NCBI GenBank assembly: GCA_026391835.1
Contig: JAPLDF010000012.1
Coordinates: 1 to 64,000 of the forward strand
DNA length: 64,000 bases
Origin: Bacteroidota bacterium
Lineage (GTDB): Bacteria; Bacteroidota; Bacteroidia; Bacteroidales; FEN-979
Reading direction: 5' to 3'
In this document: piece by piece, positions 1 to 64,000 of the stretch
Layout: each line of letters opens with the position of its first letter
How positions within the stretch are numbered: the stretch's first letter is position 1
Program-made: the position numbers and the translations under genes
The notes under the pieces: model-generated
What the model was told of the DNA's origin: nothing
The model's database searches: none
The model's input: the letters and a program-made list of their open reading frames with translations, nothing else

Positions 1-134
1 AAGGATGGTTCAATTGGTTGATTGAAAAAACAGATTTTCAAAGAGCGAGTAAAGTGCGATCAGCCAAAGGCCTTCTTGTTCATGTTTTCGGTAAGTTGGC
101 TGCCGCGTTTATTTATTTGATTTTTAACCCTTGA
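1..134 (+). CDS. C-terminal tail of a gene cut by the window edge, transposase-like
   Basis: The frame beginning at base 3 is open from the window edge to a TGA at 132-134 and encodes 43 residues. The tail has a basic stretch with SKVRSAKGLLVH, then a hydrophobic end (GKLAAAFIYLIFNP). This looks to me like the tail of a DDE-type insertion-sequence transposase, where a Lys/Arg-rich stretch, LLVH and a hydrophobic end are common, but that is recollection and not a match. The start and catalytic region lie outside the window. Just downstream are a damaged membrane gene, a repeat copy and a gene fragment, which fits an eroded mobile-element edge. It could equally be the end of an ordinary gene. 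Confidence 0.35.
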   Translation, partial: GWFNWLIEKTDFQRASKVRSAKGLLVHVFGKLAAAFIYLIFNP

Positions 135-316
135 TTCACATAATTACGTTTTTTTGAATTCCTGTTAGTCTATAAATCGTACAGTGATGAAAAGATTCTC
201 TTCATCGATAACCCTTGTTATAATTTGGTATACTATATATTGTTCTGATAATCCCAAGAACCTGCGACAGCGGTGCGGCTGATTTCTTTTGCCCTGCTTT
301 AACGGTTGTCTTTATT

Positions 317-802
317 GTGAACCTTTTAATTGTACTTTGCCTGGGCTATCTGAAATGGCGCCGGGGAAAAACCAGGTTCAATTTCCTTCCCGTCTATATT
401 TCCCTGGTACTTGTAGCAGTTGTTGTATCATTCAAAGTTTTCACGTCAGATGCGTTTAAAGGCCGTGTAATGATTGTTGCAAGTGCCACGGAAACCGATT
501 CTGCCAGGTTCGTGGAGCTACATCTGGGGTATTTAGGTTACAAATTGATTCTCAGGTACAACAACAGCTATCAGATAACCGGGTTATTACCGGAGGCATC
601 ATGCACGTATGGTGGAAAATTTTCCCTGGACCACGATACGGTAGATCTACAGGAATCGTTCCTGCTGATGTCTGATACAAACCTTTCGAAAAGGTATGTC
701 ATTGACAGAAAAACAAACTGCTTAAGGCCGGTAGATCCTGCAACAAACAAAACATCACATAACAAATGGTGGTTCGGGATAATAGAAATAAACAGCCCCT
801 GA
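317..802 (+). CDS. Small membrane protein, probably 5' damaged
   Basis: 161 residues from a GTG start. It has a hydrophobic N-terminus, a basic patch (KWRRGK, about 13-18), a second membrane segment at about 24-42, and a hydrophilic C-terminal domain of about 115 residues that is probably outside the cytoplasm. I do not recognise the family. The reading frame stays open upstream of the GTG to base 224 and encodes more hydrophobic sequence (FGILYIVLII, then further on PALTVVFIVN). An ATG at 187 in another frame encodes MKRFSSSITLVI and runs into that region. A one-base shift near 220 would join them into a protein of about 205 residues with more membrane segments. The gene is therefore either frameshifted or carries a sequence error, and the GTG start is unreliable. 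No neighbour suggests a function. Confidence 0.5.
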   Translation: MNLLIVLCLGYLKWRRGKTRFNFLPVYISLVLVAVVVSFKVFTSDAFKGRVMIVASATETDSARFVELHLGYLGYKLILRYNNSYQITGLLPEASCTYGGKFSLDHDTVDLQESFLLMSDTNLSKRYVIDRKTNCLRPVDPATNKTSHNKWWFGIIEINSP

Positions 803-813
803 AATTTTGCTGA

Positions 814-927
814 AGAGTCAACGCTGAAAAATATAAATTTGCCACAAAGGCACAAAGGCACTAAGGCTAACAAAACATATACTGCAGATATTTAGCGCTT
901 TGTGTTTCCTGGTGTCTTAGTGCTTAT
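814..927. repeat. Dispersed inverted-repeat element, copy 1 (short)
   Basis: This stretch has a left arm (GAGTC...GCTGAAAA at 815-830), then short CACAAAGG-type units. A core follows, containing AAAACATATACTGCAGATAT, TTAGCGCTTTG and CCTGGTGTCTTAG. The same order of blocks recurs at 30140-30387, and its right half recurs at 10730-10799. This copy has only two or three octamer-like units and no clear right arm. It lies between a damaged gene and a gene fragment. Confidence 0.6.
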
Positions 928-964
928 CGATAAGTGATTTCCATTCTGAACAAACAGGTCATAA

Positions 965-1177
965 TGCGACCGCAACCTGGTCGAATGTTCGAACATCGCC
1001 GAACTGTGCCGCCAGATCTCGGCAATTTTCTGCACTTCCAGGCAGGAGAACATCAGCCCGCACAGCATCCGAAACCACATCGACAATCCATTGCCCGAAG
1101 CGCTCGGCGAGGTGATGCAGAAAATGCAGACCTGGGCCAGGTACCTTGACAAATTAGCTGAGCAGCAGCGGCGGTAA
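965..1177 (+). pseudogene. Start-less gene fragment, unknown family
   Basis: An open frame of 70 codons runs from just after a TAA at 962-964 to a TAA at 1175-1177, with no start codon near its beginning. The translation looks like real protein: IAELCRQISAIFCTSRQENIS, cut here to its key part CRQISAIF, then SIRNHID and an amphipathic helical end (EVMQKMQTWARYLDKLAEQ). The overlapping ATG-initiated frame at 934-1149 has a composition typical of a shadow. I read this as the C-terminal remnant of a helical protein whose 5' part was lost, perhaps with the adjacent repeat insertion. I cannot name the family. Confidence 0.35.
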
Positions 1178-1207
1178 TGGTTAACTTCTCCGTTGGCCTG
1201 AGGGCAA

Positions 1208-1246
1208 TACAAAAGAGGGCGGCCTCCAGGGCCGCCCTCTTTTGTA
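1208..1246 (-). terminator. Strong hairpin terminator
   Basis: A perfect 17-bp inverted repeat (1208-1224 against 1230-1246) has a 5-base loop. The stem is GC-rich next to the loop and A/T-rich at the foot (TACAAAAGAGGG against CCCTCTTTTGTA). It lies about 30 bp past the stop of the 1660-aa gene on the minus strand. The T-run at the foot makes it usable in both directions. Confidence 0.8.
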
Positions 1247-1275
1247 TACAGATGAAGGATTATGGCAGGCCGGGC

Positions 1276-4200
1276 CTACAACTTAACCAGTTTTATCGTC
1301 TCCACATACCCGTCGGCCACCACTTTAACAAAGTAAAGCCCGGCTGGCATGGTGCTGAGGCCGAAGTCATGCGATTTTTCACCGATCATGCGCTCGCAGG
1401 CAACTTTTTCTCCGTGGATACTGTACAATTCAATGTTCACCTTGTCGTAGAGTTTTGCACCTTTCTGCACGAGGGTGAAGTTCCCCGTGGTGGGGTTCGG
1501 GAAGATGCTGAATGAAGCAAGGTCAGCCCTGGTGTTTGGGACAGACTCACCTGCACCTGCAGCCATGATGGGCAGTGCGGGCGCAGCACAATAGGTTCCC
1601 GGTGCAATGTAGCCGTGCATATATCCGCCGTTGGACACGGTTGTCCCCGGTAAAAACGATATCTTCTGCCATGCGATAAAGGTAGCACTGCCTCCGCTCT
1701 GAACATTGAAGAAATTACCACCGCCGGCAACTGTTATGGTGTTTGCAGCATTGTAACAATTGATGTTGGTTTCGCCAACTTCTCCTGTTACAGTGATGTT
1801 TTCAGGTATGCCGGGAGCAGTTGTAAAGGTCATGTCATTGCCATAAATTGTCACGTTGCTGAATGTGACCGCCCTGATCCTGAAGTGGTATGTGGTATTC
1901 GCAGTCAGACTGGCGACCGGAGCGTTGATATTCAGCAGCACGCCGCCGTTGACGGTAAACGGGGTTCCGTTCACCGTGGTACCATACGCAATGGAAGGCC
2001 CATAATCAAAATAGATATTAACATCCAGTGAGTTAGGGTTTATTGTACCGTTCAGCGTTGCAGAAATATCCAGGATGTCGGTCGCAGCCGTAGTTGCCGG
2101 TACCGGCATCGCGGTGAATTCATAGGCACCGATATCGGGCGGATTGGTGCGGACTACTCCTGCAAAATCGATTGGCAACGTCGGAATGTATTCGCCTTTC
2201 TTTGGCATCAGCGTAGTTGTCGGCAGGAAATTGGTGGTGCTTGTAAATACCGGGTCAACCGATACTGAGGCGGCATCCTGTCCGCAGGCGGTCTGCCAGT
2301 CTGCAAGGGTTATACGATCGGTAGCTCCGTAGTAGCCAACTACCGGGCCGGTCCCTGTCACAGAATAATCATTGTTGTTCTGGATGGTGAATCCCGGACT
2401 GGTTCCCACCAGGATACAGTATGACTTATGCCCCACGGGCGTTCCGGAAACCTGTTGTGAGCTGTTGCTTAGTATGTTATCCCTGAATTCAATCCCGGTG
2501 ATGCTGTTCCTGATGGAAACACAGGCGGAAAGAGCCGGAATTGTTGAACCAAGGTAATTTCCCTGCATTACAATCGTATTGTGAACGATCTTGAAATTGC
2601 TGCCCGACTGGATCATCAGGCCAATGGGATTCTGAGCCGATATTGACTGGGAAGATCCGACAGCCTTTATGTTGTATAGCACATTATTACTTATTTCCGT
2701 CACGGTTGTCGTGTTGGATCCCAGGTAGATGCCTACAGCACCACCTCCGCCACCGAGGTTGTAAAGATCATGGATCTTATTTTTCCTGATCGTAAGGTTT
2801 GAAGTGCCTGAACCGGTTTGAATAATCATAGGCGCCGGAGTTGGATAAGCGAGACTGCCATCCGCAACGGACATGATATCGTTCCCTTCGATCAGCACAT
2901 TATCGATATAGGACAAGGTGATACACCTGCTTGCGACCACCTTTGCCGGGTCCGGGGATCCGATCGTGTTGTTGGTTACCTGGACATTCTGGGCTATATT
3001 GGAGCTAATCCCGCCCAACCTGAGTGCCACGGCTGCACTTGTGATCTCATTGTTGTGGATGACCACATCATGGTACCCGGCATTACCAACAACAGTGTAG
3101 AACACGATTCCCTGGGCATTGTAGATGAATTCAGCATGCGCCCTGATAACACTGTTCCTGATGGTAATATTTCCTGCTCCCACCTGGCCGTTGTTGTAAA
3201 AACCGATGGGTGCGGCAAAACCACCGTTCGCAGTATTTTCAATCGTCATGCTGCGGTCGCTGCCACCGCTGTTGGAACCATCGAAGATCACATATTGTGC
3301 GCCGTTGAGGGAGATCTGGCTCCAGGGATTTGGGGAAACCCCCAGGTAGGAGCATGACAATAACGGGGTGGCACCGGCAGCCGGCCTGATCGTGAGGGTA
3401 GTAGTGGCGCTTGCTCCGGCTATCGGATTGATGATGATCGGATATGTTTCATTCAAGTATGTATTGTCGGTCAGTTCAAGCACGGTGGAACAGGTTATCC
3501 CTTCGGTGTTGATGTCGTTTATGGCAGCTGTCAGCGTAGGATAATACTTGTCGGCTCCGACAGTTAACACACCGCATCTTCCCTGGGTGATCTTATAAAA
3601 GTTCTGGGGTGTAGGCGGGGTTGTTGCTGCCGGAGGGTTTACAGATAAGCCATCCGATCCAACCAGTGGGAAAGTTCCTGCATTGGGTGTTGTGAACTGA
3701 TCCTGTGCAACCACGTAATAAAAGACAGTATCGCCGGTATTCGCCCCGGCTCCGAACGTGAAGGTGTTCTGGTCATTCCCGGTGGAAACGCCAGTCACAT
3801 AGGTCCATGTTCCGGCGACAGATTTTTTCCAGGCAAGACGCGGCAACCCTGCACCGGTGGTGGGTACACCGTGTGGGTCGGTGATGGTGGCCGTGAGGGT
3901 GCGTTCATCGGTCGATGTGCCGTTCAACAATGGTGTATAAAGGATCGTGGGGCCAAAATGATCATCCGGTATCCCGGCGAATTCATCGGCGCCGAGATCG
4001 GCGGCCACTGCAGGATATGAGGGGTTGTTGGGATATCCTGTACCAGGGAACCTTGCATCATTGTCAAAGTCATTGGTGATGGAGACAGGTGTTGAAACGG
4101 TCTGGCCGGCGCTTTCGCAGATGGAGCCCACGGCCGGATCGTTATGGATGTCATACGGCGATGTTGAGATTTGAACGAATGCAGGCATCCCGGTGATGGA

Positions 4201-6258
4201 ACTGTTTTCTTTCGGCCACTCGCGGGTCTTATAATCATTGAGAGATTGATCGTAAACAAAATAACTTGCATCATTGTTGGAGATCATGGCGATCAGGTGG
4301 GATGAGCTGGGTATACCGGCATACAGGAGGTTGTTGTTCGTTGCCGGGACCAGGTTGTCAATCGCAGCGCTATAAATACTATAACCATTTGATTTAAGAG
4401 CGACTGCAAATCCACCGCTGGTCGGAGCACATCTGTTTATCAGGACATTGTTCCGGAGATCAATGGCAGCAGGATTATAGCTCAGGAATATGGCTGATGT
4501 ACTGAATGAACCTGCCGACGAGGTTCCGTCAAGAAAGACGGTGTTGTTATAGATTCCTAGGTACGTCAAACCATTTCCGAACCCATATATCCCGCACAAC
4601 GCACCACCCGAAGACGCTCCGGACGCTCCGGAACTTCCGTTGGGAGCCTTCAGCTCGGAGACAAAGTTATTATAGATATACATCGGGCCTCCATTGCTCG
4701 AGCCGGAAGAGTAAATCCCGTAAACATAGGCACTGGTTCCCGTCCCGTTGGTTTTCAGGTTCTGAAACTTGTTTCTGTAAATAGATTGGTTATAACCTTC
4801 TCCCAAATAACAGCCATATACATTTCCGATGGCAGAAGTCAGATTGGTGACAGTGTTACCGTAAAGATTCTTATAGCCGGGTCCGCCCAGGTAATAGAAC
4901 CCCGCCAGCAATCCGCTTGTAGGCGTAGTGATGTTATTGATCACATTTTCATAAACCGAAACTGTTGCACCTGAATTGCCAATCCCAAGCCAGAAACAAT
5001 TGGTCGCTCCCCCGCTGCCTGAAGCTGACTGGTAGCGGGTAAAATTAGAGAAATTGTTTCCGTGAATATCCGCGCTGAGGAGGGTGGTGGCCGAACCGAA
5101 GATATAAATACCACCGGTAGTTCCCTGGCTTGTCGTGGAGGCGGATCCGTATGTGTTGTTCAACACATTGTTGTTGTACACGTTGAGTACCTGGGCACTG
5201 TTGTTAATATACAGGTAGTATGCACTCCCGCTGGTTGCATTCGGCGAACTGCAATTCGAAACGGTATTGTTGTAAAAACTGGCAATATTATTCGTATAGG
5301 TGGTTCCCATATTGTTGTAAATGCCATAAAACGTTCCGCTGCTGGCGTTGAAAACAACACTCACACTATTATTGTACACGCTGACATTTGAATTTTTTGA
5401 AGTATTGAGCTGGATTGCACCAAAAGCTCCTGTTGTATTGGCCACAGTACCGTTAACAATGTTATTGGCAATTACAAGCCGTTCCTGGTAAGATGTCTGG
5501 ATACCGCTTGCAGCTGCAGTACCGCCGCCGGGACCGGTAATGGTATTGGCCCCGTCCTTGCCGATCTCGTTCGACTGGTCATAGAATGCATAGGGGGCAT
5601 TTGCATCATTGTATCCGTTCACAATGATGCCGTTGTAACATCCTGTAATGGTATTGGCGTAAAATTTATTGTTCGAGTTGGCACCGGCCGTACTGCTCAC
5701 TGTCAGAAGTGCCGTAGGGGCCGTACCTGGTAAAATATCCGCCGAATAGATCCCGACGGTATTGACATTGGTGCTGCTTTTCAACGAGATGTTGCAATTG
5801 CGGATGATCACATTCTGGGATCCGTTGCCGGCGGAATTTTTCAGGATGGCATATCCCCATTCAACCACACCCGTGGGGTCGGTAACATTGATGCCATCAA
5901 AGGTGATGTAGTCGGATCCCTGCAGGGCGATCACATAGTCATACACATTCGGTCCTGTGGCATACCCTGTAATAACCGGGTTAACACCGGTACCACTCCA
6001 CTGGAATGTAATCGGGTCTGAAACGGTCCCTGTGGCGGTTATCAGCCCGGCTGTCAAAGAGGTGAAGCTTTCCATATAGCCGCCTGCAATGACAAAGGTA
6101 ACACCACCTGAACCAACACCATTGAAATTTAACGCTATAATGGCATTGGTCACTGTGGGATAATCCCCCGGGATGTTTTTGGTGCCTGTGAGTGGCTGTC
6201 CAAACGACAACACACTAACCATTAACATGATAAATAGTGTAAACTGTGTTTTTTTCAT
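1276..6258 (-). CDS. Giant secreted beta-helix protein with T9SS type A sorting domain (1660 aa)
   Basis: An N-terminal signal peptide (MKKTQFTLFIMLMVSVLSFG) is followed by a long Asn/Gly/Ser/Thr-rich region. Turns of the type VYNNNV, NISNNV and IRNCNI recur there, typical of right-handed parallel beta-helices. There are two units. The first ends at LGADEF before an Ig-like linker (DERTLTATITD...VFYYVVAQD). The second starts at VGADKYYPTLTAAI and ends at DIGAYEF. After these come a fibronectin-like segment (about 1390-1480), a Gly-rich module of about 70 residues (CYNAANTITVAGGG...GGYMHGYI) and a T9SS signal with FPNPTTGNF ending in IKLVKL. It is probably exported through the outer membrane and anchored or released after CTD processing. 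The unit design matches the 4171-aa protein at 46.4 kb. A 57-aa gene lies 29 bp upstream in the same direction. The ligand or substrate is unknown. Confidence 0.9.
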   Translation of the reverse strand: MKKTQFTLFIMLMVSVLSFGQPLTGTKNIPGDYPTVTNAIIALNFNGVGSGGVTFVIAGGYMESFTSLTAGLITATGTVSDPITFQWSGTGVNPVITGYATGPNVYDYVIALQGSDYITFDGINVTDPTGVVEWGYAILKNSAGNGSQNVIIRNCNISLKSSTNVNTVGIYSADILPGTAPTALLTVSSTAGANSNNKFYANTITGCYNGIIVNGYNDANAPYAFYDQSNEIGKDGANTITGPGGGTAAASGIQTSYQERLVIANNIVNGTVANTTGAFGAIQLNTSKNSNVSVYNNSVSVVFNASSGTFYGIYNNMGTTYTNNIASFYNNTVSNCSSPNATSGSAYYLYINNSAQVLNVYNNNVLNNTYGSASTTSQGTTGGIYIFGSATTLLSADIHGNNFSNFTRYQSASGSGGATNCFWLGIGNSGATVSVYENVINNITTPTSGLLAGFYYLGGPGYKNLYGNTVTNLTSAIGNVYGCYLGEGYNQSIYRNKFQNLKTNGTGTSAYVYGIYSSGSSNGGPMYIYNNFVSELKAPNGSSGASGASSGGALCGIYGFGNGLTYLGIYNNTVFLDGTSSAGSFSTSAIFLSYNPAAIDLRNNVLINRCAPTSGGFAVALKSNGYSIYSAAIDNLVPATNNNLLYAGIPSSSHLIAMISNNDASYFVYDQSLNDYKTREWPKENSSITGMPAFVQISTSPYDIHNDPAVGSICESAGQTVSTPVSITNDFDNDARFPGTGYPNNPSYPAVAADLGADEFAGIPDDHFGPTILYTPLLNGTSTDERTLTATITDPHGVPTTGAGLPRLAWKKSVAGTWTYVTGVSTGNDQNTFTFGAGANTGDTVFYYVVAQDQFTTPNAGTFPLVGSDGLSVNPPAATTPPTPQNFYKITQGRCGVLTVGADKYYPTLTAAINDINTEGITCSTVLELTDNTYLNETYPIIINPIAGASATTTLTIRPAAGATPLLSCSYLGVSPNPWSQISLNGAQYVIFDGSNSGGSDRSMTIENTANGGFAAPIGFYNNGQVGAGNITIRNSVIRAHAEFIYNAQGIVFYTVVGNAGYHDVVIHNNEITSAAVALRLGGISSNIAQNVQVTNNTIGSPDPAKVVASRCITLSYIDNVLIEGNDIMSVADGSLAYPTPAPMIIQTGSGTSNLTIRKNKIHDLYNLGGGGGAVGIYLGSNTTTVTEISNNVLYNIKAVGSSQSISAQNPIGLMIQSGSNFKIVHNTIVMQGNYLGSTIPALSACVSIRNSITGIEFRDNILSNSSQQVSGTPVGHKSYCILVGTSPGFTIQNNNDYSVTGTGPVVGYYGATDRITLADWQTACGQDAASVSVDPVFTSTTNFLPTTTLMPKKGEYIPTLPIDFAGVVRTNPPDIGAYEFTAMPVPATTAATDILDISATLNGTINPNSLDVNIYFDYGPSIAYGTTVNGTPFTVNGGVLLNINAPVASLTANTTYHFRIRAVTFSNVTIYGNDMTFTTAPGIPENITVTGEVGETNINCYNAANTITVAGGGNFFNVQSGGSATFIAWQKISFLPGTTVSNGGYMHGYIAPGTYCAAPALPIMAAGAGESVPNTRADLASFSIFPNPTTGNFTLVQKGAKLYDKVNIELYSIHGEKVACERMIGEKSHDFGLSTMPAGLYFVKVVADGYVETIKLVKL

Positions 6259-6287
6259 TTCGTTTTCGTTTTTGGTTAATTATTGTT

Positions 6288-6461
6288 TTAAAAAGTTGGA
6301 AGATGCTCATCATCCCTTTGGAAGGTCTCGCCAATGTCAGTGTCTGTTAGCTTTTCCCGAAGTTTGTTTAAAACCTTATTTTCTGCCATTTTTTTGGCAA
6401 TGAGGTCCTTGAGTTCATCTTCAAGGGAAATGGGCTTCGGGTCTTCAGTAAATTCATCCAT
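6288..6461 (-). CDS. Small acidic protein of 57 aa upstream of the beta-helix giant
   Basis: ATG at 6461 to TAA at 6288 on the minus strand encodes 57 residues: MDEFTEDPKPISLEDELKDL, then a Lys/Glu-rich helix (IAKKMAENKVLNKLREKL) and an acidic tail ending in LPTF. It has no signal peptide, so it is probably cytoplasmic. Three things support it: protein-like composition, a TAnnTTTG element 36 bp upstream (6497-6504), and no other promoter-like element in the 29 bp between it and the giant gene, which suggests co-transcription. The helical charged character would suit a small regulator or adaptor, but I do not recognise a family. Confidence 0.55.
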   Translation of the reverse strand: MDEFTEDPKPISLEDELKDLIAKKMAENKVLNKLREKLTDTDIGETFQRDDEHLPTF

Positions 6462-6496
6462 GAAACAAAATTTTGAATGGGGGAAGCATCAGCAAA

Positions 6497-6504
6497 CAAA
6501 AGTA
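6497..6504 (-). promoter_or_regulatory. Putative -7 element (TACTTTTG)
   Basis: It matches the Bacteroidota TAnnTTTG consensus 36 bp upstream of the 57-aa gene. It would drive that gene and the 1660-aa gene behind it. No convincing -33 TTG is visible. Confidence 0.45.
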
Positions 6505-6627
6505 GAAGCAGGAACACCTGATTCCTAACTTTTATGGTATACAAATGTCGTACAGGCGCATTACATTGGTTTACATTTACTGATTATCAGTATTTTAAAC
6601 CAGGATGTCCACCTGATTTGAAGAAAC

Positions 6628-8397
6628 TTAAAACTGGGAAAGGAAGATGGCCAGGTTCTCCTCTTTATCGATCCCCAGCTTCTGGCGAAGCCGGAACCGG
6701 GCAACCTGGATACTGTTTACTGATTGGAAGGTGATTGCGGAAATCTCCTTGGTACTCATGTTCAAACGGAGAAAGGCACACAATTTCAATTCATTGTGGG
6801 TGAGATCGGGAAATTTATCACCCAGTTTCTTGTAAAAGTCAGTGTGTACCTGCTGGAATCGGTTTTCAAACCCTTTCCAGTTATCCGGGTTTGTGACTCG
6901 TTCCAGTTCATGGGTGATGTATTTGACGATTTTCGAATTTTCATGATGTTCCTCAAGGTTCATTTTTCTCAGCTCTTTGGCAACCATCATCACCATTTCA
7001 TTCATCTTGGTAAGATACATGACATTGGTTGTGAGCTCATTATTCTTGTATTCCAGCTTTTCATGCAGGCTGTTCTTTTCGAGTTCAGCTTTTGCCTTTT
7101 TCTGCCGCTCGAGTTTCAGCATCATGAAGAGGACCAGGATTATGGCAAGCAGCAACACGCCTATGGCAATGTAAGAGATCATCTGGGTGCGTTTTGCTGA
7201 TTTCGCCAGCGTGATCTTCATTTCGTCTTCCTTTTGGCGTTTTTCATATTCCTGCCTCACTTCCAGTAATTTAACAGTCCTTACCGTACCTGACCTTGAG
7301 AGGCTGTCGAGCAGCGTTGCATATATTTTATGATAGTAGAGCGCGGAATCCTTTTTTCCCATACGTTCATGGATCAGGCTGAGGGATTGTGCCGATAGCA
7401 TTGCCTGTTTCAGCTGCTTCATTGACCCGGCCAGGGCGTATCCTTCCCATTGGTAACGCAGGGCCTGTTTCATGTCTTCGTTCCGGTACCATGCATCACC
7501 GAGCTTCACCAGCAACTCTGAATACTGGATTTTGGCAGGACCAATATAATTGCCGGCTGACTTTTGCAAATCCATGCTCTGGTTCATGTAGGCGATGGCA
7601 CCGGGATAATCCTTCTGTTTGCCCCTGATCATCCCCATCAGCATCAATCCCCTGGCTTCGAATATATTATCTCCATACTTCCTAGCCAGGATCAGTGCCT
7701 GCCTGATATAATCCACTGCGACCTCGGGGTTGTTAAGATAATAATAACACTCACCCATATTCAACATCGGTATGATAATGTTTACAGAATCGCCCGATTC
7801 CCTGAAAATTTTCAGGGATCGGGTATAGTAGCTGAGCCCCTCAGTGAATTCGTTGGCATCCATGTAGATATTACCTACATTGTTGAGGGCGTGGGGCAAA
7901 ATTTTATTCAGATGCAACTCTTCAGCAAGACCAATGACCTCAATAAAAGCAGTCATGGATTCGGCAATTTTGTCCTGAACCTGGTACATGCTGCCCAGCA
8001 ACGCTCTCATTTTTGTGTATTGCGTTTTATTGCCGGCGCTCAAGTAATACTTTGCCGCAAGGGTCAGGTTAAGGAAGGCCTGGTCAAGCTGGTTTTTCGT
8101 AAGGTTGAACGATGCCCGCTGCGCATATACGTCAGCCAGGGGCTTCTCGTCTCTCAGATGAAGGGCAAGATTCTGGGCTTCCTTCCAGAAGATCAGGGCA
8201 GAGTCGGAGTTGATCGTTTCATACTGTGTCGACAAGGCCAGGTAAACCGAGATTTTTTTTGCAACATCATCGTTCCTGAACAACTCCCTGTGCAGGCTGT
8301 CGATGATTCTCTTTACAGCAAAGGATTTGTTATAAGACAGGGAAAACATTCCTGTCAGCAATGAGATCAGTAAAAGGTATTTAATCCGGTTCACCAA
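6628..8397 (-). CDS. Membrane-bound TPR sensor with C-terminal LuxR-type HTH (589 aa)
   Basis: A signal or anchor segment at 1-27 is followed by an array of tetratricopeptide-like helix pairs to about residue 390 (for example ALNNVGNIYMDANEFTEGLSYY). A membrane segment follows at about 407-431, then a coiled coil (KAKAELEKNSLHEKLEYKNNE), then a helix-turn-helix at about 530-589 (LTHNELKLCAFLRLNMSTKEI). This architecture is a common Bacteroidota one-component regulator: a periplasmic TPR domain joined through the membrane to a GerE/LuxR-like DNA-binding domain. The input signal and targets are not visible. The neighbouring minus-strand 57-aa and giant genes are candidate targets only by position. 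A TAATTTTG element lies 38 bp upstream of the start. Confidence 0.85.
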   Translation of the reverse strand: MVNRIKYLLLISLLTGMFSLSYNKSFAVKRIIDSLHRELFRNDDVAKKISVYLALSTQYETINSDSALIFWKEAQNLALHLRDEKPLADVYAQRASFNLTKNQLDQAFLNLTLAAKYYLSAGNKTQYTKMRALLGSMYQVQDKIAESMTAFIEVIGLAEELHLNKILPHALNNVGNIYMDANEFTEGLSYYTRSLKIFRESGDSVNIIIPMLNMGECYYYLNNPEVAVDYIRQALILARKYGDNIFEARGLMLMGMIRGKQKDYPGAIAYMNQSMDLQKSAGNYIGPAKIQYSELLVKLGDAWYRNEDMKQALRYQWEGYALAGSMKQLKQAMLSAQSLSLIHERMGKKDSALYYHKIYATLLDSLSRSGTVRTVKLLEVRQEYEKRQKEDEMKITLAKSAKRTQMISYIAIGVLLLAIILVLFMMLKLERQKKAKAELEKNSLHEKLEYKNNELTTNVMYLTKMNEMVMMVAKELRKMNLEEHHENSKIVKYITHELERVTNPDNWKGFENRFQQVHTDFYKKLGDKFPDLTHNELKLCAFLRLNMSTKEISAITFQSVNSIQVARFRLRQKLGIDKEENLAIFLSQF

Positions 8398-8744
8398 TTT
8401 ATGGTTGAAGTTAGTGGTTTAGGGTATTCGAAATCAAAATTAAAATAATTAATCAGATATCATGGATTTGTTTGTGAGCATGGAAAGGCTGTTCCTGTTG
8501 ATCACACCCGGCCGCTTGTTGTTACCTGCATCATCTGTAAGATAATCAACAGGATGTAGTGATCATGTTTTACCAATGAAGAAAGGTCAGAGGATGTGGT
8601 TCTCAAACCTGACGGGTTCATGCAATTCACGACAAACAACCCTATCTCATGTCCGGATATTTTGACAAGGTTTCATTTTTTGTGCCTGATATGTAATACA
8701 TTGAAAGAAAAATATGTGTTAACTTTACAGGAAAATGGACAGAT
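8398..8744. promoter_or_regulatory. Divergent intergenic region with putative promoters
   Basis: No gene is supported here. On the minus strand, TAATTTTG at 8435-8442 can serve the TPR/HTH regulator. On the plus strand, TAACTTTA at about 8719-8726 is a one-mismatch -7 element about 20 bp before the 338-aa gene. The middle (8460-8680) shows no ORF or repeat that I can support. Confidence 0.4.
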
Positions 8745-9761
8745 ATGAAAAAGTTTCCCGCTTTTATTTGCATGCTGCTGTTTATTAGCACTGCAATGTT
8801 CGGCCAGGTGGGCATAGGCCCTACCAATACCCCTCCGGATAATTCAGCCATGCTGGATGTGAAATCCACAAGTAAAGGACTGCTGGTGCCGCGGATGACC
8901 CGAAACCAGATTTTTGCAATAAACGCACCGGCCAATGGGTTGCTTGTATTCTGCACGACAGATGATAAGTTTTATGCCTATGTTGCCGGTGCAAGCATGT
9001 GGAAGGAAATATTGTATGGCACGGGAACAATCGCCCCCGGCTATTTCAGAAGCGGCATCTTCCTGCACCATTCAACGGGATCCAATATCTGGGGCCCCAA
9101 TGGCAGTCCGACAAGTGTCCCCCAGGAGATGGCTGCCTACAATACAGCTCACGGGTTTACCGGTGCGCAGGCTGTTGCCATGAACGAAGAGTGGTGGAGC
9201 CCGGGCGATAATGAATGGGTCACCCAGCATGAATTCTTTGAAGACCCGGATCCCGTGAGCGGTATTGGCTATTACCTGCCCGGCAATAAAATCATTGTAA
9301 TAAAATCCTGCTTTCCTTCTTCTGCAATGACAGGCTATGGACATGCCTCCGATACGCTTTCACCCTGGCTGAAAACACTTTATAATTACAAATGGCATTG
9401 GCGTCATATCATCAGGGCAATGAGTTCCCATCCGGATAATTTTTTTGTCATCTGGACAAATGCACCGCTTGAGCCGTATTCGACAAATACATCAGAAGCC
9501 CTGTTGTCAAACCAGTTTTGCACCTGGGCAAAAGATACGCTTGCCACCGGACTTGATGCCGGTTACGGGGCATTCCCTCCCAATGTTTATGTGTTTGATT
9601 TCTTTCACAAGCTCACAGGCGCCAATGGTATGATGCTCGGGATCTATGCGGCTTCACCGTACGACAGCCATCCCAATGCGGCGGCAACCCAGCTAGTTGC
9701 CCCCCAGTTTGTCCAGGAGATATTCAACGCTTCGATCGCGTATGAAACGATTGCTCCCTGA
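8745..9761 (+). CDS. Secreted SGNH-hydrolase-like protein with tail-fibre-like N-terminus (338 aa)
   Basis: A signal peptide at 1-20 (MKKFPAFICMLLFISTAMFG) precedes a segment at about 22-90 with VGIGPTNTPPDNSAMLDV, KGLLVPRM and ANGLLVFCTTDDKFY. This is a widespread Bacteroidota N-terminal segment that often precedes variable surface domains. The rest has IFLHHSTGSNIW with Ser110 and DSHPN with Asp307/His309. That arrangement resembles SGNH/GDSL-like esterases, with an early nucleophile after HH and a late Asp-x-His. The catalytic triad is inferred, not proved. There is no T9SS signal at the C-terminus. It is convergent with the OmpA gene. The substrate is unknown; an acyl or acetyl ester would fit the fold. 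Confidence 0.65.
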   Translation: MKKFPAFICMLLFISTAMFGQVGIGPTNTPPDNSAMLDVKSTSKGLLVPRMTRNQIFAINAPANGLLVFCTTDDKFYAYVAGASMWKEILYGTGTIAPGYFRSGIFLHHSTGSNIWGPNGSPTSVPQEMAAYNTAHGFTGAQAVAMNEEWWSPGDNEWVTQHEFFEDPDPVSGIGYYLPGNKIIVIKSCFPSSAMTGYGHASDTLSPWLKTLYNYKWHWRHIIRAMSSHPDNFFVIWTNAPLEPYSTNTSEALLSNQFCTWAKDTLATGLDAGYGAFPPNVYVFDFFHKLTGANGMMLGIYAASPYDSHPNAAATQLVAPQFVQEIFNASIAYETIAP

Positions 9762-9780
9762 AGAAGGGTGGATCCGGGTA

Positions 9781-10593
9781 CTACTTCCTGATGATTTCCA
9801 CCCGCCTGTTTTTCGCTTTTCCTTCAGCCGTGCGGTTATCGGAAACTGGTTTCTCCTGTCCCCATCCGGTGGATGATATCCTTGTTTTATCAATTCCCTT
9901 GACGATCAAAGCGTCCATAACCGCTTTGGCCCTGTCGTTTGAAAGCTTTTTATTGCTTGCGGCATCACCAACATTGTCAGTATGGCCTTCGATGCTGATC
10001 TTAAGTGTCAGATCAAGTTTCATCAGCTCATATACCTGGTCGATAACCGGAAACGATTCATCTTTGATGGTTGATTTGCCTGTTTCAAAAAGGATGTTGA
10101 GTGCAATAAAGCCATCTTTGTTCAATGCATCAAGCATTTCATTTGCAGTGATATCCTGTTTCATTGCCTCCATTTCAAGTACATACAGCAATATGTCACT
10201 GTTGTTGGTACAGGCTACTTTTATTTTATAATCTTTCCCGTTTTTATTCAGTTCATAACAGCCCAGCCCGTCTTCTTCATAAACTTTCCTGCCCCCGATT
10301 TTAACGATGGCATTGGCATAATTTTTTATGATCTGCAGGCGGCTAGGCTCTGTTTTTCCTGATTCCAGGTTGAACACATACCACGAATAGGTTAGATTTC
10401 CTTCAAATTTTATATCCTGCCCCTTGCTGTCATAAAAATCGAGCGCGTTGAAGTTTTCGGTGCATTCTGAAATATAGTACCCCGGCATGCGCGTCAGCAG
10501 GGAATGGTCCCTGCACTTCTCGGCATCTTCCTGGGCAAACCCGCATTTCATGGTTGTCAAAACGAGTACAATGGCAAAAAACAGTTTATTCAT
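9781..10593 (-). CDS. OmpA-family protein (270 aa)
   Basis: An N-terminal signal (MNKLFFAIVLVLTTMKCGFA) precedes a Cys-containing region at about 21-150 and an OmpA-like peptidoglycan-binding domain at about 155-270. The domain carries FETGKSTI, SIEGHTDNVGD, the helix NDRAKAVMDAL and the basic end KNRRVEII. Such domains bind meso-diaminopimelate in peptidoglycan and link the outer membrane to the wall. The N-terminal half is a domain rather than a barrel and is seen in Bacteroidota OmpA proteins of unknown role. It is transcribed alone, from a TATTTTTG element 65 bp upstream. Confidence 0.85.
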   Translation of the reverse strand: MNKLFFAIVLVLTTMKCGFAQEDAEKCRDHSLLTRMPGYYISECTENFNALDFYDSKGQDIKFEGNLTYSWYVFNLESGKTEPSRLQIIKNYANAIVKIGGRKVYEEDGLGCYELNKNGKDYKIKVACTNNSDILLYVLEMEAMKQDITANEMLDALNKDGFIALNILFETGKSTIKDESFPVIDQVYELMKLDLTLKISIEGHTDNVGDAASNKKLSNDRAKAVMDALIVKGIDKTRISSTGWGQEKPVSDNRTAEGKAKNRRVEIIRK

Positions 10594-10657
10594 TTTTGTT
10601 CATTTTAAGAAATGGATATTGACCTTAAAATTTTATGCTTTAAGGATATTTAAGGAA

Positions 10658-10665
10658 CAAAAATA
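10658..10665 (-). promoter_or_regulatory. Putative -7 element (TATTTTTG)
   Basis: It matches TAnnTTTG 65 bp upstream of the OmpA-family gene on the minus strand. Confidence 0.4.
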
Positions 10666-10729
10666 GCAATTATTGGCCAGATGCCTGCAGTTTCAACATT
10701 TTATCAGCTGGTGGTGCCAGGTCCGACGG

Positions 10730-10799
10730 TTTGTGTTTCTTATTGTCTTAAAGGCTTAGTGGCAATTTTTTGTTTTATAACTTTTCATAACAGACTCAA
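10730..10799. repeat. Dispersed inverted-repeat element, right-half copy
   Basis: The order TTTGTGTTTC, AAAGGCTTAGTGGCA, TGTTTTAT, then ACAGACTCAA aligns with the right half of the element at 30140-30387 (TTTGTTTTTC, GTCTTTGTGGCA, TGTTTTAT, GCAGACTCAA). The left half and octamer array are missing. This is a solo end of the family. Confidence 0.5.
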
Positions 10800-10885
10800 T
10801 ATTTCTGACTTTATTAGAAAAAAATTGACGGATCGCAATATTACCAGTTCGTCCTGATTTATCAACGTCATCAGCACCTGATGCA

Positions 10886-10958
10886 GGGCCCTGAAAGGGC
10901 CCGGTTTCAATAACCGTGGGTGGAACCCACGGTTACTGAGATTCCGCCACTTCGTGGC
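10886..10958. repeat. Cluster of three palindromes, REP-like
   Basis: Three hairpins are packed together: GGGCCC-5-GGGCCC (10886-10902), an 11-bp perfect stem TAACCGTGGGT around GGA (10911-10935), and GCCAC-TTC-GTGGC (10946-10958). No coding frame here is credible. Clustered palindromes between genes resemble REP elements mobilised by IS200-like RAYT transposases. No such transposase is in the window. Confidence 0.55.
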
Positions 10959-11183
10959 TGCCTGAAAAACAGCTTCCTGGTCCTGCAGGAAAACCGGACT
11001 TGGGTTCCTGTCAGGAGAAGTGCAATCAGGAGTCATTGTTTTTTCATTTGTCAAAATTATTGTTTTTTACACGATGACAAACTGATGCCAGTTCAACTGC
11101 AACAGCAGTCAACAGGCAGGAGGAGATAAAGAGATGCGTGCGACTGGTTTTCCCGTGAATAATCCTTAAAAACCGGGAAGGTT

Positions 11184-11456
11184 TTACCCGGCAGTCACAG
11201 GGTCAATGATGACGGATACTTCCGCTACACTATTCGCAGGGAATCCTCCCTGCCTGGCATGTTCAAGTACCATTTCCTTGTTAGGGGCGATGTTGACGCA
11301 ATAAATCTTATCGGTGGTTACATAGCTGTGTACCCATTGAATTTGGGGCCCCATTTTACTTAAAACCCCGCAGGATGTTTGTGAAATGGCCTTCAGTTGC
11401 TCCGCCGATAATTTTCCGGCTCCGGGAATTTCCCGTTCAATGACATATTTTGGCAT
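11184..11456 (-). CDS. DUF4242-type small protein (90 aa)
   Basis: The whole 90 residues fit the DUF4242 pattern: MPKYVIEREIPGAGKLS at the start, a central VHSYVTTDKIYCVNIAPN, then a helix and SVIIDPVTAG. Members are small ferredoxin-fold-like alpha/beta cytoplasmic proteins, and one studied relative (SCO4226) binds nickel. Two His residues (His43, His65) and three Cys residues are visible here, but metal binding is only an inference. There is no signal peptide. The gene stands alone between palindromic repeats, with no promoter consensus that I can support. Confidence 0.8.
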   Translation of the reverse strand: MPKYVIEREIPGAGKLSAEQLKAISQTSCGVLSKMGPQIQWVHSYVTTDKIYCVNIAPNKEMVLEHARQGGFPANSVAEVSVIIDPVTAG

Positions 11457-11532
11457 AGAATTATTATTTAGGTGAATACAATGACAAAGAAAACATCAAT
11501 TAAAACTGTTTGGAATCCTCGACAAATCTTCT

Positions 11533-11553
11533 CCCTCCCCTCCAAGGGGAGGG
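11533..11553. repeat. Short G/C-run palindrome
   Basis: A 9-bp perfect inverted repeat, CCCTCCCCT / AGGGGAGGG with a 3-base loop, is flanked by more purine-rich sequence (CTGGGGAGAGG). It resembles intergenic REP-type sequences common in Bacteroidota. It sits in the 195-bp gap between the DUF4242 gene and the 1301-aa gene. Confidence 0.4.
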
Positions 11554-11651
11554 CTGGGGAGAGGTCATATACAACAAGTTAATGATGTAAATTGTCGCCT
11601 TTACGATCTGAATATTTCATCTGAATAAATTTTAAACAGACTCTGATCAAA

Positions 11652-14600
11652 TTATAGTTTTATCAGTTTTATGGTTTCAGCAGAGTTTAGTGTGACAACA
11701 TGCAGGAAATAGAGCCCCGGCGGCATGTCCGCGATAGACAGGGTATACCTGACGTCGCCGTTCATCATTTTGCTGATCAGCCGGACCCCGCCTGTATTGA
11801 AAAGTTCAACTGTTGCCGGCCGTGGCCCCTGGTCCCCGCCCAGTTCAATTGTCAGCAAACCGGTTGTTGGGTTTGGGTAGACTCTCATGTTCCGGGATAC
11901 CGGGACAACGGGCACCGTTTCAGTCCCCGCGACAACCGTCACCATGGCGGGCGCCATGCCGCCGCAATACTGGTTGTTCGTGGTGATGTACCCATGCATG
12001 TATCCGCCCGAAGCCGCCGTTGTACCGGTCTGGTAAACAATGTTCTGACCGGCTACCATGGTGGCGCTCCCGCCGCTCTGAATCGTGAAAGTGGTTCCCC
12101 CGCCAGCCACAAAGATTGTCTGGAGGGCGTTGTAGCACTGAACCGACCCTGAAGCCACCACGGTATTCCCCGGGTTGTAGGTCGAGGCAATTAAGGTGAC
12201 GGCAAGCGGCGGCGATATGTTTCCGTTTCCGCAATCGTTCGTACCGTAAACAGTGATGTTCCCGGAAACTGCCACTGCCGAATAATCCACCGTGATGCTG
12301 TTGGTGTTGGTGCCGGATGCGATCGAGGCCCCGGCCGGCAATATCCACACATAACCTGTGGCATTTGCTACAGGTGCAACCGAATAGGCGACCCCTGTAT
12401 GCCCCTGGGCTGAGACCGCCGCGCCTGAGATGGCCCCGGCTGCCCCTGTCAGGGACTTCACGGTCACAGCCACCGGCGTGCCGGTTCCTGTGCATCCATA
12501 AAGGTCTGTGACAGTAACCGAATAGTTTCCGGAGGCATTGACGGTGAGACCGGGGGTGGTGGCCCCGTTGGACCAGAGGTAGCCGGAATAGCCGGCCAGG
12601 GGTGCCGTAGAGGGAACCACCCATGTCGGTGTGCCCGCAAAGGTGCCGTTAAAGCCGTGCCCGGTGAGGTCGGCCGCGTTAACGCCCGATCCTTCGTCGA
12701 ACCTGTAACAGGCTACGAGCCCGCTGGTTGATGGTGGTACGACCGCGCCCATGCCCGACTGGATCTGCGCCTGCGTCCTGGCCACATTCCAGATGCGGAT
12801 CTCATCCATCCTGCCGGTGAAATAATCCGGAAGATCCCATCTCCTGGCTATCCGCCACTCCTCGGTGCTGGTTGGCAGCACGGAGGAAGCTGGCAGCGAT
12901 CCGGCGGCAACGCCGTTTACATAGATCCTGATGGCTGTTTGGTCGTAGGTGGCCGCGATATGCGTCCAGGTATTGAGCGGCAGGTTCACCGTGCTCGCTG
13001 CGCTGGTCCAGGCTCCGGCGTAAAATCCCGCGGAGATCTGCTGTCCGTTCAGGTAAATAGAGAATTTTATCGTGCCGTCCGTCAGGAAAGCCTCCCCAAC
13101 CAGTGCCGGGATGCCGACGGTGGCAGCGGTCTGGTAAAACCACCCCTCCACTGTGATCCGGTTGGTGCCGAAGGAGGAGTTGATTGTTGCCGGAATGGTC
13201 ACATAATTCCCGGAACCGGCGAACTGCAGGGCATTGCCGCCTGTGGGGGTCAGTTGAACCGAGCCGCCTGGACAAAATGTCGTGGGACCGCCTGCTGCAA
13301 TGGACGGACTTTCAACCGGGCAGCCGATCAGCAGGGTATAGGTGGAACCCGCACCGCTGCAGCCGTTTGCGTCGGTAGCTGTAACGATGATAGGGAAGGT
13401 GCCTGTTACGGAAGGAACCCCGCTCAGCACGCCGCCGGATGACAGCGTCAATCCTGCAGGCAACACACTTGAGGTGCTGTAGGTCACTGAAACCGCCCCG
13501 CCCGTGGAGGTGAAGGTTTTACTGAATACCGCCCCGGCTGTTCCGCTGGCCCCTGCAGGGTTCTGAACCGCAATGACCGGGCAGATCTTCAGGATCGCCA
13601 CACCGGCCCGCGACTGCCCGTCGGGATTGGTGACCGTGATGGTCTGCAATCCTGCTGCAGCGCCGGTCGTGTTGATGTTCACCGTAATATGGGTCGGATC
13701 GGTATAGGTGACAGAGTTCACCACCACGCCCCCGGAAACAACGGCTGAAATGTGATGAAAAGCAAGTGCAGGTGCCGCAATGTTGGCTCCCGGATCATAG
13801 AACCCGCTGCCACTGACCACAGTTCCTGTCACCACCACGTTTACAGATGCCTGACCGGCTAATGCCGAAGTTGGGAGGCAACTTGCAGGGGTGGCGGGGG
13901 GCGGTGCGATCAGTTTGGTTACATTGCATCCATAAACATCGGTGCCCGCACAATACTGATTTACCATCCACATGGTCATGTCGTCCAGGGGGTCGAGCGA
14001 AACATAGGAATAATCGCCCCATCTCCTGGGCCCGCCCGGATCGCCGATAGGATTATACGCGGTTCCGCTGGCAGTGGTCAGAGCGATTGACTGGGTGGTT
14101 CCGGCCCCATCGGAGGCAAGCCGGCCTGTGGTTGCGGCATTTGCCGCGTAACTGGTGCCCGCCGAAGTCATGCCGAATGCGGCGTGCCCCTGCCCGGTAG
14201 CCATGACCGAGGGGAAAAAGTAATACCTGGGGTTGACAGCTGCAGGATCGAAGATGGTGCCCGATTGGTTGAGCGATGGGGTTGTGGCCAGGTTTGTGAG
14301 GTCATACCAGCGAACTCCGTTACGGTTTGGCGAAGTTGTCGTACCCGAGGCATTCACATGTATGGTGTGCGCGGTCCATAAATGCCCGCCACGGATCATG
14401 GCGGCAAACAGCCTGTCGTCAATCGCGTCGAGGTTGCCACTCGTACCACCGGTATTTCCAAGGTGGGGAACTGATGCGGGAAAGGAGGTGGAACTGACTG
14501 TGACGGGGATATTGGCCGAAATGGTCGGTATGCCGGCAGGTGAACTCACCCTGCGTAACATTAAGGTGCCATAGGTGGCGTTATCCACCCCGATGAAATA

Positions 14601-15557
14601 ACCCTGCGTGGCGGTGATGTCGAAATTATCGACTCCCTGCGGCGTATAGGGCCCGGAGCCGGTGGAGGTGAGGTTGAAGAACTGGGAAACAGTGTAGATC
14701 CCCCCGGACATCAGGATGTTCCTGTTGATAACATAGCCGTTGGTATGAAGAAAGCCGCCGGCCAGCGAAAACATGTTTCCCCCGATGTATACGGCGTTTA
14801 CATCAATCCCGATGGTGGGATAGTCGAAGAAAACGCCTGCTTCCCCGAGGAATGATGAGAAAGTCCAGGTGGTGCCGGCGGTGATGGTCGATGCATTGCT
14901 CACAGCTAAAAGGACCTTGTTTGGCAAGGCACCGGCACGGCCCGGCACATCAATGATAATAATGATCCATCTGCCTGAAAACCGGTCGTAGCGGATCCTG
15001 GGATCAGAGGTGAAATTGTTGCTAACAGGTGGTGTCATGACCGGGGCGAAGAAATTATCGGGGGTTACATTCAGCGCCCCGTCGGCAGCCCCGGTGGTTG
15101 CATTGAACGACCTGATGATGCCGTTCACGGCGACGATGTACTGGGTGGGACCGATGGATCCCATGTCGTCCGGGGGGAAAGGCCCGTTTGAGGAGCTGCT
15201 GGTGAACCCGTTGAACGAAGTCCCGATCGTTTGCGGCAGGTCCGTGGGGGGGTGCTGCGGAGTGACCAGGGCCCTGTCAATATCCGGATAGGTGGCAGCC
15301 TGTGGCGAAAGCGGGTTCTGGGGCAGGTTGGAACGGTCGGGGTATTCCTTTTCCGGCCGATCATGCATCACCGGGGCAGGGGCAAGCCGGGCCCGCTCCA
15401 TGATTTCTGACACCGTTTCGGTCCTGGTTGGACGGACCTTGATGGAAGCATCCGCAGGCTGGTCCTGTTGCGCAGATGCGTTTGAACCGGCAAAGAGAGC
15501 CACCCAGAACAAAATGAATGGGAGCAGGAGAGAGGATATGTAATTTGTTTTCTTCAT
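11652..15557 (-). CDS. Giant secreted LamG/Ig protein with T9SS type A sorting domain (1301 aa)
   Basis: A signal peptide at 1-29 (MKKTNYISSLLLPFILFWVA...) leads to a domain at about 100-540 beginning GTSFNGFTSSSS and GPTQYIVAVNG, probably a beta-propeller-like region of unknown role. Then come an IPT/Ig-like segment, a putative Ig domain (LPAGLTLSSGGVLSGVPSVTG), a LamG/concanavalin-like domain (GNYVTIPATINSSFG...WTHIAATYDQ...GRMDEIRIWNVAR), Gly-rich Ig-like linkers, and the cassette shared with the other two giants (CYNALQTIFVAGGG...GGYMHGYI). It ends in a T9SS signal (VYPNPTTGLLTIE...IKLIKL). LamG domains usually bind glycans or proteins. It is a surface or released protein of unknown target. 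A TATTTTTG element lies 121 bp upstream. Confidence 0.9.
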   Translation of the reverse strand: MKKTNYISSLLLPFILFWVALFAGSNASAQQDQPADASIKVRPTRTETVSEIMERARLAPAPVMHDRPEKEYPDRSNLPQNPLSPQAATYPDIDRALVTPQHPPTDLPQTIGTSFNGFTSSSSNGPFPPDDMGSIGPTQYIVAVNGIIRSFNATTGAADGALNVTPDNFFAPVMTPPVSNNFTSDPRIRYDRFSGRWIIIIIDVPGRAGALPNKVLLAVSNASTITAGTTWTFSSFLGEAGVFFDYPTIGIDVNAVYIGGNMFSLAGGFLHTNGYVINRNILMSGGIYTVSQFFNLTSTGSGPYTPQGVDNFDITATQGYFIGVDNATYGTLMLRRVSSPAGIPTISANIPVTVSSTSFPASVPHLGNTGGTSGNLDAIDDRLFAAMIRGGHLWTAHTIHVNASGTTTSPNRNGVRWYDLTNLATTPSLNQSGTIFDPAAVNPRYYFFPSVMATGQGHAAFGMTSAGTSYAANAATTGRLASDGAGTTQSIALTTASGTAYNPIGDPGGPRRWGDYSYVSLDPLDDMTMWMVNQYCAGTDVYGCNVTKLIAPPPATPASCLPTSALAGQASVNVVVTGTVVSGSGFYDPGANIAAPALAFHHISAVVSGGVVVNSVTYTDPTHITVNINTTGAAAGLQTITVTNPDGQSRAGVAILKICPVIAVQNPAGASGTAGAVFSKTFTSTGGAVSVTYSTSSVLPAGLTLSSGGVLSGVPSVTGTFPIIVTATDANGCSGAGSTYTLLIGCPVESPSIAAGGPTTFCPGGSVQLTPTGGNALQFAGSGNYVTIPATINSSFGTNRITVEGWFYQTAATVGIPALVGEAFLTDGTIKFSIYLNGQQISAGFYAGAWTSAASTVNLPLNTWTHIAATYDQTAIRIYVNGVAAGSLPASSVLPTSTEEWRIARRWDLPDYFTGRMDEIRIWNVARTQAQIQSGMGAVVPPSTSGLVACYRFDEGSGVNAADLTGHGFNGTFAGTPTWVVPSTAPLAGYSGYLWSNGATTPGLTVNASGNYSVTVTDLYGCTGTGTPVAVTVKSLTGAAGAISGAAVSAQGHTGVAYSVAPVANATGYVWILPAGASIASGTNTNSITVDYSAVAVSGNITVYGTNDCGNGNISPPLAVTLIASTYNPGNTVVASGSVQCYNALQTIFVAGGGTTFTIQSGGSATMVAGQNIVYQTGTTAASGGYMHGYITTNNQYCGGMAPAMVTVVAGTETVPVVPVSRNMRVYPNPTTGLLTIELGGDQGPRPATVELFNTGGVRLISKMMNGDVRYTLSIADMPPGLYFLHVVTLNSAETIKLIKL

Positions 15558-15677
15558 GATTTTTAGTTTGTAATGCGCATCAGATGCCAGCCGTGACAGT
15601 TTTGCCGGAATTAATCATTGAGCCCGTTGTCATCCTTGTTGCTGATATAGATCGCATAATGTTTTATTTAGACTCAA

Positions 15678-15685
15678 CAAAAATA
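15678..15685 (-). promoter_or_regulatory. Putative -7 element (TATTTTTG)
   Basis: It matches TAnnTTTG 121 bp upstream of the 1301-aa gene, in the divergent region shared with the beta-propeller gene. Confidence 0.35.
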
Positions 15686-15772
15686 ACAACAATAATGGAA
15701 TAAGTGGAAAAAATAAAAAATGGTCAGGCAGCAACCGGGTGAATGGGAGCGGAGAATGCCGTGTGAAATTTT

Positions 15773-15780
15773 TAACTTTG
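15773..15780 (+). promoter_or_regulatory. Putative -7 element (TAACTTTG) that decides the downstream start
   Basis: It matches the consensus and lies after the earliest in-frame ATG (15720) but 75 bp before the ATG at 15855. Transcription from here excludes the longer start. Confidence 0.5.
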
Positions 15781-15854
15781 CAGGGTGGCGAAAATCGAAA
15801 AAAAGAATTTTACAGTCCAAATCCTTCATTGATCAAACACAAAAACAGCGCATT

Positions 15855-17108
15855 ATGAAAAACCTGGTGATGCCTTTTATTTTCCTTGTAATTCTTTCCA
15901 CGTTTGCACGCGGACAGGCAACCAGCGAATGGCGCGAAGAAAACCGCACCGGTGTCTCAGCAGAAACGGGCCTTCTGCAATCATGGCCTGCTGCCGGCCC
16001 AGGCCTCCTGTGGTGCAACACTGAACTCAGCAAAGGCAACGCCTCGGTTTCTTTCGGCGGGAATACCATTTATACCACCGGTACCATTGACTCCGTCGAC
16101 GTGCTTTATGCATTGGATCTTAAGGGCAGGATGATGTGGCAAACCGTTATGGGGCGTGCATGGAATGAATCGTTCCCTGAAAGCAGGTCAACCCCCACCG
16201 TTGAAGGCAATTACGTGTACACTTCAAGCGGGTACGGCGACCTGGCCTGCATCGACGGAATCTCAGGCAAAGTAATCTGGTCGTACAGGGCAAGCGAACT
16301 CAACAAAGGCACGTATGGCAAATGGGGCATCGCCGAATCGCTCCTGCTCGACGGGAACAGGCTTTTTTTCTCGCCCGGCGGGCCTGAAACGATGACCATT
16401 GCCCTGGATAAGATGACAGGAGATCTCATATGGAAATCAGCAAGCCTCAATGATAAACCTGCCTATGTTTCACCCATCCTCATCGATTTTGCAGGTAAAA
16501 AAACCATTGTAAATGTTTCGCTGGGCCACGTATATGCCGTTGATGCTGCGAATGGTGAAATTCTCTGGTCCGTGGCCCATGAGCGCCCTGCCTCTTATAA
16601 TCCCAACTGGGACCTGATCAAATGCACGACACCCCTGTTTTATCATGATATGGTTTATGCAACAGGTGGTTACAATACCGGTGGCATGATGATTAAAGTT
16701 GCCGGCGATGGCAAAAGTGCTTCCGTGGCCTGGACAGACAGTGTACTCGATAACCATCACGGGGGTGTGGTGCTTGTAAACGGATTTATTTACGGCTCAA
16801 ACTGGCTGAACAACGGCAACGGGAACTGGTGCTGCCTGGACTGGAATACAGGGAAAAAGATGTGGGAAGATCACTGGAACTGCAAGGGTTCTGTCATTTC
16901 AGCCGAAGGAATGCTCTATGTATATGATGAAAAGAAGGGAAATGTTGGCCTCGTGAAAGCCACAAACGAAAAATTCGACCTGGTAAGCAGTTTCCAGGTT
17001 ACCCGGGGAACAACAGGCCCGTTCTGGGCTCACCCGGCCATACACAACGGCATATTGTACCTCAGGCACAACAATGCGTTGATGGCATATGACATTAAAC
17101 AGAAATAA
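15855..17108 (+). CDS. Exported PQQ-like beta-propeller protein (417 aa)
   Basis: I chose the ATG at 15855. It gives a clean signal peptide (MKNLVMPFIFLVILSTFARG) and lies after the TAACTTTG element. The mature protein is a series of blades with Trp-docking style repeats (LYALDLKGRMMWQT, LACIDGISGKVIWSY, TIALDKMTGDLIWKS, VYAVDAANGEILWSV, WCCLDWNTGKKMWED). This is the pattern of pyrrolo-quinoline-quinone-type or BamB-like eight-bladed propellers. No cofactor residues can be assigned. It is likely a periplasmic scaffold or sensor, or a sugar/alcohol dehydrogenase-like fold without activity. It precedes an aldo/keto reductase by 19 bp, so the two are probably co-transcribed. Confidence 0.8.
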   Translation: MKNLVMPFIFLVILSTFARGQATSEWREENRTGVSAETGLLQSWPAAGPGLLWCNTELSKGNASVSFGGNTIYTTGTIDSVDVLYALDLKGRMMWQTVMGRAWNESFPESRSTPTVEGNYVYTSSGYGDLACIDGISGKVIWSYRASELNKGTYGKWGIAESLLLDGNRLFFSPGGPETMTIALDKMTGDLIWKSASLNDKPAYVSPILIDFAGKKTIVNVSLGHVYAVDAANGEILWSVAHERPASYNPNWDLIKCTTPLFYHDMVYATGGYNTGGMMIKVAGDGKSASVAWTDSVLDNHHGGVVLVNGFIYGSNWLNNGNGNWCCLDWNTGKKMWEDHWNCKGSVISAEGMLYVYDEKKGNVGLVKATNEKFDLVSSFQVTRGTTGPFWAHPAIHNGILYLRHNNALMAYDIKQK

Positions 17109-17127
17109 CTACAAATATTAACCATAG

Positions 17128-19292
<2,165 letters not shown>

Positions 19293-19296
19293 TCCT

Positions 19297-20496
19297 TTAC
19301 ATGGTGACCCGTGAAAGGAATTCATGGGGTGTGATCCCCTCGATCTTCTTGAAAGAGGTATAGAAGGTGTTCCGGGTTGAAAAACCCGACAACAGTCCGA
19401 TCGCTTCGAGTGTCATGCCCCTGGCCCTTCCTTCGAGGATCAGGTTTTTGGAATGGGATACACGCCATTCATTCCTGTATTCATTGAATGGCTGTTTTTT
19501 CTGTTCCCTGAAGAAATAGGCCAGGTGATGGGCCGGGACCCCGGTCAGTTTTGACAGGTAGGCAAGGTTGCAGTCCGGCTGAAGGTAGGGCATGAGTTCT
19601 TTCATCGTGGTTTCAATCTTCTGTTCCAGCACCTGGAGATACTCAGATTCAAACCCCGGGGCCTCTTTTTTAACATCACCTTTCAGGTTACCCATCGCCC
19701 TGTCGCTATGCGGCTGCTGCATATCGGACTGCGAAAACCGGGGCAGTCCATAGAGGATGGACGGGAAAAAGAAAGGCAGGATGAGCAGTCCTGTCAACCC
19801 AGTTCCCGACAGGACCTGCAACAGGTTCATGGTAAAGAAGAACCGTATGTCATGATAAAAGAATGACTCCCAAAGGATCAGGGTGTGGCTGACAACCAGG
19901 ACCAACGTGATACCCAGCAACAGGCTCAGCCACTGGATCATATAGTGCTGGTGCGAAAAAACCTGTGATTTTTCTTTTTCCTTTAAATACCTGAGAAAGA
20001 TTCTGCCCGACCAGAGGGTATAAGCCAGGACCAGCAGCGGGCGGCTGAGGTAGATCATCCAGGTGGTCAGAACCCCATGCAGCAGGGTTGAATTGTGCAT
20101 CCCGATAAAACCCGGATCAGAGACCACTTTAGCGGCGATATATACCTTTTGTGACCAGGGGGAGAAGATGTACGGGCAGGATGCTATGAGGAATATCGCC
20201 GACGGTCCCAGATTCCAGAGGTCTCTGTATGTCAGGGTAGTCCGGTCAGTTAAAATGCTCCGCACATAGATATACAGCGAAGGTCCGATGAGGTATGGCA
20301 GAAACCCAAGATTAATATAGATGATGCCAACAAGCGGGATGGATTTTGAATAGAGCACGGCGTACTGGATAAACCCGTACAGGCTTACGAGGAAAAAAAA
20401 GAGGCCAAGTGAAATGGAAGATTTGTACTTCCAGGCATTGAAGTACAACAAGAGGACCGAGAGGAAAATACCCAGCAGCGATAAAGATAGAAGCAT
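19297..20496 (-). CDS. 7TM-AraC transcriptional regulator (399 aa)
   Basis: About seven membrane helices occupy residues 1-245 (for example ISLGLFFFLVSLYGFIQYAVL and GLTGLLILPFFFPSIL). A C-terminal AraC-type double helix-turn-helix follows at about 300-399, with CNLAYLSKLTGVPAHHLAYFF, then a second helix pair in GLLSGFSTRNTFYTSFKKIEG. This membrane-integrated layout is frequent in Bacteroidota. It lies tail-to-tail with the alcohol dehydrogenase, so control of that gene is plausible but unproved. A TAGCTTTG element lies 19 bp upstream. Confidence 0.88.
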   Translation of the reverse strand: MLLSLSLLGIFLSVLLLYFNAWKYKSSISLGLFFFLVSLYGFIQYAVLYSKSIPLVGIIYINLGFLPYLIGPSLYIYVRSILTDRTTLTYRDLWNLGPSAIFLIASCPYIFSPWSQKVYIAAKVVSDPGFIGMHNSTLLHGVLTTWMIYLSRPLLVLAYTLWSGRIFLRYLKEKEKSQVFSHQHYMIQWLSLLLGITLVLVVSHTLILWESFFYHDIRFFFTMNLLQVLSGTGLTGLLILPFFFPSILYGLPRFSQSDMQQPHSDRAMGNLKGDVKKEAPGFESEYLQVLEQKIETTMKELMPYLQPDCNLAYLSKLTGVPAHHLAYFFREQKKQPFNEYRNEWRVSHSKNLILEGRARGMTLEAIGLLSGFSTRNTFYTSFKKIEGITPHEFLSRVTM

Positions 20497-20514
20497 TTTG
20501 ATCGAATGTCAGGA

Positions 20515-20522
20515 CAAAGCTA
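20515..20522 (-). promoter_or_regulatory. Putative -7 element (TAGCTTTG)
   Basis: It matches TAnnTTTG 19 bp upstream of the 7TM-AraC gene, giving a very short leader. Confidence 0.45.
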
Positions 20523-20589
20523 CATAATTATGAACAGAATCCACAGGGCGATAAGTATTACCGCTCATGTCAACTGAACAATATGTTGA

Positions 20590-20597
20590 TATCTTTG
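20590..20597 (+). promoter_or_regulatory. Putative -7 element (TATCTTTG)
   Basis: It matches the consensus 32 bp before the TTG start of the 299-aa T9SS cargo gene. Confidence 0.5.
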
Positions 20598-20629
20598 CAG
20601 AAAAATCATCCTGTTAAATCGACAATATA

Positions 20630-21529
20630 TTGAAAAACAAGAAATTATTATTGCTTCCCTTGCTGTTCTCCTCTGTTTTTACCGGTAACTTGTTTTCCCA
20701 GGAACAGGGTGTTATCCCCGCTTCCAATGGCGATGAAAATAAAAATGTGCTCTGTGGCGGTATCGAACGCTGGGCGGTTAAAGTACTAACCGACGCGGCT
20801 GCAGCCCAGGTCAACTATACGCCAAAACTGACCACCATGGATTCACTCATTCATATTCCGACCAATCCGAGTACGATAGCACCACGAATGGCCGGGATCG
20901 AGTTCCAGAACTACACGATTACATGTAAAATCACCATCAAAAAAAATGAAGATGACAACGACTACCATCTTGTGCTTAGTTCAGGTGGCGAAACAATGGT
21001 GGGTGAAGTGCCCGATCCTGTTTGTTCCGCTGCCGCATCATCCGCCCATGTGAATGAGTTTATTGCTTCACGCAACTGGGTCAATACGCATATCGGGACA
21101 GGTGGTGTGGCAAATGTCAATATAGCGCCCGTTGACGTTACTGGGGTTTCTTTCGTTGACGTGTATCACGGCCAGACCGGCGCGGCACCGAATCAAATGG
21201 AAATACATCCAATCCTCGACATCCGGTTTTCAGCCGCGACCGGATTAACCGAAAGCAGCGCACCGGCGTTCCGGGTGCGTGTGAACCCGTCAATATTTTC
21301 CGAATCGACAAATTTTCGCATCACTTCCGACCATGAAATACTTGGAGCGTGTACACTCGAAATCTTTTCGGTAACGGGGAACAGGGTGAAAGAACTTGAA
21401 CTGCCGGTTTCCGGTAAAAATGACATCAATTATACCTTCAGCCGCAACGGGCTAACCGGCGGAATGTACATTTACAGGATCCGGAACAATCAATCGATAT
21501 TGTACGAAGGGAAGATTATCATTCAATAA
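20630..21529 (+). CDS. Small secreted T9SS cargo (299 aa), unknown function
   Basis: The best start is a TTG at 20630. It gives the signal peptide MKNKKLLLLPLLFSSVFTGN and lies just after a TATCTTTG element. The mature region (GIERWAVKVLTDAAAAQVNY, then MAGIEFQNYTITCKITIKKNEDDNDYHLVL) contains Cys residues and has no family I can name. The C-terminus, about 215-299, looks like a T9SS sorting region (LEIFSVTGNRVKELELP...NGLTGGMYIYRIRNNQSILYEGKIII) but lacks the PNP motif. It lacks the Gly-rich cassette of the three giants. It is monocistronic and convergent with the O-antigen-ligase-like gene. Confidence 0.75.
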   Translation: MKNKKLLLLPLLFSSVFTGNLFSQEQGVIPASNGDENKNVLCGGIERWAVKVLTDAAAAQVNYTPKLTTMDSLIHIPTNPSTIAPRMAGIEFQNYTITCKITIKKNEDDNDYHLVLSSGGETMVGEVPDPVCSAAASSAHVNEFIASRNWVNTHIGTGGVANVNIAPVDVTGVSFVDVYHGQTGAAPNQMEIHPILDIRFSAATGLTESSAPAFRVRVNPSIFSESTNFRITSDHEILGACTLEIFSVTGNRVKELELPVSGKNDINYTFSRNGLTGGMYIYRIRNNQSILYEGKIIIQ

Positions 21530-21599
21530 GTTCCGCAGAAGAGCATGGCAAATAAAGTTGCGGTTTCCCCGAGGTTTGATTTTACATAAAGTGTAAATC

Positions 21600-23975
21600 C
21601 TATTTCCCGTTTTTTATCTCTTGTTCAACCCTGATTTCAGCCTCAGCCCTGACAGTCTCCTCTAGGGATTTTTGCCCGCTGATGGCCTTTTTGATGAGAA
21701 TTGCAAACGCAACAGTGTCATTTTCCAAGGTTGATTTGTAGTGATTAAACCGCTGAATGACCATGTACCGGGCATCAAGCCTGATCATTTCTTCCACCGG
21801 TTTTTTTTCAGCGATGCTTTTTCTCCTTATGGATTCAAGCCACACATGGTCTGTTAAAATTCTCGACCGGTAATATGCTGTTTGCTGGTCAACCATGAAT
21901 TCAGCATCCAGTATGATCATTTTATTAACTGTTATTCCTTTATGGAGCGCTTTTTTTCTGATCATTTCCAGCCAGGCCGGATCATTTTTGATCCTTGAGA
22001 TATAATTTCTGAAAGGCTCCTCCCGGCTGAGGGAATCAGTGATCAAATCCCGGGGACCAACATCCCCGATGCCCATTTGGTGTTCCAGAAATCTGACGTT
22101 CATTGATAACGAAGAGTCGTTCTCCCATCCATGGATCGACCGGAGTGTTACATATGCCCTGATATAATCGCCGCGGGCAAAATACAGGTCACCGAACTGC
22201 TTTTTCAATATGGGATGATCGGGGTAAAGGTTTAATCCTCTTTTAAGGATTTGTTCAGATTCATCGTACAATTTTAATTTTTCATTGACTTTGGCTAAAT
22301 TGATGATCGATTTCATTTTGTCCGGAAATACGCGGTATGCTTCACGGAAAGCGATTAAAGCATTGGGGAGGTCATTCAGTTCAGTAAATGCCTTTCCAAG
22401 GTAGGAGGCAACAGGGTTGGCCAGCGGGTCCATGTTTTTCAAGGGTGATTCAGCCTCCCTGGCATACTCCAGCATCTTCATTCCATCATGCTGTTCAGAT
22501 GCAGCATAAGCCTTTCGCAGGTAAACCTCCTGCCTTACAGTGGTATAACTGTAAAAAACCGCAAAAGAAATCAGCAGCAGGTAGGGGATTGCGACCAGGG
22601 GCCTGCGAATATTGATGGAGGCCTGGGGCTTTATTCTATGCATCATCCAAACAGCACTGATAAGGTAGAGTGCAAGGAATGACTGGTGATATGGCCGCTC
22701 ATAAGGAAAATCAAACGCGGAGGAGACCAGGTAACCCACAATCCCGGCAAGAAGAAACAGTGACAGCATCTTATCGTGGTAGGTCGATTTAGCAATGATA
22801 ACAAAGAGATAATAAATTAACAGGGCGAATACTGAAAGAAACAGGAGGATCCCGGCAATTCCTTTTTCTGACATCACCCAGAGATAATCATTATGCGGAC
22901 GAATCCAGTTTAATTGTTCTTCTTCCGAAAAGCGACCCCTGTAATAAGCCGGCGCATTGATCTGCCAGTTGCCGGCCCCGACACCGGTAAGATAATGGTC
23001 GCGGATCATGTTGACCGTCAACGACCATGTTTTCAAACGGCCGGTATTGAGGACGTTTTTTGTGTCGGCAATTGACGTTAAATACCTGAGAAAAGAATTC
23101 TGACTGCTCATGCGGGCCGAACCGGCGAACACGATGCCAGTGAACAGAATAATCACTAATCCTGCAATGAGGGTATTTTTCCATTTTCCCGGAATATTGA
23201 ATTTGTCAGCCAACAGAAGCAGGATTGCCATCGTGATTGTTCCTGAAACGATGATACCAAGCCACACAGCCCTCGTTTTTAACAAGATGATCAAGATGAA
23301 AATAAGGATAAATGCAGCCACAAAAGCTGGTTTCAACCCACCTTTGGCACTATATATTCCATACGCAATAAATGGAAGCATCATCAGCAATGAAAGAGAG
23401 AAAAGGTTTTTATGCGACATTATGCCGTCAACGGCATAAATGACAGGCCGGCCATCGGGTAAAAACAGTTCAGGAGATTGCAAGACACGCAGGTAATACT
23501 GGAGAAAACCAATGACAATCGAAATTACTGCCGAGCATAGAACCAACACTGATAATGTTTCCGCCCATTTGTCAGTTTGCAGGAACAACATGGTTCCAAG
23601 GATTACCAGCGAAATAAACATGAAAGTTTTAACTACATCAAAGATGCCCTCCCTGGAATTACAGGCAAATACCAGGGAGATCATTGTTGCAAGGAAATAG
23701 GCGGCAAGCAAGGGGAAAATTTTAAATCTGAGGATCGAGAAATCGAACTTCTGAAAAAATTTCGCAAGCAAAAAAGAAATGGCAAAACCCCAAAGAAATA
23801 AACTTTGTGCAAGTAACCGGGGCATCAAAGTCTGGTCCCAAACCTCCCTGAGGTAAAAAAAAGGGAGAAAAACAACGATGAAGCCGGTAAACAGGTAAAA
23901 AAGGAATTGGTTTGGCCTTTTTGCAGAAGATGTTTTATTTTTCTTCAAAAACTTCATAAACCAGGGATGTAACAA
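21600..23975 (-). CDS. O-antigen-ligase-like membrane protein with TPRs and a C-terminal helical repeat (791 aa)
   Basis: About twelve membrane helices fill residues 20-480. The Wzy_C/O-antigen ligase signature sits at about 340-400 (GVGAGNWQINAPAYY, IRPHNDYLWVMSEKGIAG). Family members join or polymerise O-antigen or other lipid-linked glycans on the periplasmic face. A soluble region at 490-640 has TPR-like helix pairs (FTELNDLPNALIAFREAYRVF). The last 130 residues hold three related helical repeats of about 45 residues (WLEMIRKKALHKGI..., WLESIRRKSIAEKK..., AFAILIKKAISGQK...). No glycosyltransferases are adjacent. The start may be Met1 or Met7 (MKFLKK); a TACCTTTG element 20 bp upstream allows both. 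Confidence 0.82.
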   Translation of the reverse strand: MLHPWFMKFLKKNKTSSAKRPNQFLFYLFTGFIVVFLPFFYLREVWDQTLMPRLLAQSLFLWGFAISFLLAKFFQKFDFSILRFKIFPLLAAYFLATMISLVFACNSREGIFDVVKTFMFISLVILGTMLFLQTDKWAETLSVLVLCSAVISIVIGFLQYYLRVLQSPELFLPDGRPVIYAVDGIMSHKNLFSLSLLMMLPFIAYGIYSAKGGLKPAFVAAFILIFILIILLKTRAVWLGIIVSGTITMAILLLLADKFNIPGKWKNTLIAGLVIILFTGIVFAGSARMSSQNSFLRYLTSIADTKNVLNTGRLKTWSLTVNMIRDHYLTGVGAGNWQINAPAYYRGRFSEEEQLNWIRPHNDYLWVMSEKGIAGILLFLSVFALLIYYLFVIIAKSTYHDKMLSLFLLAGIVGYLVSSAFDFPYERPYHQSFLALYLISAVWMMHRIKPQASINIRRPLVAIPYLLLISFAVFYSYTTVRQEVYLRKAYAASEQHDGMKMLEYAREAESPLKNMDPLANPVASYLGKAFTELNDLPNALIAFREAYRVFPDKMKSIINLAKVNEKLKLYDESEQILKRGLNLYPDHPILKKQFGDLYFARGDYIRAYVTLRSIHGWENDSSLSMNVRFLEHQMGIGDVGPRDLITDSLSREEPFRNYISRIKNDPAWLEMIRKKALHKGITVNKMIILDAEFMVDQQTAYYRSRILTDHVWLESIRRKSIAEKKPVEEMIRLDARYMVIQRFNHYKSTLENDTVAFAILIKKAISGQKSLEETVRAEAEIRVEQEIKNGK

Positions 23976-23994
23976 AAAATGCCAACAGAATATC

Positions 23995-24002
23995 CAAAGG
24001 TA
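23995..24002 (-). promoter_or_regulatory. Putative -7 element (TACCTTTG)
   Basis: It matches the consensus 20 bp before the O-antigen-ligase-like gene. Confidence 0.45.
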
Positions 24003-24083
24003 TCAATTTTAAACTGCAGTATTTTATAATAGTTGATGAGAGCCCGTTTAAGGGTTGTATTCGCTGAGGGTCTTCCCGTGATC

Positions 24084-24692
24084 CTATTCAAAATCCAGCA
24101 CGGCGTTTTTGCCATACGTGGCGTGTGGCTGAATCGAAACACCCAGTTCGGTATAATCTCCGAAACAAATCTGCCGGTGCCCAAGGGATGGAACGTTGCG
24201 GTCGATCAGCAGTTTGACCACAATGTCCAACGCATCCGAATTTCCATAGTGACAACACTCGCCCATGAAGAATCCTTTGCATTTGCCTCTTTCATGACCT
24301 GTGTACCCGCGTTCACCCGAGTCGGTGGCATGGCACCGGGCGGATTCAAACAGGGCCCTGTCCGGCTTCAGAACAGGCAGCGGGTTCATCCGGAGCAATT
24401 CCCTGTACAAGCTGCTGTCGTAGTAATTGGTTGATTTTTTCAGGTAATCGAGGTAGGTATTGGCAAACAATCCCGGATTCATCCTGGCGAGATTCAGGTA
24501 GAAATAGACCTTCTTTTCCTCCGGCGTCAGGTAATCCGCATCCCGGGCCGCATTGGCCGCAAGATACTTTTTATCATTCCAGCCGGGATATTCAACGTCA
24601 GGTGCCGGATCATCAAAATAATCCTGGCCATAAGCAACCGCTGGGAGATGCCCCGCAAGCATCACAAGAAATAATGGAATTAAGCACCTCAT
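24084..24692 (-). CDS. Secreted CAP-domain (SCP/PR-1-like) protein (202 aa)
   Basis: A signal peptide at 1-22 (MRCLIPLFLVMLAGHLPAVA) is followed by a short linker and a CAP domain at about 55-200. Visible CAP features are the first helix EKKVYFYLNLARMNPGLF, the metal-site region CHATDSGERGYTGHE, GECCHYG in the GENI position, and VPSLGHRQICFGDYTELGVSI in place of GHR...LL.p.....GVG. The conserved His/Glu residues are present. Bacterial CAP proteins are extracytoplasmic with poorly known activity. Cys145 and Cys146 next to each other are unusual. The gene is alone and the 330 bp upstream hold no other gene. Confidence 0.85.
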   Translation of the reverse strand: MRCLIPLFLVMLAGHLPAVAYGQDYFDDPAPDVEYPGWNDKKYLAANAARDADYLTPEEKKVYFYLNLARMNPGLFANTYLDYLKKSTNYYDSSLYRELLRMNPLPVLKPDRALFESARCHATDSGERGYTGHERGKCKGFFMGECCHYGNSDALDIVVKLLIDRNVPSLGHRQICFGDYTELGVSIQPHATYGKNAVLDFE

Positions 24693-24934
24693 CAGAGAGA
24701 AAATTTGGTTTACAATGTTCTGGGAAATTGTAAAGGTGCTTTATCTGCAGGTTTCTATTGAAACGCAAATTCGAGTGAGGTATTGTATTTCAAGCGACAG
24801 GACGGCCAGTTACAACCAACCGTGACGAGATCGGTTTTCCGCAGGAAGGCATATCACCGGTAGATTTAATGTAGTAAAACCAGGGTAAAATTGGCATACC
24901 CGAAAAATTACGGACCCGGCAACAAACAAGGAAC

Positions 24935-24942
24935 TATATTTG
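24935..24942 (+). promoter_or_regulatory. Putative -7 element (TATATTTG)
   Basis: It matches the consensus 81 bp upstream of the 18-residue-repeat gene. It lies in the 331-bp gap 24693-25023, where I see nothing else. Confidence 0.4.
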
Positions 24943-25023
24943 TAATGCACTGGATGAAAGAGGAGGCTGCCGGCTTAATCGAAATATGAAGGTGACGCAA
25001 CAAATAATTTAACATCGTACGAA

Positions 25024-25449
25024 ATGAAAACTGTTTTTTGTTTGATGCTGATCCTGGCACTTGGTAACAATGCCGAAGCTCAAAGTATCAGGTTAAAAGA
25101 CCGGTATGGTGAAAAACTTTACTTTGTTGATGGAAATACCATCCGTCAGAAGGACAGCTATGGAGCCAAACTGTTTTACCTCGACGGGCAAACGATCAGG
25201 GTGAAAGATGCATATGGAGACAGGCTTTATTACCTGGATGGAAATACAATCAGGCTGAAAGACCGATATGGAGATAAACTCCTCTATTTTGACGGCCTGA
25301 CAATCAGAAGAAAAGACAGCTATGGCGAAAAACTGTATTTCGTCGATGGTCAAACACTCCGTCAAAAAGACCAGTACGGTGAAAAACTTTTCTTTTTTGA
25401 AACGCTACCTGAACGATGGCTGATTGTCTGTATTATCAGCCTTGAATAG
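25024..25449 (+). CDS. Exported protein made of six 18-residue repeats (141 aa)
   Basis: A signal peptide at 1-19 (MKTVFCLMLILALGNNAEA) is followed directly by six tandem 18-residue repeats with consensus [ST]-I-R-x-K-D-x-Y-G-x-K-L-[YF]-[YF]-x-D-G-x. The last copy degenerates to LFFFETLP and a short hydrophobic end. Alternating charged and aromatic residues with a Gly turn suggest one beta-hairpin per repeat, stacking into a sheet or solenoid, somewhat like MORN or YD-type repeats. No family is assigned. It is probably periplasmic or surface-located. The gene is monocistronic and convergent with the EamA permease gene. Confidence 0.7.
   Translation: MKTVFCLMLILALGNNAEAQSIRLKDRYGEKLYFVDGNTIRQKDSYGAKLFYLDGQTIRVKDAYGDRLYYLDGNTIRLKDRYGDKLLYFDGLTIRRKDSYGEKLYFVDGQTLRQKDQYGEKLFFFETLPERWLIVCIISLE
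25084..25407 (+). repeat. In-gene 54-bp tandem repeats (6 copies)
   Basis: Six units of 54 bp start at 25084, 25138, 25192, 25246, 25300 and 25354, all in frame. Third positions have diverged (for example GACCGGTATGGT, GACAGCTATGGA, GATGCATATGGA) while the protein pattern is kept, which points to selection rather than a recent slip. Confidence 0.85.
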
Positions 25450-25501
25450 AATCCGGGCAGATCGTGTTCGAAGTGCCGGCCTGGTTTACCAGGGGCTGTT
25501 T

Positions 25502-26437
25502 TCACCGGGTTTTGTTTTTCCGGTATTTTGCCAGGTTGATCATCAATACGCTGATGAGGATCACCATAAGCCCACTCACCTGCAGCAGTGTCATATGTTC
25601 GCCTGCAAAGAACACCCCCAGCAATACAGCTATGACAGGGTTTACATAGGCATAGGTGCTCACCTGTGCGGCCGATCGCACCTGTAACAGCCAGACATAG
25701 GCGCTGTATGCGGCCAGGGAGCCAAAAATGACCAGGTACAGGAGAGACATCCATGCACCTGTTGAAACAGAATGCCATTCAAATCCCTTCCATTCCTGCA
25801 AAAAGAAACTACCCATGATAAATGCAACGCCCGCAGCCAGCATTTGCCAGGCTGAGCTTACAGTGGTGGATCCTGAGGAGCGGTACTTTGAATAAAGGGA
25901 TCCGCCGGCCCAGCTCATGGTGCCCACCAGGAGGATAAACAACCCGATAAGTTCATTGCTGTTGTGCGTTGAAAACAATGCAGCTGCAACCTTCTCTCCA
26001 AACATCAATACAACGCCGATAAACCCGAAAATCAAGCCTGTTATGATGGAACGGTTGGTGAAGTTCTCCTTCCATTTGGGAATGTCAAGTATGATAAACC
26101 AAAAAGGTGAAGATGAAATAAGGACGGCAACCATTGAACTGGGAAGCCATTTTTCGGCCCAGATTACCGCACCGGTACCTCCCAGTAACAACAACAACCC
26201 GCTGATGATGGCAGGTTTTATCTGTTTCCATCCGCCGGTTCGTTCGCCCTTAAGCAGGCACCATCCCATTAACAATATCCCGGCAGCTAAAAAACGAAAA
26301 GCGCCCAGTATCATGGGCGGGAAGTCCTTAACCGCTACCTGGATGAAAAAATAGGTGGATCCCCATACCACGTAAACGGTGGCAAAGGCAATAATTACCA
26401 TGACAGGCGACGCTTTTTTATCCGGGACAGCAGACAT
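25502..26437 (-). CDS. EamA-family (DMT superfamily) permease (311 aa)
   Basis: Ten predicted membrane helices form two EamA halves. The first starts ITYVVWGSTYFF-like (VYVVWGSTYFFIQVAVKDFP) with FRFLAAGILL, and the second starts at SWAGGSLYSKYRSS and continues to AYVNPVIAVLLGVFFAGEHMT. These are the usual EamA signatures. Such inner-membrane transporters export amino acids, cofactors or other metabolites. The substrate cannot be told from sequence. The gene is transcribed alone from a TACCTTTG element 88 bp upstream. Confidence 0.92.
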   Translation of the reverse strand: MSAVPDKKASPVMVIIAFATVYVVWGSTYFFIQVAVKDFPPMILGAFRFLAAGILLMGWCLLKGERTGGWKQIKPAIISGLLLLLGGTGAVIWAEKWLPSSMVAVLISSSPFWFIILDIPKWKENFTNRSIITGLIFGFIGVVLMFGEKVAAALFSTHNSNELIGLFILLVGTMSWAGGSLYSKYRSSGSTTVSSAWQMLAAGVAFIMGSFFLQEWKGFEWHSVSTGAWMSLLYLVIFGSLAAYSAYVWLLQVRSAAQVSTYAYVNPVIAVLLGVFFAGEHMTLLQVSGLMVILISVLMINLAKYRKNKTR

Positions 26438-26524
26438 GGGTTGTTGTTTAGGGAATAATCAATCCTGTGGTTTCATCGTAAATATCCCAGGACATTCCCG
26501 GTATTTTTCCTGGTTTTCTGCAGG

Positions 26525-26532
26525 CAAAGGTA
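26525..26532 (-). promoter_or_regulatory. Putative -7 element (TACCTTTG)
   Basis: It matches the consensus 88 bp upstream of the EamA permease gene. Confidence 0.4.
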
Positions 26533-26626
26533 ACCCTTCGGCGCGGTATTCGCGCAACCCGATTCATGTTTTTATCAATCTAAAAATCAACCCATTTAAA
26601 ATCAATTGTAATTTTAAGCGGGAAAA

Positions 26627-26634
26627 TAAGTTTG
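26627..26634 (+). promoter_or_regulatory. Putative promoter (TTG, 18 bp, TAAGTTTG)
   Basis: A -7 match with a TTG at 26606-26608 in the -33 position lies 29 bp before the serine hydrolase gene. Confidence 0.5.
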
Positions 26635-26662
26635 TTTCAGTGCACAAACAACAACCCGCTTA

Positions 26663-28426
26663 ATGAAACACGCCAGGATCTTGTTCCTTCTGATCGCATT
26701 CCTTACGATGAATAGTGTAAATGCACAAAAACAGGAAATAAAATCAATAGATTCAATCATAAACCTGTTTGTCAAATCAGGTTGTTTTAATGGAGAGGCA
26801 TTCATCTCGGTTGACAATAAACCATTCTATGACCGCGTGGTTGGCTATCGTGACATCCGGACAAAGGAAAAACTTCTGCCCAATTCAATATTTAACCTGG
26901 GCTCCATTTCAAAGCCATTTACCGCGATTGCTGTTTTGCAATTGCAGGAGAAAAATCTACTGGATATTGACGACAAGGTTTCGAAGTACATTCCTGAGTT
27001 CCCGATCGACGGGATTTGTATCAAACACCTGTTGTCGCATACCTCCGGGCTTTTAACAAGCATTGACCAGATTGATGGAATTGATTTAAGCAATACTGTC
27101 ACAAACGACAGCATCGTGGGTTTGCTGGTAAAATACAGGGTAAAACCAATATTTGAACCGGGAAGTGAATGGGGTTACTCTAACCTCGGATATGACTTGC
27201 TGGCGGTACTTGTTGAACGGATAACCAAAATGAAATTTGCGGATTATATGCAGAAAAACATTTTTTTACCTGCCGGCATGACAAGGACATTTATCTCCAA
27301 TTCCAGGACCGTGAAGGACTGGCTGCCCGGAAATGTTTCTGAAACAGACCTGATGGTACCCCACATGTTTGACAACATCACTTCCTGCAATGTTGTACCC
27401 ATCGACTCTGTGCCGTGGGTAAGCGGTGCGAAAGATTACTTTATCGGTTCAGCGAATGTGTATTCCACTGTTTATGACCTTGCAAAATTCGACAGGGCAA
27501 TGCGTGAAAATTCCATTCTTGGTCATAAGTTGCAGGAACTTGCCTACACGCCATATGTACTCAACAATGGAGATACAGCAAAAGATATGCGGGCCGCCAT
27601 CCCATCGTATTACGGGCTGGGCTGGTTTATTTCAATTGATAAAAGCCGGGGGCGCATTTTGTGGCATAAGGGCCGCTGGTTTGGTTCCGTGTCTGTTTTT
27701 CTTCGGAACCCGGAGAAAAGGCAAACTGTTACATTCACCGACAACTTTGATTACCGGTCGGTCGATCTGAAGGGGATTGCAGCATTGAAAATCGTCAACC
27801 ACCAGCACTACAGGAACCCGGTTCTGATGTCGCTGGTTCAGAAATTTGGGTGCGGAATATATTCCCGGGGCTTTGATGCGGCACTGGCAGATTTTAAAAG
27901 CCGGAAAGAACAGGAACGACAGAACTATTATATTTCGGAAGACGAGATGGCTGACCTGGGAAATAAGTTAGAGGCTGATCACCGTATGGATGATGCCATT
28001 GCCGTGCTGACATACTGCAAAGAGCTTTTCCCAAAGTCGTCGGCCATTTTCAGCACTTATGCTGACCTGATGCTGAAAACCAAAAATCCCGCGAAGTCCG
28101 TTGAAAATTACAGGCAGGCAGTCATTCTTTTCAGTACGGATGCAGCCGAACAGGAATCGCTTTTAAATGGCACCGGGTACGTGCTTCTGGTGGCAAACAG
28201 GCTGGATGATGCCGAACTGGTGTTGAAACTGAACACAGAACTCTTCCCTGAATCATGCAATACCTATGACAGTTACGCTTCAGCCCTTGAAAAAAACAAC
28301 AAGATCAACCTTGCCATTGAAATTGAGGAAAAAGCAGTGGCACTGGCCACAGACCAGAACGACAAACTTTTAGAGATCCTGAAGGAGAATTTAAAAAAAC
28401 TGAAATCAGAAATACCAGGCCGATAG
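26663..28426 (+). CDS. Secreted serine hydrolase (beta-lactamase/PBP4* class C type) with C-terminal TPRs (587 aa)
   Basis: A signal peptide at 1-21 is followed by a class C beta-lactamase-like domain at about 25-370. Its catalytic motifs are SISK (Ser81 nucleophile, Lys84), YSN (Tyr172-Asn174) and HKG (His335-Gly337). Residues at about 430-580 form TPR-like helices (MDDAIAVLTYCKELFPKSS, LDDAELVLKLNTELFPESC). Family members are penicillin-binding-like D-Ala peptidases or esterases. True beta-lactamase activity is not implied. It is probably periplasmic or a lipid-free surface protein. The gene is monocistronic. Confidence 0.9.
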   Translation: MKHARILFLLIAFLTMNSVNAQKQEIKSIDSIINLFVKSGCFNGEAFISVDNKPFYDRVVGYRDIRTKEKLLPNSIFNLGSISKPFTAIAVLQLQEKNLLDIDDKVSKYIPEFPIDGICIKHLLSHTSGLLTSIDQIDGIDLSNTVTNDSIVGLLVKYRVKPIFEPGSEWGYSNLGYDLLAVLVERITKMKFADYMQKNIFLPAGMTRTFISNSRTVKDWLPGNVSETDLMVPHMFDNITSCNVVPIDSVPWVSGAKDYFIGSANVYSTVYDLAKFDRAMRENSILGHKLQELAYTPYVLNNGDTAKDMRAAIPSYYGLGWFISIDKSRGRILWHKGRWFGSVSVFLRNPEKRQTVTFTDNFDYRSVDLKGIAALKIVNHQHYRNPVLMSLVQKFGCGIYSRGFDAALADFKSRKEQERQNYYISEDEMADLGNKLEADHRMDDAIAVLTYCKELFPKSSAIFSTYADLMLKTKNPAKSVENYRQAVILFSTDAAEQESLLNGTGYVLLVANRLDDAELVLKLNTELFPESCNTYDSYASALEKNNKINLAIEIEEKAVALATDQNDKLLEILKENLKKLKSEIPGR

Positions 28427-28453
28427 GTCAGTTCTGCCTTGAAATGGGCCCTG

Positions 28454-28885
28454 TTATTTCTTGTCAAGTGTGCACGTTATCCCGGCCTTTTTACATACAC
28501 CCATGATCGCTTCCACGGCCATGCTGGTTGCCTTTTTCTCCGTGTCGCCCGGAGGCGCTGCCGAAACAGTGATCTGTGTCAGGCCGTTTGCAAGTGAGTC
28601 GACCTTCATGGTAACGGTGTATGTTTTTACATTGAAAACCACCGTATTTTCAGCATTGTTCCTGCTGGTGATCTTAAATTTCGGGTTCGATGCCAGGGTG
28701 TCGGTAACAGCCTGGTAAACACGGTGTGTCCTGGCGTCGATGATTACCGTGGCAATATCGGCCTGGCCGGTGTGCATGGTTTTTATTTTCCGTGCAATCG
28801 TGATAAATTGGGCCTTGACGGGAGTGGAAACGGAAAGGACCGCCATAGCAGCCATGATAAAAATGAAGCGCGTTGTTTTTTTCAT
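28454..28885 (-). CDS. Exported protein of unknown function (143 aa)
   Basis: A signal peptide at 1-25 (MKKTTRFIFIMAAMAVLSVS, VKAQ cleavage) precedes a compact alpha/beta domain with DARTHRVYQAVTDTLASNP, VVFNVKTYTVTMKVDSL and LTQITVSAAP. The helix-strand order resembles small periplasmic domains such as DUF3568-like proteins, but I cannot assign it firmly. Two late Cys residues (CKKAGITC) may form a disulphide. It lies 24 bp behind the NAD(P)-binding gene and is probably the last gene of that operon. Confidence 0.65.
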   Translation of the reverse strand: MKKTTRFIFIMAAMAVLSVSTPVKAQFITIARKIKTMHTGQADIATVIIDARTHRVYQAVTDTLASNPKFKITSRNNAENTVVFNVKTYTVTMKVDSLANGLTQITVSAAPPGDTEKKATSMAVEAIMGVCKKAGITCTLDKK

Positions 28886-28909
28886 TGCATAGGTTTTAGG
28901 AAGTTGTTT

Positions 28910-29548
28910 TTACCGGAAAAGCGTGACGCAATCTCTCTTGTACTTACCTGATTCCAATGAATCAAGGATGAACTTTGCCACCGCCTTCCTGCTGATGCTG
29001 CCTCCTGAAGGTTTCCCCGGCGCAGCTGTATATTCATCGTTGTCTTTGTCGTTGAGCATGACCGGCCTTGCAATGGTCCAGTCCAGCACGGATTGCCGTA
29101 GAACCTGTTCCTGCCTGTCGTGATCTTCATAAGCCTTCCAGATATTGCTGTAACGAATCAGCAACCTTGCTACCAGGAACATGTCATTAAACGAATCACC
29201 AACGCCCGAAGCGCTTACGGTAATAATCCGTTTGACATGGTTCTTTTCCATGGCCGGTATCAGCGCCTTAATTGTATCGGAGATCAGCGTTAACGGCGAC
29301 AATACCCTTGCAAACGGATTGTCGGAACTCCTGCTGATATTCAGTGAAACAACAACTGCATCAATTCCCCTGAGGGCCTTGTCCAGCAGTTCGGGGTCGG
29401 AGGGGGAGCCCTCCATGTAATGAACCCCCGGCAGGATTGCCTTGTTCTTATTGCGGAATACTGCTGTGACCTGGTGGTTTTTTGCCAGGGCAAGCTGCGT
29501 GAATAAATTGCCGGTTCTGCCGGTTGCGCCTAAAACTAAGATTTTCAT
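28910..29548 (-). CDS. NAD(P)H-binding, atypical short-chain dehydrogenase (212 aa)
   Basis: I chose the ATG at 29548, which overlaps the upstream methyltransferase stop as ATGA. The longer ATG would put 21 residues of non-conserved sequence before the Rossmann start. The protein opens with KILVLGATGRTGNLF, the GxxGxxG dinucleotide loop. It continues with VTAVFRN, a second strand suited to NADP, and MEGSPSDPELLDKALRGIDAVV. This is the pattern of NmrA/SDR5-like NAD(P)-binding proteins, such as flavin reductase-like BVR-B members. It is cytosolic and the substrate is unknown. Overlap means translational coupling to the methyltransferase. Confidence 0.88.
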   Translation of the reverse strand: MKILVLGATGRTGNLFTQLALAKNHQVTAVFRNKNKAILPGVHYMEGSPSDPELLDKALRGIDAVVVSLNISRSSDNPFARVLSPLTLISDTIKALIPAMEKNHVKRIITVSASGVGDSFNDMFLVARLLIRYSNIWKAYEDHDRQEQVLRQSVLDWTIARPVMLNDKDNDEYTAAPGKPSGGSISRKAVAKFILDSLESGKYKRDCVTLFR

Positions 29549-30120
29549 AAGGGTTGTTTTTTCGGGGTACACTTTATGTTTCCCTTTGTTTCCGCAGCAA
29601 TATCCCAGCACCCGGATTTGTTGACTTTCTCCTTCGTCATAATTCTTGATTGGTGGCCGTCTTCAAGCAGCAATGTTCCGCCGGGTTTTGTAATTCTGCA
29701 TAGTTCTTTCAAAAAACTGTCTGTATCCGTGACCATATGGAACATATCCAGGGCATAAACCACGTCGGCTACATCACTTGGAATGTCGACCGTTGTTCCA
29801 TCAGTACGAACGGGATGGATATTCTTCAGGTTGTGTTTTTTAGCAACATTGGCGGCCGCCTCAACTGCAAACTGGTGAATGTCCACTGCGTAAACGGTGC
29901 CTTTGTCACCAACCAGCCCTGAAGCCTGTTTAAGGTACCTGCCCGTTCCGCAGCCCCAATCGACAACCGTTTGTCCTTTTTGGATGTTGAAACCATCAAG
30001 CCTCCTGTCCGGGGGTTTAAAGGTATCTGCAATATTGAAAATGAATGCCATCATCCTGAAAGCCCAGTCCGGCATCCTGTCCATTTCGTTGCCACAAAGT
30101 ACTTTTTTCATTTTCTGCAT
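29545..30120 (-). CDS. Class I SAM-dependent methyltransferase (191 aa)
   Basis: The glycine-rich SAM motif VVDWGCGTGRYL is at about 52-63. The acidic end of strand 2 is YAVDIHQFAVE. Later motifs are VVYALDMFHMV and LCRITKPGGTLLLED. It is a Methyltransf_11/25-type small-molecule or lipid methyltransferase. The C-terminal end (CWDIAAETKGNIKCTPKK) carries two Cys. The substrate is unknown. It is the first gene of a three-gene minus-strand operon with the NAD(P)-binding protein and the exported 143-aa protein. The start is supported by MQKMKKVL immediately after the repeat element. Confidence 0.88.
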   Translation of the reverse strand: MQKMKKVLCGNEMDRMPDWAFRMMAFIFNIADTFKPPDRRLDGFNIQKGQTVVDWGCGTGRYLKQASGLVGDKGTVYAVDIHQFAVEAAANVAKKHNLKNIHPVRTDGTTVDIPSDVADVVYALDMFHMVTDTDSFLKELCRITKPGGTLLLEDGHQSRIMTKEKVNKSGCWDIAAETKGNIKCTPKKQPL

Positions 30121-30139
30121 AAAGTTGGGTTATCAAAAC

Positions 30140-30387
30140 TGAGTCCGCTTCGAAAAGTTTTTTTCCCACAAGGTCACAAGGTCACAAGGGCACAAAGTCA
30201 CAAAGTCACAAAGTCACAAAGTCACAAAGTCACAGAGTCACAAGGTCACAAAGTTACAAAGTCACAAAGTTACAAAGTCACAAAGTTTTGCCAAACATAT
30301 GGTACAGATATTTAGCACTTTGTTTTTCCTGGTGTCTTTGTGTCTTTGTGGCATTTTCCTGTTTTATCGTTTTTCGGAGCAGACTCA
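30140..30387. repeat. Dispersed inverted-repeat element, full copy
   Basis: Terminal arms TGAGTCCGCTTCGAAAA (30140-30156) and its near inverse (30370-30387) match in 15 of 17 positions. Inside are a left octamer array, a core with AAACATATGGTACAGATAT and TTAGCACTTTG, and a right arm with CTTTGTGTCTTTGTGGCA that is complementary to the left array type (TGCCACAAAGACACAAAG). The element of about 248 bp looks like a non-autonomous inverted-repeat unit. Partial copies lie at 814-927 and 10730-10799. Confidence 0.7.
30167..30286 (+). repeat. Octamer tandem array, 15 copies of CACAAAGT
   Basis: Fifteen consecutive 8-bp units have consensus CACAAAGT, with variants CACAAGGT, CACAGAGT and TACAAAGT. 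The most uniform run is five identical copies in the middle. It sits within the left arm of the dispersed element. It is intergenic and has no spacers, so it is not a CRISPR. Confidence 0.9.
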
Positions 30388-30751
30388 AAGTTAATAATTT
30401 TAACAACTATGTTCTGTCGTTTTTAATTTATCCCCCGACTCCCGGCAAATTATTTTCCAAAAAAAACCGCTGATTTCAAATTGCAGGTTGCCAATTATTT
30501 AATCTTTGGTTTGATTTGGTCTATATTAGAAATAGTTTCAGCTTCCGGGAGTTGATAACGGGCTGTATCCGGAGAAACAGGTACCGGAGATTTATCATTC
30601 TGTGCACAAAAAGCACACGGGTTATATTTCTTTATTGGCGGGTTGCCAAAAGGGAAGGATCCATAAAACCGGGGTGAATGCGTTGTGCTACCTGGTGTTT
30701 GATTATATGGACCTTCATGGTAAATAACTTGGAGTATTCTGGCAGAAAGGG

Positions 30752-30759
30752 TATCTTTG
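30752..30759 (+). promoter_or_regulatory. Putative promoter (TTG, 20 bp, TATCTTTG) that decides the start
   Basis: The -7 element TATCTTTG has a TTG at 30729-30731. It lies after the earliest in-frame ATG at 30678 but before the lipoprotein ATG at 30777, so the shorter protein is the real one. Confidence 0.55.
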
Positions 30760-30776
30760 TATCAAACCTTGCCGCC

Positions 30777-33281
30777 ATGTCGGGAAAATGCAGCCTTCTC
30801 TGTGTTGTTTTGGCCACACTTATCATGTTTTCATGCAAAAAAAATGATATCGCCACCGTTATCGCTGCCAAAGAGATGAAGGATTTGCAGGTCTCTCCCG
30901 ATTTCACCTGGGAGACCTCGCATGATGTCACTTTTCAGATCTACAGTGACAAATCGACCGTGATAAACATTACTTCCGAAGCCTCAGACATTCAATATTA
31001 CCGTGGTTTTTTCAATGGCCTTACCCCCAGCCTCCCGGTAAAACTCAGCATTCCGAACCTTATCCGGCAGGTGCGTATTAACGGGCTACTGGTGGCAATT
31101 TCAGAGAATGAGGTTCCTGTATATTTATCAAAGGCACTGAAAAATATTTCTGCCGGTCATCCACTCGATATTCCGGCAACCGGGTTGATCGCTGCATGGC
31201 ATTTTAATGAAAACACAGGAACCGTTGCCGGCGATTCGACCGGCGGTCACAACGGCGTCATCAGCAGTGCCACCTGGGTAAACGGCATCCGGGGAAGCGC
31301 ACTGGAATACAATGGCAGCAGCAGCCAGGTCCTCGTAGCTGCTGCAGGATTCAATCCCACGGGCAACGGCATCAGTTTCTCATTCTGGTTCAAGCTTGAC
31401 GCGGTTGGTGATAAGGGAACTTTTATTTTCCAGAACCTCAAATACGCTGCAACCATGGATTCCCAGGGACGGATCGTTTTTACTGTCTATACACCAGGGA
31501 TGAAGTCGGTAAATTCGGGAACCGGCAGCCGGATTTTGGATACCGACTGGCACCACGCGGCACTGACGTATGATGGTTCCGTCATGAAGATTTACCTGGA
31601 CGGCCTCATGAGAACTTACGCCGCCAATACGGGGAATATACAATCGTCAACAGCTGATGTTTATCTCGGGAAACAGCAGACTACCAATACGTTTAAAGGA
31701 ATCATTGATGAGACGCTGGTATACGACAGGGCGCTGACGGAAACGGAAATCCTTCAGATATTCGGCTCAACTCCGGATCCCGGGACCGGAAGCAGCACGC
31801 TGGTATCATACTGGAAACTTGATGAAAACACAGGAACCACAGCCAGCGACAGCAAAGGAACCAACAACGGGGTGATTACCGGGGCAATATGGGGACAAGG
31901 TATTTCGGGTGGCTGTCTCACCTTTGATGGCACAACAGGGGCGGTGAAGGTTCCAAGCAAGTTGAACCTGAATCCTGTTTATGGTATTACCATGATGGCA
32001 TGGGCCAAAACCGGGAGCAATACAACATCGAAAATAATTCAGAAGGGTGACTGGGACGGGCACGGCATCGGCCAGGGAAACTGGGAAGGCTGGGGCGGCC
32101 AGATCAGGCTTGCCGGCAATACCACTGAAGGATTGAGCTGGGGAGGCGGACTTCCCATATTGAACCAGTGGTATCACATTGCCATGACGTATGACGGCCA
32201 GCTTCTCAAATTTTATGTGAATGGCCAGCTGAGGAACAGTAAGCCTGTTACCGGCCTGCTATACGTGAACAGCCGCGATTTGTCGATCGGTTCAGACGAC
32301 GGCAATCAGAAATTTTTCAAAGGATCCATTGATGAGCCTAAACTTTTCAGCAGCGCACTGGATCAAACTGAGATCCAGGCCAATTTTATGCAACCGGGCA
32401 ATGTGCCTGACCGGGACGGCGATGGTATTCCCGACACGGAAGATTCCTACCCGGGAGATCCGGCACGGGCATTCAACAACTACTATCCTGCCGCTGGTTT
32501 CGGGTCCCTCGCTTTTGAGGACCTGTGGCCGTCAACAGGCGATTATGATTTCAACGACCTGGTGCTTGGCTACCGATTCAAAACAATCACCAACGCAAAC
32601 AACAAGATATCGGATGTTGTTGCCACTTTTGTGATCAGGGCCATTGGCGGGGGGCTGCGCAACGGTTTTGGTTTCCAGCTGGGTGGAACCGCCATTGCAG
32701 GAACCGATGTGGAGGTTGCCGGGTATAAACTGAAGGAAAATTTTATCAGTCTTAACCCGAATGGAACCGAGGCAGGACAGGAAAACATCACGGTGATTGT
32801 TTTCGACAACGCCTACAAGATCATGCCGTCCTCGGATGGATTCGGAATCAACGTCCAGCCCGGAACAACCTACATAAACCCTGATACCACAACCATTTCG
32901 ATGAGTTTCAAACCCAACACTTATTCCATTGCTGAAGTCGGGATCGACCAGTTTAATCCATTTATTTTTGTCAATCGTGACAGGGGGAAAGAGATTCACC
33001 TGCCCGACAATCCCCCGACAAGCCTTGTCAACCTTACATATTTCAAGAACGGCAATGATGATTCCGATCCGGCACTGGGCAAATACTATAAGACTCAATC
33101 TAACCTTCCCTGGGCAATCAGGGTTACCTCGGGTTTTGATTATACCATTGAAAAGGCACAGATTACAAGTGCCTACCTGAAGTTCGAACCCTGGGCTGAA
33201 TCATCAGGGGTCCTTTATCCTGACTTGTACCAGCCAAACAACGGTTACCGGAATGAATCGAACATTTACCAGGTTCCGTAG
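30777..33281 (+). CDS. LamG/LruC-domain surface lipoprotein (834 aa)
   Basis: The ATG at 30777 gives a lipoprotein signal with lipobox IMFSC (Cys20). A longer in-frame start precedes the promoter and hides this signal. A domain of about 110 residues is followed by two LamG/concanavalin-like domains at about 136-330 and 340-535, each with AAWHFNEN or VSYWKLDENTG and WHHAALTYDG or WYHIAMTYDGQ. A Ca-binding-like loop (DRDGDGIPDTEDSYPGDPAR) comes next, then a LruC/DUF4842 domain at about 560-830 starting with FEDLWPSTGDYDFNDLVLGY. LruC proteins are outer-surface proteins. LamG suggests glycan or protein binding. It is a single gene. Confidence 0.88.
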   Translation: MSGKCSLLCVVLATLIMFSCKKNDIATVIAAKEMKDLQVSPDFTWETSHDVTFQIYSDKSTVINITSEASDIQYYRGFFNGLTPSLPVKLSIPNLIRQVRINGLLVAISENEVPVYLSKALKNISAGHPLDIPATGLIAAWHFNENTGTVAGDSTGGHNGVISSATWVNGIRGSALEYNGSSSQVLVAAAGFNPTGNGISFSFWFKLDAVGDKGTFIFQNLKYAATMDSQGRIVFTVYTPGMKSVNSGTGSRILDTDWHHAALTYDGSVMKIYLDGLMRTYAANTGNIQSSTADVYLGKQQTTNTFKGIIDETLVYDRALTETEILQIFGSTPDPGTGSSTLVSYWKLDENTGTTASDSKGTNNGVITGAIWGQGISGGCLTFDGTTGAVKVPSKLNLNPVYGITMMAWAKTGSNTTSKIIQKGDWDGHGIGQGNWEGWGGQIRLAGNTTEGLSWGGGLPILNQWYHIAMTYDGQLLKFYVNGQLRNSKPVTGLLYVNSRDLSIGSDDGNQKFFKGSIDEPKLFSSALDQTEIQANFMQPGNVPDRDGDGIPDTEDSYPGDPARAFNNYYPAAGFGSLAFEDLWPSTGDYDFNDLVLGYRFKTITNANNKISDVVATFVIRAIGGGLRNGFGFQLGGTAIAGTDVEVAGYKLKENFISLNPNGTEAGQENITVIVFDNAYKIMPSSDGFGINVQPGTTYINPDTTTISMSFKPNTYSIAEVGIDQFNPFIFVNRDRGKEIHLPDNPPTSLVNLTYFKNGNDDSDPALGKYYKTQSNLPWAIRVTSGFDYTIEKAQITSAYLKFEPWAESSGVLYPDLYQPNNGYRNESNIYQVP

Positions 33282-33370
33282 ACCAAACCTGCCGTCCTGA
33301 AGCTGCCCGCACTTTTAACCTGGCCGCCTGCGGAAATGATGGATTGATACAGGCATGACGGGCACGCCCT

Positions 33371-34006
33371 TTAAAATTTCATAAATAAAGCCAGGATTCC
33401 CAGGGCGATCAGTACCATGCCCGTGATTGTTTTTTCGTGACGCCCCGGGAAACCAGTCCTGAGGATGTTGGCTCCCTTGATACCCCAGTAAACAAGCACA
33501 AGCATCACCACGATGGTTGTAACCAGGTAAACTGCCGAAACAATGAATATCCCGGTCCAGCCAATGGTTCCGGCCTGAAAGTAAAAAGCCTCGATTTCGA
33601 TGCAGGGGGTAAGGAACATGGCAATGCTCAGGGATGTGAGTATCGCCATCCACCTTGATTTTTTCTGACCCGGCGCTGTTGTTACGGGCATCATCTCATG
33701 GTGGTGATGGTGATGCCGCAGATCGAGGATTACATAGACCATGCCCAACCCGATCAGGATGGCGGGGGCAATGGTTTCTGATATGACTGTGTAGCCGGAA
33801 GCGAGTTTATACCCAACAAGGCCAACCACGATCCCGATAATGATGGTGCTCAGGGTGTGGGCGAACCCGGTGATGGCTGTTGCCCACAGTGTTTGGCCTG
33901 GTGTCCATTTCTCAGTTTTGCCAACGGCAATCAATGGCAGCCAGTGGTTGGGTATTAAGGCATGAATGGTGCTGAGCATCAAACTGCCAATGAATATCTG
34001 GTACAT
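33371..34006 (-). CDS. Polytopic membrane protein with natural His6 loop, NicO-like (211 aa)
   Basis: Six membrane helices are likely. The first helix carries HALIPNHWLPL (His15, His21), and a second carries GFAHTLST (His50). The first motif resembles the HAxxxDH helix of nickel/cobalt transporters. A cytoplasmic or external loop contains six consecutive His (98-103) followed by EMM, as in metal exporters such as RcnA that have His-rich loops. I infer a role in divalent-metal transport or export. The family link is by motif shape only. It is downstream of a methyltransferase by 52 bp in the same direction. Confidence 0.65.
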   Translation of the reverse strand: MYQIFIGSLMLSTIHALIPNHWLPLIAVGKTEKWTPGQTLWATAITGFAHTLSTIIIGIVVGLVGYKLASGYTVISETIAPAILIGLGMVYVILDLRHHHHHHEMMPVTTAPGQKKSRWMAILTSLSIAMFLTPCIEIEAFYFQAGTIGWTGIFIVSAVYLVTTIVVMLVLVYWGIKGANILRTGFPGRHEKTITGMVLIALGILALFMKF

Positions 34007-34058
34007 AATCCGCTCTCTTTTTTGTTCTTGTTATTCTTCGTTTTTATGACAACCCGGT

Positions 34059-35024
34059 TCATTTTTGAACCAGGAAAAAAGTTCCTCCATTCACTTCACC
34101 ATCTTCGATCAGGTTGAATCCAGCCTTTGCGAAAAGGGTTTTCCATTGCTTCTTTGAAGTCAGCATAAACGACAAGACATTCAGGATGGCGAAGGAAGAA
34201 AGGGTTGGGGTGAGGACGATCATCAGCAGCCTTCCCCCGGGCCTGAGAATCCGGTTGATTTCGCTGAGGGCATTGAGCTTTTGATCGCCAAGATGATCGA
34301 TCATGTATGAACTGATCACGGCATCAAAAGAACCGTCCTTGTAAGTCGTATGGGTGATATCCCCCTGGACGATATCCACCCGGTTGCTGACACCGGCCAG
34401 TTTCAGGTTTTTTTCAAGAAGTGTATCCCCGCCCCCCTCGATATAGTCGGAGTCAAACATGTCAAATGCGGTGATTTTTCCAGGGAATATGCGGCTCAGG
34501 GCGATGGTCGACCTGCCGGCACCGCAACCGGCATCCATGATCCGCGAGGTTCCTTCGTCAAATAACCTGACCCAGGGCAGGGTGAGATATTCTGTATGCT
34601 TAGGAGAGCGGACTACGAGGTTGCCAATGAAGAAGTTTACCGACAACAAAAACAGGAGAAATGCGGGAAGCTGAAGGTTGGGGAAGGAGAGGTAGAGATG
34701 AACCGCAGCAGCAAGGAACACCATGGAGATGACCCAGAACCCGTTTAACCAGCCTGTGCTCCAGCCGGCATTGAACTTTTCATTGTTCCGGTTTTTGTGA
34801 AAAAACCGTGAGAGCCGGTTTTTGAGTTTCACCGGCATCACGACGGCAACGGACAATGACAACACGAGCAGGATGGCAAGATGGATGAGGACGACCCCGA
34901 CCGTTATCCCGGCTACCCATTTCATTTGTGGCATAAGGACAAGGATAAGCACCGAGGCGATAATGCCAGATACCGCAACAAATTTTGTGTGGCCCATCAT
35001 AGGGAACCAATGGCGATTTTTCAT
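34059..35024 (-). CDS. Membrane-anchored SAM methyltransferase (321 aa)
   Basis: Four membrane helices at about 15-135 come before the linker KHTEYLTLPWVRLF and a class I methyltransferase domain at about 155-321. The domain has IMDAGCGAGRSTIAL as motif I (162-175), TAFDMFDSDY, VQGDITHTTYKDGSFDAVISSY and LRPGGRLLMIV. It could act on a membrane lipid, quinone or small hydrophobic compound. Nothing in the sequence names it. It is preceded by the AraC/GyrI-like regulator (77 bp) and followed by the NicO-like gene, so a three-gene operon is likely. Confidence 0.85.
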   Translation of the reverse strand: MKNRHWFPMMGHTKFVAVSGIIASVLILVLMPQMKWVAGITVGVVLIHLAILLVLSLSVAVVMPVKLKNRLSRFFHKNRNNEKFNAGWSTGWLNGFWVISMVFLAAAVHLYLSFPNLQLPAFLLFLLSVNFFIGNLVVRSPKHTEYLTLPWVRLFDEGTSRIMDAGCGAGRSTIALSRIFPGKITAFDMFDSDYIEGGGDTLLEKNLKLAGVSNRVDIVQGDITHTTYKDGSFDAVISSYMIDHLGDQKLNALSEINRILRPGGRLLMIVLTPTLSSFAILNVLSFMLTSKKQWKTLFAKAGFNLIEDGEVNGGTFFLVQK

Positions 35025-35101
35025 TTTTTATTCCTCCTGTATTGATAAATGTGAAATTCCCCAGTGAGAAATTCAAAGGGTGAATTTAACCAAAACAAAG
35101 A

Positions 35102-36049
35102 TCATGCAGGCTTGACAGGGATGAATATCCGGCGTTGGATCCCTTCGTAAGGTTTCAAAGCCGGGTTCTCAGCGAACAATTCAAATCCGGTAATTTCAGC
35201 AATTTCATATCCCGACTGGTCCAGCCATTCATGCCTGAAAGCCGCCAGGCTCCTGAAAACACCCCGGATCGTTCCTTTGAATGAATAACTGGCATACCTG
35301 CCACCCGGAATTGCTGAAGTTGCGATGTCTTTCGACAGCGGAACGCCTTCGGGCAAAGAGATGCAGGCCCTGTACCTGCATTTTTCGTATTCGGTAAAAA
35401 AAGGCAGGTCGAGCATGATGCCGATATATTGCGAATCCTTCGTGATCAGTTCCCTGGGTTCAGCCCAGCGGGTCAAGGTTTTAAAGGTATTCGCAATGGC
35501 ATCATCGTCGCCAAGATGAGAATCAATAAACGCTATATTCAAAGAACGAAATGTTTCAACCCCGATATTCATCCCGGCTGTCAAACCCGGATCATCTTCA
35601 TTGGTAAGATTCAGGCGCCAAAATTCGGAAGCCGGCAGGTCAAATAATCTCCCTTTGTTGGGTTTCAGTGTGCCAATCTTGCTGATTTCGTCAAATGACA
35701 ACCTGCGGAATTTTTCAGGGGTGGTGCCATAATACTTCCTGAATGCCCGGATGAAGGTTGACGGGGAGGAAAACCCGGATTGGAAAGCGGCGTCATTGAT
35801 GCGCATACCGGGGTATAGTACCAGGTAGTGGGCGATCCGCTCGAGCCGAAGCCGCATGATATACTGCTTCGGGGATTCTCCGATATACCGGGAAAATATT
35901 TTTTGAAAATGGAACGGTGAAAAAAAAGCCAACGACGCCAGTTTGTCGAGCGGCAGGGTATCGGCAAGGTTCTCCTGGATATATGCCAGTACCTTCCGGA
36001 TTCTCGACTGGTAATCTTTTTCCTTGTGATTTTCGGGAGTGTGATGCAT
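35102..36049 (-). CDS. AraC regulator with GyrI-like effector domain (315 aa)
   Basis: The AraC double helix-turn-helix is at residues 12-115 (LPLDKLASLAFFSPFHFQKIF, then FQSGFSSPSTFIRAFRKYYG). The rest, about 150-315, is a GyrI/Rob-like effector-binding domain (LNIAFIDSHLGDDDAI, then VPLSKDIATSAIPGGRYASYSFKGT). This order resembles Rob- and SoxS-related regulators that bind small aromatic or cationic ligands. It may control the downstream methyltransferase and NicO-like genes by autoregulating the same transcript. The -7 element TATATTTG is 32 bp upstream. Confidence 0.88.
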   Translation of the reverse strand: MHHTPENHKEKDYQSRIRKVLAYIQENLADTLPLDKLASLAFFSPFHFQKIFSRYIGESPKQYIMRLRLERIAHYLVLYPGMRINDAAFQSGFSSPSTFIRAFRKYYGTTPEKFRRLSFDEISKIGTLKPNKGRLFDLPASEFWRLNLTNEDDPGLTAGMNIGVETFRSLNIAFIDSHLGDDDAIANTFKTLTRWAEPRELITKDSQYIGIMLDLPFFTEYEKCRYRACISLPEGVPLSKDIATSAIPGGRYASYSFKGTIRGVFRSLAAFRHEWLDQSGYEIAEITGFELFAENPALKPYEGIQRRIFIPVKPA

Positions 36050-36080
36050 ACAGGTAATGGATCGTTGTTGTAATTAACTG

Positions 36081-36088
36081 CAAATATA
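36081..36088 (-). promoter_or_regulatory. Putative -7 element (TATATTTG)
   Basis: It matches the consensus 32 bp upstream of the AraC/GyrI-like gene on the minus strand. Confidence 0.45.
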
Positions 36089-36251
36089 GCGTTACGCGGC
36101 AAAACTTCGCGTTCGATCCGGTCCCCCCAAAAAAAGCTGCAGGCAGCTTATCCGGACATCCTGCCAGAAGAGGTGACGAAAGATTTGAAAACAAGGTTGG
36201 AATAACCTGTTTATTCAGTAAATTTACACTGAAGTTACTCAATGTTTTATT

Positions 36252-37928
36252 ATGCGGACAATTACCAGGCAATTCAAACTAGCCGCCCTCTTTCTTGTTT
36301 TTGCGGCATGGGCTGTTCCCTTCTCCGGCCATTCCCAGAATTTTCCTCCTCTTACCTTTGTGATCAATGATTCGGCGGCGACAGCAGGATATTATTTCAT
36401 GAGCCCGTACACGAATACTGCGCCGTTTAATTACGACCGCGTACACCTCATCCTCGACCGGTTTGGGCGGGTTGTTTTTTACCGGATTTTCCCGACCGGC
36501 GGGAACCTGAATGCAACCATCGATTTCCAGCTTCAGCCTGACGGACGGATGAGCTATTTCAACATCAACCGCGGGAAGTTCTTTTTGATGGACAGCACCT
36601 TTACCGACGTGGATTCAATATCATGCGTCCATGGTTTCGAAACAGATCAGCATGACTTCCAGGTCCTGCCGGGCAATCATTACCTGCTGTTCGGGAAAGA
36701 GATGCGGATCATGAACCTTACTGCCTATCACTGGTTTGGTATTAATCACACGTTGGCGGGTGGCGCCAATGCCGAGGTTACCGGCGTGGTTGTCCAGGAG
36801 TTTGATGAGAGCAAAGCACTAGTGTGGGAGTGGAAGGGGCACGATCATTATCAGTTTGGAGATGTCGACCAGGCCTGGCTTTCAACCCCGAACAAGGTTG
36901 ACTGGACCCATGCCAATGCCGTAGAGCGGGATCAGGATGGCAATATCCTGCTTTCATTGCGGCATTTCAATGAAATTACCAAGATCAATCATGAAACGGG
37001 CAATATTCTCTGGAGGCTGGGGGGGAAGGCAAACCAGTTCTCTTTTCCGAATGACACGATCCGGTTTACCGGGCAGCATGATATCCGGAGGGTCAGCGAT
37101 ACATCTGTATCCCTGTTCGACAACGGGCAGTATACCCATCCCCGTACGGCCCGGGGGTTGGAATACGCACTGGATGAAAATAATAAAATCGCCAATCTCG
37201 TATGGGAATATATTTATGACAGTTCCATGTACAGCATTGCCTGCGGTAACCATCAATACATTGAAAATGACAATCACCTTGTTGATTTTGGGTTTAACGG
37301 AACCGGTTTCCCATGGATGGTTGTTGTGAAACCTGATAAAACCAGGGTCCTTGAGGTCTATCTGCCCAGCGGATTTATCAGTTACCGGGCTTTCAATTAC
37401 ATCAACCTGCCATGGCAGCTTCACCGGCCCGCCATTGCATGTCAGAAAAACGGGGACAGTTATTTCCTGGTAGCAGAGCCCGGGCACACGCAATACCTTT
37501 GGTCAACGGGGGCCGCGACTTCTTCGATACCCATTACCAGTACCGGTGAATATTGGGTGGCTGTGCCGTATGGTAAAGGTTATATAAGGTCAGAGTACCT
37601 GGCCGTCACCGACATCACCCATCCATGCCTTCCGACAGGTGTTCCGGCCGGGGGCATCCCAAAAGATTTCAGCCTTACCTGTGTGCCAAATCCCGCATCT
37701 GACAAGATTAAAATCATGTACAACCTGGCTGACAAAGCCTCCGTGGTTGTATCCCTGGTGACGGTAATGGGAACCAAAATCGTGGAAGTCCGGCAGGATT
37801 TTTTACCGGCCGGGAGCCACGAAACCACCATCGATGTTTCATCCATTCCCCGGGGCACCTGTCTACTTTCGGTGATGGTGGATAATGCCCTGATCGCAAG
37901 GAAAGTTATTCTTCTCAAAACACATTGA
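36252..37928 (+). CDS. Secreted arylsulfotransferase-family T9SS cargo (558 aa)
   Basis: A signal peptide at 1-29 precedes an ASST-like beta-propeller at about 30-400. Visible family features are HLILDRFGRVVFYRIFP, FETDQHDFQVLPGNHYLL with the central His, WTHANAVERDQDGNILLSLRH, TGQHDIRRV and the late CGNHQYIENDNHLVDFG. Members transfer sulfate between aryl sulfates and phenols in the periplasm, but many are only propeller homologues. Here the catalytic role is likely but unproved. A segment at 415-475 and a T9SS signal (CVPNPASDKIKIMYN...VILLKTH) complete the protein. It overlaps by 14 bp, tail to tail, the 206-aa gene. Confidence 0.82.
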   Translation: MRTITRQFKLAALFLVFAAWAVPFSGHSQNFPPLTFVINDSAATAGYYFMSPYTNTAPFNYDRVHLILDRFGRVVFYRIFPTGGNLNATIDFQLQPDGRMSYFNINRGKFFLMDSTFTDVDSISCVHGFETDQHDFQVLPGNHYLLFGKEMRIMNLTAYHWFGINHTLAGGANAEVTGVVVQEFDESKALVWEWKGHDHYQFGDVDQAWLSTPNKVDWTHANAVERDQDGNILLSLRHFNEITKINHETGNILWRLGGKANQFSFPNDTIRFTGQHDIRRVSDTSVSLFDNGQYTHPRTARGLEYALDENNKIANLVWEYIYDSSMYSIACGNHQYIENDNHLVDFGFNGTGFPWMVVVKPDKTRVLEVYLPSGFISYRAFNYINLPWQLHRPAIACQKNGDSYFLVAEPGHTQYLWSTGAATSSIPITSTGEYWVAVPYGKGYIRSEYLAVTDITHPCLPTGVPAGGIPKDFSLTCVPNPASDKIKIMYNLADKASVVVSLVTVMGTKIVEVRQDFLPAGSHETTIDVSSIPRGTCLLSVMVDNALIARKVILLKTH

Positions 37929-38535
37929 GGCGGATAAACTCCACGATTATTTTTCCTTTTACCTTTCCGGTTGAACTTTTTTTGGCCGAGGAATCCGATT
38001 TTCCGAGAATTTTCAACGGGATGGAAAATTTATCCGTATCAAAGCTGATTTCCGACCGGTCGGGATATTTCCCGCTGCCATAAACATGATGGATCTGAAA
38101 GGAACCCGATTCACGGGTTGCCAGGTCGACATCTTCGATCCTCAGCTCTTTCATATTCACCTTTATGTCGGCCGTGATCCAGTCGCTGGAGGGATCTAGT
38201 TCGACCAGTTTGAATGACTGGAAATCCCCGCCGGTTTCGAGGTGAATCCATTGTACCCGGGGTGTCAGCAATTCAGAAAACTGGTCAACGAAACCTTTTT
38301 TAGGCAGCAGGATCAGCCCGGCACCTTTTATTTTCGGTGATTTTCCTTTTTTATAATTTACCTCGATGGTTTTCAGGGGAGCGGTTATCCCGGGGACCTC
38401 GATCCGGATCGTGATTGTTGCTTCAAACCCGTTTTTTATCGCATACCGGTCGCGCAGCTGTTCGGCAAGATCCTGCTGTGCAGGAGCCGGAATGCGCATG
38501 TAAAGCCCAAGGATCAGCAGGAGTAGGTATTTCAT
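37915..38535 (-). CDS. Exported protein of unknown function (206 aa), LolA-like size
   Basis: A signal peptide at 1-20 (MKYLLLLILGLYMRIPAPAQ) is followed by a beta-rich domain: FEATITIRIEVPGI, TIEVNYKKGKSPKIKG, LILLPKKGFVDQFSELL, VQWIHLETGGDFQSFKL, and IHVNMKELRIEDV-type strands. The repeated strand pattern and size recall a lipid-binding, LolA-like or TRAP-like fold, which is only a guess. It is the last gene of an operon with an ABC permease and ATPase (4-bp overlap), so it may be the periplasmic partner of that exporter. Confidence 0.6.
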   Translation of the reverse strand: MKYLLLLILGLYMRIPAPAQQDLAEQLRDRYAIKNGFEATITIRIEVPGITAPLKTIEVNYKKGKSPKIKGAGLILLPKKGFVDQFSELLTPRVQWIHLETGGDFQSFKLVELDPSSDWITADIKVNMKELRIEDVDLATRESGSFQIHHVYGSGKYPDRSEISFDTDKFSIPLKILGKSDSSAKKSSTGKVKGKIIVEFIRLNVF

Positions 38536-39368
38536 TCCGTGATTTTAATTCGGTTAAACCTTATTAAGGAGGCCACAATGCACACCGCCGAAAAACCAAG
38601 CAGCCAGCAAACGGATTGTTGAATCCCGGGCCAGTCAATATCCGTATAGAAGAACAACTGCCATTGCGCCAGGTGGTATGTAATGAGGAATGACTGCCAC
38701 CCATGGAACAGTGATGACGAGAAGGTTTGAACGAGCGTACTGATTACAAGGATACCCAGCGAAATCAGGATGGTGACAAGTGATTTCCGCGTAAAAAAGC
38801 TGACTGCAACCGAGAAGATTGCAAAGGAACCCATCCCCAGGAAGGCAAATCCGAAAGCCGATACAAACCGCCAGAGAAGTTCCTTTTCTTCCAGGATCTG
38901 CAGCCCGTTAAAAACGACGATCAGGTCGCCCTTTCCAAACAGGACAAGACTGGGCCAGAGGGAGATCAGGCCCCAAAACAACAGGAACACAAATACAAAA
39001 ATCAGTGCAGCGAGGAACTTTGAAAGGGCCACCTGGTTCCGGCTTACAGGCCGTGTCAGGACCAGCCGGATGGTACCCGATTCGAGTTCCGAACTGAACA
39101 GGTCGCCGGTCACGATCACGATCAACACAGGAACGTGGATCCAAAGGGTGTTGAGGATGATGAAAGTGACAAAATACCCGTTTAACATATTTCCCTGGAT
39201 GATAAAGTTTTTTTCAAGTGCCTGGAAGACATATTTAACCGCATTTTCTCCCTCGGTTTTCAGTCCCCAGAAAATAAGTGCAACCAGCACAACCATGAGA
39301 CCGAGGCACAGGTAGGTCCTTGGCCTGTGGACCATTTTGAAAAGTTCGAATCGTACCAGGCGGATCAT
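38532..39368 (-). CDS. ABC-2 type transporter permease (278 aa)
   Basis: Six membrane helices are seen, with an N-terminal MVHRPRTYLCLGLMV. The extracytoplasmic and coupling segment is SELESGTIRLVLTRPVSRNQVALSKFLAA, which is a standard mark of ABC-2 permeases of the CcmB/NatB type. It works with the ATPase directly upstream (4-bp ATGA-type overlap) as a dimeric export pump. The cargo is unknown and could be ions, drugs or lipids. The 206-aa exported protein follows with a 4-bp overlap. Confidence 0.88.
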   Translation of the reverse strand: MIRLVRFELFKMVHRPRTYLCLGLMVVLVALIFWGLKTEGENAVKYVFQALEKNFIIQGNMLNGYFVTFIILNTLWIHVPVLIVIVTGDLFSSELESGTIRLVLTRPVSRNQVALSKFLAALIFVFVFLLFWGLISLWPSLVLFGKGDLIVVFNGLQILEEKELLWRFVSAFGFAFLGMGSFAIFSVAVSFFTRKSLVTILISLGILVISTLVQTFSSSLFHGWQSFLITYHLAQWQLFFYTDIDWPGIQQSVCWLLGFSAVCIVASLIRFNRIKITE

Positions 39369-40231
39369 CGTGTCATCTCCATATATTTATCATGTAAAAT
39401 CCCTGACCGGTTCACGCGGTATGGCACCAGTCCCTTTGCATAGAGGTTCTTCAGCAAATCTTCGGTTTCCCCGATGCCCAGCGTTGCCTTCAGGGTGTTT
39501 GGCGACCTGGTGAACCCGGCCCCCGGATCAAAATCTCCGGGCAGCGGTGTTGAAAAAAAGAGCGTTACATTTTGCCTCTCATCGTGGTAATCGTGCATCG
39601 CCCCCGACAGGAATACCACCCCCCTGTTCAAAAAAATAAAATCATCCGTGATGGTTTCAATGTCATCCAGCTGGTGCGTCGATACCAGGATTCCTTTTCC
39701 CTGGTTTTTCATCCTGGTCAAAAAGGCAAGCATCTGTTCCCTGACTTCAGGATCAAGGCCATTGAAGGGTTCATCTAAAATAAGGTAGGCGGGGTCATCG
39801 GTCATCACCTGCGCCATTCCCAGCCGTTGCTTCATTCCCCTCGAATAGTTCCGCACTTTTTTGTCGGCGGCATCGGCCAGGCCAACCAGTTCCAGGAGCG
39901 ATGCGGCATCTGCATGAGAACCCGACAGCCGGATCAGCAAATCCAGGTTTTCCTTCCCGCTGAGGTAGGGATAGAAATCAGGAGCTTCGAGCAGGTAGCC
40001 ACACGACTTGCGCAAATCTTTAAAGCTTTTCAGCAAAACATGGTCAAACCACGCTTCACCATGTTCAGGGGTTACCAGGCCTGCCATGATCCGGAATGCA
40101 GAACTTTTCCCGGCCCCGTTTGGCCCGATAAGGGCAGTGATTCTGCCCGATTGCAGGGAAAAGCTTACCTTGTCGAGGATTGTCTGGCTGCCGTACCTCA
40201 GCACCAGGTCACGCGCTTCAATCATACTCAC
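39365..40231 (-). CDS. ABC transporter ATP-binding protein (288 aa)
   Basis: The full nucleotide-binding domain is present: Walker A GPNGAGKS (36-43), signature YSRGMKQR (129-136), Walker B YLILDEPFNGLD (149-160), and the H-loop STHQLDDIET. The C-terminal extension of about 75 residues is typical of exporter ATPases. It pairs with the downstream ABC-2 permease. It overlaps the membrane protein upstream by 4 bp, so all four genes are translationally coupled. Confidence 0.95.
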   Translation of the reverse strand: MSMIEARDLVLRYGSQTILDKVSFSLQSGRITALIGPNGAGKSSAFRIMAGLVTPEHGEAWFDHVLLKSFKDLRKSCGYLLEAPDFYPYLSGKENLDLLIRLSGSHADAASLLELVGLADAADKKVRNYSRGMKQRLGMAQVMTDDPAYLILDEPFNGLDPEVREQMLAFLTRMKNQGKGILVSTHQLDDIETITDDFIFLNRGVVFLSGAMHDYHDERQNVTLFFSTPLPGDFDPGAGFTRSPNTLKATLGIGETEDLLKNLYAKGLVPYRVNRSGILHDKYMEMTR

Positions 40232-40800
40232 CAGTGAAAATATTTACTTTCATATTTGGGGACGAAGAATGTTGTTCGCCAGTATCCTGTTGATAACAGG
40301 AGCAACGGGTTTTCAATCAGCACCGATGGAACAATGTGGTACCACCGGTATCCCAGGTTGTAAAAATGCTTGTTGGCGGCTGATCGCAGCCCCAGCTGCG
40401 AGGCAGCTTCCATTACCGCATCTCTCTGGCATTTCGATCGTGCATACGGTTTTACAAGCAGTCCCCTGAAACCGTAAATGTAAAAAAGATCTTTGATCAT
40501 TTTGTAATCCTGGAACCTGCTGAAAGCGTCAAGCTGTGTTGTGACCATAACAGACAGGAAAAACATTGAAAGCAGGGCCTCTCTGATCGGCAACCTGCCA
40601 GGTGAATGAACGACCTGAAAAAAAAACAAGAGGAATAAGTATAAGGTCGGGATGCAGAACACATGAAGGATAATACCTGTCCTGGTATAGGTTACAAGTC
40701 GATTCAAAAAAATGTACCATCCTGGTATCTGTGATATGGAAGAGTCTTGTATGAGTTTGTCCTGAACTCTTGGTTTATCCATAAACTCAGAATCTTTCAA
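40228..40800 (-). CDS. Integral membrane protein of an ABC exporter operon (190 aa)
   Basis: Four membrane segments are likely (for example GIILHVFCIPTLYLFLLFFFQ and EALLSMFFLSVMVTTQL), with an N-terminal cytoplasmic stretch. The last 90 residues are polar with aromatic clusters (YKMIKDLFYIYGF, YRWYHIVPSVLIENP). I do not recognise the family. It overlaps the ATPase by 4 bp and lies 13 bp from the L,D-transpeptidase gene, so it is probably part of one five-gene transcript and may be a second membrane subunit of the exporter. Confidence 0.65.
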   Translation of the reverse strand: MKDSEFMDKPRVQDKLIQDSSISQIPGWYIFLNRLVTYTRTGIILHVFCIPTLYLFLLFFFQVVHSPGRLPIREALLSMFFLSVMVTTQLDAFSRFQDYKMIKDLFYIYGFRGLLVKPYARSKCQRDAVMEAASQLGLRSAANKHFYNLGYRWYHIVPSVLIENPLLLLSTGYWRTTFFVPKYESKYFHW

Positions 40801-40813
40801 AACTTTGTGATGT

Positions 40814-41494
40814 TTAGTTTAGCAGGGTTGATTTGTTGAGGTATTGATCGTCCTGGTGATAGATAAACAGGCAGGTGCCTTCCTTAATGGCTTCAACCAC
40901 CGCCTTGAGGAGGTCGGGCGGCAGGGACGGGCAGCCGAAACTTCTGCCAAGCCGCCCGGTCTTCCTGATGAAATCCTCGGTGGCATATTTAGCCCCGTGA
41001 ATGATGATCTCACGCTTCAGGGCGTTGTCGTTGAATCCTTTCTCCACGCCTTCGAGGATCAGCGACAACCCGACACTTGCCCCGGCGTTTTCCTCTTTTG
41101 TAACATAGAACCCCAGGCTGCTCTGGCAGGAGCCCGGCTTGTTCGAAAAATGCTTTGCATATTCGTCGCCGGTATTCCTTCCGTGGGCCACGTAGGTATT
41201 GAATAAAAGTACTTTGTGAAGCAGGTCGATCACATAGAACCGCTTGTTCTTGCTCGATTGCGACAGGTCAACAATGGTCAGGATGCCGGAATTCCGCAGT
41301 TTGCCAATGGTCTCCAGTTTTTTGTAGCCTTTTAAGGCAAGCTGGAACACCGCACTGGTCAGACCTTTCTGCGACAAATTCAAAGCTGTAAAGAGGTCGG
41401 GCTGATCTTCCATGACCGGAACCCGCATGCCTGAGCCCGAAGTGTTCATGACCGGGATCAAAAGCAACAAGATGTATAGAAAATACTTTCTCAT
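40814..41494 (-). CDS. Murein L,D-transpeptidase catalytic domain protein (226 aa)
   Basis: A signal peptide at 1-20 is followed by a YkuD_2-type L,D-transpeptidase domain. The family motif HG...SxGCxxLP is visible as IIIHGAKYATEDF, then RLGRSFGCPSLPPDLL with Cys188 as nucleophile and His167 as acid/base. Members form or modify 3-3 cross-links, or attach proteins to peptidoglycan. It is the first gene of a probable operon with an ABC-2 exporter. The -7 element TACCTTTG lies 5-12 bp before the start, so the mRNA would be nearly leaderless. Confidence 0.85.
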   Translation of the reverse strand: MRKYFLYILLLLIPVMNTSGSGMRVPVMEDQPDLFTALNLSQKGLTSAVFQLALKGYKKLETIGKLRNSGILTIVDLSQSSKNKRFYVIDLLHKVLLFNTYVAHGRNTGDEYAKHFSNKPGSCQSSLGFYVTKEENAGASVGLSLILEGVEKGFNDNALKREIIIHGAKYATEDFIRKTGRLGRSFGCPSLPPDLLKAVVEAIKEGTCLFIYHQDDQYLNKSTLLN

Positions 41495-41498
41495 GCGG

Positions 41499-41506
41499 CA
41501 AAGGTA
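41499..41506 (-). promoter_or_regulatory. Putative -7 element (TACCTTTG)
   Basis: It matches the consensus 5 bp before the ATG of the 226-aa L,D-transpeptidase, so transcription would begin at or inside the first codons. Either the mRNA is leaderless or the start is later. Confidence 0.35.
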
Positions 41507-41589
41507 CGCATATATTTAAAACCCGGCATATTACCATCGCCGGAAGTCCCCGTGAGGCATGCCCGGGCCCACAGTATCAATAAGTTTCG

Positions 41590-41597
41590 TATCTTTG
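41590..41597 (+). promoter_or_regulatory. Putative -7 element (TATCTTTG)
   Basis: It matches the consensus 21 bp before the ATG at 41619. It lies after the earliest ATG (41559), so it fixes the start of the NlpC/P60 gene. Confidence 0.5.
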
Positions 41598-41618
41598 CAA
41601 AATAAAATCCCCTTACAT

Positions 41619-42131
41619 ATGATGAAAACCCTCCCGGTCCTGTTGCTTTTACTCCTGTTGTCTTTCTCCATAAGGTCGCAGGAAAAAGTATCTCCTGCTA
41701 CATTCAGCCAACAAGTGAAATCCCTTACAGGCGTCGACAGGACCGAACTGATCACCTTTGCGAAACAATACCTGGGAACACCCTACCGCCGTGGCGGTTC
41801 GGCCCCAAAGAAGGGGTTCGATTGTTCCGGGTTTGTCACGTATGTCTTCAAACATTTTAACCTGGCCCTTCCGCGCAGTTCAAGGGAGTACAAGGCGCTC
41901 GGTACGGTGCTGAAACCTGAAGAGTTCAAGGTAGGCGATGTTATTGTCTTTTATGGTTTCAGGGACAAGTCGCACATCGGCCATGTAGGCATTGTGTGTG
42001 AAGCGAATGGCATGAAGTCTCGTTTCATCCATGCCTCTTCAGGCAGGGCACACTGCGTCACTGTAAGCGAACTGGGTTCAGCGGCATACCAACACCGTTT
42101 TTACAAATGCATTGATGTGACCACGTTGTAA
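41619..42131 (+). CDS. NlpC/P60 peptidoglycan hydrolase (170 aa)
   Basis: I chose the ATG at 41619, after the TATCTTTG element; it gives the signal peptide MMKTLPVLLLLLLLSFSIRS. The domain spans about 40-170. Catalytic residues are visible: Cys69 in GFDCSGFV, His122 in HIGHVGIV, and His139 in FIHASSG as the third polar residue. It cleaves the gamma-D-Glu-meso-DAP bond in stem peptides in related enzymes. It is convergent with the 534-aa L,D-transpeptidase (11 bp) and divergent from the 226-aa one. Confidence 0.92.
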   Translation: MMKTLPVLLLLLLLSFSIRSQEKVSPATFSQQVKSLTGVDRTELITFAKQYLGTPYRRGGSAPKKGFDCSGFVTYVFKHFNLALPRSSREYKALGTVLKPEEFKVGDVIVFYGFRDKSHIGHVGIVCEANGMKSRFIHASSGRAHCVTVSELGSAAYQHRFYKCIDVTTL

Positions 42132-42142
42132 AAAGGCCCGGG

Positions 42143-43747
42143 CTATTTTTCAGCCATCAGCAATTCTGTCAGACTTCCATCCCTTTCGTAAATATCTTCA
42201 TAAAAATTTATCTCTCCCTGCTGATTTACCCAGGCAGTGAAGTAGCCGATGTAAACCGGGATTTTTGCTTTCAGCGGATAGCTGCGCTCTATGCCGGCAT
42301 GCATGGCCGCATCTATTTTCCCCGGGGTCCAGTTCGGGTCGTCCTTTAGTATTTCAACAGCCATATCCCTGGGTTTGGCCAGGCGGATGCAGCCGTGGCT
42401 GAATGCCCTGCGCTCATTGGAAAAGAGACTTTTAGCCGGCGTATCATGCATATAGATATCATCGGCATTCGGGAAGATGAACTTAACCAGCCCCAGGGAG
42501 TTGTTCTTTCCGGGTTTCTGGCGGACCTGGCCGTTGTTCCACTCCATGTTGTGGGTTTCGAGGTAGTTTTTATGCTTCGCCATCCCCGGCTTTACCTCTT
42601 TGTTGATGATGCTCACCGGAAGATTCCAGTACGGGCTGAACACGATGTTGCTCATCATCCCGCTGAAAATAACCGTTTTCGTCACATTTGTTCCTACGAT
42701 CACGGCCGACGAGAATTCGATTTTGCCATTCCGGACAAGATTTAGTTTAAAGGCCGGAATATTGACGACGATGTACTCTTTCGCTTTGACAATTTCAGGA
42801 GAGATCCACCGGCAGCGCTCCATGTTAACGATGATCTTTTTGATGAGTTCCGAAATGGGCACATTCATCTGTTTGATATGTTTCGGCAAAATCAGTTTGC
42901 CGGGGTTGAACCCGTTGCGCAACTGGTATCTATTCATGGCTTCCGCCAGTTCATCGTCAAACTGGTTGCTGCCGCTGTTCTGCTTTAGATCACCGGTAAC
43001 AAAAAGGCGTTCCCTTATCTGTATGATTGTCCTGGCAGTGTCGCCCGGCTTATAGGATTTCAGCTTCGGGTCCAGGTCAACCGGTTTCCAGCCGCCTTTT
43101 TTTTCAATTTCGCGGTATCGCTGCAGGACATCCCGCAGTTTGTAATACTGGCCGAAGAGGACGCTGTCGTTGCGGTTGAGCAACCCGGGATCTGCCACGA
43201 GCGAATCCAGCAGTGTTTCATATGAAACCTGTTTCCGGGGAAGAAGCCACCCGATGGCCGTTGTGGTTGAATCGGCGATACCTTTGTATACCTTCTCTGC
43301 GTAGTAAAGGTAGAGGTTGGTCAGCATGATCTCCGTCTCCGCTGGGGAGAGGGTGTTGTCCCTGTCATTTGCAAAAACGCCGTCGATCTTTTCCTGGTAT
43401 GGAAATTTTGACGGGAGCCCCTCGGACCCCATGTCCCTGACCTTGGTGTATAGGGTTTGACCCAATTCAACCACCCCGTGGTCATCCAGCCAGATATGCT
43501 TGTACTGTTGCTGCCGGTAAACAAGTACCACGTTTTCCCGGTATTTTTCCAGCGCGGGGTAGGAGTGGTAGAAAGTACCCACCAGGTTGCTGTCGAACGG
43601 CTTGTTGCCATGGAGGTTAACAGTGCTGTTGAGGAGCGGATCCCTTGCAGTTCCCTGCCGCCTGTTTTCGATAAACTTGCAGGAACCGCAAGCCAGGAGG
43701 GAAATGAATATCAATACTGCAATAGAAGTATGGAAAGATTTTCTCAT
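42143..43747 (-). CDS. YcbB-type murein L,D-transpeptidase lipoprotein (534 aa)
   Basis: A lipoprotein-type signal with Cys at about 20 (FISLLACGSC) begins the protein. A scaffold domain at about 60-250 and a peptidoglycan-binding-like helix region (DDELAEAMNRYQLRNGFNPGK) follow. A YkuD domain is at about 305-480 with the catalytic motif SHGCIRL (His451, Cys453) and ILPKHIKQMN before it. This is the YcbB/LdtD-like architecture that makes 3-3 cross-links. The length matches the family. It is the last gene of the four-gene operon 46314-42143 and follows the barrel-like gene by 8 bp. Confidence 0.88.
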   Translation of the reverse strand: MRKSFHTSIAVLIFISLLACGSCKFIENRRQGTARDPLLNSTVNLHGNKPFDSNLVGTFYHSYPALEKYRENVVLVYRQQQYKHIWLDDHGVVELGQTLYTKVRDMGSEGLPSKFPYQEKIDGVFANDRDNTLSPAETEIMLTNLYLYYAEKVYKGIADSTTTAIGWLLPRKQVSYETLLDSLVADPGLLNRNDSVLFGQYYKLRDVLQRYREIEKKGGWKPVDLDPKLKSYKPGDTARTIIQIRERLFVTGDLKQNSGSNQFDDELAEAMNRYQLRNGFNPGKLILPKHIKQMNVPISELIKKIIVNMERCRWISPEIVKAKEYIVVNIPAFKLNLVRNGKIEFSSAVIVGTNVTKTVIFSGMMSNIVFSPYWNLPVSIINKEVKPGMAKHKNYLETHNMEWNNGQVRQKPGKNNSLGLVKFIFPNADDIYMHDTPAKSLFSNERRAFSHGCIRLAKPRDMAVEILKDDPNWTPGKIDAAMHAGIERSYPLKAKIPVYIGYFTAWVNQQGEINFYEDIYERDGSLTELLMAEK

Positions 43748-43755
43748 TCGTTTAT

Positions 43756-44343
43756 TTATAACCTCACTGCGCAGGTTGCCTGGATGGAATACATCCAGTC
43801 GTCGAGGGCCCCGAAATGAAACATTTTAAACTCGCCGCCAACGTTCCAGTGTTTGCTGAGGGGATACACATAAGCGCCTGAAAATTCGAAATTGGCGAAA
43901 GAAGTCGTTTTGGTGGCAATTTCCTGGCCGGCGCCTGCAGCCTTGTTGGTGATGATTGCCAGTCCCAGCCCGGCACCAAGGTACACATGGTCAACGATCC
44001 GCATCCGCACAAAAAGGAGCATTGGAACCACAACCCGGTCGATGTGAACAGAGGTATCCGCATTCAGCTGGTTTGTTACCCTGAATAACTTATAGTAGCC
44101 GGTTTCAAGTCCCAGGCTCAGCCTGTGTTCAGGTTCCCATAAAAATCTGAAGGATACACCTGCAAAGTCTTTCCGGATCTTCTGTACACCGTAATCCATG
44201 TTGTCGATGTAGTGCGTCCAGCCGGGACCGATGGTGAGCGTATAGTGGTTCAGGCGCACCTTCACACTGTCTTTTTGCTGTGAAAAGACAACCAAAGTAA
44301 AGAAAATCAATACCAGGGTTAAAACTGTTTTTATTCTGCCCAT
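43756..44343 (-). CDS. Outer-membrane beta-barrel-like protein (195 aa)
   Basis: I chose ATG at 44343. It lies 4 bp after the upstream stop and gives the signal peptide MGRIKTVLTLVLIFFTLVVFS. The mature protein has alternating strands (HYTLTIGPGWTHYID, GVSFRFLWEPEHRLSLGLETGYYKLF, VVPMLLFVRMRIVDHVYLGAGLGLAII, NFEFSGAYVYPL, WNVGGEFKMFHFG, SIQATCAVRL), as in small outer-membrane barrels with eight or ten strands. The family is unknown. It is the third gene of the operon, between the GDPD and the L,D-transpeptidase genes. Confidence 0.7.
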   Translation of the reverse strand: MGRIKTVLTLVLIFFTLVVFSQQKDSVKVRLNHYTLTIGPGWTHYIDNMDYGVQKIRKDFAGVSFRFLWEPEHRLSLGLETGYYKLFRVTNQLNADTSVHIDRVVVPMLLFVRMRIVDHVYLGAGLGLAIITNKAAGAGQEIATKTTSFANFEFSGAYVYPLSKHWNVGGEFKMFHFGALDDWMYSIQATCAVRL

Positions 44344-44347
44344 ACCG

Positions 44348-45598
44348 TTATTCCTGTATATAGTGATAATATGCAACCACATATGGATAATTTGTCAGCA
44401 ATCCGTTAAATAACCCGTCATTCAGATAGGTCTCAATCCAGCCTGGAGAGTCGATGGTCCAGCATACGGCGAGTCTCCCTTCGTTTTGCATTTGCTGTAC
44501 CAGGTCATTCTGGGTGCCCAGTGTCCACCGGGGAGCCCACACTTTTGAATTGAGCTGCCGAACATCATCCACCGTAAGTTCACACAGCGTGGGGACGTTC
44601 TGGTAGCCGGGATAGGCCAGCACGGCATTCAATACTTCCGTCGATGGAATTCCCATGACAATCAGCAGTGAATCCTTCCTGTGATTATCCTTTGCCCGTT
44701 GGAGGGCCTTCAGCTGCATCGGGATGATGATCGGCACGGCTTCGGCGGTCTTCATGTCGAGATAGACGAAACGCAGGGAGGTGCTGTCGACGACATAATT
44801 CAAGACCTCCTGCAGTGAAGGGATTTTTTCGCCGTGGATCAGCCTGACAAACGACGATAACTGGCGCCATGTGTATGCACTCACATCACCTGCAAGGGGC
44901 CCCTTTTGTGTAAGGCGGATGTTGATATCCGGATCATGATAGATGAAAGGGATTTTATCGCTGCTCAGCCTGGGGTCTACCTCAATGCCGGTTGTTCCGA
45001 GCCTCTCCGTGTATTTGATCATGGCAAGGCTGTTCTCCGAAACCGGCAGCCTGTCGGAATTGCGTCCCCCGGCGCGGTGGCCGAGAATATAAAAGTTACT
45101 GTTTTTTACTTTATCCGAAAACGGCCGCAGGTATTCCATCGTAAGGGTTTGGTCGGGCAAACCGCTCTCTTTTGCATAGGCACCCCGGATAATGATCTGC
45201 TGTGCGCCGTTTCCTGTAACGAGGCTGGTTCCTCCCTCCGATCTGCCGACGATCATGGTGCATGCCCCGGTGGCATCGCTGTACCCGTCGCGCCAGTAGC
45301 CCTGGATAAATACCACTGAGTCAAGGTGTCCTGCTTCCATGATAAAATGTTTTCCGTTGTTATTGGCAAACAAGACGCCGGTGCGGTTCCATTTAACAAC
45401 CATTAAATCGCCGAACTTGTCCGATCCGGAGGTTACACGGTATACCCCTTCCAGTAAAAGTTTTGATGCCGGTGGCAAAGGATAGGTTTCGGTCATAACC
45501 GAAACGGGTCCTGTTGCGGGAACAGGGACGACGTTGTCCTTGTTGCAGCCATAAAACAGGAGCATCAGCCCTGCCATATGTAAAATCCTGGTTTTCAT
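44348..45598 (-). CDS. Glycerophosphodiester phosphodiesterase lipoprotein (416 aa)
   Basis: A lipobox near residue 18 (LFYGC) marks an exported lipoprotein. An N-terminal beta-rich domain at about 30-160 of unknown function precedes the GDPD TIM-barrel at about 168-416. Catalytic residues are visible as His174-Arg175 (ILGHRAGG), Glu188-Asn189, Glu206 and Asp208 (GIEVDPRL), and His221 (IYHDPD). The enzyme hydrolyses glycerophosphodiesters from phospholipids or wall polymers into glycerol-3-phosphate and an alcohol. It overlaps the upstream gene by 4 bp. Confidence 0.92.
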   Translation of the reverse strand: MKTRILHMAGLMLLFYGCNKDNVVPVPATGPVSVMTETYPLPPASKLLLEGVYRVTSGSDKFGDLMVVKWNRTGVLFANNNGKHFIMEAGHLDSVVFIQGYWRDGYSDATGACTMIVGRSEGGTSLVTGNGAQQIIIRGAYAKESGLPDQTLTMEYLRPFSDKVKNSNFYILGHRAGGRNSDRLPVSENSLAMIKYTERLGTTGIEVDPRLSSDKIPFIYHDPDINIRLTQKGPLAGDVSAYTWRQLSSFVRLIHGEKIPSLQEVLNYVVDSTSLRFVYLDMKTAEAVPIIIPMQLKALQRAKDNHRKDSLLIVMGIPSTEVLNAVLAYPGYQNVPTLCELTVDDVRQLNSKVWAPRWTLGTQNDLVQQMQNEGRLAVCWTIDSPGWIETYLNDGLFNGLLTNYPYVVAYYHYIQE

Positions 45599-46314
45599 AG
45601 TATCCAGCTAAAAGAAAGTTCGGGAATATGATAATATCTGTTAAAGGTGGTAAAGATCATCCAGGTGGGCCAGAAAGCTTTCTCATAATTATCCTTTACA
45701 CCGATCACAAAAACCTTGTTCTTGTGGATCCGTTGTTCAATATAAAATGCGAAAGTACCGCCGTTGATGAAATTAGTTGAATGTGTCAACTCGTTCTCTC
45801 CTGTTTTTGTTACTGCTTTTGCAATAATTACCAACTCACCTTTGAGCGTAAAGGCCATTTTCTTCAGTTTGTACCCGACGGAGAGACTCGGGTAATGAAA
45901 CCAGGCCTGCAGGCTGTTGTCGAACCCGCCCTGCTTCAGTTGCCCATACACAAAGGCTACATCCCAGCCAACTTTGATGCCAAGGTTTTTATACAGGAAG
46001 CTGTATCGCGGGCCCAAAGCCAGCTGGTTTGAAACAACCAGCGTGGTCAGATCGCCCTCGAGCGAAAAGTTCCAGGGAAGTCCGAACGTGGAGTGGACAT
46101 TTACCAGTGGCGCCTGGTATGAATTTTCCAGGAGGTCTTTGGGTGGCTTGACCATCGAAAGGCCTGCAGAAACCTGGAACCCCCATTTTTGATAATGGTG
46201 CGGAAACTGCATGGAAAACCTGGTAATGTCGAAGGTATCCCGGGGAACCGGCTCCTGCGCCGAAAGCAGCATGGTCCCGATGAAAAAGAAAAAGATGGTA
46301 AATCGAATATTCAT
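45595..46314 (-). CDS. Outer-membrane protein of unknown family (239 aa)
   Basis: A signal peptide at 1-19 (MNIRFTIFFFFIGTMLLSA) is followed by a series of amphipathic strands: YQKWGFQVSAGLSMVKPP, PLVNVHSTFGLPWNFSLEG, LGPRYSFLYKNLGIKVGWDVAFVYG, FHYPSLSVGYKLKKMAFTLKGEL, GGTFAFYIEQRIHKNKVFVIG. It ends in ELSFSWIL. The last residue pattern suits beta-barrel assembly. I cannot name it. It is the first gene of the operon and is coupled to the GDPD by a 4-bp overlap. Confidence 0.7.
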   Translation of the reverse strand: MNIRFTIFFFFIGTMLLSAQEPVPRDTFDITRFSMQFPHHYQKWGFQVSAGLSMVKPPKDLLENSYQAPLVNVHSTFGLPWNFSLEGDLTTLVVSNQLALGPRYSFLYKNLGIKVGWDVAFVYGQLKQGGFDNSLQAWFHYPSLSVGYKLKKMAFTLKGELVIIAKAVTKTGENELTHSTNFINGGTFAFYIEQRIHKNKVFVIGVKDNYEKAFWPTWMIFTTFNRYYHIPELSFSWIL

Positions 46315-46357
46315 TTTCAGGAGATAAAGTATGGATGAAAGACTTTATTTAAAAAGT

Positions 46358-46365
46358 CAAAAGTA
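46358..46365 (-). promoter_or_regulatory. Putative -7 element (TACTTTTG)
   Basis: It matches the consensus 44 bp upstream of the first gene of the 46314-42143 operon. Confidence 0.45.
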
Positions 46366-46426
46366 GAAAAAAAATAATTCTGCCTGCAAAATTTTACAGG
46401 GATGGGCCCATAAATCCATCCGGTCG

Positions 46427-49400
46427 CTATTGCCTGATTATTCTTACTGTTTTCGCGATATGTCCCGAAACAACCTTTAATAAATAGATTCCGGCGGGTT
46501 TGCCTGATAAGGAAAGATTATATATCCTTTCTCCGGACAAATCCGTCGACAATATCTTTTCCCCCGTCATGTTGTAAATTTCGACATGGATTTTCTCCGG
46601 GAAACCGATCCCGTCAAACTCCAGCGCAAAAACGCCCTCTGTTGGATTGGGGTAGACTTTAAAGAATGGCCGTGCCTGTGTGATGTTGTTTGCATCTTCA
46701 CCGGTGGCGACCATTGAAGGTGCTTTGCTGCCGCAATACTCACCTGATTCAGTGATGAACCCATGCATGTAGCCCCCTGGTTCGACAACCGTCCCTGGCA
46801 GGTAGTCAATGTTCTGCCCGGCAATCATGGTTACATTCCCGCCGTTTTGTACGACAAAGGTGTTGCCACCGCCGGCTACGGTAATTGTCTGGATTGCATC
46901 AAAGCACTGGGTGCCGGTGATATCCAGGTTTTGAAGTACAATGGAAATCGCAACGGTGTTCACCGACATGATCACCGTGCTGGAAATAACAGGAATATGC
47001 AAGGTGCAGGATGCATTTGAAGTCAGCGTGCAGGTGATCACATCACCATCAACGGGAATATAGGTGTAACCGGAGTTTGTCGCCCCGGGCACATTCAATC
47101 CATTCACTGTCCACATATAGGCTGGGGCTGTTCCTCCGTTGACCGGGACGGCCGTAAAGGTAACCGCTGTTCCCGTAAAAACAGGGTTGGCGGATGCCGA
47201 GATAGTAACGCTTGCCTGGAGTAACGCATTCGCCGTTCTGGTCACAGCGGACATGGCATCATTGGCCGGCGTGTTATCCCCGCCGGTTACAACCGTATTG
47301 GCATTAAACGTATAATCCCCGCTTGTACCCATATTGATGGTTGCAGGCATGGATACTTCCAGGGTGGTATTGCCGGCGAGGGTGCCATAAGCAAGAACCG
47401 CATCGCTGGCGTAACCTCCGGTTGCGGTCACCGTAACTTTAACCGGGTTCATGCTGAAATCAATCGGTGCCACGGAGTAATTTTTAATGGCCACGGTGAT
47501 TGTTTCGGCGGTATTGTAACAACCGGAGGCATCCGGTGCTACCAGGGCTGTTGCACCCATGTCCAATCCTCCGTGAACGGAAAATTCATCCGCACCCATG
47601 TCGGGAGTGGCCGGGTTTCTTGTATCATCATCGATATCCGTGGTAATTCCGGTTATTGGTGTTCCCAATCCGTCCAGTGCAAAATTGCCGTCAGACACCA
47701 GGTGGAGGTCGGTGGCGGTTATGAATACAGGGGCGATGTTCCGTGAATTTGCATTTCCACCGAAACCTGAGATGATTCCGGCCAGGTCGGACCTTTCACT
47801 GCCAAGATACCCCAAAACACCCTGTGTTCCGCTTACGGAATAATCGTTATAATCAATGGGGCTGAAAGCTGTATTGGCCGCTGCCGAATAAATGGAATAG
47901 GTTTTGGCCCCGGGGGCGTTCGAATTTACCAGGTTTGTAACAAACAGGTTGTCGCGGATGTCAAGCGCCGAAGTGGCCGGTCCCAGGTACAGGGCAGCAG
48001 ACAGTGTGCCGGCAGCGTTCCCCGAAAAGCTGCCGCTTCCCAGGTTTACCGTGTTGTAATACAGGTTAATCCCGCCGGTTGTTGTGAATGCTCCACCGGT
48101 CGCACCCAGGCGGATACCAACGATGGCATCGCTGGAAAGGTCAGACCATCCGTCACCCAGGATGTCCGAGATCATGTTATTGGATACAACAAGGTTGCTC
48201 TCAGCATTGCCGGTATTGATATTCATCCCCTTTCCGCCATAACTGCCGGTGCCTGTATAACGGATACTGCGGACTACATTGCCGTCGATCCTGGAATTCA
48301 GCACACCCGTCCTGATATCCATCCCCACCGGGTTTGGTGATGATGTAATGAGGTTGAAAATGGTGTTTTGGGTAACCTCGATCCCGCTGCAGTTGCTCAG
48401 CGACATACCCACACTGCCGATATAGTCTGATTCAGTTTCCGAACCGATGCTGTTCTGGCTTATCACATTGCCGGTTTGGCCGCCCGTTCCGGCAACCATA
48501 ATTCCCTTCCGGCTTTTTATGCAGGAGTTATTCTGAAAGACACATCCGGAGTTTGATGCCTCAGCGGCATTGCCCGGCATGGTGCCGCTTCCGCTGAACA
48601 GCCCGGCAAGCGTGTTGTTTGCCCCGCTTCCCTTCAGGATGCAGTTTTTAACTATGTTGAGGGTGGCTCCATCCGAAGGAGCGGCGCTTCCGTTCCATAC
48701 AACCACCGAAGAGGTGTCGGTACTGGTGTTCTCAATGGTCAGGTTTCTTGAATTGGTGCCATTGTTTGATCCATCCAGGATCACATAATCGGCCCCGTTC
48801 AGTTTCAGGATGGCGGAAGTGCCTGAGCCTGAAATCACGGGATTTACGCCCGGGGCGGGTTTGATGGTAAGCGTATTTGTCGCGTTTGCCATCGCATTGG
48901 CGTTGATGATGATCGGGAATGTTTCACCGGGATAGGTGGCATCGGTCAGACTGAAGATTACCGGGCCCCTCAGGCAGGTTGCCGAATTATAGGCGGCAAC
49001 AGCGGCGGTGAGTGTACTGTAGGTACCTCCCGATCCTACGGTATTCGTTCCGGATGCCATGCCTGTAACAAGAATTGTTACAGGCATCATGGCGTTGTTT
49101 CCCGGAAGTGCATCACCGGCTACCTGGGTTTGGGCATTAAATGTGTAGGACCCGTCGGCACTCATGTTGATCGCCGCCGGCAGGGTAATATTCCGGGTGG
49201 CATTGAATGCCAGGGTGCCGGTGCTGATGACAATACTGCTGCTGTAACCACCGGTGGCCGTTACCGAAACCGTTACCGGCGTCAGGGTGAAATCCATCAA
49301 CGTAGCAGAGTAGTTTTTAATTGTCACGGTAACAGTTTCTGCAGACGAATAACAAGCGATAGCCGCGGGGGAAACGAGGGTGGTCGCTCCCATGTCTGCG

Positions 49401-52400
49401 GCTGCAGGAGATGTAAATTCATCTGCCCCGATGTCCGGGGTGGCCAGACTTCTTGGTGCATCATCGAAATCCACGGTGATGCCGGCAATCGGGGTTCCCA
49501 GGTTATCCAGCGGGGTATTGGTTGCAGATACCATATGAAGATCTGAGGGAGAGATGAATCCCGGTAAAATGTTTTTTGAATTTGCATCTTTACCGGTTGC
49601 CGCTTGCCATGCCTCCAGTGTGGTTATGTCTGAATTCAGATACGATCCGAGCACTCCCTGGACGCCCGACACATAATAATCGTTGTAATTGAGGTTGTTG
49701 AATGCCATATTTGCAGCTGCAGAATAAACCGAATAATTTTTTGATCCCGTTCCGGAGACATTGGTGTTGTTCATGGAGTTCATGAAAATGTTGTCGCGGA
49801 CATCCAGTGCGGAGGCCCCGCTTCCGGCATACAGTGCAGTCGTGTGACAAGCGGCAGCAGCGGTGTAAGAACCGTACATGTTTACGGTATTGTAATACAG
49901 GTTGATCCCGCCTGTGGTCGTTGCAAGGTTATCGCTGTAGCCGATCATTCCTATGCCGATCCCCATTGAAGAAGAACTGTTAAACCCGGCATTGTTCATT
50001 CCCGTCACGCCACTGATAAAATTGTTGGCAATTGTCAGGGAACTGCCGGTTAAACCAGTTCCCACGGTAATGCCTCTTCCGCCAAAGAACCCTGCAGAAG
50101 TTGTATTTACGCAGGTAATGTTGTTGCCGGTGATTGCTGAAGAGACAAACCCGGTTTCCAGTGATATGCCGACGGGGGTCCATGAGGAAGTTTGAACGCT
50201 GATGTAATTATCGCTGATACTGCAGTTTAACCCGTTTCCTGCCTGGATCCCGATGCAGGGATTCAGGGTGCTTGTGCCGACAGAATTGTTTGTGACAGTT
50301 AAGTTGTCCATCCCGTTGCTGCTTACAGCAGCATTGCCACAGGCATAAATGCCGATGTCGGCACCCGTGATTAAGTTGTTGATCAGACTGACATTGTCGT
50401 TATCAGATCCCGGTGTGCCGGATGTCACTCCCCCCACCGCGATTCCGTACCCGGTAGTAGTGCATGTTTCAGTACTGATATTGCAATTTTTAATGATAAC
50501 GTGGGAGGCCCCGGCCCCGGTACCTGAACTTGCCAGGGAAACCGCCGTTGGACCGGTTGTACTGGTGTTGGTAATGGTCAGGCTCCTGTCGTCATAGCCG
50601 CAGTTGCTGCCATCGATGGTCACATATTTGGCGCCCTCTATTTTTATCACGGGGCTGTTTGGCACCTCGCAGCTTATGACTGCCTGGTTCCCTGTTGCCG
50701 GTTTAATCGTAAGTATGTTCGTGGCATTTGCACAAGGGTTGGAATGAATGGTAATAATATTCGAGTCACCTGTATAGCTGGCATCCATCAGCATGAAAGT
50801 TACAGGCCCGTGCAAACAGGAATTGTTATAGGCATAGGCTGCAGCCTGCAGATTCGGGTATTGCAAATTTTTACCAACGGCATATGTTCCCGAAAGGCCG
50901 GGCAACACCTGGTAGAAACTGGGATTGGACGGCGGTGTGGTAACATTGGTAACATCGGTTGCCACCATGTTGGCCGAAGGATTAGACGTAATATTCATCG
51001 GGGAGGCAACATCCTGGGCAATTACATAATAATAGATCAGGTCGCCCGTCTCGAGGGCATTTGTTACAATATGAAATCTCCAGGTTCCATTTGTTAATGT
51101 TCCCGACATCAGTTGTCCCGGCTGCGGGTATTGCCAGGTCCCGGAATTTTTTTTGTAATAAATCCGGGGAACCAGGTTCCCTGTATCCGGAACACCTGTG
51201 ATATCGGTAATTGTCACCCCTGTTAACCAACGGCTCGAATTGATGCATGAATCGTTGAGCATGGTGTACGAAATAACGGGAGCAACCTTGTCGATGTTGG
51301 TTCCGGTAAATTCATCTGCACCAATATCGGGTCTGATCGCATTGCGGGTGTCCCCGTCAAAGTCGGTGGTACATCCGGCAACGGGGATGCCCCCGCTTTC
51401 TATTTGTGTCGGGAAAGAAGGATCTATGCGGAGGTATGCCGGGTCACTGCTGGAAGTGCTTATCCAATGAGGATTTTCGGTAACGGAAGAGGCATCGCGG
51501 CCTGGTTCGACCGCAGCTTTGTAAGCAGCCAGTGTTTGATAAGCGTTTGTCCCGTCATACATGATAACATTATGTTCCCCGGGGGTACCGGCATAAAACA
51601 GGTTGTTGTCTGAATTACTGGTATAATCCCCGAGCCAGGTTGCATCCCGGCAATAGGCTGATGTGTAACCTGCTCCATTCGGCGTGGAGGTGTTGACGAG
51701 GATATTGTTGCGCAGGGTGATCGGGGTGATGTGGGAATATACAGCAGTACTTCCAAACAATGACCCTGAACTTGTAGCATTTATGTAAACGGTGTTGAAG
51801 TAAATATCCGAGAAGTTGTCAGCATTATAAATACCTTTGATGGGAAGCGCGGCATTTGCTGATGCGGCACGCAGGTCACCGATGAGGTTGTTGAATATTT
51901 TCAGCGATGCGCCTGCATTATAAAGCCCGCAGACAGTCGGATTGGTGTTGCCAGAGGACAGGTTGTATATCTCGTTGTTTGATATAGTGCCATTGGCGCC
52001 GGATGCAATGTACATGCCGTACAGGTTCATTGCCCCGCTGCAGGAATGGACTGTATTCCCGGTCACGCCAAATGATGATCCGAGGGCAAGGTTTAACCCG
52101 TAAATGGTGGCACCGCCGGCAGCCGATAAATTGTATATGTTGTTGTTCCGGGCATCGGTGGAAGCCCCGGACTGGGCATTGGCATACCATCCCACAATGG
52201 TTTCGGCCCCTGTGGAAACTGACGTTATGTTATAAATGTTATTGTTGAGGATGGTTTCGGTTGATGAGGTGCCTGAGGAATATAGTCCAAACAAATCTGA
52301 AGATGCGGAGGCGCCGGTTGACGCTAAATTGCTGATGTTGTTGCCGTTGCAGGTAACCGTGATTGGCGATACATACCTGATCCCGTAAACAATACCCCCG

Positions 52401-55400
52401 GTGTTGCGGGTGATGTTGTCAACCAGGTTCGCATTGCAATTCAGGTTGGCAGCGCCACCGGCGCATATGCCCGTAACTGTATCGTTGGTGGTGAGGATGC
52501 CGATGTTCTGAACGGTGTTGGTGTTGATGCTGATTGCGTTTGAGGAGGCAATGCTGGCATTGCAGATCCCGGAGAATGTGCCGGTGGACGATGTAAGTGA
52601 AATATCGGTGATGATGTTGTTGCTGATATTGCAGGCTGTGTCTGCCGTTGAAGCGGCTGCAAGATAAATACCCTGGAAAGAACCTGCGACCCCGCTCCCC
52701 GTGAGGGTGAGGGTGCCGGCTCCTGCATTGCTGGCGTAACCGATCGTATTGCCTGTGATTTGAATGTTGTTCCCGTAACTGGCATTGGCAAAGTATATAC
52801 CATTCATGGTGCCTGCCGCGGTGAAGGTGCGGCTGGCAGCCTGGTAGAATTTGTTGTTTGCAATGTTCCAGCCGGTGTTGCCGGTAAGGATATAAATACC
52901 TGCGCACCCGGTGGTCTGGAAGAAATTGTATATATCACAGTTGCTGATGGTCACATTGCTGTTGGCTAACGCAGGTGAGCCGGTACTTCCCTTCCCGTAA
53001 ATGCCTTTCGAAGGCAAACTGGTGCCGGCAGGGGCTATACTGCAATTTGAAATGGTATTGTTGTCATTGCCTGTAACAGTTCCGTTGCTGAAGAATATGG
53101 TCCCGCCATCGGTTGTCAGGGCCATGCCCGATGAACCTGTGATGGTACAATTCGTTATGGTGTTATGAGTAGCATCAGCAATGAAACGAAGGGTGGAGGT
53201 ATTGGCCGCAGTGCCTGAATTGGTGTTGGAAATTGTCAGCGAACTGCCGCCGGAGTTCAGCCCGTCGAAAGTTACATGATCGGCCCCGTTTAAATCTACA
53301 AGCGGCCCTGCATTTGTACCTGAAACAACCACATTGACCCCGGTTGCCGGTTTTATGGTAAGGGTATTGATGGCACTGGACCCGGTGTTGGCTTGAATGA
53401 CAATGGGAAAGCTTTCACTGCCGGAATAGGAGGCACCGGTGAGGCTGAAAATTACAGGTCCTGCCAGGCAAGCGCCATTGTATGCATTAACGGCTTCCGT
53501 GAGGGTTGGATAGTGTCCGCCGGTACCAACAGTATAGGTGCCCGAAAGGGTGGCCAGTACAGTGAAGGTGTTCGGGGTGGATGGTGGTGTTGTAACCGAG
53601 TTGACACTGGTTGCGACCAGCCCGGCAGCAGGATCCGAACTGAGATTGTTCTGGGTGGAGACATCCTGGGCAATGACATAATAAGAAACAACATCATTTC
53701 CGGCAACCCCGCCCATATCGGCGGCAACAATCGTAAAACTCCAGGTTCCGTTGCTGGCTGATCCTGAAGTTAACACACCCGGGTGTGAATACCATGTGCC
53801 TGAATTTTTTTTGTAATATATGCGGGGAACCAGGGTTCCTGTGAGGGGAACACCCGAAACGTCCGAAATCATCACACCCGAAAGGGTACGGTCCGCCAGG
53901 CTGCATGAATTGGCCATGGCTGAATATGAAATGACCGGGGCCGTGACATCCATGACTACTCCTGCAAATTCGTCAGCACCAATATCCGGTTTGACTGTAT
54001 TACGGCTGTCCCCGTCATAGTCGGTCGTATAACTGGCAACCGGGGCACCGCCGCTTTCTATCTGGGTCGGCTGTAATACTGTTATGTGCAGGTAGCTGGC
54101 ATCACCGCCGGAGGTGCTCACCCAGGCGGGGTTTTCGGTTATGGAAAATGCGTCGCGGGTGGGCCCGACAGCCGTTTTATAGGAGGCCAGTGTCTGATAG
54201 GCGTTTGTGCCGTCGTACATGATGAGATTATGTGTGCCGGGTGTTCCTGCATAAAACAGGTTGTTGTTTGAAGTACCGGCATAGTTTGCAAGTGAAGTGC
54301 CCTCCCTCCGGTACGTGGCTGTTATACCTGCGCCTTTCGGGACGGATGTATTCACAAAGATGTTGTTACGCATGTCGAGCGCAGAACTTTCAGCGATGTA
54401 AATTGCTGAACTGCCGAACAAGGCGCCGGAACTTACGGCATTCAGGAAGACGGTATTGTAATAAATGTTAGCCGGTGTGTATGAATTAATGAAAATACCT
54501 GCCAGGGGATGATCTGAATTTGCCGCGGTGGCCCTCAGGTCACCGATAAGGTTGTTATAAACGTTGATGGTTGTCCCGCCTGAAATATATAACCCGTAGA
54601 CCGTTGCATTGGAATTGGCGGAAGAGAGGTCGTAGATCTTGTTTTTAAATATTTTGCAGGTTGTGCAGGATATTGTGTTGATCCCGGTGACCAGGAGTGC
54701 GTTGCTGAACGAATACAGTTTATTTCCGCTGATTTCCATGGTGGTTCCGGCACCAGCCCTGATGCCATAGATCGTGGTTCCCCCTGTTCCGGATAAGCCG
54801 TAAATGTTGTTGTTTTGAATCGTTTTTGTACCTGTCGACGTGGGACTGTTGAACCCCATAATGGTCTGGGCGCCGGTGGAACTGGTTGTAAGATTAAAGA
54901 TGTTGTTGTCCGTGACCGTTTCGTTTACCGGAATGCCGGAGGAGTATAATCCGAAGAAGTCTGCTACGGAAGAGGTGCTTGCTGAAGTTAAATTGCTGAC
55001 GGTATTGCCGGTGAAGTTTAGCGTATATGGGGCAACAGAGCGGATTCCAAAAAATACGCCCCCTGTGTTCCTTGTAATGTTGTTAACCACGTTCATGTTA
55101 CAGGTAACGGATGATCCGCCACCGGCATAAATGCCGGCAACGGTATCCGTTGTAGTGAGAATATGGATGTTTTTAACCTGGTTGGTGTCGAACGACATTA
55201 CATTACTGGTATAGGTGATGCCATTGTATATCCCATAAAATGTTCCGGTGGAGGATGTCAGTGAAATATCAGAGATCACATTGCTGTATAGATTGCATTG
55301 CAGGTTCTCTCCCCCGCTCTGAACAATGTAAATACCCTTGAAAGAACCCGCAACTCCGCTACCTGTAAGGGTTAGTGTGCCTGTTCCCGAGCTGGTGGCA

Positions 55401-58400
55401 TAGCCAATCGTGTTGTTGGTGATATTTACTGGGGTTCCATTCATGGAATTGGCATAATAAATCCCGTTCATGGCGCCTGCGCTGGTGAACGTGCGGGGTG
55501 CGGTCTGGTAGATCTTGTTGTTTATAATGTTCCAGTATTGACCGGTGAGGATGGTAATACCTGTACATCCTCCGGTCAGGAAAAAATCATAGATTTCACA
55601 ATTGGTAATGGTAATAGAACTGTTGACATCATAAGATGAGCCGGGATTTCCATGATCATAAATGCCTTTTGAAGGCAACGATGAACCGGCCGGACCTATT
55701 TTACAATGGGAGATGGTATTGTTGTCGTTCCCTGTTGTAATACCGGTGCTGAAGAAGATCGTTCCCCCGTCGGTGGCCAGGGCCATGCATGCTGAACCGG
55801 AAACGGTACAATTGGTGATGGTGTTGTGTGTTGCATCGGCAATAAACCGGAGCGTGGAGGTATTGACCGCACTGCCGGCATTCGTGTTGGAAATTGCCAG
55901 GGAACTGCCGCCGGCGTTCAATCCATTGATGATCACATAATCTGCGCCGCTGAAGTCAATGAGCGGACCTGCCTGTGTCCCAGAAATAACGACGTTGACC
56001 CCGCCTGCAGGCTGTATCGTAAGGGTGTTTGTGGTGCTTGCATAAGCGTTGTTATGAATGGTAACCGGGAAGACTTCGCCGGCCGAATATGCAGCACTGG
56101 TAAGGATAAAGGTGACCGGGCCGCCCAGGCAGGCATTGTTGTATGCACCCACAGCCGCAGTGAGTGTTGGATACTGGCCGTTCAGACCAACATTGTAGGA
56201 GCCTGACAGGGTGGCGAGGACCGTATAGGATACCGGAGCGTTGGGAGGAGTTGTAACGGTGTTTACGTTGACTGCCACCAGGCCATCCGCGGGGTTCGAA
56301 CGGATATTGCCCGTGGGGGCTACATCCTGGGCAATCACAAAATATGAAACAACATCATTGCCGGTTACACCGCCCATATCGGCGGTCACAATCGTAAAAC
56401 TCCAGGTTCCATAGGTTGCGGATCCTGAGGTTAAAACTCCCGGTTGTGAATGCCAGGTGCCGGAATTTTTTTTGTAATAAATTCGGGGAACCAGGGTCCC
56501 TGTTACCGGCACACCGGATATGTCAGAAATAATCACCCCCTGCAGGGTGCGGTCAGAATTGTTGCAGGAATTGGGCAGTGCCGTAAATGATATTGCAGGA
56601 GCAGTGACATCTATCATGGTTCCGGCAAATTCATCGGCACCGATATCCGGGGTGGCCGGATTCCGGATATCCCCGTCATAATCATTGCTGTATCCGGCAA
56701 CCGGGGCACCGCCGCTTTCTATTTGTGTCGGAATCGAAGGTGCTATATGCAGGTAATTCAGATCATTTCCGGAAATACTGGTCCAATGCGGATTTTCAGT
56801 TACCGACAATGCATCACAGGAAGGCCCGATGGCCGTTTTGTAAGCGGCTATTGTCTGATAAGCGTTTGTACCATCGTACATGATAACATTATAGGGACCA
56901 GGGGTGCCGGCATAAAAAAGGTTGTTGTTCGAGGTGGCGGCATAACCCGCCGGGGTTGAGCCCGTTCTCCTGTAAGCTGCCGTATTGCTTCCGCCATTCG
57001 CTACAGAGGTATTCACAATGACATTGTTCCGCATATCAAGCATAACGCTTACCCCGGCCTGGGCATAAACAGCAGCGCTGCCGAACATGCTTCCGGAACT
57101 TGTGGCATTCAGGTAAATGGTGTTATAATAAAAATTTACTATTCCTGAACCAATGTAGGCACCTATCAGGGAAAGGGGTGAAGTTGCCGCCGGGGTGTTC
57201 AGATCGCCCATGAAGTTGTTGTAAACGTTCATGGTGGTGGTACTGCCGGTGTTGATATAGAGGCCGTAAAGCCACCCTGTTTCACTCGGGCAGGACAAGG
57301 AGTAGATCTTGTTCCTGAATATGTTTGCCAGGTTAAATGAACCGGTTGAGATCCCGCATAAACCTGCGGCACCGCTGATCGAATAGATCTGGTTGCCGCT
57401 GATCTCCAGGTTCGACCCGGTATATAGTTTCATTCCATATATGGTGGCATTTCCTGCTGCCGAAAGGTTGTAAATGCTGTTGTTCTGAACAACAGTGGAT
57501 GATCCCGCCTGGGTATTGGCGTACCAGCCGATGATGGTTTGCGTACTGGCAGAGCTGGAAGTGAGGTTGTAGATGCTGTTGTTGATGATATGCGTGACTC
57601 CCGGGTTGCCTTCGGAATACAATCCGTAAAAATTGTAGCTGGAGGAGGTACTGGCCGAGTGCAAATTCTTAATGGTGTTGCCACTGATGGTAATCGTTGA
57701 CGGGGAACCATACTGGATCCCATAAATGAAACCGCCGGTGTTTCGCGAAATGTTATCCAGGGTATTCGAGTTGCAGGTAATGATGTTGGCGTCGCCTGCA
57801 GATATTCCTGTGGCCATGCCTTTGGATGTGAAAATGCCAATGTTTTTAACCACATTGGTATCGATGTGAAGGGTGTTTATCGATTTATAACTGGCGTTGG
57901 TAATTCCATAAAATGTTCCGGTAGAGGATGTCAGTGAAATATCGGAGATGAGGTTGTTGCATACATTGGAGGCAATGGAAGTGTTGGATGCTGCAACAAG
58001 GTAGATGCCCTGGAATGCGGCTGCAATCCCGGTTCCGGTAAGTGAAAGTGTGCCCGTGGCTGTGTTGCTGCCGTAACCGATGGTGTTGCCGGTGATGTTG
58101 ATGTTGCTTCCTGTGGTGGAATTGGCGAAATAGATCCCGTTCAGGGTGCCGGCAACTGTAAAGATGCGTGGAGAAGTCTGGTAGATAAGATTGTCGACAA
58201 TGGACCAGGCGGAGTTGCCTGCCAGGGTATAAACGCCTGCGCAGCCGCCTGAGAGGAAGAAATCATAAATCTCACAGTTGGCAATGGTGACATTGCTGTT
58301 GGCAGCCGCAGATGAGCCTGTACTGCCATTCGCATAGATCCCCTTGGAAGGCAAGGCAGCGCCGGCGGGTCCGATGTTGCAGTACGAAATGGTGGTGCTG

Positions 58401-58942
58401 TCGTTACCCGTTGAAATTCCTGTGCCCAGGAATATCGTTCCGCCGTCTGTTGCAAGGGGTGTGGAGGAGGAGCCTGATACAGTGCACCGGGTGATTGTAT
58501 TATTAACCGCATCAGCCATAAACCGGATGGTCGAAGTATTGACGGCTGATGATGTGCTTAGGTTAGAGATCGTCAGCGAATTACCACCGGTATTCAACCC
58601 GTCGATGGTCACATGGTCGGCGCCGTTCAAACTGATAAGCGCAGCCCCGCTGGCACTCCCCGAAACAGTTCTTGCCCCGGCCGGATGAATTACCAGCGAA
58701 GTCCATGCCCCTGCGTTCAAACCAATTGTGCCCGGTTCGGTCGTTAAATCCTGCGTGATGGTAATGATGATGCTTGCTCCGGTCTGTGTCCCGCCGTTGA
58801 TGGCGGCAAAGGCCCCGGTTGCATTTGTCAGTGAGGTATAACTTCCATTGCCTCCACCGGTAGCGCCGCTCACGGTGACCTGGGCATATGATGTTGCAGC
58901 AAACAGTAACATCATGTTGACGAGTAATAATAGCTTTTTCAT
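46427..58942 (-). CDS. Giant 4171-aa secreted beta-helix repeat protein with T9SS type A sorting domain
   Basis: I chose the ATG at 58942, giving the signal peptide MKKLLLLVNMMLLFAATSYA; the longer start adds 33 residues with no signal. Five tandem units follow, each a right-handed beta-helix of parallel turns (ISNNIIT, IYNLSSG, VYNNLIG types) ending in a GADEF motif. An Ig-like linker (DRTL-G-I-D, PRIYYKKNSGTW, V-YYVIAQD) follows three of them. The first three units are about 890 residues each; the last two are shorter at about 610. Then come an Ig domain (ASANPVFTGTAVTFTAVPVNGG), the shared Gly-rich module (CFDAIQTITVAGGG...GGYMHGFI) and a T9SS signal (KVYPNPTEGVFALEF...RIIRQ). It is probably a long surface fibre or adhesin. 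The target is unknown. The gene is intact through 12.5 kb. A 731-aa lipoprotein is 67 bp upstream. Confidence 0.9.
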   Translation of the reverse strand: MKKLLLLVNMMLLFAATSYAQVTVSGATGGGNGSYTSLTNATGAFAAINGGTQTGASIIITITQDLTTEPGTIGLNAGAWTSLVIHPAGARTVSGSASGAALISLNGADHVTIDGLNTGGNSLTISNLSTSSAVNTSTIRFMADAVNNTITRCTVSGSSSTPLATDGGTIFLGTGISTGNDSTTISYCNIGPAGAALPSKGIYANGSTGSSAAANSNVTIANCEIYDFFLSGGCAGVYTLAGNSAWSIVDNLIYQTSPRIFTVAGTLNGIYFANSTTGSNINITGNTIGYGSNTATGTLSLTGTGIAAAFQGIYLVAASNTSIASNVCNNLISDISLTSSTGTFYGITNASYKSINTLHIDTNVVKNIGIFTSKGMATGISAGDANIITCNSNTLDNISRNTGGFIYGIQYGSPSTITISGNTIKNLHSASTSSSYNFYGLYSEGNPGVTHIINNSIYNLTSSSASTQTIIGWYANTQAGSSTVVQNNSIYNLSAAGNATIYGMKLYTGSNLEISGNQIYSISGAAGLCGISTGSFNLANIFRNKIYSLSCPSETGWLYGLYINTGSTTTMNVYNNFMGDLNTPAATSPLSLIGAYIGSGIVNFYYNTIYLNATSSGSMFGSAAVYAQAGVSVMLDMRNNVIVNTSVANGGSNTAAYRRTGSTPAGYAATSNNNLFYAGTPGPYNVIMYDGTNAYQTIAAYKTAIGPSCDALSVTENPHWTSISGNDLNYLHIAPSIPTQIESGGAPVAGYSNDYDGDIRNPATPDIGADEFAGTMIDVTAPAISFTALPNSCNNSDRTLQGVIISDISGVPVTGTLVPRIYYKKNSGTWHSQPGVLTSGSATYGTWSFTIVTADMGGVTGNDVVSYFVIAQDVAPTGNIRSNPADGLVAVNVNTVTTPPNAPVSYTVLATLSGSYNVGLNGQYPTLTAAVGAYNNACLGGPVTFILTSAAYSAGEVFPVTIHNNAYASTTNTLTIQPAGGVNVVISGTQAGPLIDFSGADYVIINGLNAGGSSLAISNTNAGSAVNTSTLRFIADATHNTITNCTVSGSACMALATDGGTIFFSTGITTGNDNNTISHCKIGPAGSSLPSKGIYDHGNPGSSYDVNSSITITNCEIYDFFLTGGCTGITILTGQYWNIINNKIYQTAPRTFTSAGAMNGIYYANSMNGTPVNITNNTIGYATSSGTGTLTLTGSGVAGSFKGIYIVQSGGENLQCNLYSNVISDISLTSSTGTFYGIYNGITYTSNVMSFDTNQVKNIHILTTTDTVAGIYAGGGSSVTCNMNVVNNITRNTGGVFFGIRSVAPYTLNFTGNTVSNLTSASTSSVADFFGLYSSGIPVNETVTDNNIFNLTTSSTGAQTIMGFNSPTSTGTKTIQNNNIYGLSGTGGTTIYGIRAGAGTTMEISGNKLYSFSNALLVTGINTISCTTCKIFKNKIYDLSSANSNATVYGLYISGGTTINVYNNLIGDLRATAANSDHPLAGIFINSYTPANIYYNTVFLNAVSSGALFGSSAIYIAESSALDMRNNIFVNTSVPKGAGITATYRREGTSLANYAGTSNNNLFYAGTPGTHNLIMYDGTNAYQTLASYKTAVGPTRDAFSITENPAWVSTSGGDASYLHITVLQPTQIESGGAPVASYTTDYDGDSRNTVKPDIGADEFAGVVMDVTAPVISYSAMANSCSLADRTLSGVMISDVSGVPLTGTLVPRIYYKKNSGTWYSHPGVLTSGSASNGTWSFTIVAADMGGVAGNDVVSYYVIAQDVSTQNNLSSDPAAGLVATSVNSVTTPPSTPNTFTVLATLSGTYTVGTGGHYPTLTEAVNAYNGACLAGPVIFSLTGASYSGSESFPIVIQANTGSSAINTLTIKPATGVNVVVSGTNAGPLVDLNGADHVTFDGLNSGGSSLTISNTNSGTAANTSTLRFIADATHNTITNCTITGSSGMALTTDGGTIFFSNGTVTGNDNNTISNCSIAPAGTSLPSKGIYGKGSTGSPALANSNVTISNCDIYNFFQTTGCAGIYILTGNTGWNIANNKFYQAASRTFTAAGTMNGIYFANASYGNNIQITGNTIGYASNAGAGTLTLTGSGVAGSFQGIYLAAASTADTACNISNNIITDISLTSSTGTFSGICNASIASSNAISINTNTVQNIGILTTNDTVTGICAGGAANLNCNANLVDNITRNTGGIVYGIRYVSPITVTCNGNNISNLASTGASASSDLFGLYSSGTSSTETILNNNIYNITSVSTGAETIVGWYANAQSGASTDARNNNIYNLSAAGGATIYGLNLALGSSFGVTGNTVHSCSGAMNLYGMYIASGANGTISNNEIYNLSSGNTNPTVCGLYNAGASLKIFNNLIGDLRAASANAALPIKGIYNADNFSDIYFNTVYINATSSGSLFGSTAVYSHITPITLRNNILVNTSTPNGAGYTSAYCRDATWLGDYTSNSDNNLFYAGTPGEHNVIMYDGTNAYQTLAAYKAAVEPGRDASSVTENPHWISTSSSDPAYLRIDPSFPTQIESGGIPVAGCTTDFDGDTRNAIRPDIGADEFTGTNIDKVAPVISYTMLNDSCINSSRWLTGVTITDITGVPDTGNLVPRIYYKKNSGTWQYPQPGQLMSGTLTNGTWRFHIVTNALETGDLIYYYVIAQDVASPMNITSNPSANMVATDVTNVTTPPSNPSFYQVLPGLSGTYAVGKNLQYPNLQAAAYAYNNSCLHGPVTFMLMDASYTGDSNIITIHSNPCANATNILTIKPATGNQAVISCEVPNSPVIKIEGAKYVTIDGSNCGYDDRSLTITNTSTTGPTAVSLASSGTGAGASHVIIKNCNISTETCTTTGYGIAVGGVTSGTPGSDNDNVSLINNLITGADIGIYACGNAAVSSNGMDNLTVTNNSVGTSTLNPCIGIQAGNGLNCSISDNYISVQTSSWTPVGISLETGFVSSAITGNNITCVNTTSAGFFGGRGITVGTGLTGSSLTIANNFISGVTGMNNAGFNSSSSMGIGIGMIGYSDNLATTTGGINLYYNTVNMYGSYTAAAACHTTALYAGSGASALDVRDNIFMNSMNNTNVSGTGSKNYSVYSAAANMAFNNLNYNDYYVSGVQGVLGSYLNSDITTLEAWQAATGKDANSKNILPGFISPSDLHMVSATNTPLDNLGTPIAGITVDFDDAPRSLATPDIGADEFTSPAAADMGATTLVSPAAIACYSSAETVTVTIKNYSATLMDFTLTPVTVSVTATGGYSSSIVISTGTLAFNATRNITLPAAINMSADGSYTFNAQTQVAGDALPGNNAMMPVTILVTGMASGTNTVGSGGTYSTLTAAVAAYNSATCLRGPVIFSLTDATYPGETFPIIINANAMANATNTLTIKPAPGVNPVISGSGTSAILKLNGADYVILDGSNNGTNSRNLTIENTSTDTSSVVVWNGSAAPSDGATLNIVKNCILKGSGANNTLAGLFSGSGTMPGNAAEASNSGCVFQNNSCIKSRKGIMVAGTGGQTGNVISQNSIGSETESDYIGSVGMSLSNCSGIEVTQNTIFNLITSSPNPVGMDIRTGVLNSRIDGNVVRSIRYTGTGSYGGKGMNINTGNAESNLVVSNNMISDILGDGWSDLSSDAIVGIRLGATGGAFTTTGGINLYYNTVNLGSGSFSGNAAGTLSAALYLGPATSALDIRDNLFVTNLVNSNAPGAKTYSIYSAAANTAFSPIDYNDYSVSGTQGVLGYLGSERSDLAGIISGFGGNANSRNIAPVFITATDLHLVSDGNFALDGLGTPITGITTDIDDDTRNPATPDMGADEFSVHGGLDMGATALVAPDASGCYNTAETITVAIKNYSVAPIDFSMNPVKVTVTATGGYASDAVLAYGTLAGNTTLEVSMPATINMGTSGDYTFNANTVVTGGDNTPANDAMSAVTRTANALLQASVTISASANPVFTGTAVTFTAVPVNGGTAPAYMWTVNGLNVPGATNSGYTYIPVDGDVITCTLTSNASCTLHIPVISSTVIMSVNTVAISIVLQNLDITGTQCFDAIQTITVAGGGNTFVVQNGGNVTMIAGQNIDYLPGTVVEPGGYMHGFITESGEYCGSKAPSMVATGEDANNITQARPFFKVYPNPTEGVFALEFDGIGFPEKIHVEIYNMTGEKILSTDLSGERIYNLSLSGKPAGIYLLKVVSGHIAKTVRIIRQ
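47200..58870 (-). repeat. Five tandem beta-helix units inside the 4171-aa gene
   Basis: Unit boundaries estimated from the protein landmarks are about 58870-56210, 56210-53545, 53545-50905, 50905-49060 and 49060-47200. Units 1-3 are about 2.65 kb each; units 4 and 5 are about 1.85 kb. Each of units 2-5 begins with VG-x3-YPTLTAAV-like sequence and each ends with DIGADEF or DMGADEF. DNA blocks recur with few changes, for example the codons for YYKKNSGTW at about 56480, 53820 and 51160. Confidence 0.85.
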
Positions 58943-59009
58943 GTGGTTTGATTTGGGATTCCTTGGGAAATGTGGCACTTTTAAACAATGTTTCAGGGGG
59001 TCGCCGGAC

Positions 59010-61205
59010 CTAATGCACGAGACTATACCCCCTGTAAACAAACTGAAAACCCTGCTGGAATTTCATACTGGCGGCAACGGATACAGGAAAGCCCGGGGTT
59101 TCGAAATAATACTGAACGCCCGGCGTGTACTTCGCATTTATGTTCACTTTCGTGGAACCAAAGCGACATATCGTATCTCCTGCTTTTAATTTCGGAAATT
59201 TCGTGTACACCACGTTGCCGGAAACATAGGAATGAGAACTCCCTGTGCACACAGTGCCGATGTTTACAAATCCGGTCGTATCCACCGGCATGTTGTAATG
59301 CATGTCAAAATAACCCCATGCCTGGAGAGTATCTGTAACACCAGGTTCCTTGTCGGGCGTTGATTCTGTTCCGGTCGATATGTCAAGAAGCCAGGCATCG
59401 GCGATGGCGTAGTAATTGCTTTGAGCCGGAGTAATCCCCGACCACCACATGTTTCCTGCTGTGTTGTATGGATAGGAAAAATTGTTGGCTGCCACCTTTT
59501 TAAGGCTGCCCTTCGAACCTGTCGCTTCAAACGGAACAGTCAAAGAGTTTCCGTCCAGGCTTTTGTTGAAATTGCTGAAATCAAACGGGTGGGGAAGTTT
59601 CTTCCACCCGGCAGTAATCTGTGAGTTGGAGAGAAGCATGGTGCCCCATGGCCAGGCGGCCGAAAAATAACCAAACTTCATGGTGCATGTAGTGGTTTTT
59701 GTTAATGAGGGCTGTTGGCTTAAATCTGACGGGTTGTAATACTTCATGGTTACATATCCTGTGATTGCCGGGTAATGCACCCAGGGATCAAGGGAGCTGT
59801 TGTCATTGACCTGAATGTGCATTTTCCCGTCTGGCCAGGGTGTGTCGGGCGTATCATAGCATTCAAACCGGTAACTGTTCCAGCTGTAACCGGGATGGCA
59901 GGTATTGTTCTGGTCCCATACGGTATAGGGTATCTGGCTTGCCTTAATATTTAGCGGATATGCACTGACGGCATTCGGCCCGATGATCAGGTTCAGCGGA
60001 CCGTATGCATTGAATGCGTAGGCCTGCGGGATGAGGACATGCCCGCACATCACCGGGTACGGGATATTCAGGGCATCATAAATCTGGTTGGCCACAAGCT
60101 GTGAGCGGGCCATGACGTTTCCAAAGAGGATGTCAGGTGCAAGACCCGATGCTGCATAGCCCATGTCGTGTTTGAACAGGCTCGTATCCCTGTATTCATA
60201 AATGTTTGCAACAAGGGAATCAACGGTTGAGAGAAAGCATTGAACCTCCGGTACGATAACCGGAACGACATCGCCATACCAGAAAAGGCTGTCCTTGCTA
60301 TATATCCCGGTTGGATCTTTCACATTACAAGCGTTCAGCATGATGATGGCGGCCTGGAACTGGTAGTTTACAACTGTCAGAAAGTAACTTTCAAGAATCG
60401 TATAGGCATTCATGGCATCAGTACTGTTATGAATTTTACCCCTGCATTTCGGGACCAGCGTTTTTTCGTAGGCCGACAAGGCATTCACGCCCGATCCAAC
60501 GGCAGGTACGATATCCTGGTACATCTCATTGATGATGGTTGTCATTGAACTTTCCAGCGGGGCATTGTAGATCGCATCTGCATAGCCCGGCACTGCAGCT
60601 GCGGCCGCATTCATCAGAAGAATGTTGGATTGTTTGGTCGAATCCGAGTACCACAGCGCCGCAGTACTCGAGTAATACATAAATCCGCTGGATAATCCGG
60701 GAGCCATGGCCGAATTCACAAGACCAATCTGCTGGTTGAGATCCCCGCTTACAATAAATGATGTAAGGTCATTGACATCGATTTGCAAATTATCACCCAT
60801 GGTGGTAATTGCAGCGGACAGGGTTGAAATTTGACCTGTTATGGCATCCAGCTGGTCATCAACTTCCTTAAAATCAGCCTTAACGGAATAGTGATCAAAG
60901 ATATCAAAAAGTAATCCGCCAATATGAAGCCCAAGGCCCAAACCCTCCCCCTTTTCAATCCCGACTGTATGTCCCAGCTTTGGAAGAATTGAGGCGGGAA
61001 AAGCTGCATGATTGGCGATTTCCAGGTCTGTCATTATGTTTAGCGGTTTATTCGGGAATACATCCGGTATCCCGGCAGGGGATGGCCCAGGCTGTACCGG
61101 GATGTAATCGGCCCCCCACTTCCTGCATGAACTGGTTCCGATAAGGACCAGCGCGATCAGCATGGCCAGCAACAAGGTTTTTCTGAGCAGATTTTTCGTT
61201 TTCAT
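59010..61205 (-). CDS. Large lipoprotein with N-terminal coiled-coil helices, unknown function (731 aa)
   Basis: A lipobox near Cys27 (LIGTSSC) shows an exported lipoprotein. Residues 30-90 are Pro-rich, then LGLGLHIGGLLFDIFDHY is a Gly/hydrophobic stretch. Next comes a predicted coiled coil at about 108-165 (FKEVDDQLDAITGQISTL, then ITTMGDNLQIDVNDL). The middle is helical and hydrophobic (ILLMNAAAAAVPGYADAI). The last 300 residues are beta-rich with Trp/Tyr and an all-beta end (GFQFVYRGYSLVH). This helix-then-beta order recalls some pore-forming toxins, but I see no conserved motif and claim no function. It lies 67 bp upstream of the 4171-aa gene, so the two may be one transcript. Confidence 0.6.
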   Translation of the reverse strand: MKTKNLLRKTLLLAMLIALVLIGTSSCRKWGADYIPVQPGPSPAGIPDVFPNKPLNIMTDLEIANHAAFPASILPKLGHTVGIEKGEGLGLGLHIGGLLFDIFDHYSVKADFKEVDDQLDAITGQISTLSAAITTMGDNLQIDVNDLTSFIVSGDLNQQIGLVNSAMAPGLSSGFMYYSSTAALWYSDSTKQSNILLMNAAAAAVPGYADAIYNAPLESSMTTIINEMYQDIVPAVGSGVNALSAYEKTLVPKCRGKIHNSTDAMNAYTILESYFLTVVNYQFQAAIIMLNACNVKDPTGIYSKDSLFWYGDVVPVIVPEVQCFLSTVDSLVANIYEYRDTSLFKHDMGYAASGLAPDILFGNVMARSQLVANQIYDALNIPYPVMCGHVLIPQAYAFNAYGPLNLIIGPNAVSAYPLNIKASQIPYTVWDQNNTCHPGYSWNSYRFECYDTPDTPWPDGKMHIQVNDNSSLDPWVHYPAITGYVTMKYYNPSDLSQQPSLTKTTTCTMKFGYFSAAWPWGTMLLSNSQITAGWKKLPHPFDFSNFNKSLDGNSLTVPFEATGSKGSLKKVAANNFSYPYNTAGNMWWSGITPAQSNYYAIADAWLLDISTGTESTPDKEPGVTDTLQAWGYFDMHYNMPVDTTGFVNIGTVCTGSSHSYVSGNVVYTKFPKLKAGDTICRFGSTKVNINAKYTPGVQYYFETPGFPVSVAASMKFQQGFQFVYRGYSLVH

Positions 61206-61262
61206 GGTTTTCAGATCAGTAGTAATTGATTTGCAGTTTTTATATTGTGAACTCGTATCATG

Positions 61263-61403
61263 TTATGCAATATCAAATCCGCCTGCACCTGGCCGGGGTG
61301 CAGGGCATCCGGCTTTTATGGTGAAGGAGGCTGCAGCCGTCCCTGCCAGGGCAAACATCAATGCAAACGTTATAGCTGTGATGATCGGATCTTCAGGGTT
61401 CAT
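61263..61403 (-). CDS. Possible 46-aa membrane peptide at the head of the giant operon
   Basis: ATG at 61403 gives 46 residues: MNPEDPIITAITFALMFALA, then GTAAASFTIKAGC and a Pro/Gly end (APRPGAGGFDI). It has one membrane helix and a short tail. A longer frame from 61481 has no supporting signal. It ends 57 bp before the 731-aa lipoprotein and lies about 110 bp after a TATATTTG element, so it could be the first gene of that transcript. Small size makes a chance ORF possible. Confidence 0.35.
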   Translation of the reverse strand: MNPEDPIITAITFALMFALAGTAAASFTIKAGCPAPRPGAGGFDIA

Positions 61404-61513
61404 GGCAGTTAATGGCAGATGTAAGGTTGAGAAGAATGTCGACTGCTTTATCCGGAGTGGAGCAACTCCCTGAAAGAACAAAGGACAATGGAACTGTTTA
61501 ATCTTTAACAGAT

Positions 61514-61521
61514 CAAATATA
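61514..61521 (-). promoter_or_regulatory. Putative -7 element (TATATTTG)
   Basis: It matches the consensus on the minus strand upstream of the 46-aa and 731-aa genes. The gap 61404-61677 is otherwise A/T-rich without a gene that I can support. Confidence 0.45.
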
Positions 61522-61677
61522 CGTTAATTAATTCTATTGTAATAAAAAAATGTTAGGTGGGGAAATTTTAATACACTGAAAAATAAAATAATTTGTCAGG
61601 GGATAATATAACCACCCCGGGCGTGAACCGGAAAAAACATGAGGCCTGATGTTGACCGATGAATGAAGATCGCTGGT

Positions 61678-62691
61678 TTACCTGGTCATCCAGACCGTTT
61701 TGAATTCGGCGGACATGTCGACCTGTTTCCATTTGTTCACCGTAAGGGAATCTTTCCAGGCCGGGACAGGTGAGCCATGATACGGCGGATAGGCATATTC
61801 GCGGGTAGCATCGTCGTGGTTCAGCAGGAATTCGGCATGCGGGTATTTGCTGGTTGAAGCCATGTGAAACATGCCAAAATCGCCGGTGGTGTTGCCGAAG
61901 ACAAATACAGGGACTTTGCCGATTTGTGAATAAATATTCAGGCTCTTCCCGTTTTTATCGTTTTTCGGCGGGAAAATTCCTTTGCCGATCAGGAACATCG
62001 TCTTTTTTTGACCAGGGTCATATACCGGTACCATCATCTGCCGCGTGCCGATCAGGTGCGACCTGTCCAGCGCAATTGTTTGCGGACAAACACTCCAGAC
62101 AACACCCTGCACCGAACCGGAAACCACGTACACCGAAAATTGATTTTCTTTCAGGTATTTCACCAGTTCCACCATCGGCTGGTAAAACATCCTTGCCAGT
62201 GGAATATGGTATTTCTGGTCGGCTGTCCTTGACAAAAAGGAACGGGCCGAATCGACATATGCCTCATGGTCAATCCCTTCATAGGCTTTCCATACCATTG
62301 AGTCGACATAGTTGACAGATGGTGATACCCAATGGTTCAGCACGGAGGTGTCGGCCTGGTTTTTGGCGAGTTTTCTGGCAAACTGGTATTCAGGCTGATT
62401 TAATAAACCCGGATTTTTTGCCGACTGCCGGTTGAGCCCGTTCACAGCGGCATACATTTCAAACCATAAGGGGGTTTCACAGGTCAGGGTGCCATCCATG
62501 TCGAAAACGGCGATGCGGTCTGCAACCGGGATCTCCTTTACCGCCTTGCTGATGTAGTCCAGGATTGACTTTTTAACCGGGGTGTCGTTCCACGAGGGCA
62601 AAGGATCGTTGTTGTGCTTTGCCTGGCTGAATGAAGAGAAGCAAAGAAAGGAAAAAATCGTGGCCCAGAGATAAAAAAGAAGTGTTTTCAT
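61678..62691 (-). CDS. Secreted HAD-family acid phosphatase-like protein (337 aa)
   Basis: I chose the ATG at 62691. It gives the signal peptide MKTLLFYLWATIFSFLCFSS; the upstream ATG adds 15 charged residues. The HAD catalytic motif I is AVFDMDGTLT (Asp64 nucleophile, Asp66). Motif II is VYVVSGSVQG, and a motif III/IV region is PVFVFGNTTGDFGMF. The order fits the phosphoserine-phosphatase-like HAD group with a cap domain between motifs I and II. It is an exported phosphatase of unknown substrate. It is divergent from the aldo/keto reductase. Confidence 0.88.
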   Translation of the reverse strand: MKTLLFYLWATIFSFLCFSSFSQAKHNNDPLPSWNDTPVKKSILDYISKAVKEIPVADRIAVFDMDGTLTCETPLWFEMYAAVNGLNRQSAKNPGLLNQPEYQFARKLAKNQADTSVLNHWVSPSVNYVDSMVWKAYEGIDHEAYVDSARSFLSRTADQKYHIPLARMFYQPMVELVKYLKENQFSVYVVSGSVQGVVWSVCPQTIALDRSHLIGTRQMMVPVYDPGQKKTMFLIGKGIFPPKNDKNGKSLNIYSQIGKVPVFVFGNTTGDFGMFHMASTSKYPHAEFLLNHDDATREYAYPPYHGSPVPAWKDSLTVNKWKQVDMSAEFKTVWMTR

Positions 62692-62800
62692 GTTTTTTGG
62701 TTTTTTGATTTTTTTATCATCAGCGGGATTCTCCATGGCTGCTGACTGTAATAAACATTCACGGTATAAATATCGGAAATAAATGCGCCTGAGAAACCAT

Positions 62801-62808
62801 TACCTTTG
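62801..62808 (+). promoter_or_regulatory. Putative -7 element (TACCTTTG) that decides the start
   Basis: It matches the consensus 16 bp before the ATG at 62825. It lies after the earliest ATG (62783), which excludes that longer start. Confidence 0.5.
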
Positions 62809-62824
62809 CAAAAAAAATATTTAT

Positions 62825-63853
62825 ATGAGATACAACATATTGGGAAATACGGGGGTACTCGTTTCAGAACTGTGCCTGGGTACGATGACATTCGGGGGCA
62901 GGGGTTTCTGGAAACCGATCGGGGAACTCCCGCAGGATGAGGTTGACCAGATTGTAAAAACAGCGATTGACCACGGAATCAATTTTATCGATACCGCCAA
63001 TGTTTATTCCGAGGGCGTGTCGGAGATTATGACGGGAAAAGCGTTGCAATCGCTCGGGATCAACCGCCAGGAAATTTTTCTTGCCACAAAGGTAAGGGGC
63101 CGCATGGGCCCCGGAACAAACCAGGTCGGCCTGTCACGGCTGCACATCATCAGCAGCGTCGACGACAGCCTTGCACGGCTGGGAATGTCGCACATTGACA
63201 TGCTCTACATCCATGGCGTCGACCCGGTCACCCCGCTTGAAGAGACCATGCGCGGGCTGGAGGATGTGGTCCGGGCCGGCAAGGTGAGGTATATCGGCAT
63301 CAGCAACCATCCAGCATGGATGGTAATGAAAGCAAACTGTCATGCAGAGAAGATGGGCTGGACAAAGTTTGTGGCCCTTCAAAACTATTATTCCATTGCG
63401 GGCAGGGACATCGAGCGCGAAATCGTCCCGATGGCGCTTGCCGAAGGGTTGGGGCTGATGCCGTGGAGCCCGCTGGCAGGAGGCTTTCTTTCGGGCAAAT
63501 TTACCCGTGATAAACTAAAAGCAGGGGAGAGCCGCAGGGATGAATTTGATTTTCCCCCCATCGACAAGGAGAAGGCATATGATATCATCGATGCAATGGC
63601 CGAAGTTGGGGCTCAATACCAGGTTTCGGTTGCGCAGGTGGCGCTGGCATGGATGCTGCGCAAACCAGCCGTAACCAGCATCATCATCGGGGCGAAAAGA
63701 AAGGAGCAGTTGCTTGACAACATCGCCGCAACCGGGCTGCAGCTGTCGGATGATGACATGAAAAAGCTGGACCTGATCAGCGCGCTGGTGCCGGAATACC
63801 CCGGCTGGATGGTCGAACGGCAAATGGCAGGGCGATTACCGGAAAACCCTTAA
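62825..63853 (+). CDS. Aldo/keto reductase (342 aa)
   Basis: I chose the ATG at 62825, after the TACCTTTG element; the protein then opens with MRYNILGNTGVLVSELCLGT, the normal family start. The tetrad is Asp56 (FIDTANVYSEG), Tyr61, Lys89 (LATKVRG) and His130 (LYIHGVDP). The NADP-binding end is SIIIGAKRKEQLLDNI. It is of the AKR group that includes YajO/YdhF-like cytosolic reductases, with an unknown carbonyl substrate. It shares no operon with the first AKR at 17 kb. Confidence 0.93.
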   Translation: MRYNILGNTGVLVSELCLGTMTFGGRGFWKPIGELPQDEVDQIVKTAIDHGINFIDTANVYSEGVSEIMTGKALQSLGINRQEIFLATKVRGRMGPGTNQVGLSRLHIISSVDDSLARLGMSHIDMLYIHGVDPVTPLEETMRGLEDVVRAGKVRYIGISNHPAWMVMKANCHAEKMGWTKFVALQNYYSIAGRDIEREIVPMALAEGLGLMPWSPLAGGFLSGKFTRDKLKAGESRRDEFDFPPIDKEKAYDIIDAMAEVGAQYQVSVAQVALAWMLRKPAVTSIIIGAKRKEQLLDNIAATGLQLSDDDMKKLDLISALVPEYPGWMVERQMAGRLPENP

Positions 63854-63913
63854 AATTTGACTTTTAAGATAATTTTATTGCTTTTGAACACCAGGCTGTT
63901 TCAGCCCGTTTTT

Positions 63914-64000
63914 TCAGATTTCCAGGTTGATCCCAAGGGTATACGAATGGTTTTTGGGAAAGGTATTGAAGGAATCCACCCCGGGGGAGTTGTAGTTGAA
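63914..64000 (-). CDS. C-terminus of an outer-membrane barrel protein, TonB-receptor-like (partial)
   Basis: The last 28 codons of a minus-strand gene are present and the window edge cuts the rest. The end FPKNHSYTLGINLEI with an aromatic/hydrophobic last strand is typical of TonB-dependent receptors and other large barrels in Bacteroidota. Nothing more can be said from the fragment. Confidence 0.6.
   Translation of the reverse strand, partial: FNYNSPGVDSFNTFPKNHSYTLGINLEI

Follow-up and report, generated by a model that had tools for sequence, protein, structure and literature searches.

Three very long proteins encoded in the window, by which we mean the whole 64,000-nucleotide stretch of DNA analyzed here (contig C40 of a 5.35 Mb assembly in 86 contigs), end in closely similar tails, which raises the question of what this tail is and what it does for its carriers. 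A sequence-only reading had proposed that the three share one C-terminal module followed by a T9SS type A signal (CTD). Both parts were located in all three proteins, in the order module, linker of 25-28 aa, type A CTD, with every feature on the reverse strand. The 1660-aa protein (1276..6258), whose cargo is beta-helix-like, carries its module at 1588..1767 (first Cys at 1756-1758, last Cys at 1588-1590), its linker, which runs from the last module Cys to the CTD and is the predicted region of putative sortase processing, at 1513..1587, and its CTD at 1279..1512 (37.7 bits against TIGR04183 and 105 bits against the class model introduced below). In the 1301-aa protein (11652..15557), with Laminin_G_3 and PKD_6 cargo according to Pfam, the module lies at 11964..12146, the linker at 11886..11963, and the CTD at 11655..11885 (35.3 and 82 bits, respectively). 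The 4171-aa beta-helix-like protein (46427..58942) has repetitive cargo with four weak Beta_helix stretches, a module placed at 46733..46915 by translation and profile match, a linker at 46664..46732, and a CTD at 46430..46663. All three CTDs score above the curated cut-offs of TIGR04183 (35.3-37.7 bits, cut-off 23) and PF18962. The modules are about 60 aa each and share 58-60% pairwise identity with 28 invariant columns. Their matches to a model built from the three rows (E 1e-35 to 4e-37) are self-matches by construction; copies other than these three reach E 2e-35 with the same model.

The upstream domains had been described as different, which holds for LamG/PKD versus beta-helix-like cargo but not for the first and third proteins, whose upstream regions are homologous (31-34% identity over ~800-1000 aligned positions), which leaves two independent upstream parts among the three proteins. 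Two other cargos, at 20630 and 36252, had been said to have T9SS-like ends without the module. Neither matches the three-module model, but the 299-aa cargo at 20630 exceeds the type A CTD cut-off of 23 bits (26.1 bits), whereas the match at 36252 stays below it (19.9 bits). Elsewhere, the window encodes a LruC-domain protein of 867 aa at 30678-33281 (TIGR04456, 234.6 bits, cut-off 36) and a 731-aa protein without an NCBIfam match at 59010-61205, just upstream of the 4171-aa gene. A search of the window for RNA and tRNA features returned none.

No Pfam family matches the module, and a known Pfam domain was accordingly rejected as its identity. The 3-coathanger stack, to which the sequence-only reading had pointed as a resemblance, proved by profile comparison to be a true homologue. 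Against NF045639 (GCX_COOH, 3-coathanger stack; cut-off 26), the window modules score 15-19 bits alone and 14-17 bits in a genome search, and the only module copies in the same genome to reach the cut-off are two divergent ones. Most copies nevertheless have a sub-cut-off NF045639 match at the same place, and the sub-cut-off matches in this genome fall mostly on module copies. Comparison by hhalign with 16 canonical copies, taken from other genomes and from this one, gave 97.6% (E 3.2e-12, 50 of 61 columns), with the module's C-Y/F-N/D-A placed on the canonical Y-E-A region and GGYMHGYI on GS-x-F-x-A-x-I. Judged from these alignments, the module is a divergent form of the 3-coathanger stack. 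Four canonical copies also occur in the same genome (L077-L080, at C51:32877, C66:5023, C15:29517, and C11:14335), where they form the ends of propeller-like proteins that show no clear type A CTD; the two forms of the domain thus coexist.

Two Cys residues of the module are near-invariant (75/77 and 76/77 copies), the N-side one lying within the first strand, and aromatic and His positions are likewise kept (Y/F in 69/77 copies, H in 52/77), although this strong conservation of Cys, Gly, and aromatic positions is read across related paralogues, which are not independent observations. The Cys residues had been put forward as setting the module apart from the 3-coathanger stack. That distinction does not hold, as the flanking Cys pair of the canonical copies co-varies (12 with both, 5 with neither, 1 with a single Cys; Fisher p 0.0007), which fits what is expected of a disulfide, and the pair appears from these sequences to be a feature of the wider 3-coathanger family. 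The YMHG core named alongside it is a majority feature rather than an invariant one, with M or L at one position and His in the proportion just given.

The AlphaFold2 model of the module from the 1301-aa protein alone (pLDDT 92.4, pTM 0.76) displays seven strands in the pattern 6/4/3, 6/4/3, 6, a repeat that, in the module's own model, is consistent with three stacked strand-turn-strand units. A second model, covering the C-terminal 171 aa of the 4171-aa protein, reproduces the strand order of the module, although the two alignments have most rows in common and the models are therefore not fully independent. The module is thus, by prediction, an independently folding domain. In the second model the linker (overlapping model residues 71-88) falls below pLDDT 50, and most of the CTD, again seven strands, reaches 92-97. 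Foldseek matched this CTD to the T9SS substrate CTDs 8glk_D and 8qb1_A (E 4e-5 to 7e-5, 8glk being the best), and it is predicted to adopt the T9SS type A beta-sandwich fold. For the module, a sequence search of solved structures retrieved no credible relative, and a fold search with the module alone gave weak, nonsignificant matches (best Z 3.1; chains of CcmM, tapirin, and HpmA at Z 2.2-2.5), which count neither in favor of a relationship nor against one.

That the tail moves as a unit, as had been proposed from three proteins, is borne out across the genome. The three-module model retrieved 78 matches, which excludes chance, corresponding to ~77 copies after merging of one locus at overlapping contig ends. 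Upstream of 72 copies, 60 Pfam families were matched within 450 aa, among them SprB, PKD, Ig, GEVED, cohesin, MAM, Kelch, BNR, LamG, and Vps10; the tail therefore sits behind very different cargo, and module, linker length, and CTD class stay together. Every copy with a complete, readable C-terminus is followed by a CTD, except for one weak outlier (L076) that has no recognizable CTD; the remaining departures from this layout are the first copies of tandems and one copy cut by a contig end. The distance from module end to C-terminus is 101-112 aa in nearly all copies, and the CTD begins 24-36 aa behind the module in the 57 module proteins found within the best-scoring 150 CTD frames. At least two proteins have two modules in tandem; such pairs precede a single CTD in frames of 513 and 642 aa (C15:45592-45999 and C1:37158-37577). 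On contig C27, eleven copies lie within ~90 kb (33652-124056), which suggests local duplication.

The module had further been thought to be used only by large proteins. Module-bearing frames range from 180 to 5245 aa, and frames of 459-700 aa carry it too, so this restriction falls. What remains is a strong enrichment: among the best-scoring 150 CTD frames of the genome, with lengths taken from stop to stop, the median is 1436 aa with the module versus 578 aa without (Mann-Whitney p 1e-11), and 28 of the 31 frames of at least 1500 aa have the module.

Two features escaped the sequence-only reading altogether, namely that the CTDs behind the module form a type A class of their own and that the expansion is restricted to a genus. 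When module CTDs were compared with 60 CTDs without the module from the same genome, 98.6% of module CTDs and 90% of plain CTDs had their nearest neighbor within their own class (null 50 ± 5%); two of the "plain" CTDs are contig-end fragments that resemble a module-protein terminus. A maximum-likelihood tree of 130 CTDs, which leaves out these two fragments and has few columns, so that single forks are weak, needs 4 label changes versus 42.8 with shuffled labels. By sequence, the CTDs behind the module are clearly a separate class. A G-[IVLM]-x-E-like linker motif before YPNP occurs in 37/57 plain CTDs versus 9/72 module CTDs. Across genomes, a model of the class returned 84, 50, 17, and 16 matches where 78, 41, 18, and 17 modules are present, and 6, 6, 6, 0, and 1 in five genomes lacking the module; the abundance of the CTD class thus tracks the module. 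The class-model matches that were read in module-less members of the genus look like plain CTDs except for L289 (G008 C20:25683-25913), a module-class CTD that immediately follows PKD-like repeats in a genome with no module copies, which could be either an intermediate or a loss. These comparisons indicate that module, linker, and CTD class have radiated together.

The module was found in 10 of 13 genomes of the same genus, with 8-93 copies each, and eight genomes from other families of the order gave no match at E 0.001. Wide occurrence in Bacteroidota was rejected by a search of 395 genomes across the phylum, own genome aside, which yielded one strong single copy (G139) and three weak canonical-like matches. 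On this sampling, the expansion of the module is genus-restricted. A locus scan, queried with the three window modules because a 39-row alignment was too diverse, recovered relatives that are mostly Bacteroidales MAGs, several of them from lakes according to their isolate names; matches in bins titled Chitinophagaceae, Alphaproteobacteria, and Anaerolineales may be binning contamination. The module lies in an open frame at all 59 loci, and a full CTD follows it except at a few loci that are cut or frame-shifted (L130, L155, L165). The three module-less members of the genus keep 119-142 type A CTD matches each, so the module is not part of the T9SS itself, and since plain CTD proteins of the same genome do without it, T9SS export as such does not require it.

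What, then, might the module do? In P. gingivalis, PorU removes the CTD at sites of the form X/(GSA)(VLI), and the C-terminus left by the cut receives the anchor linker (PMC4560394). RgpB has a folded IgSF domain ahead of its CTD, separated from it by a disordered linker on whose length attachment depends (PMC4804311). The linkers found here are narrowly distributed in length (median 28, IQR 28-31), and [GSA][VLIMF] occurs 5-9 aa past the last Cys in 42/72 of them versus 25.6 ± 3.9 after shuffling. The linker of the 1301-aa protein has PAMV at +5 to +8 past the last Cys, which in sequence resembles an X/(GSA)(VLI) sortase site and would mark a candidate cleavage position, and that of the 4171-aa protein has PSMV past its last Cys. 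The RgpB-like order, the narrow linker, and the motif enrichment together lead us to read the module as an insulator and final plug. Given the observed homology, constant architecture, co-radiation with a CTD class, enrichment in long cargo, and presence of PorU and PorV, we see an even chance that the cassette is a standardized C-terminal delivery end in which a clasped module plug insulates the cargo from the sortase linker. The module would form a very short beta-solenoid of three layers, with a Cys-Cys disulfide probably tying its first part to its last, and would fold on its own behind any cargo; a disordered linker of nearly fixed length would lead to the type A CTD, of a class that is hardly seen except after this module, to be recognized by the T9SS translocon and the PorV shuttle. 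A PorU-type sortase would probably cut the linker a few residues past the last Cys, leaving the clasped module as a compact C-terminal plug of the mature surface protein, to which an LPS anchor may be attached. Sitting between the cargo and the sortase site, where RgpB has its IgSF domain, the module would thereby act as an insulator and a stalk. Against the plug stand L289, with its module-class CTD but no module, and the only moderate enrichment of the linker motif, which is missing in 30/72 linkers, including that of the window's 1660-aa protein (AAPALPIM).

The clear separateness of a CTD class that travels with the module could also reflect a composite sorting code, in which module and CTD are read by a dedicated shuttle or sortase and the cargo is sent to a place other than that of plain type A proteins. 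F. johnsoniae CTDs hold targeting information besides secretion information (PMC12618676), and the genome encodes two PorU proteins (1324.6 and 1244 bits) and a PorV-family protein (407 bits). The PorU genes are full-length and adjacent (C41:78927-82238 and 82360-85680), and are followed by PorV (85916-86995; L197, L198). Yet all 12 same-genus relatives searched, module-less ones included, have at least two PorU matches, PorV-family numbers (2-3) do not track the module among these genomes, and type A CTDs are reported to share PorV. A dedicated PorU or PorV paralogue was rejected because PorU duplication and PorV-family counts do not go along with module presence, and we regard the composite code as unlikely. 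A tentative and rather doubtful extension of the same data is that module, linker, and CTD class constitute a second, genus-specific type A sorting and processing code beside the plain one, a code that would serve mainly giant surface proteins, use a cleavage motif of its own, and leave the mature proteins with a clasped C-terminus.

Improbable as well, in our view, is that the tail hitch-hikes by duplication, inherited through recombination at a homologous 3' end with the module as a neutral spacer. The genus-restricted expansion, the clustering of copies on one contig (the eleven on C27), and the partial co-inheritance of module and CTD (Mantel r 0.33, null sd 0.07) speak in its favor. Purifying selection is indicated, however, by the conserved Cys, Gly, and aromatic positions and by a mean identity of 53% for the module versus 36% for the CTD, and enrichment in long cargo is unexpected for a neutral spacer. 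Binding of a glycan, a metal, or LPS at the cell surface through the conserved aromatic and His residues (Y-M-H-G-Y) fits the frequencies given above but is very unlikely, as one copy in three has another residue instead of the His and F-x-A occupies that site in the canonical family.

Both the domain family and the CTD family were already known, and the phrase "coathanger stack" was not found in the open-access papers searched; we know of no earlier description of the divergent form confined to one genus, of its expansion, or of its lock to a separate CTD class. On the delivery-end reading, a large surface proteome appears to have been built by repeated use of one standard C-terminal plug. 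Type A T9SS signals can, as this case shows, fall into two sequence classes that occur side by side in a single genome, with one class tied to a folded companion domain, and ~75 natural paralogues are at hand for asking what a domain ahead of a T9SS signal does. A stretch left unannotated by curated models in dozens of giant Bacteroidales proteins is now accounted for, and the cassette is a candidate transferable tail for surface display.

Set beside known systems, the window CTDs agree with TIGR04183 and PF18962 in exceeding the curated cut-offs and in their predicted fold, that of solved type A CTDs, whereas the module-linked class is distinguished by F-x-[IV]-YPNPT-x-G-x-FTLE ... VEIY-x-M-x-GE[KR] ... 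GE-x-KHEFSL. With the 3-coathanger stack of NF045639, the module has in common the order Y-x-A-x-x-x-I, G-x-x-x-x-x-AG-x-x-I-x-L-x-PG, G-x-x-x-x-A/G-x-I, C and two flanking Cys, and canonical copies, too, often precede a T9SS CTD, although they also lie at the very C-terminus or inside RHS-type proteins. The differences are that the N-side Cys of the module stands directly before Y/F-N/D-A, while the canonical Cys lies well upstream of the corresponding position; that PGF-A and GS-x-F-x-A of the canonical form correspond to PGT-V and GGYMHG in the module; and that canonical copies are scarce, with 1-3 per genome in 10 of 147 other genomes, in contrast to 8-93 modules per genome placed ahead of a CTD. 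The closest parallel in layout is RgpB of P. gingivalis, which has the same order of folded domain, unstructured linker, and type A CTD (PMC4804311), the difference being that the folded domain here is a predicted beta-solenoid-like 3-coathanger rather than an Ig domain and is reused in ~75 proteins.
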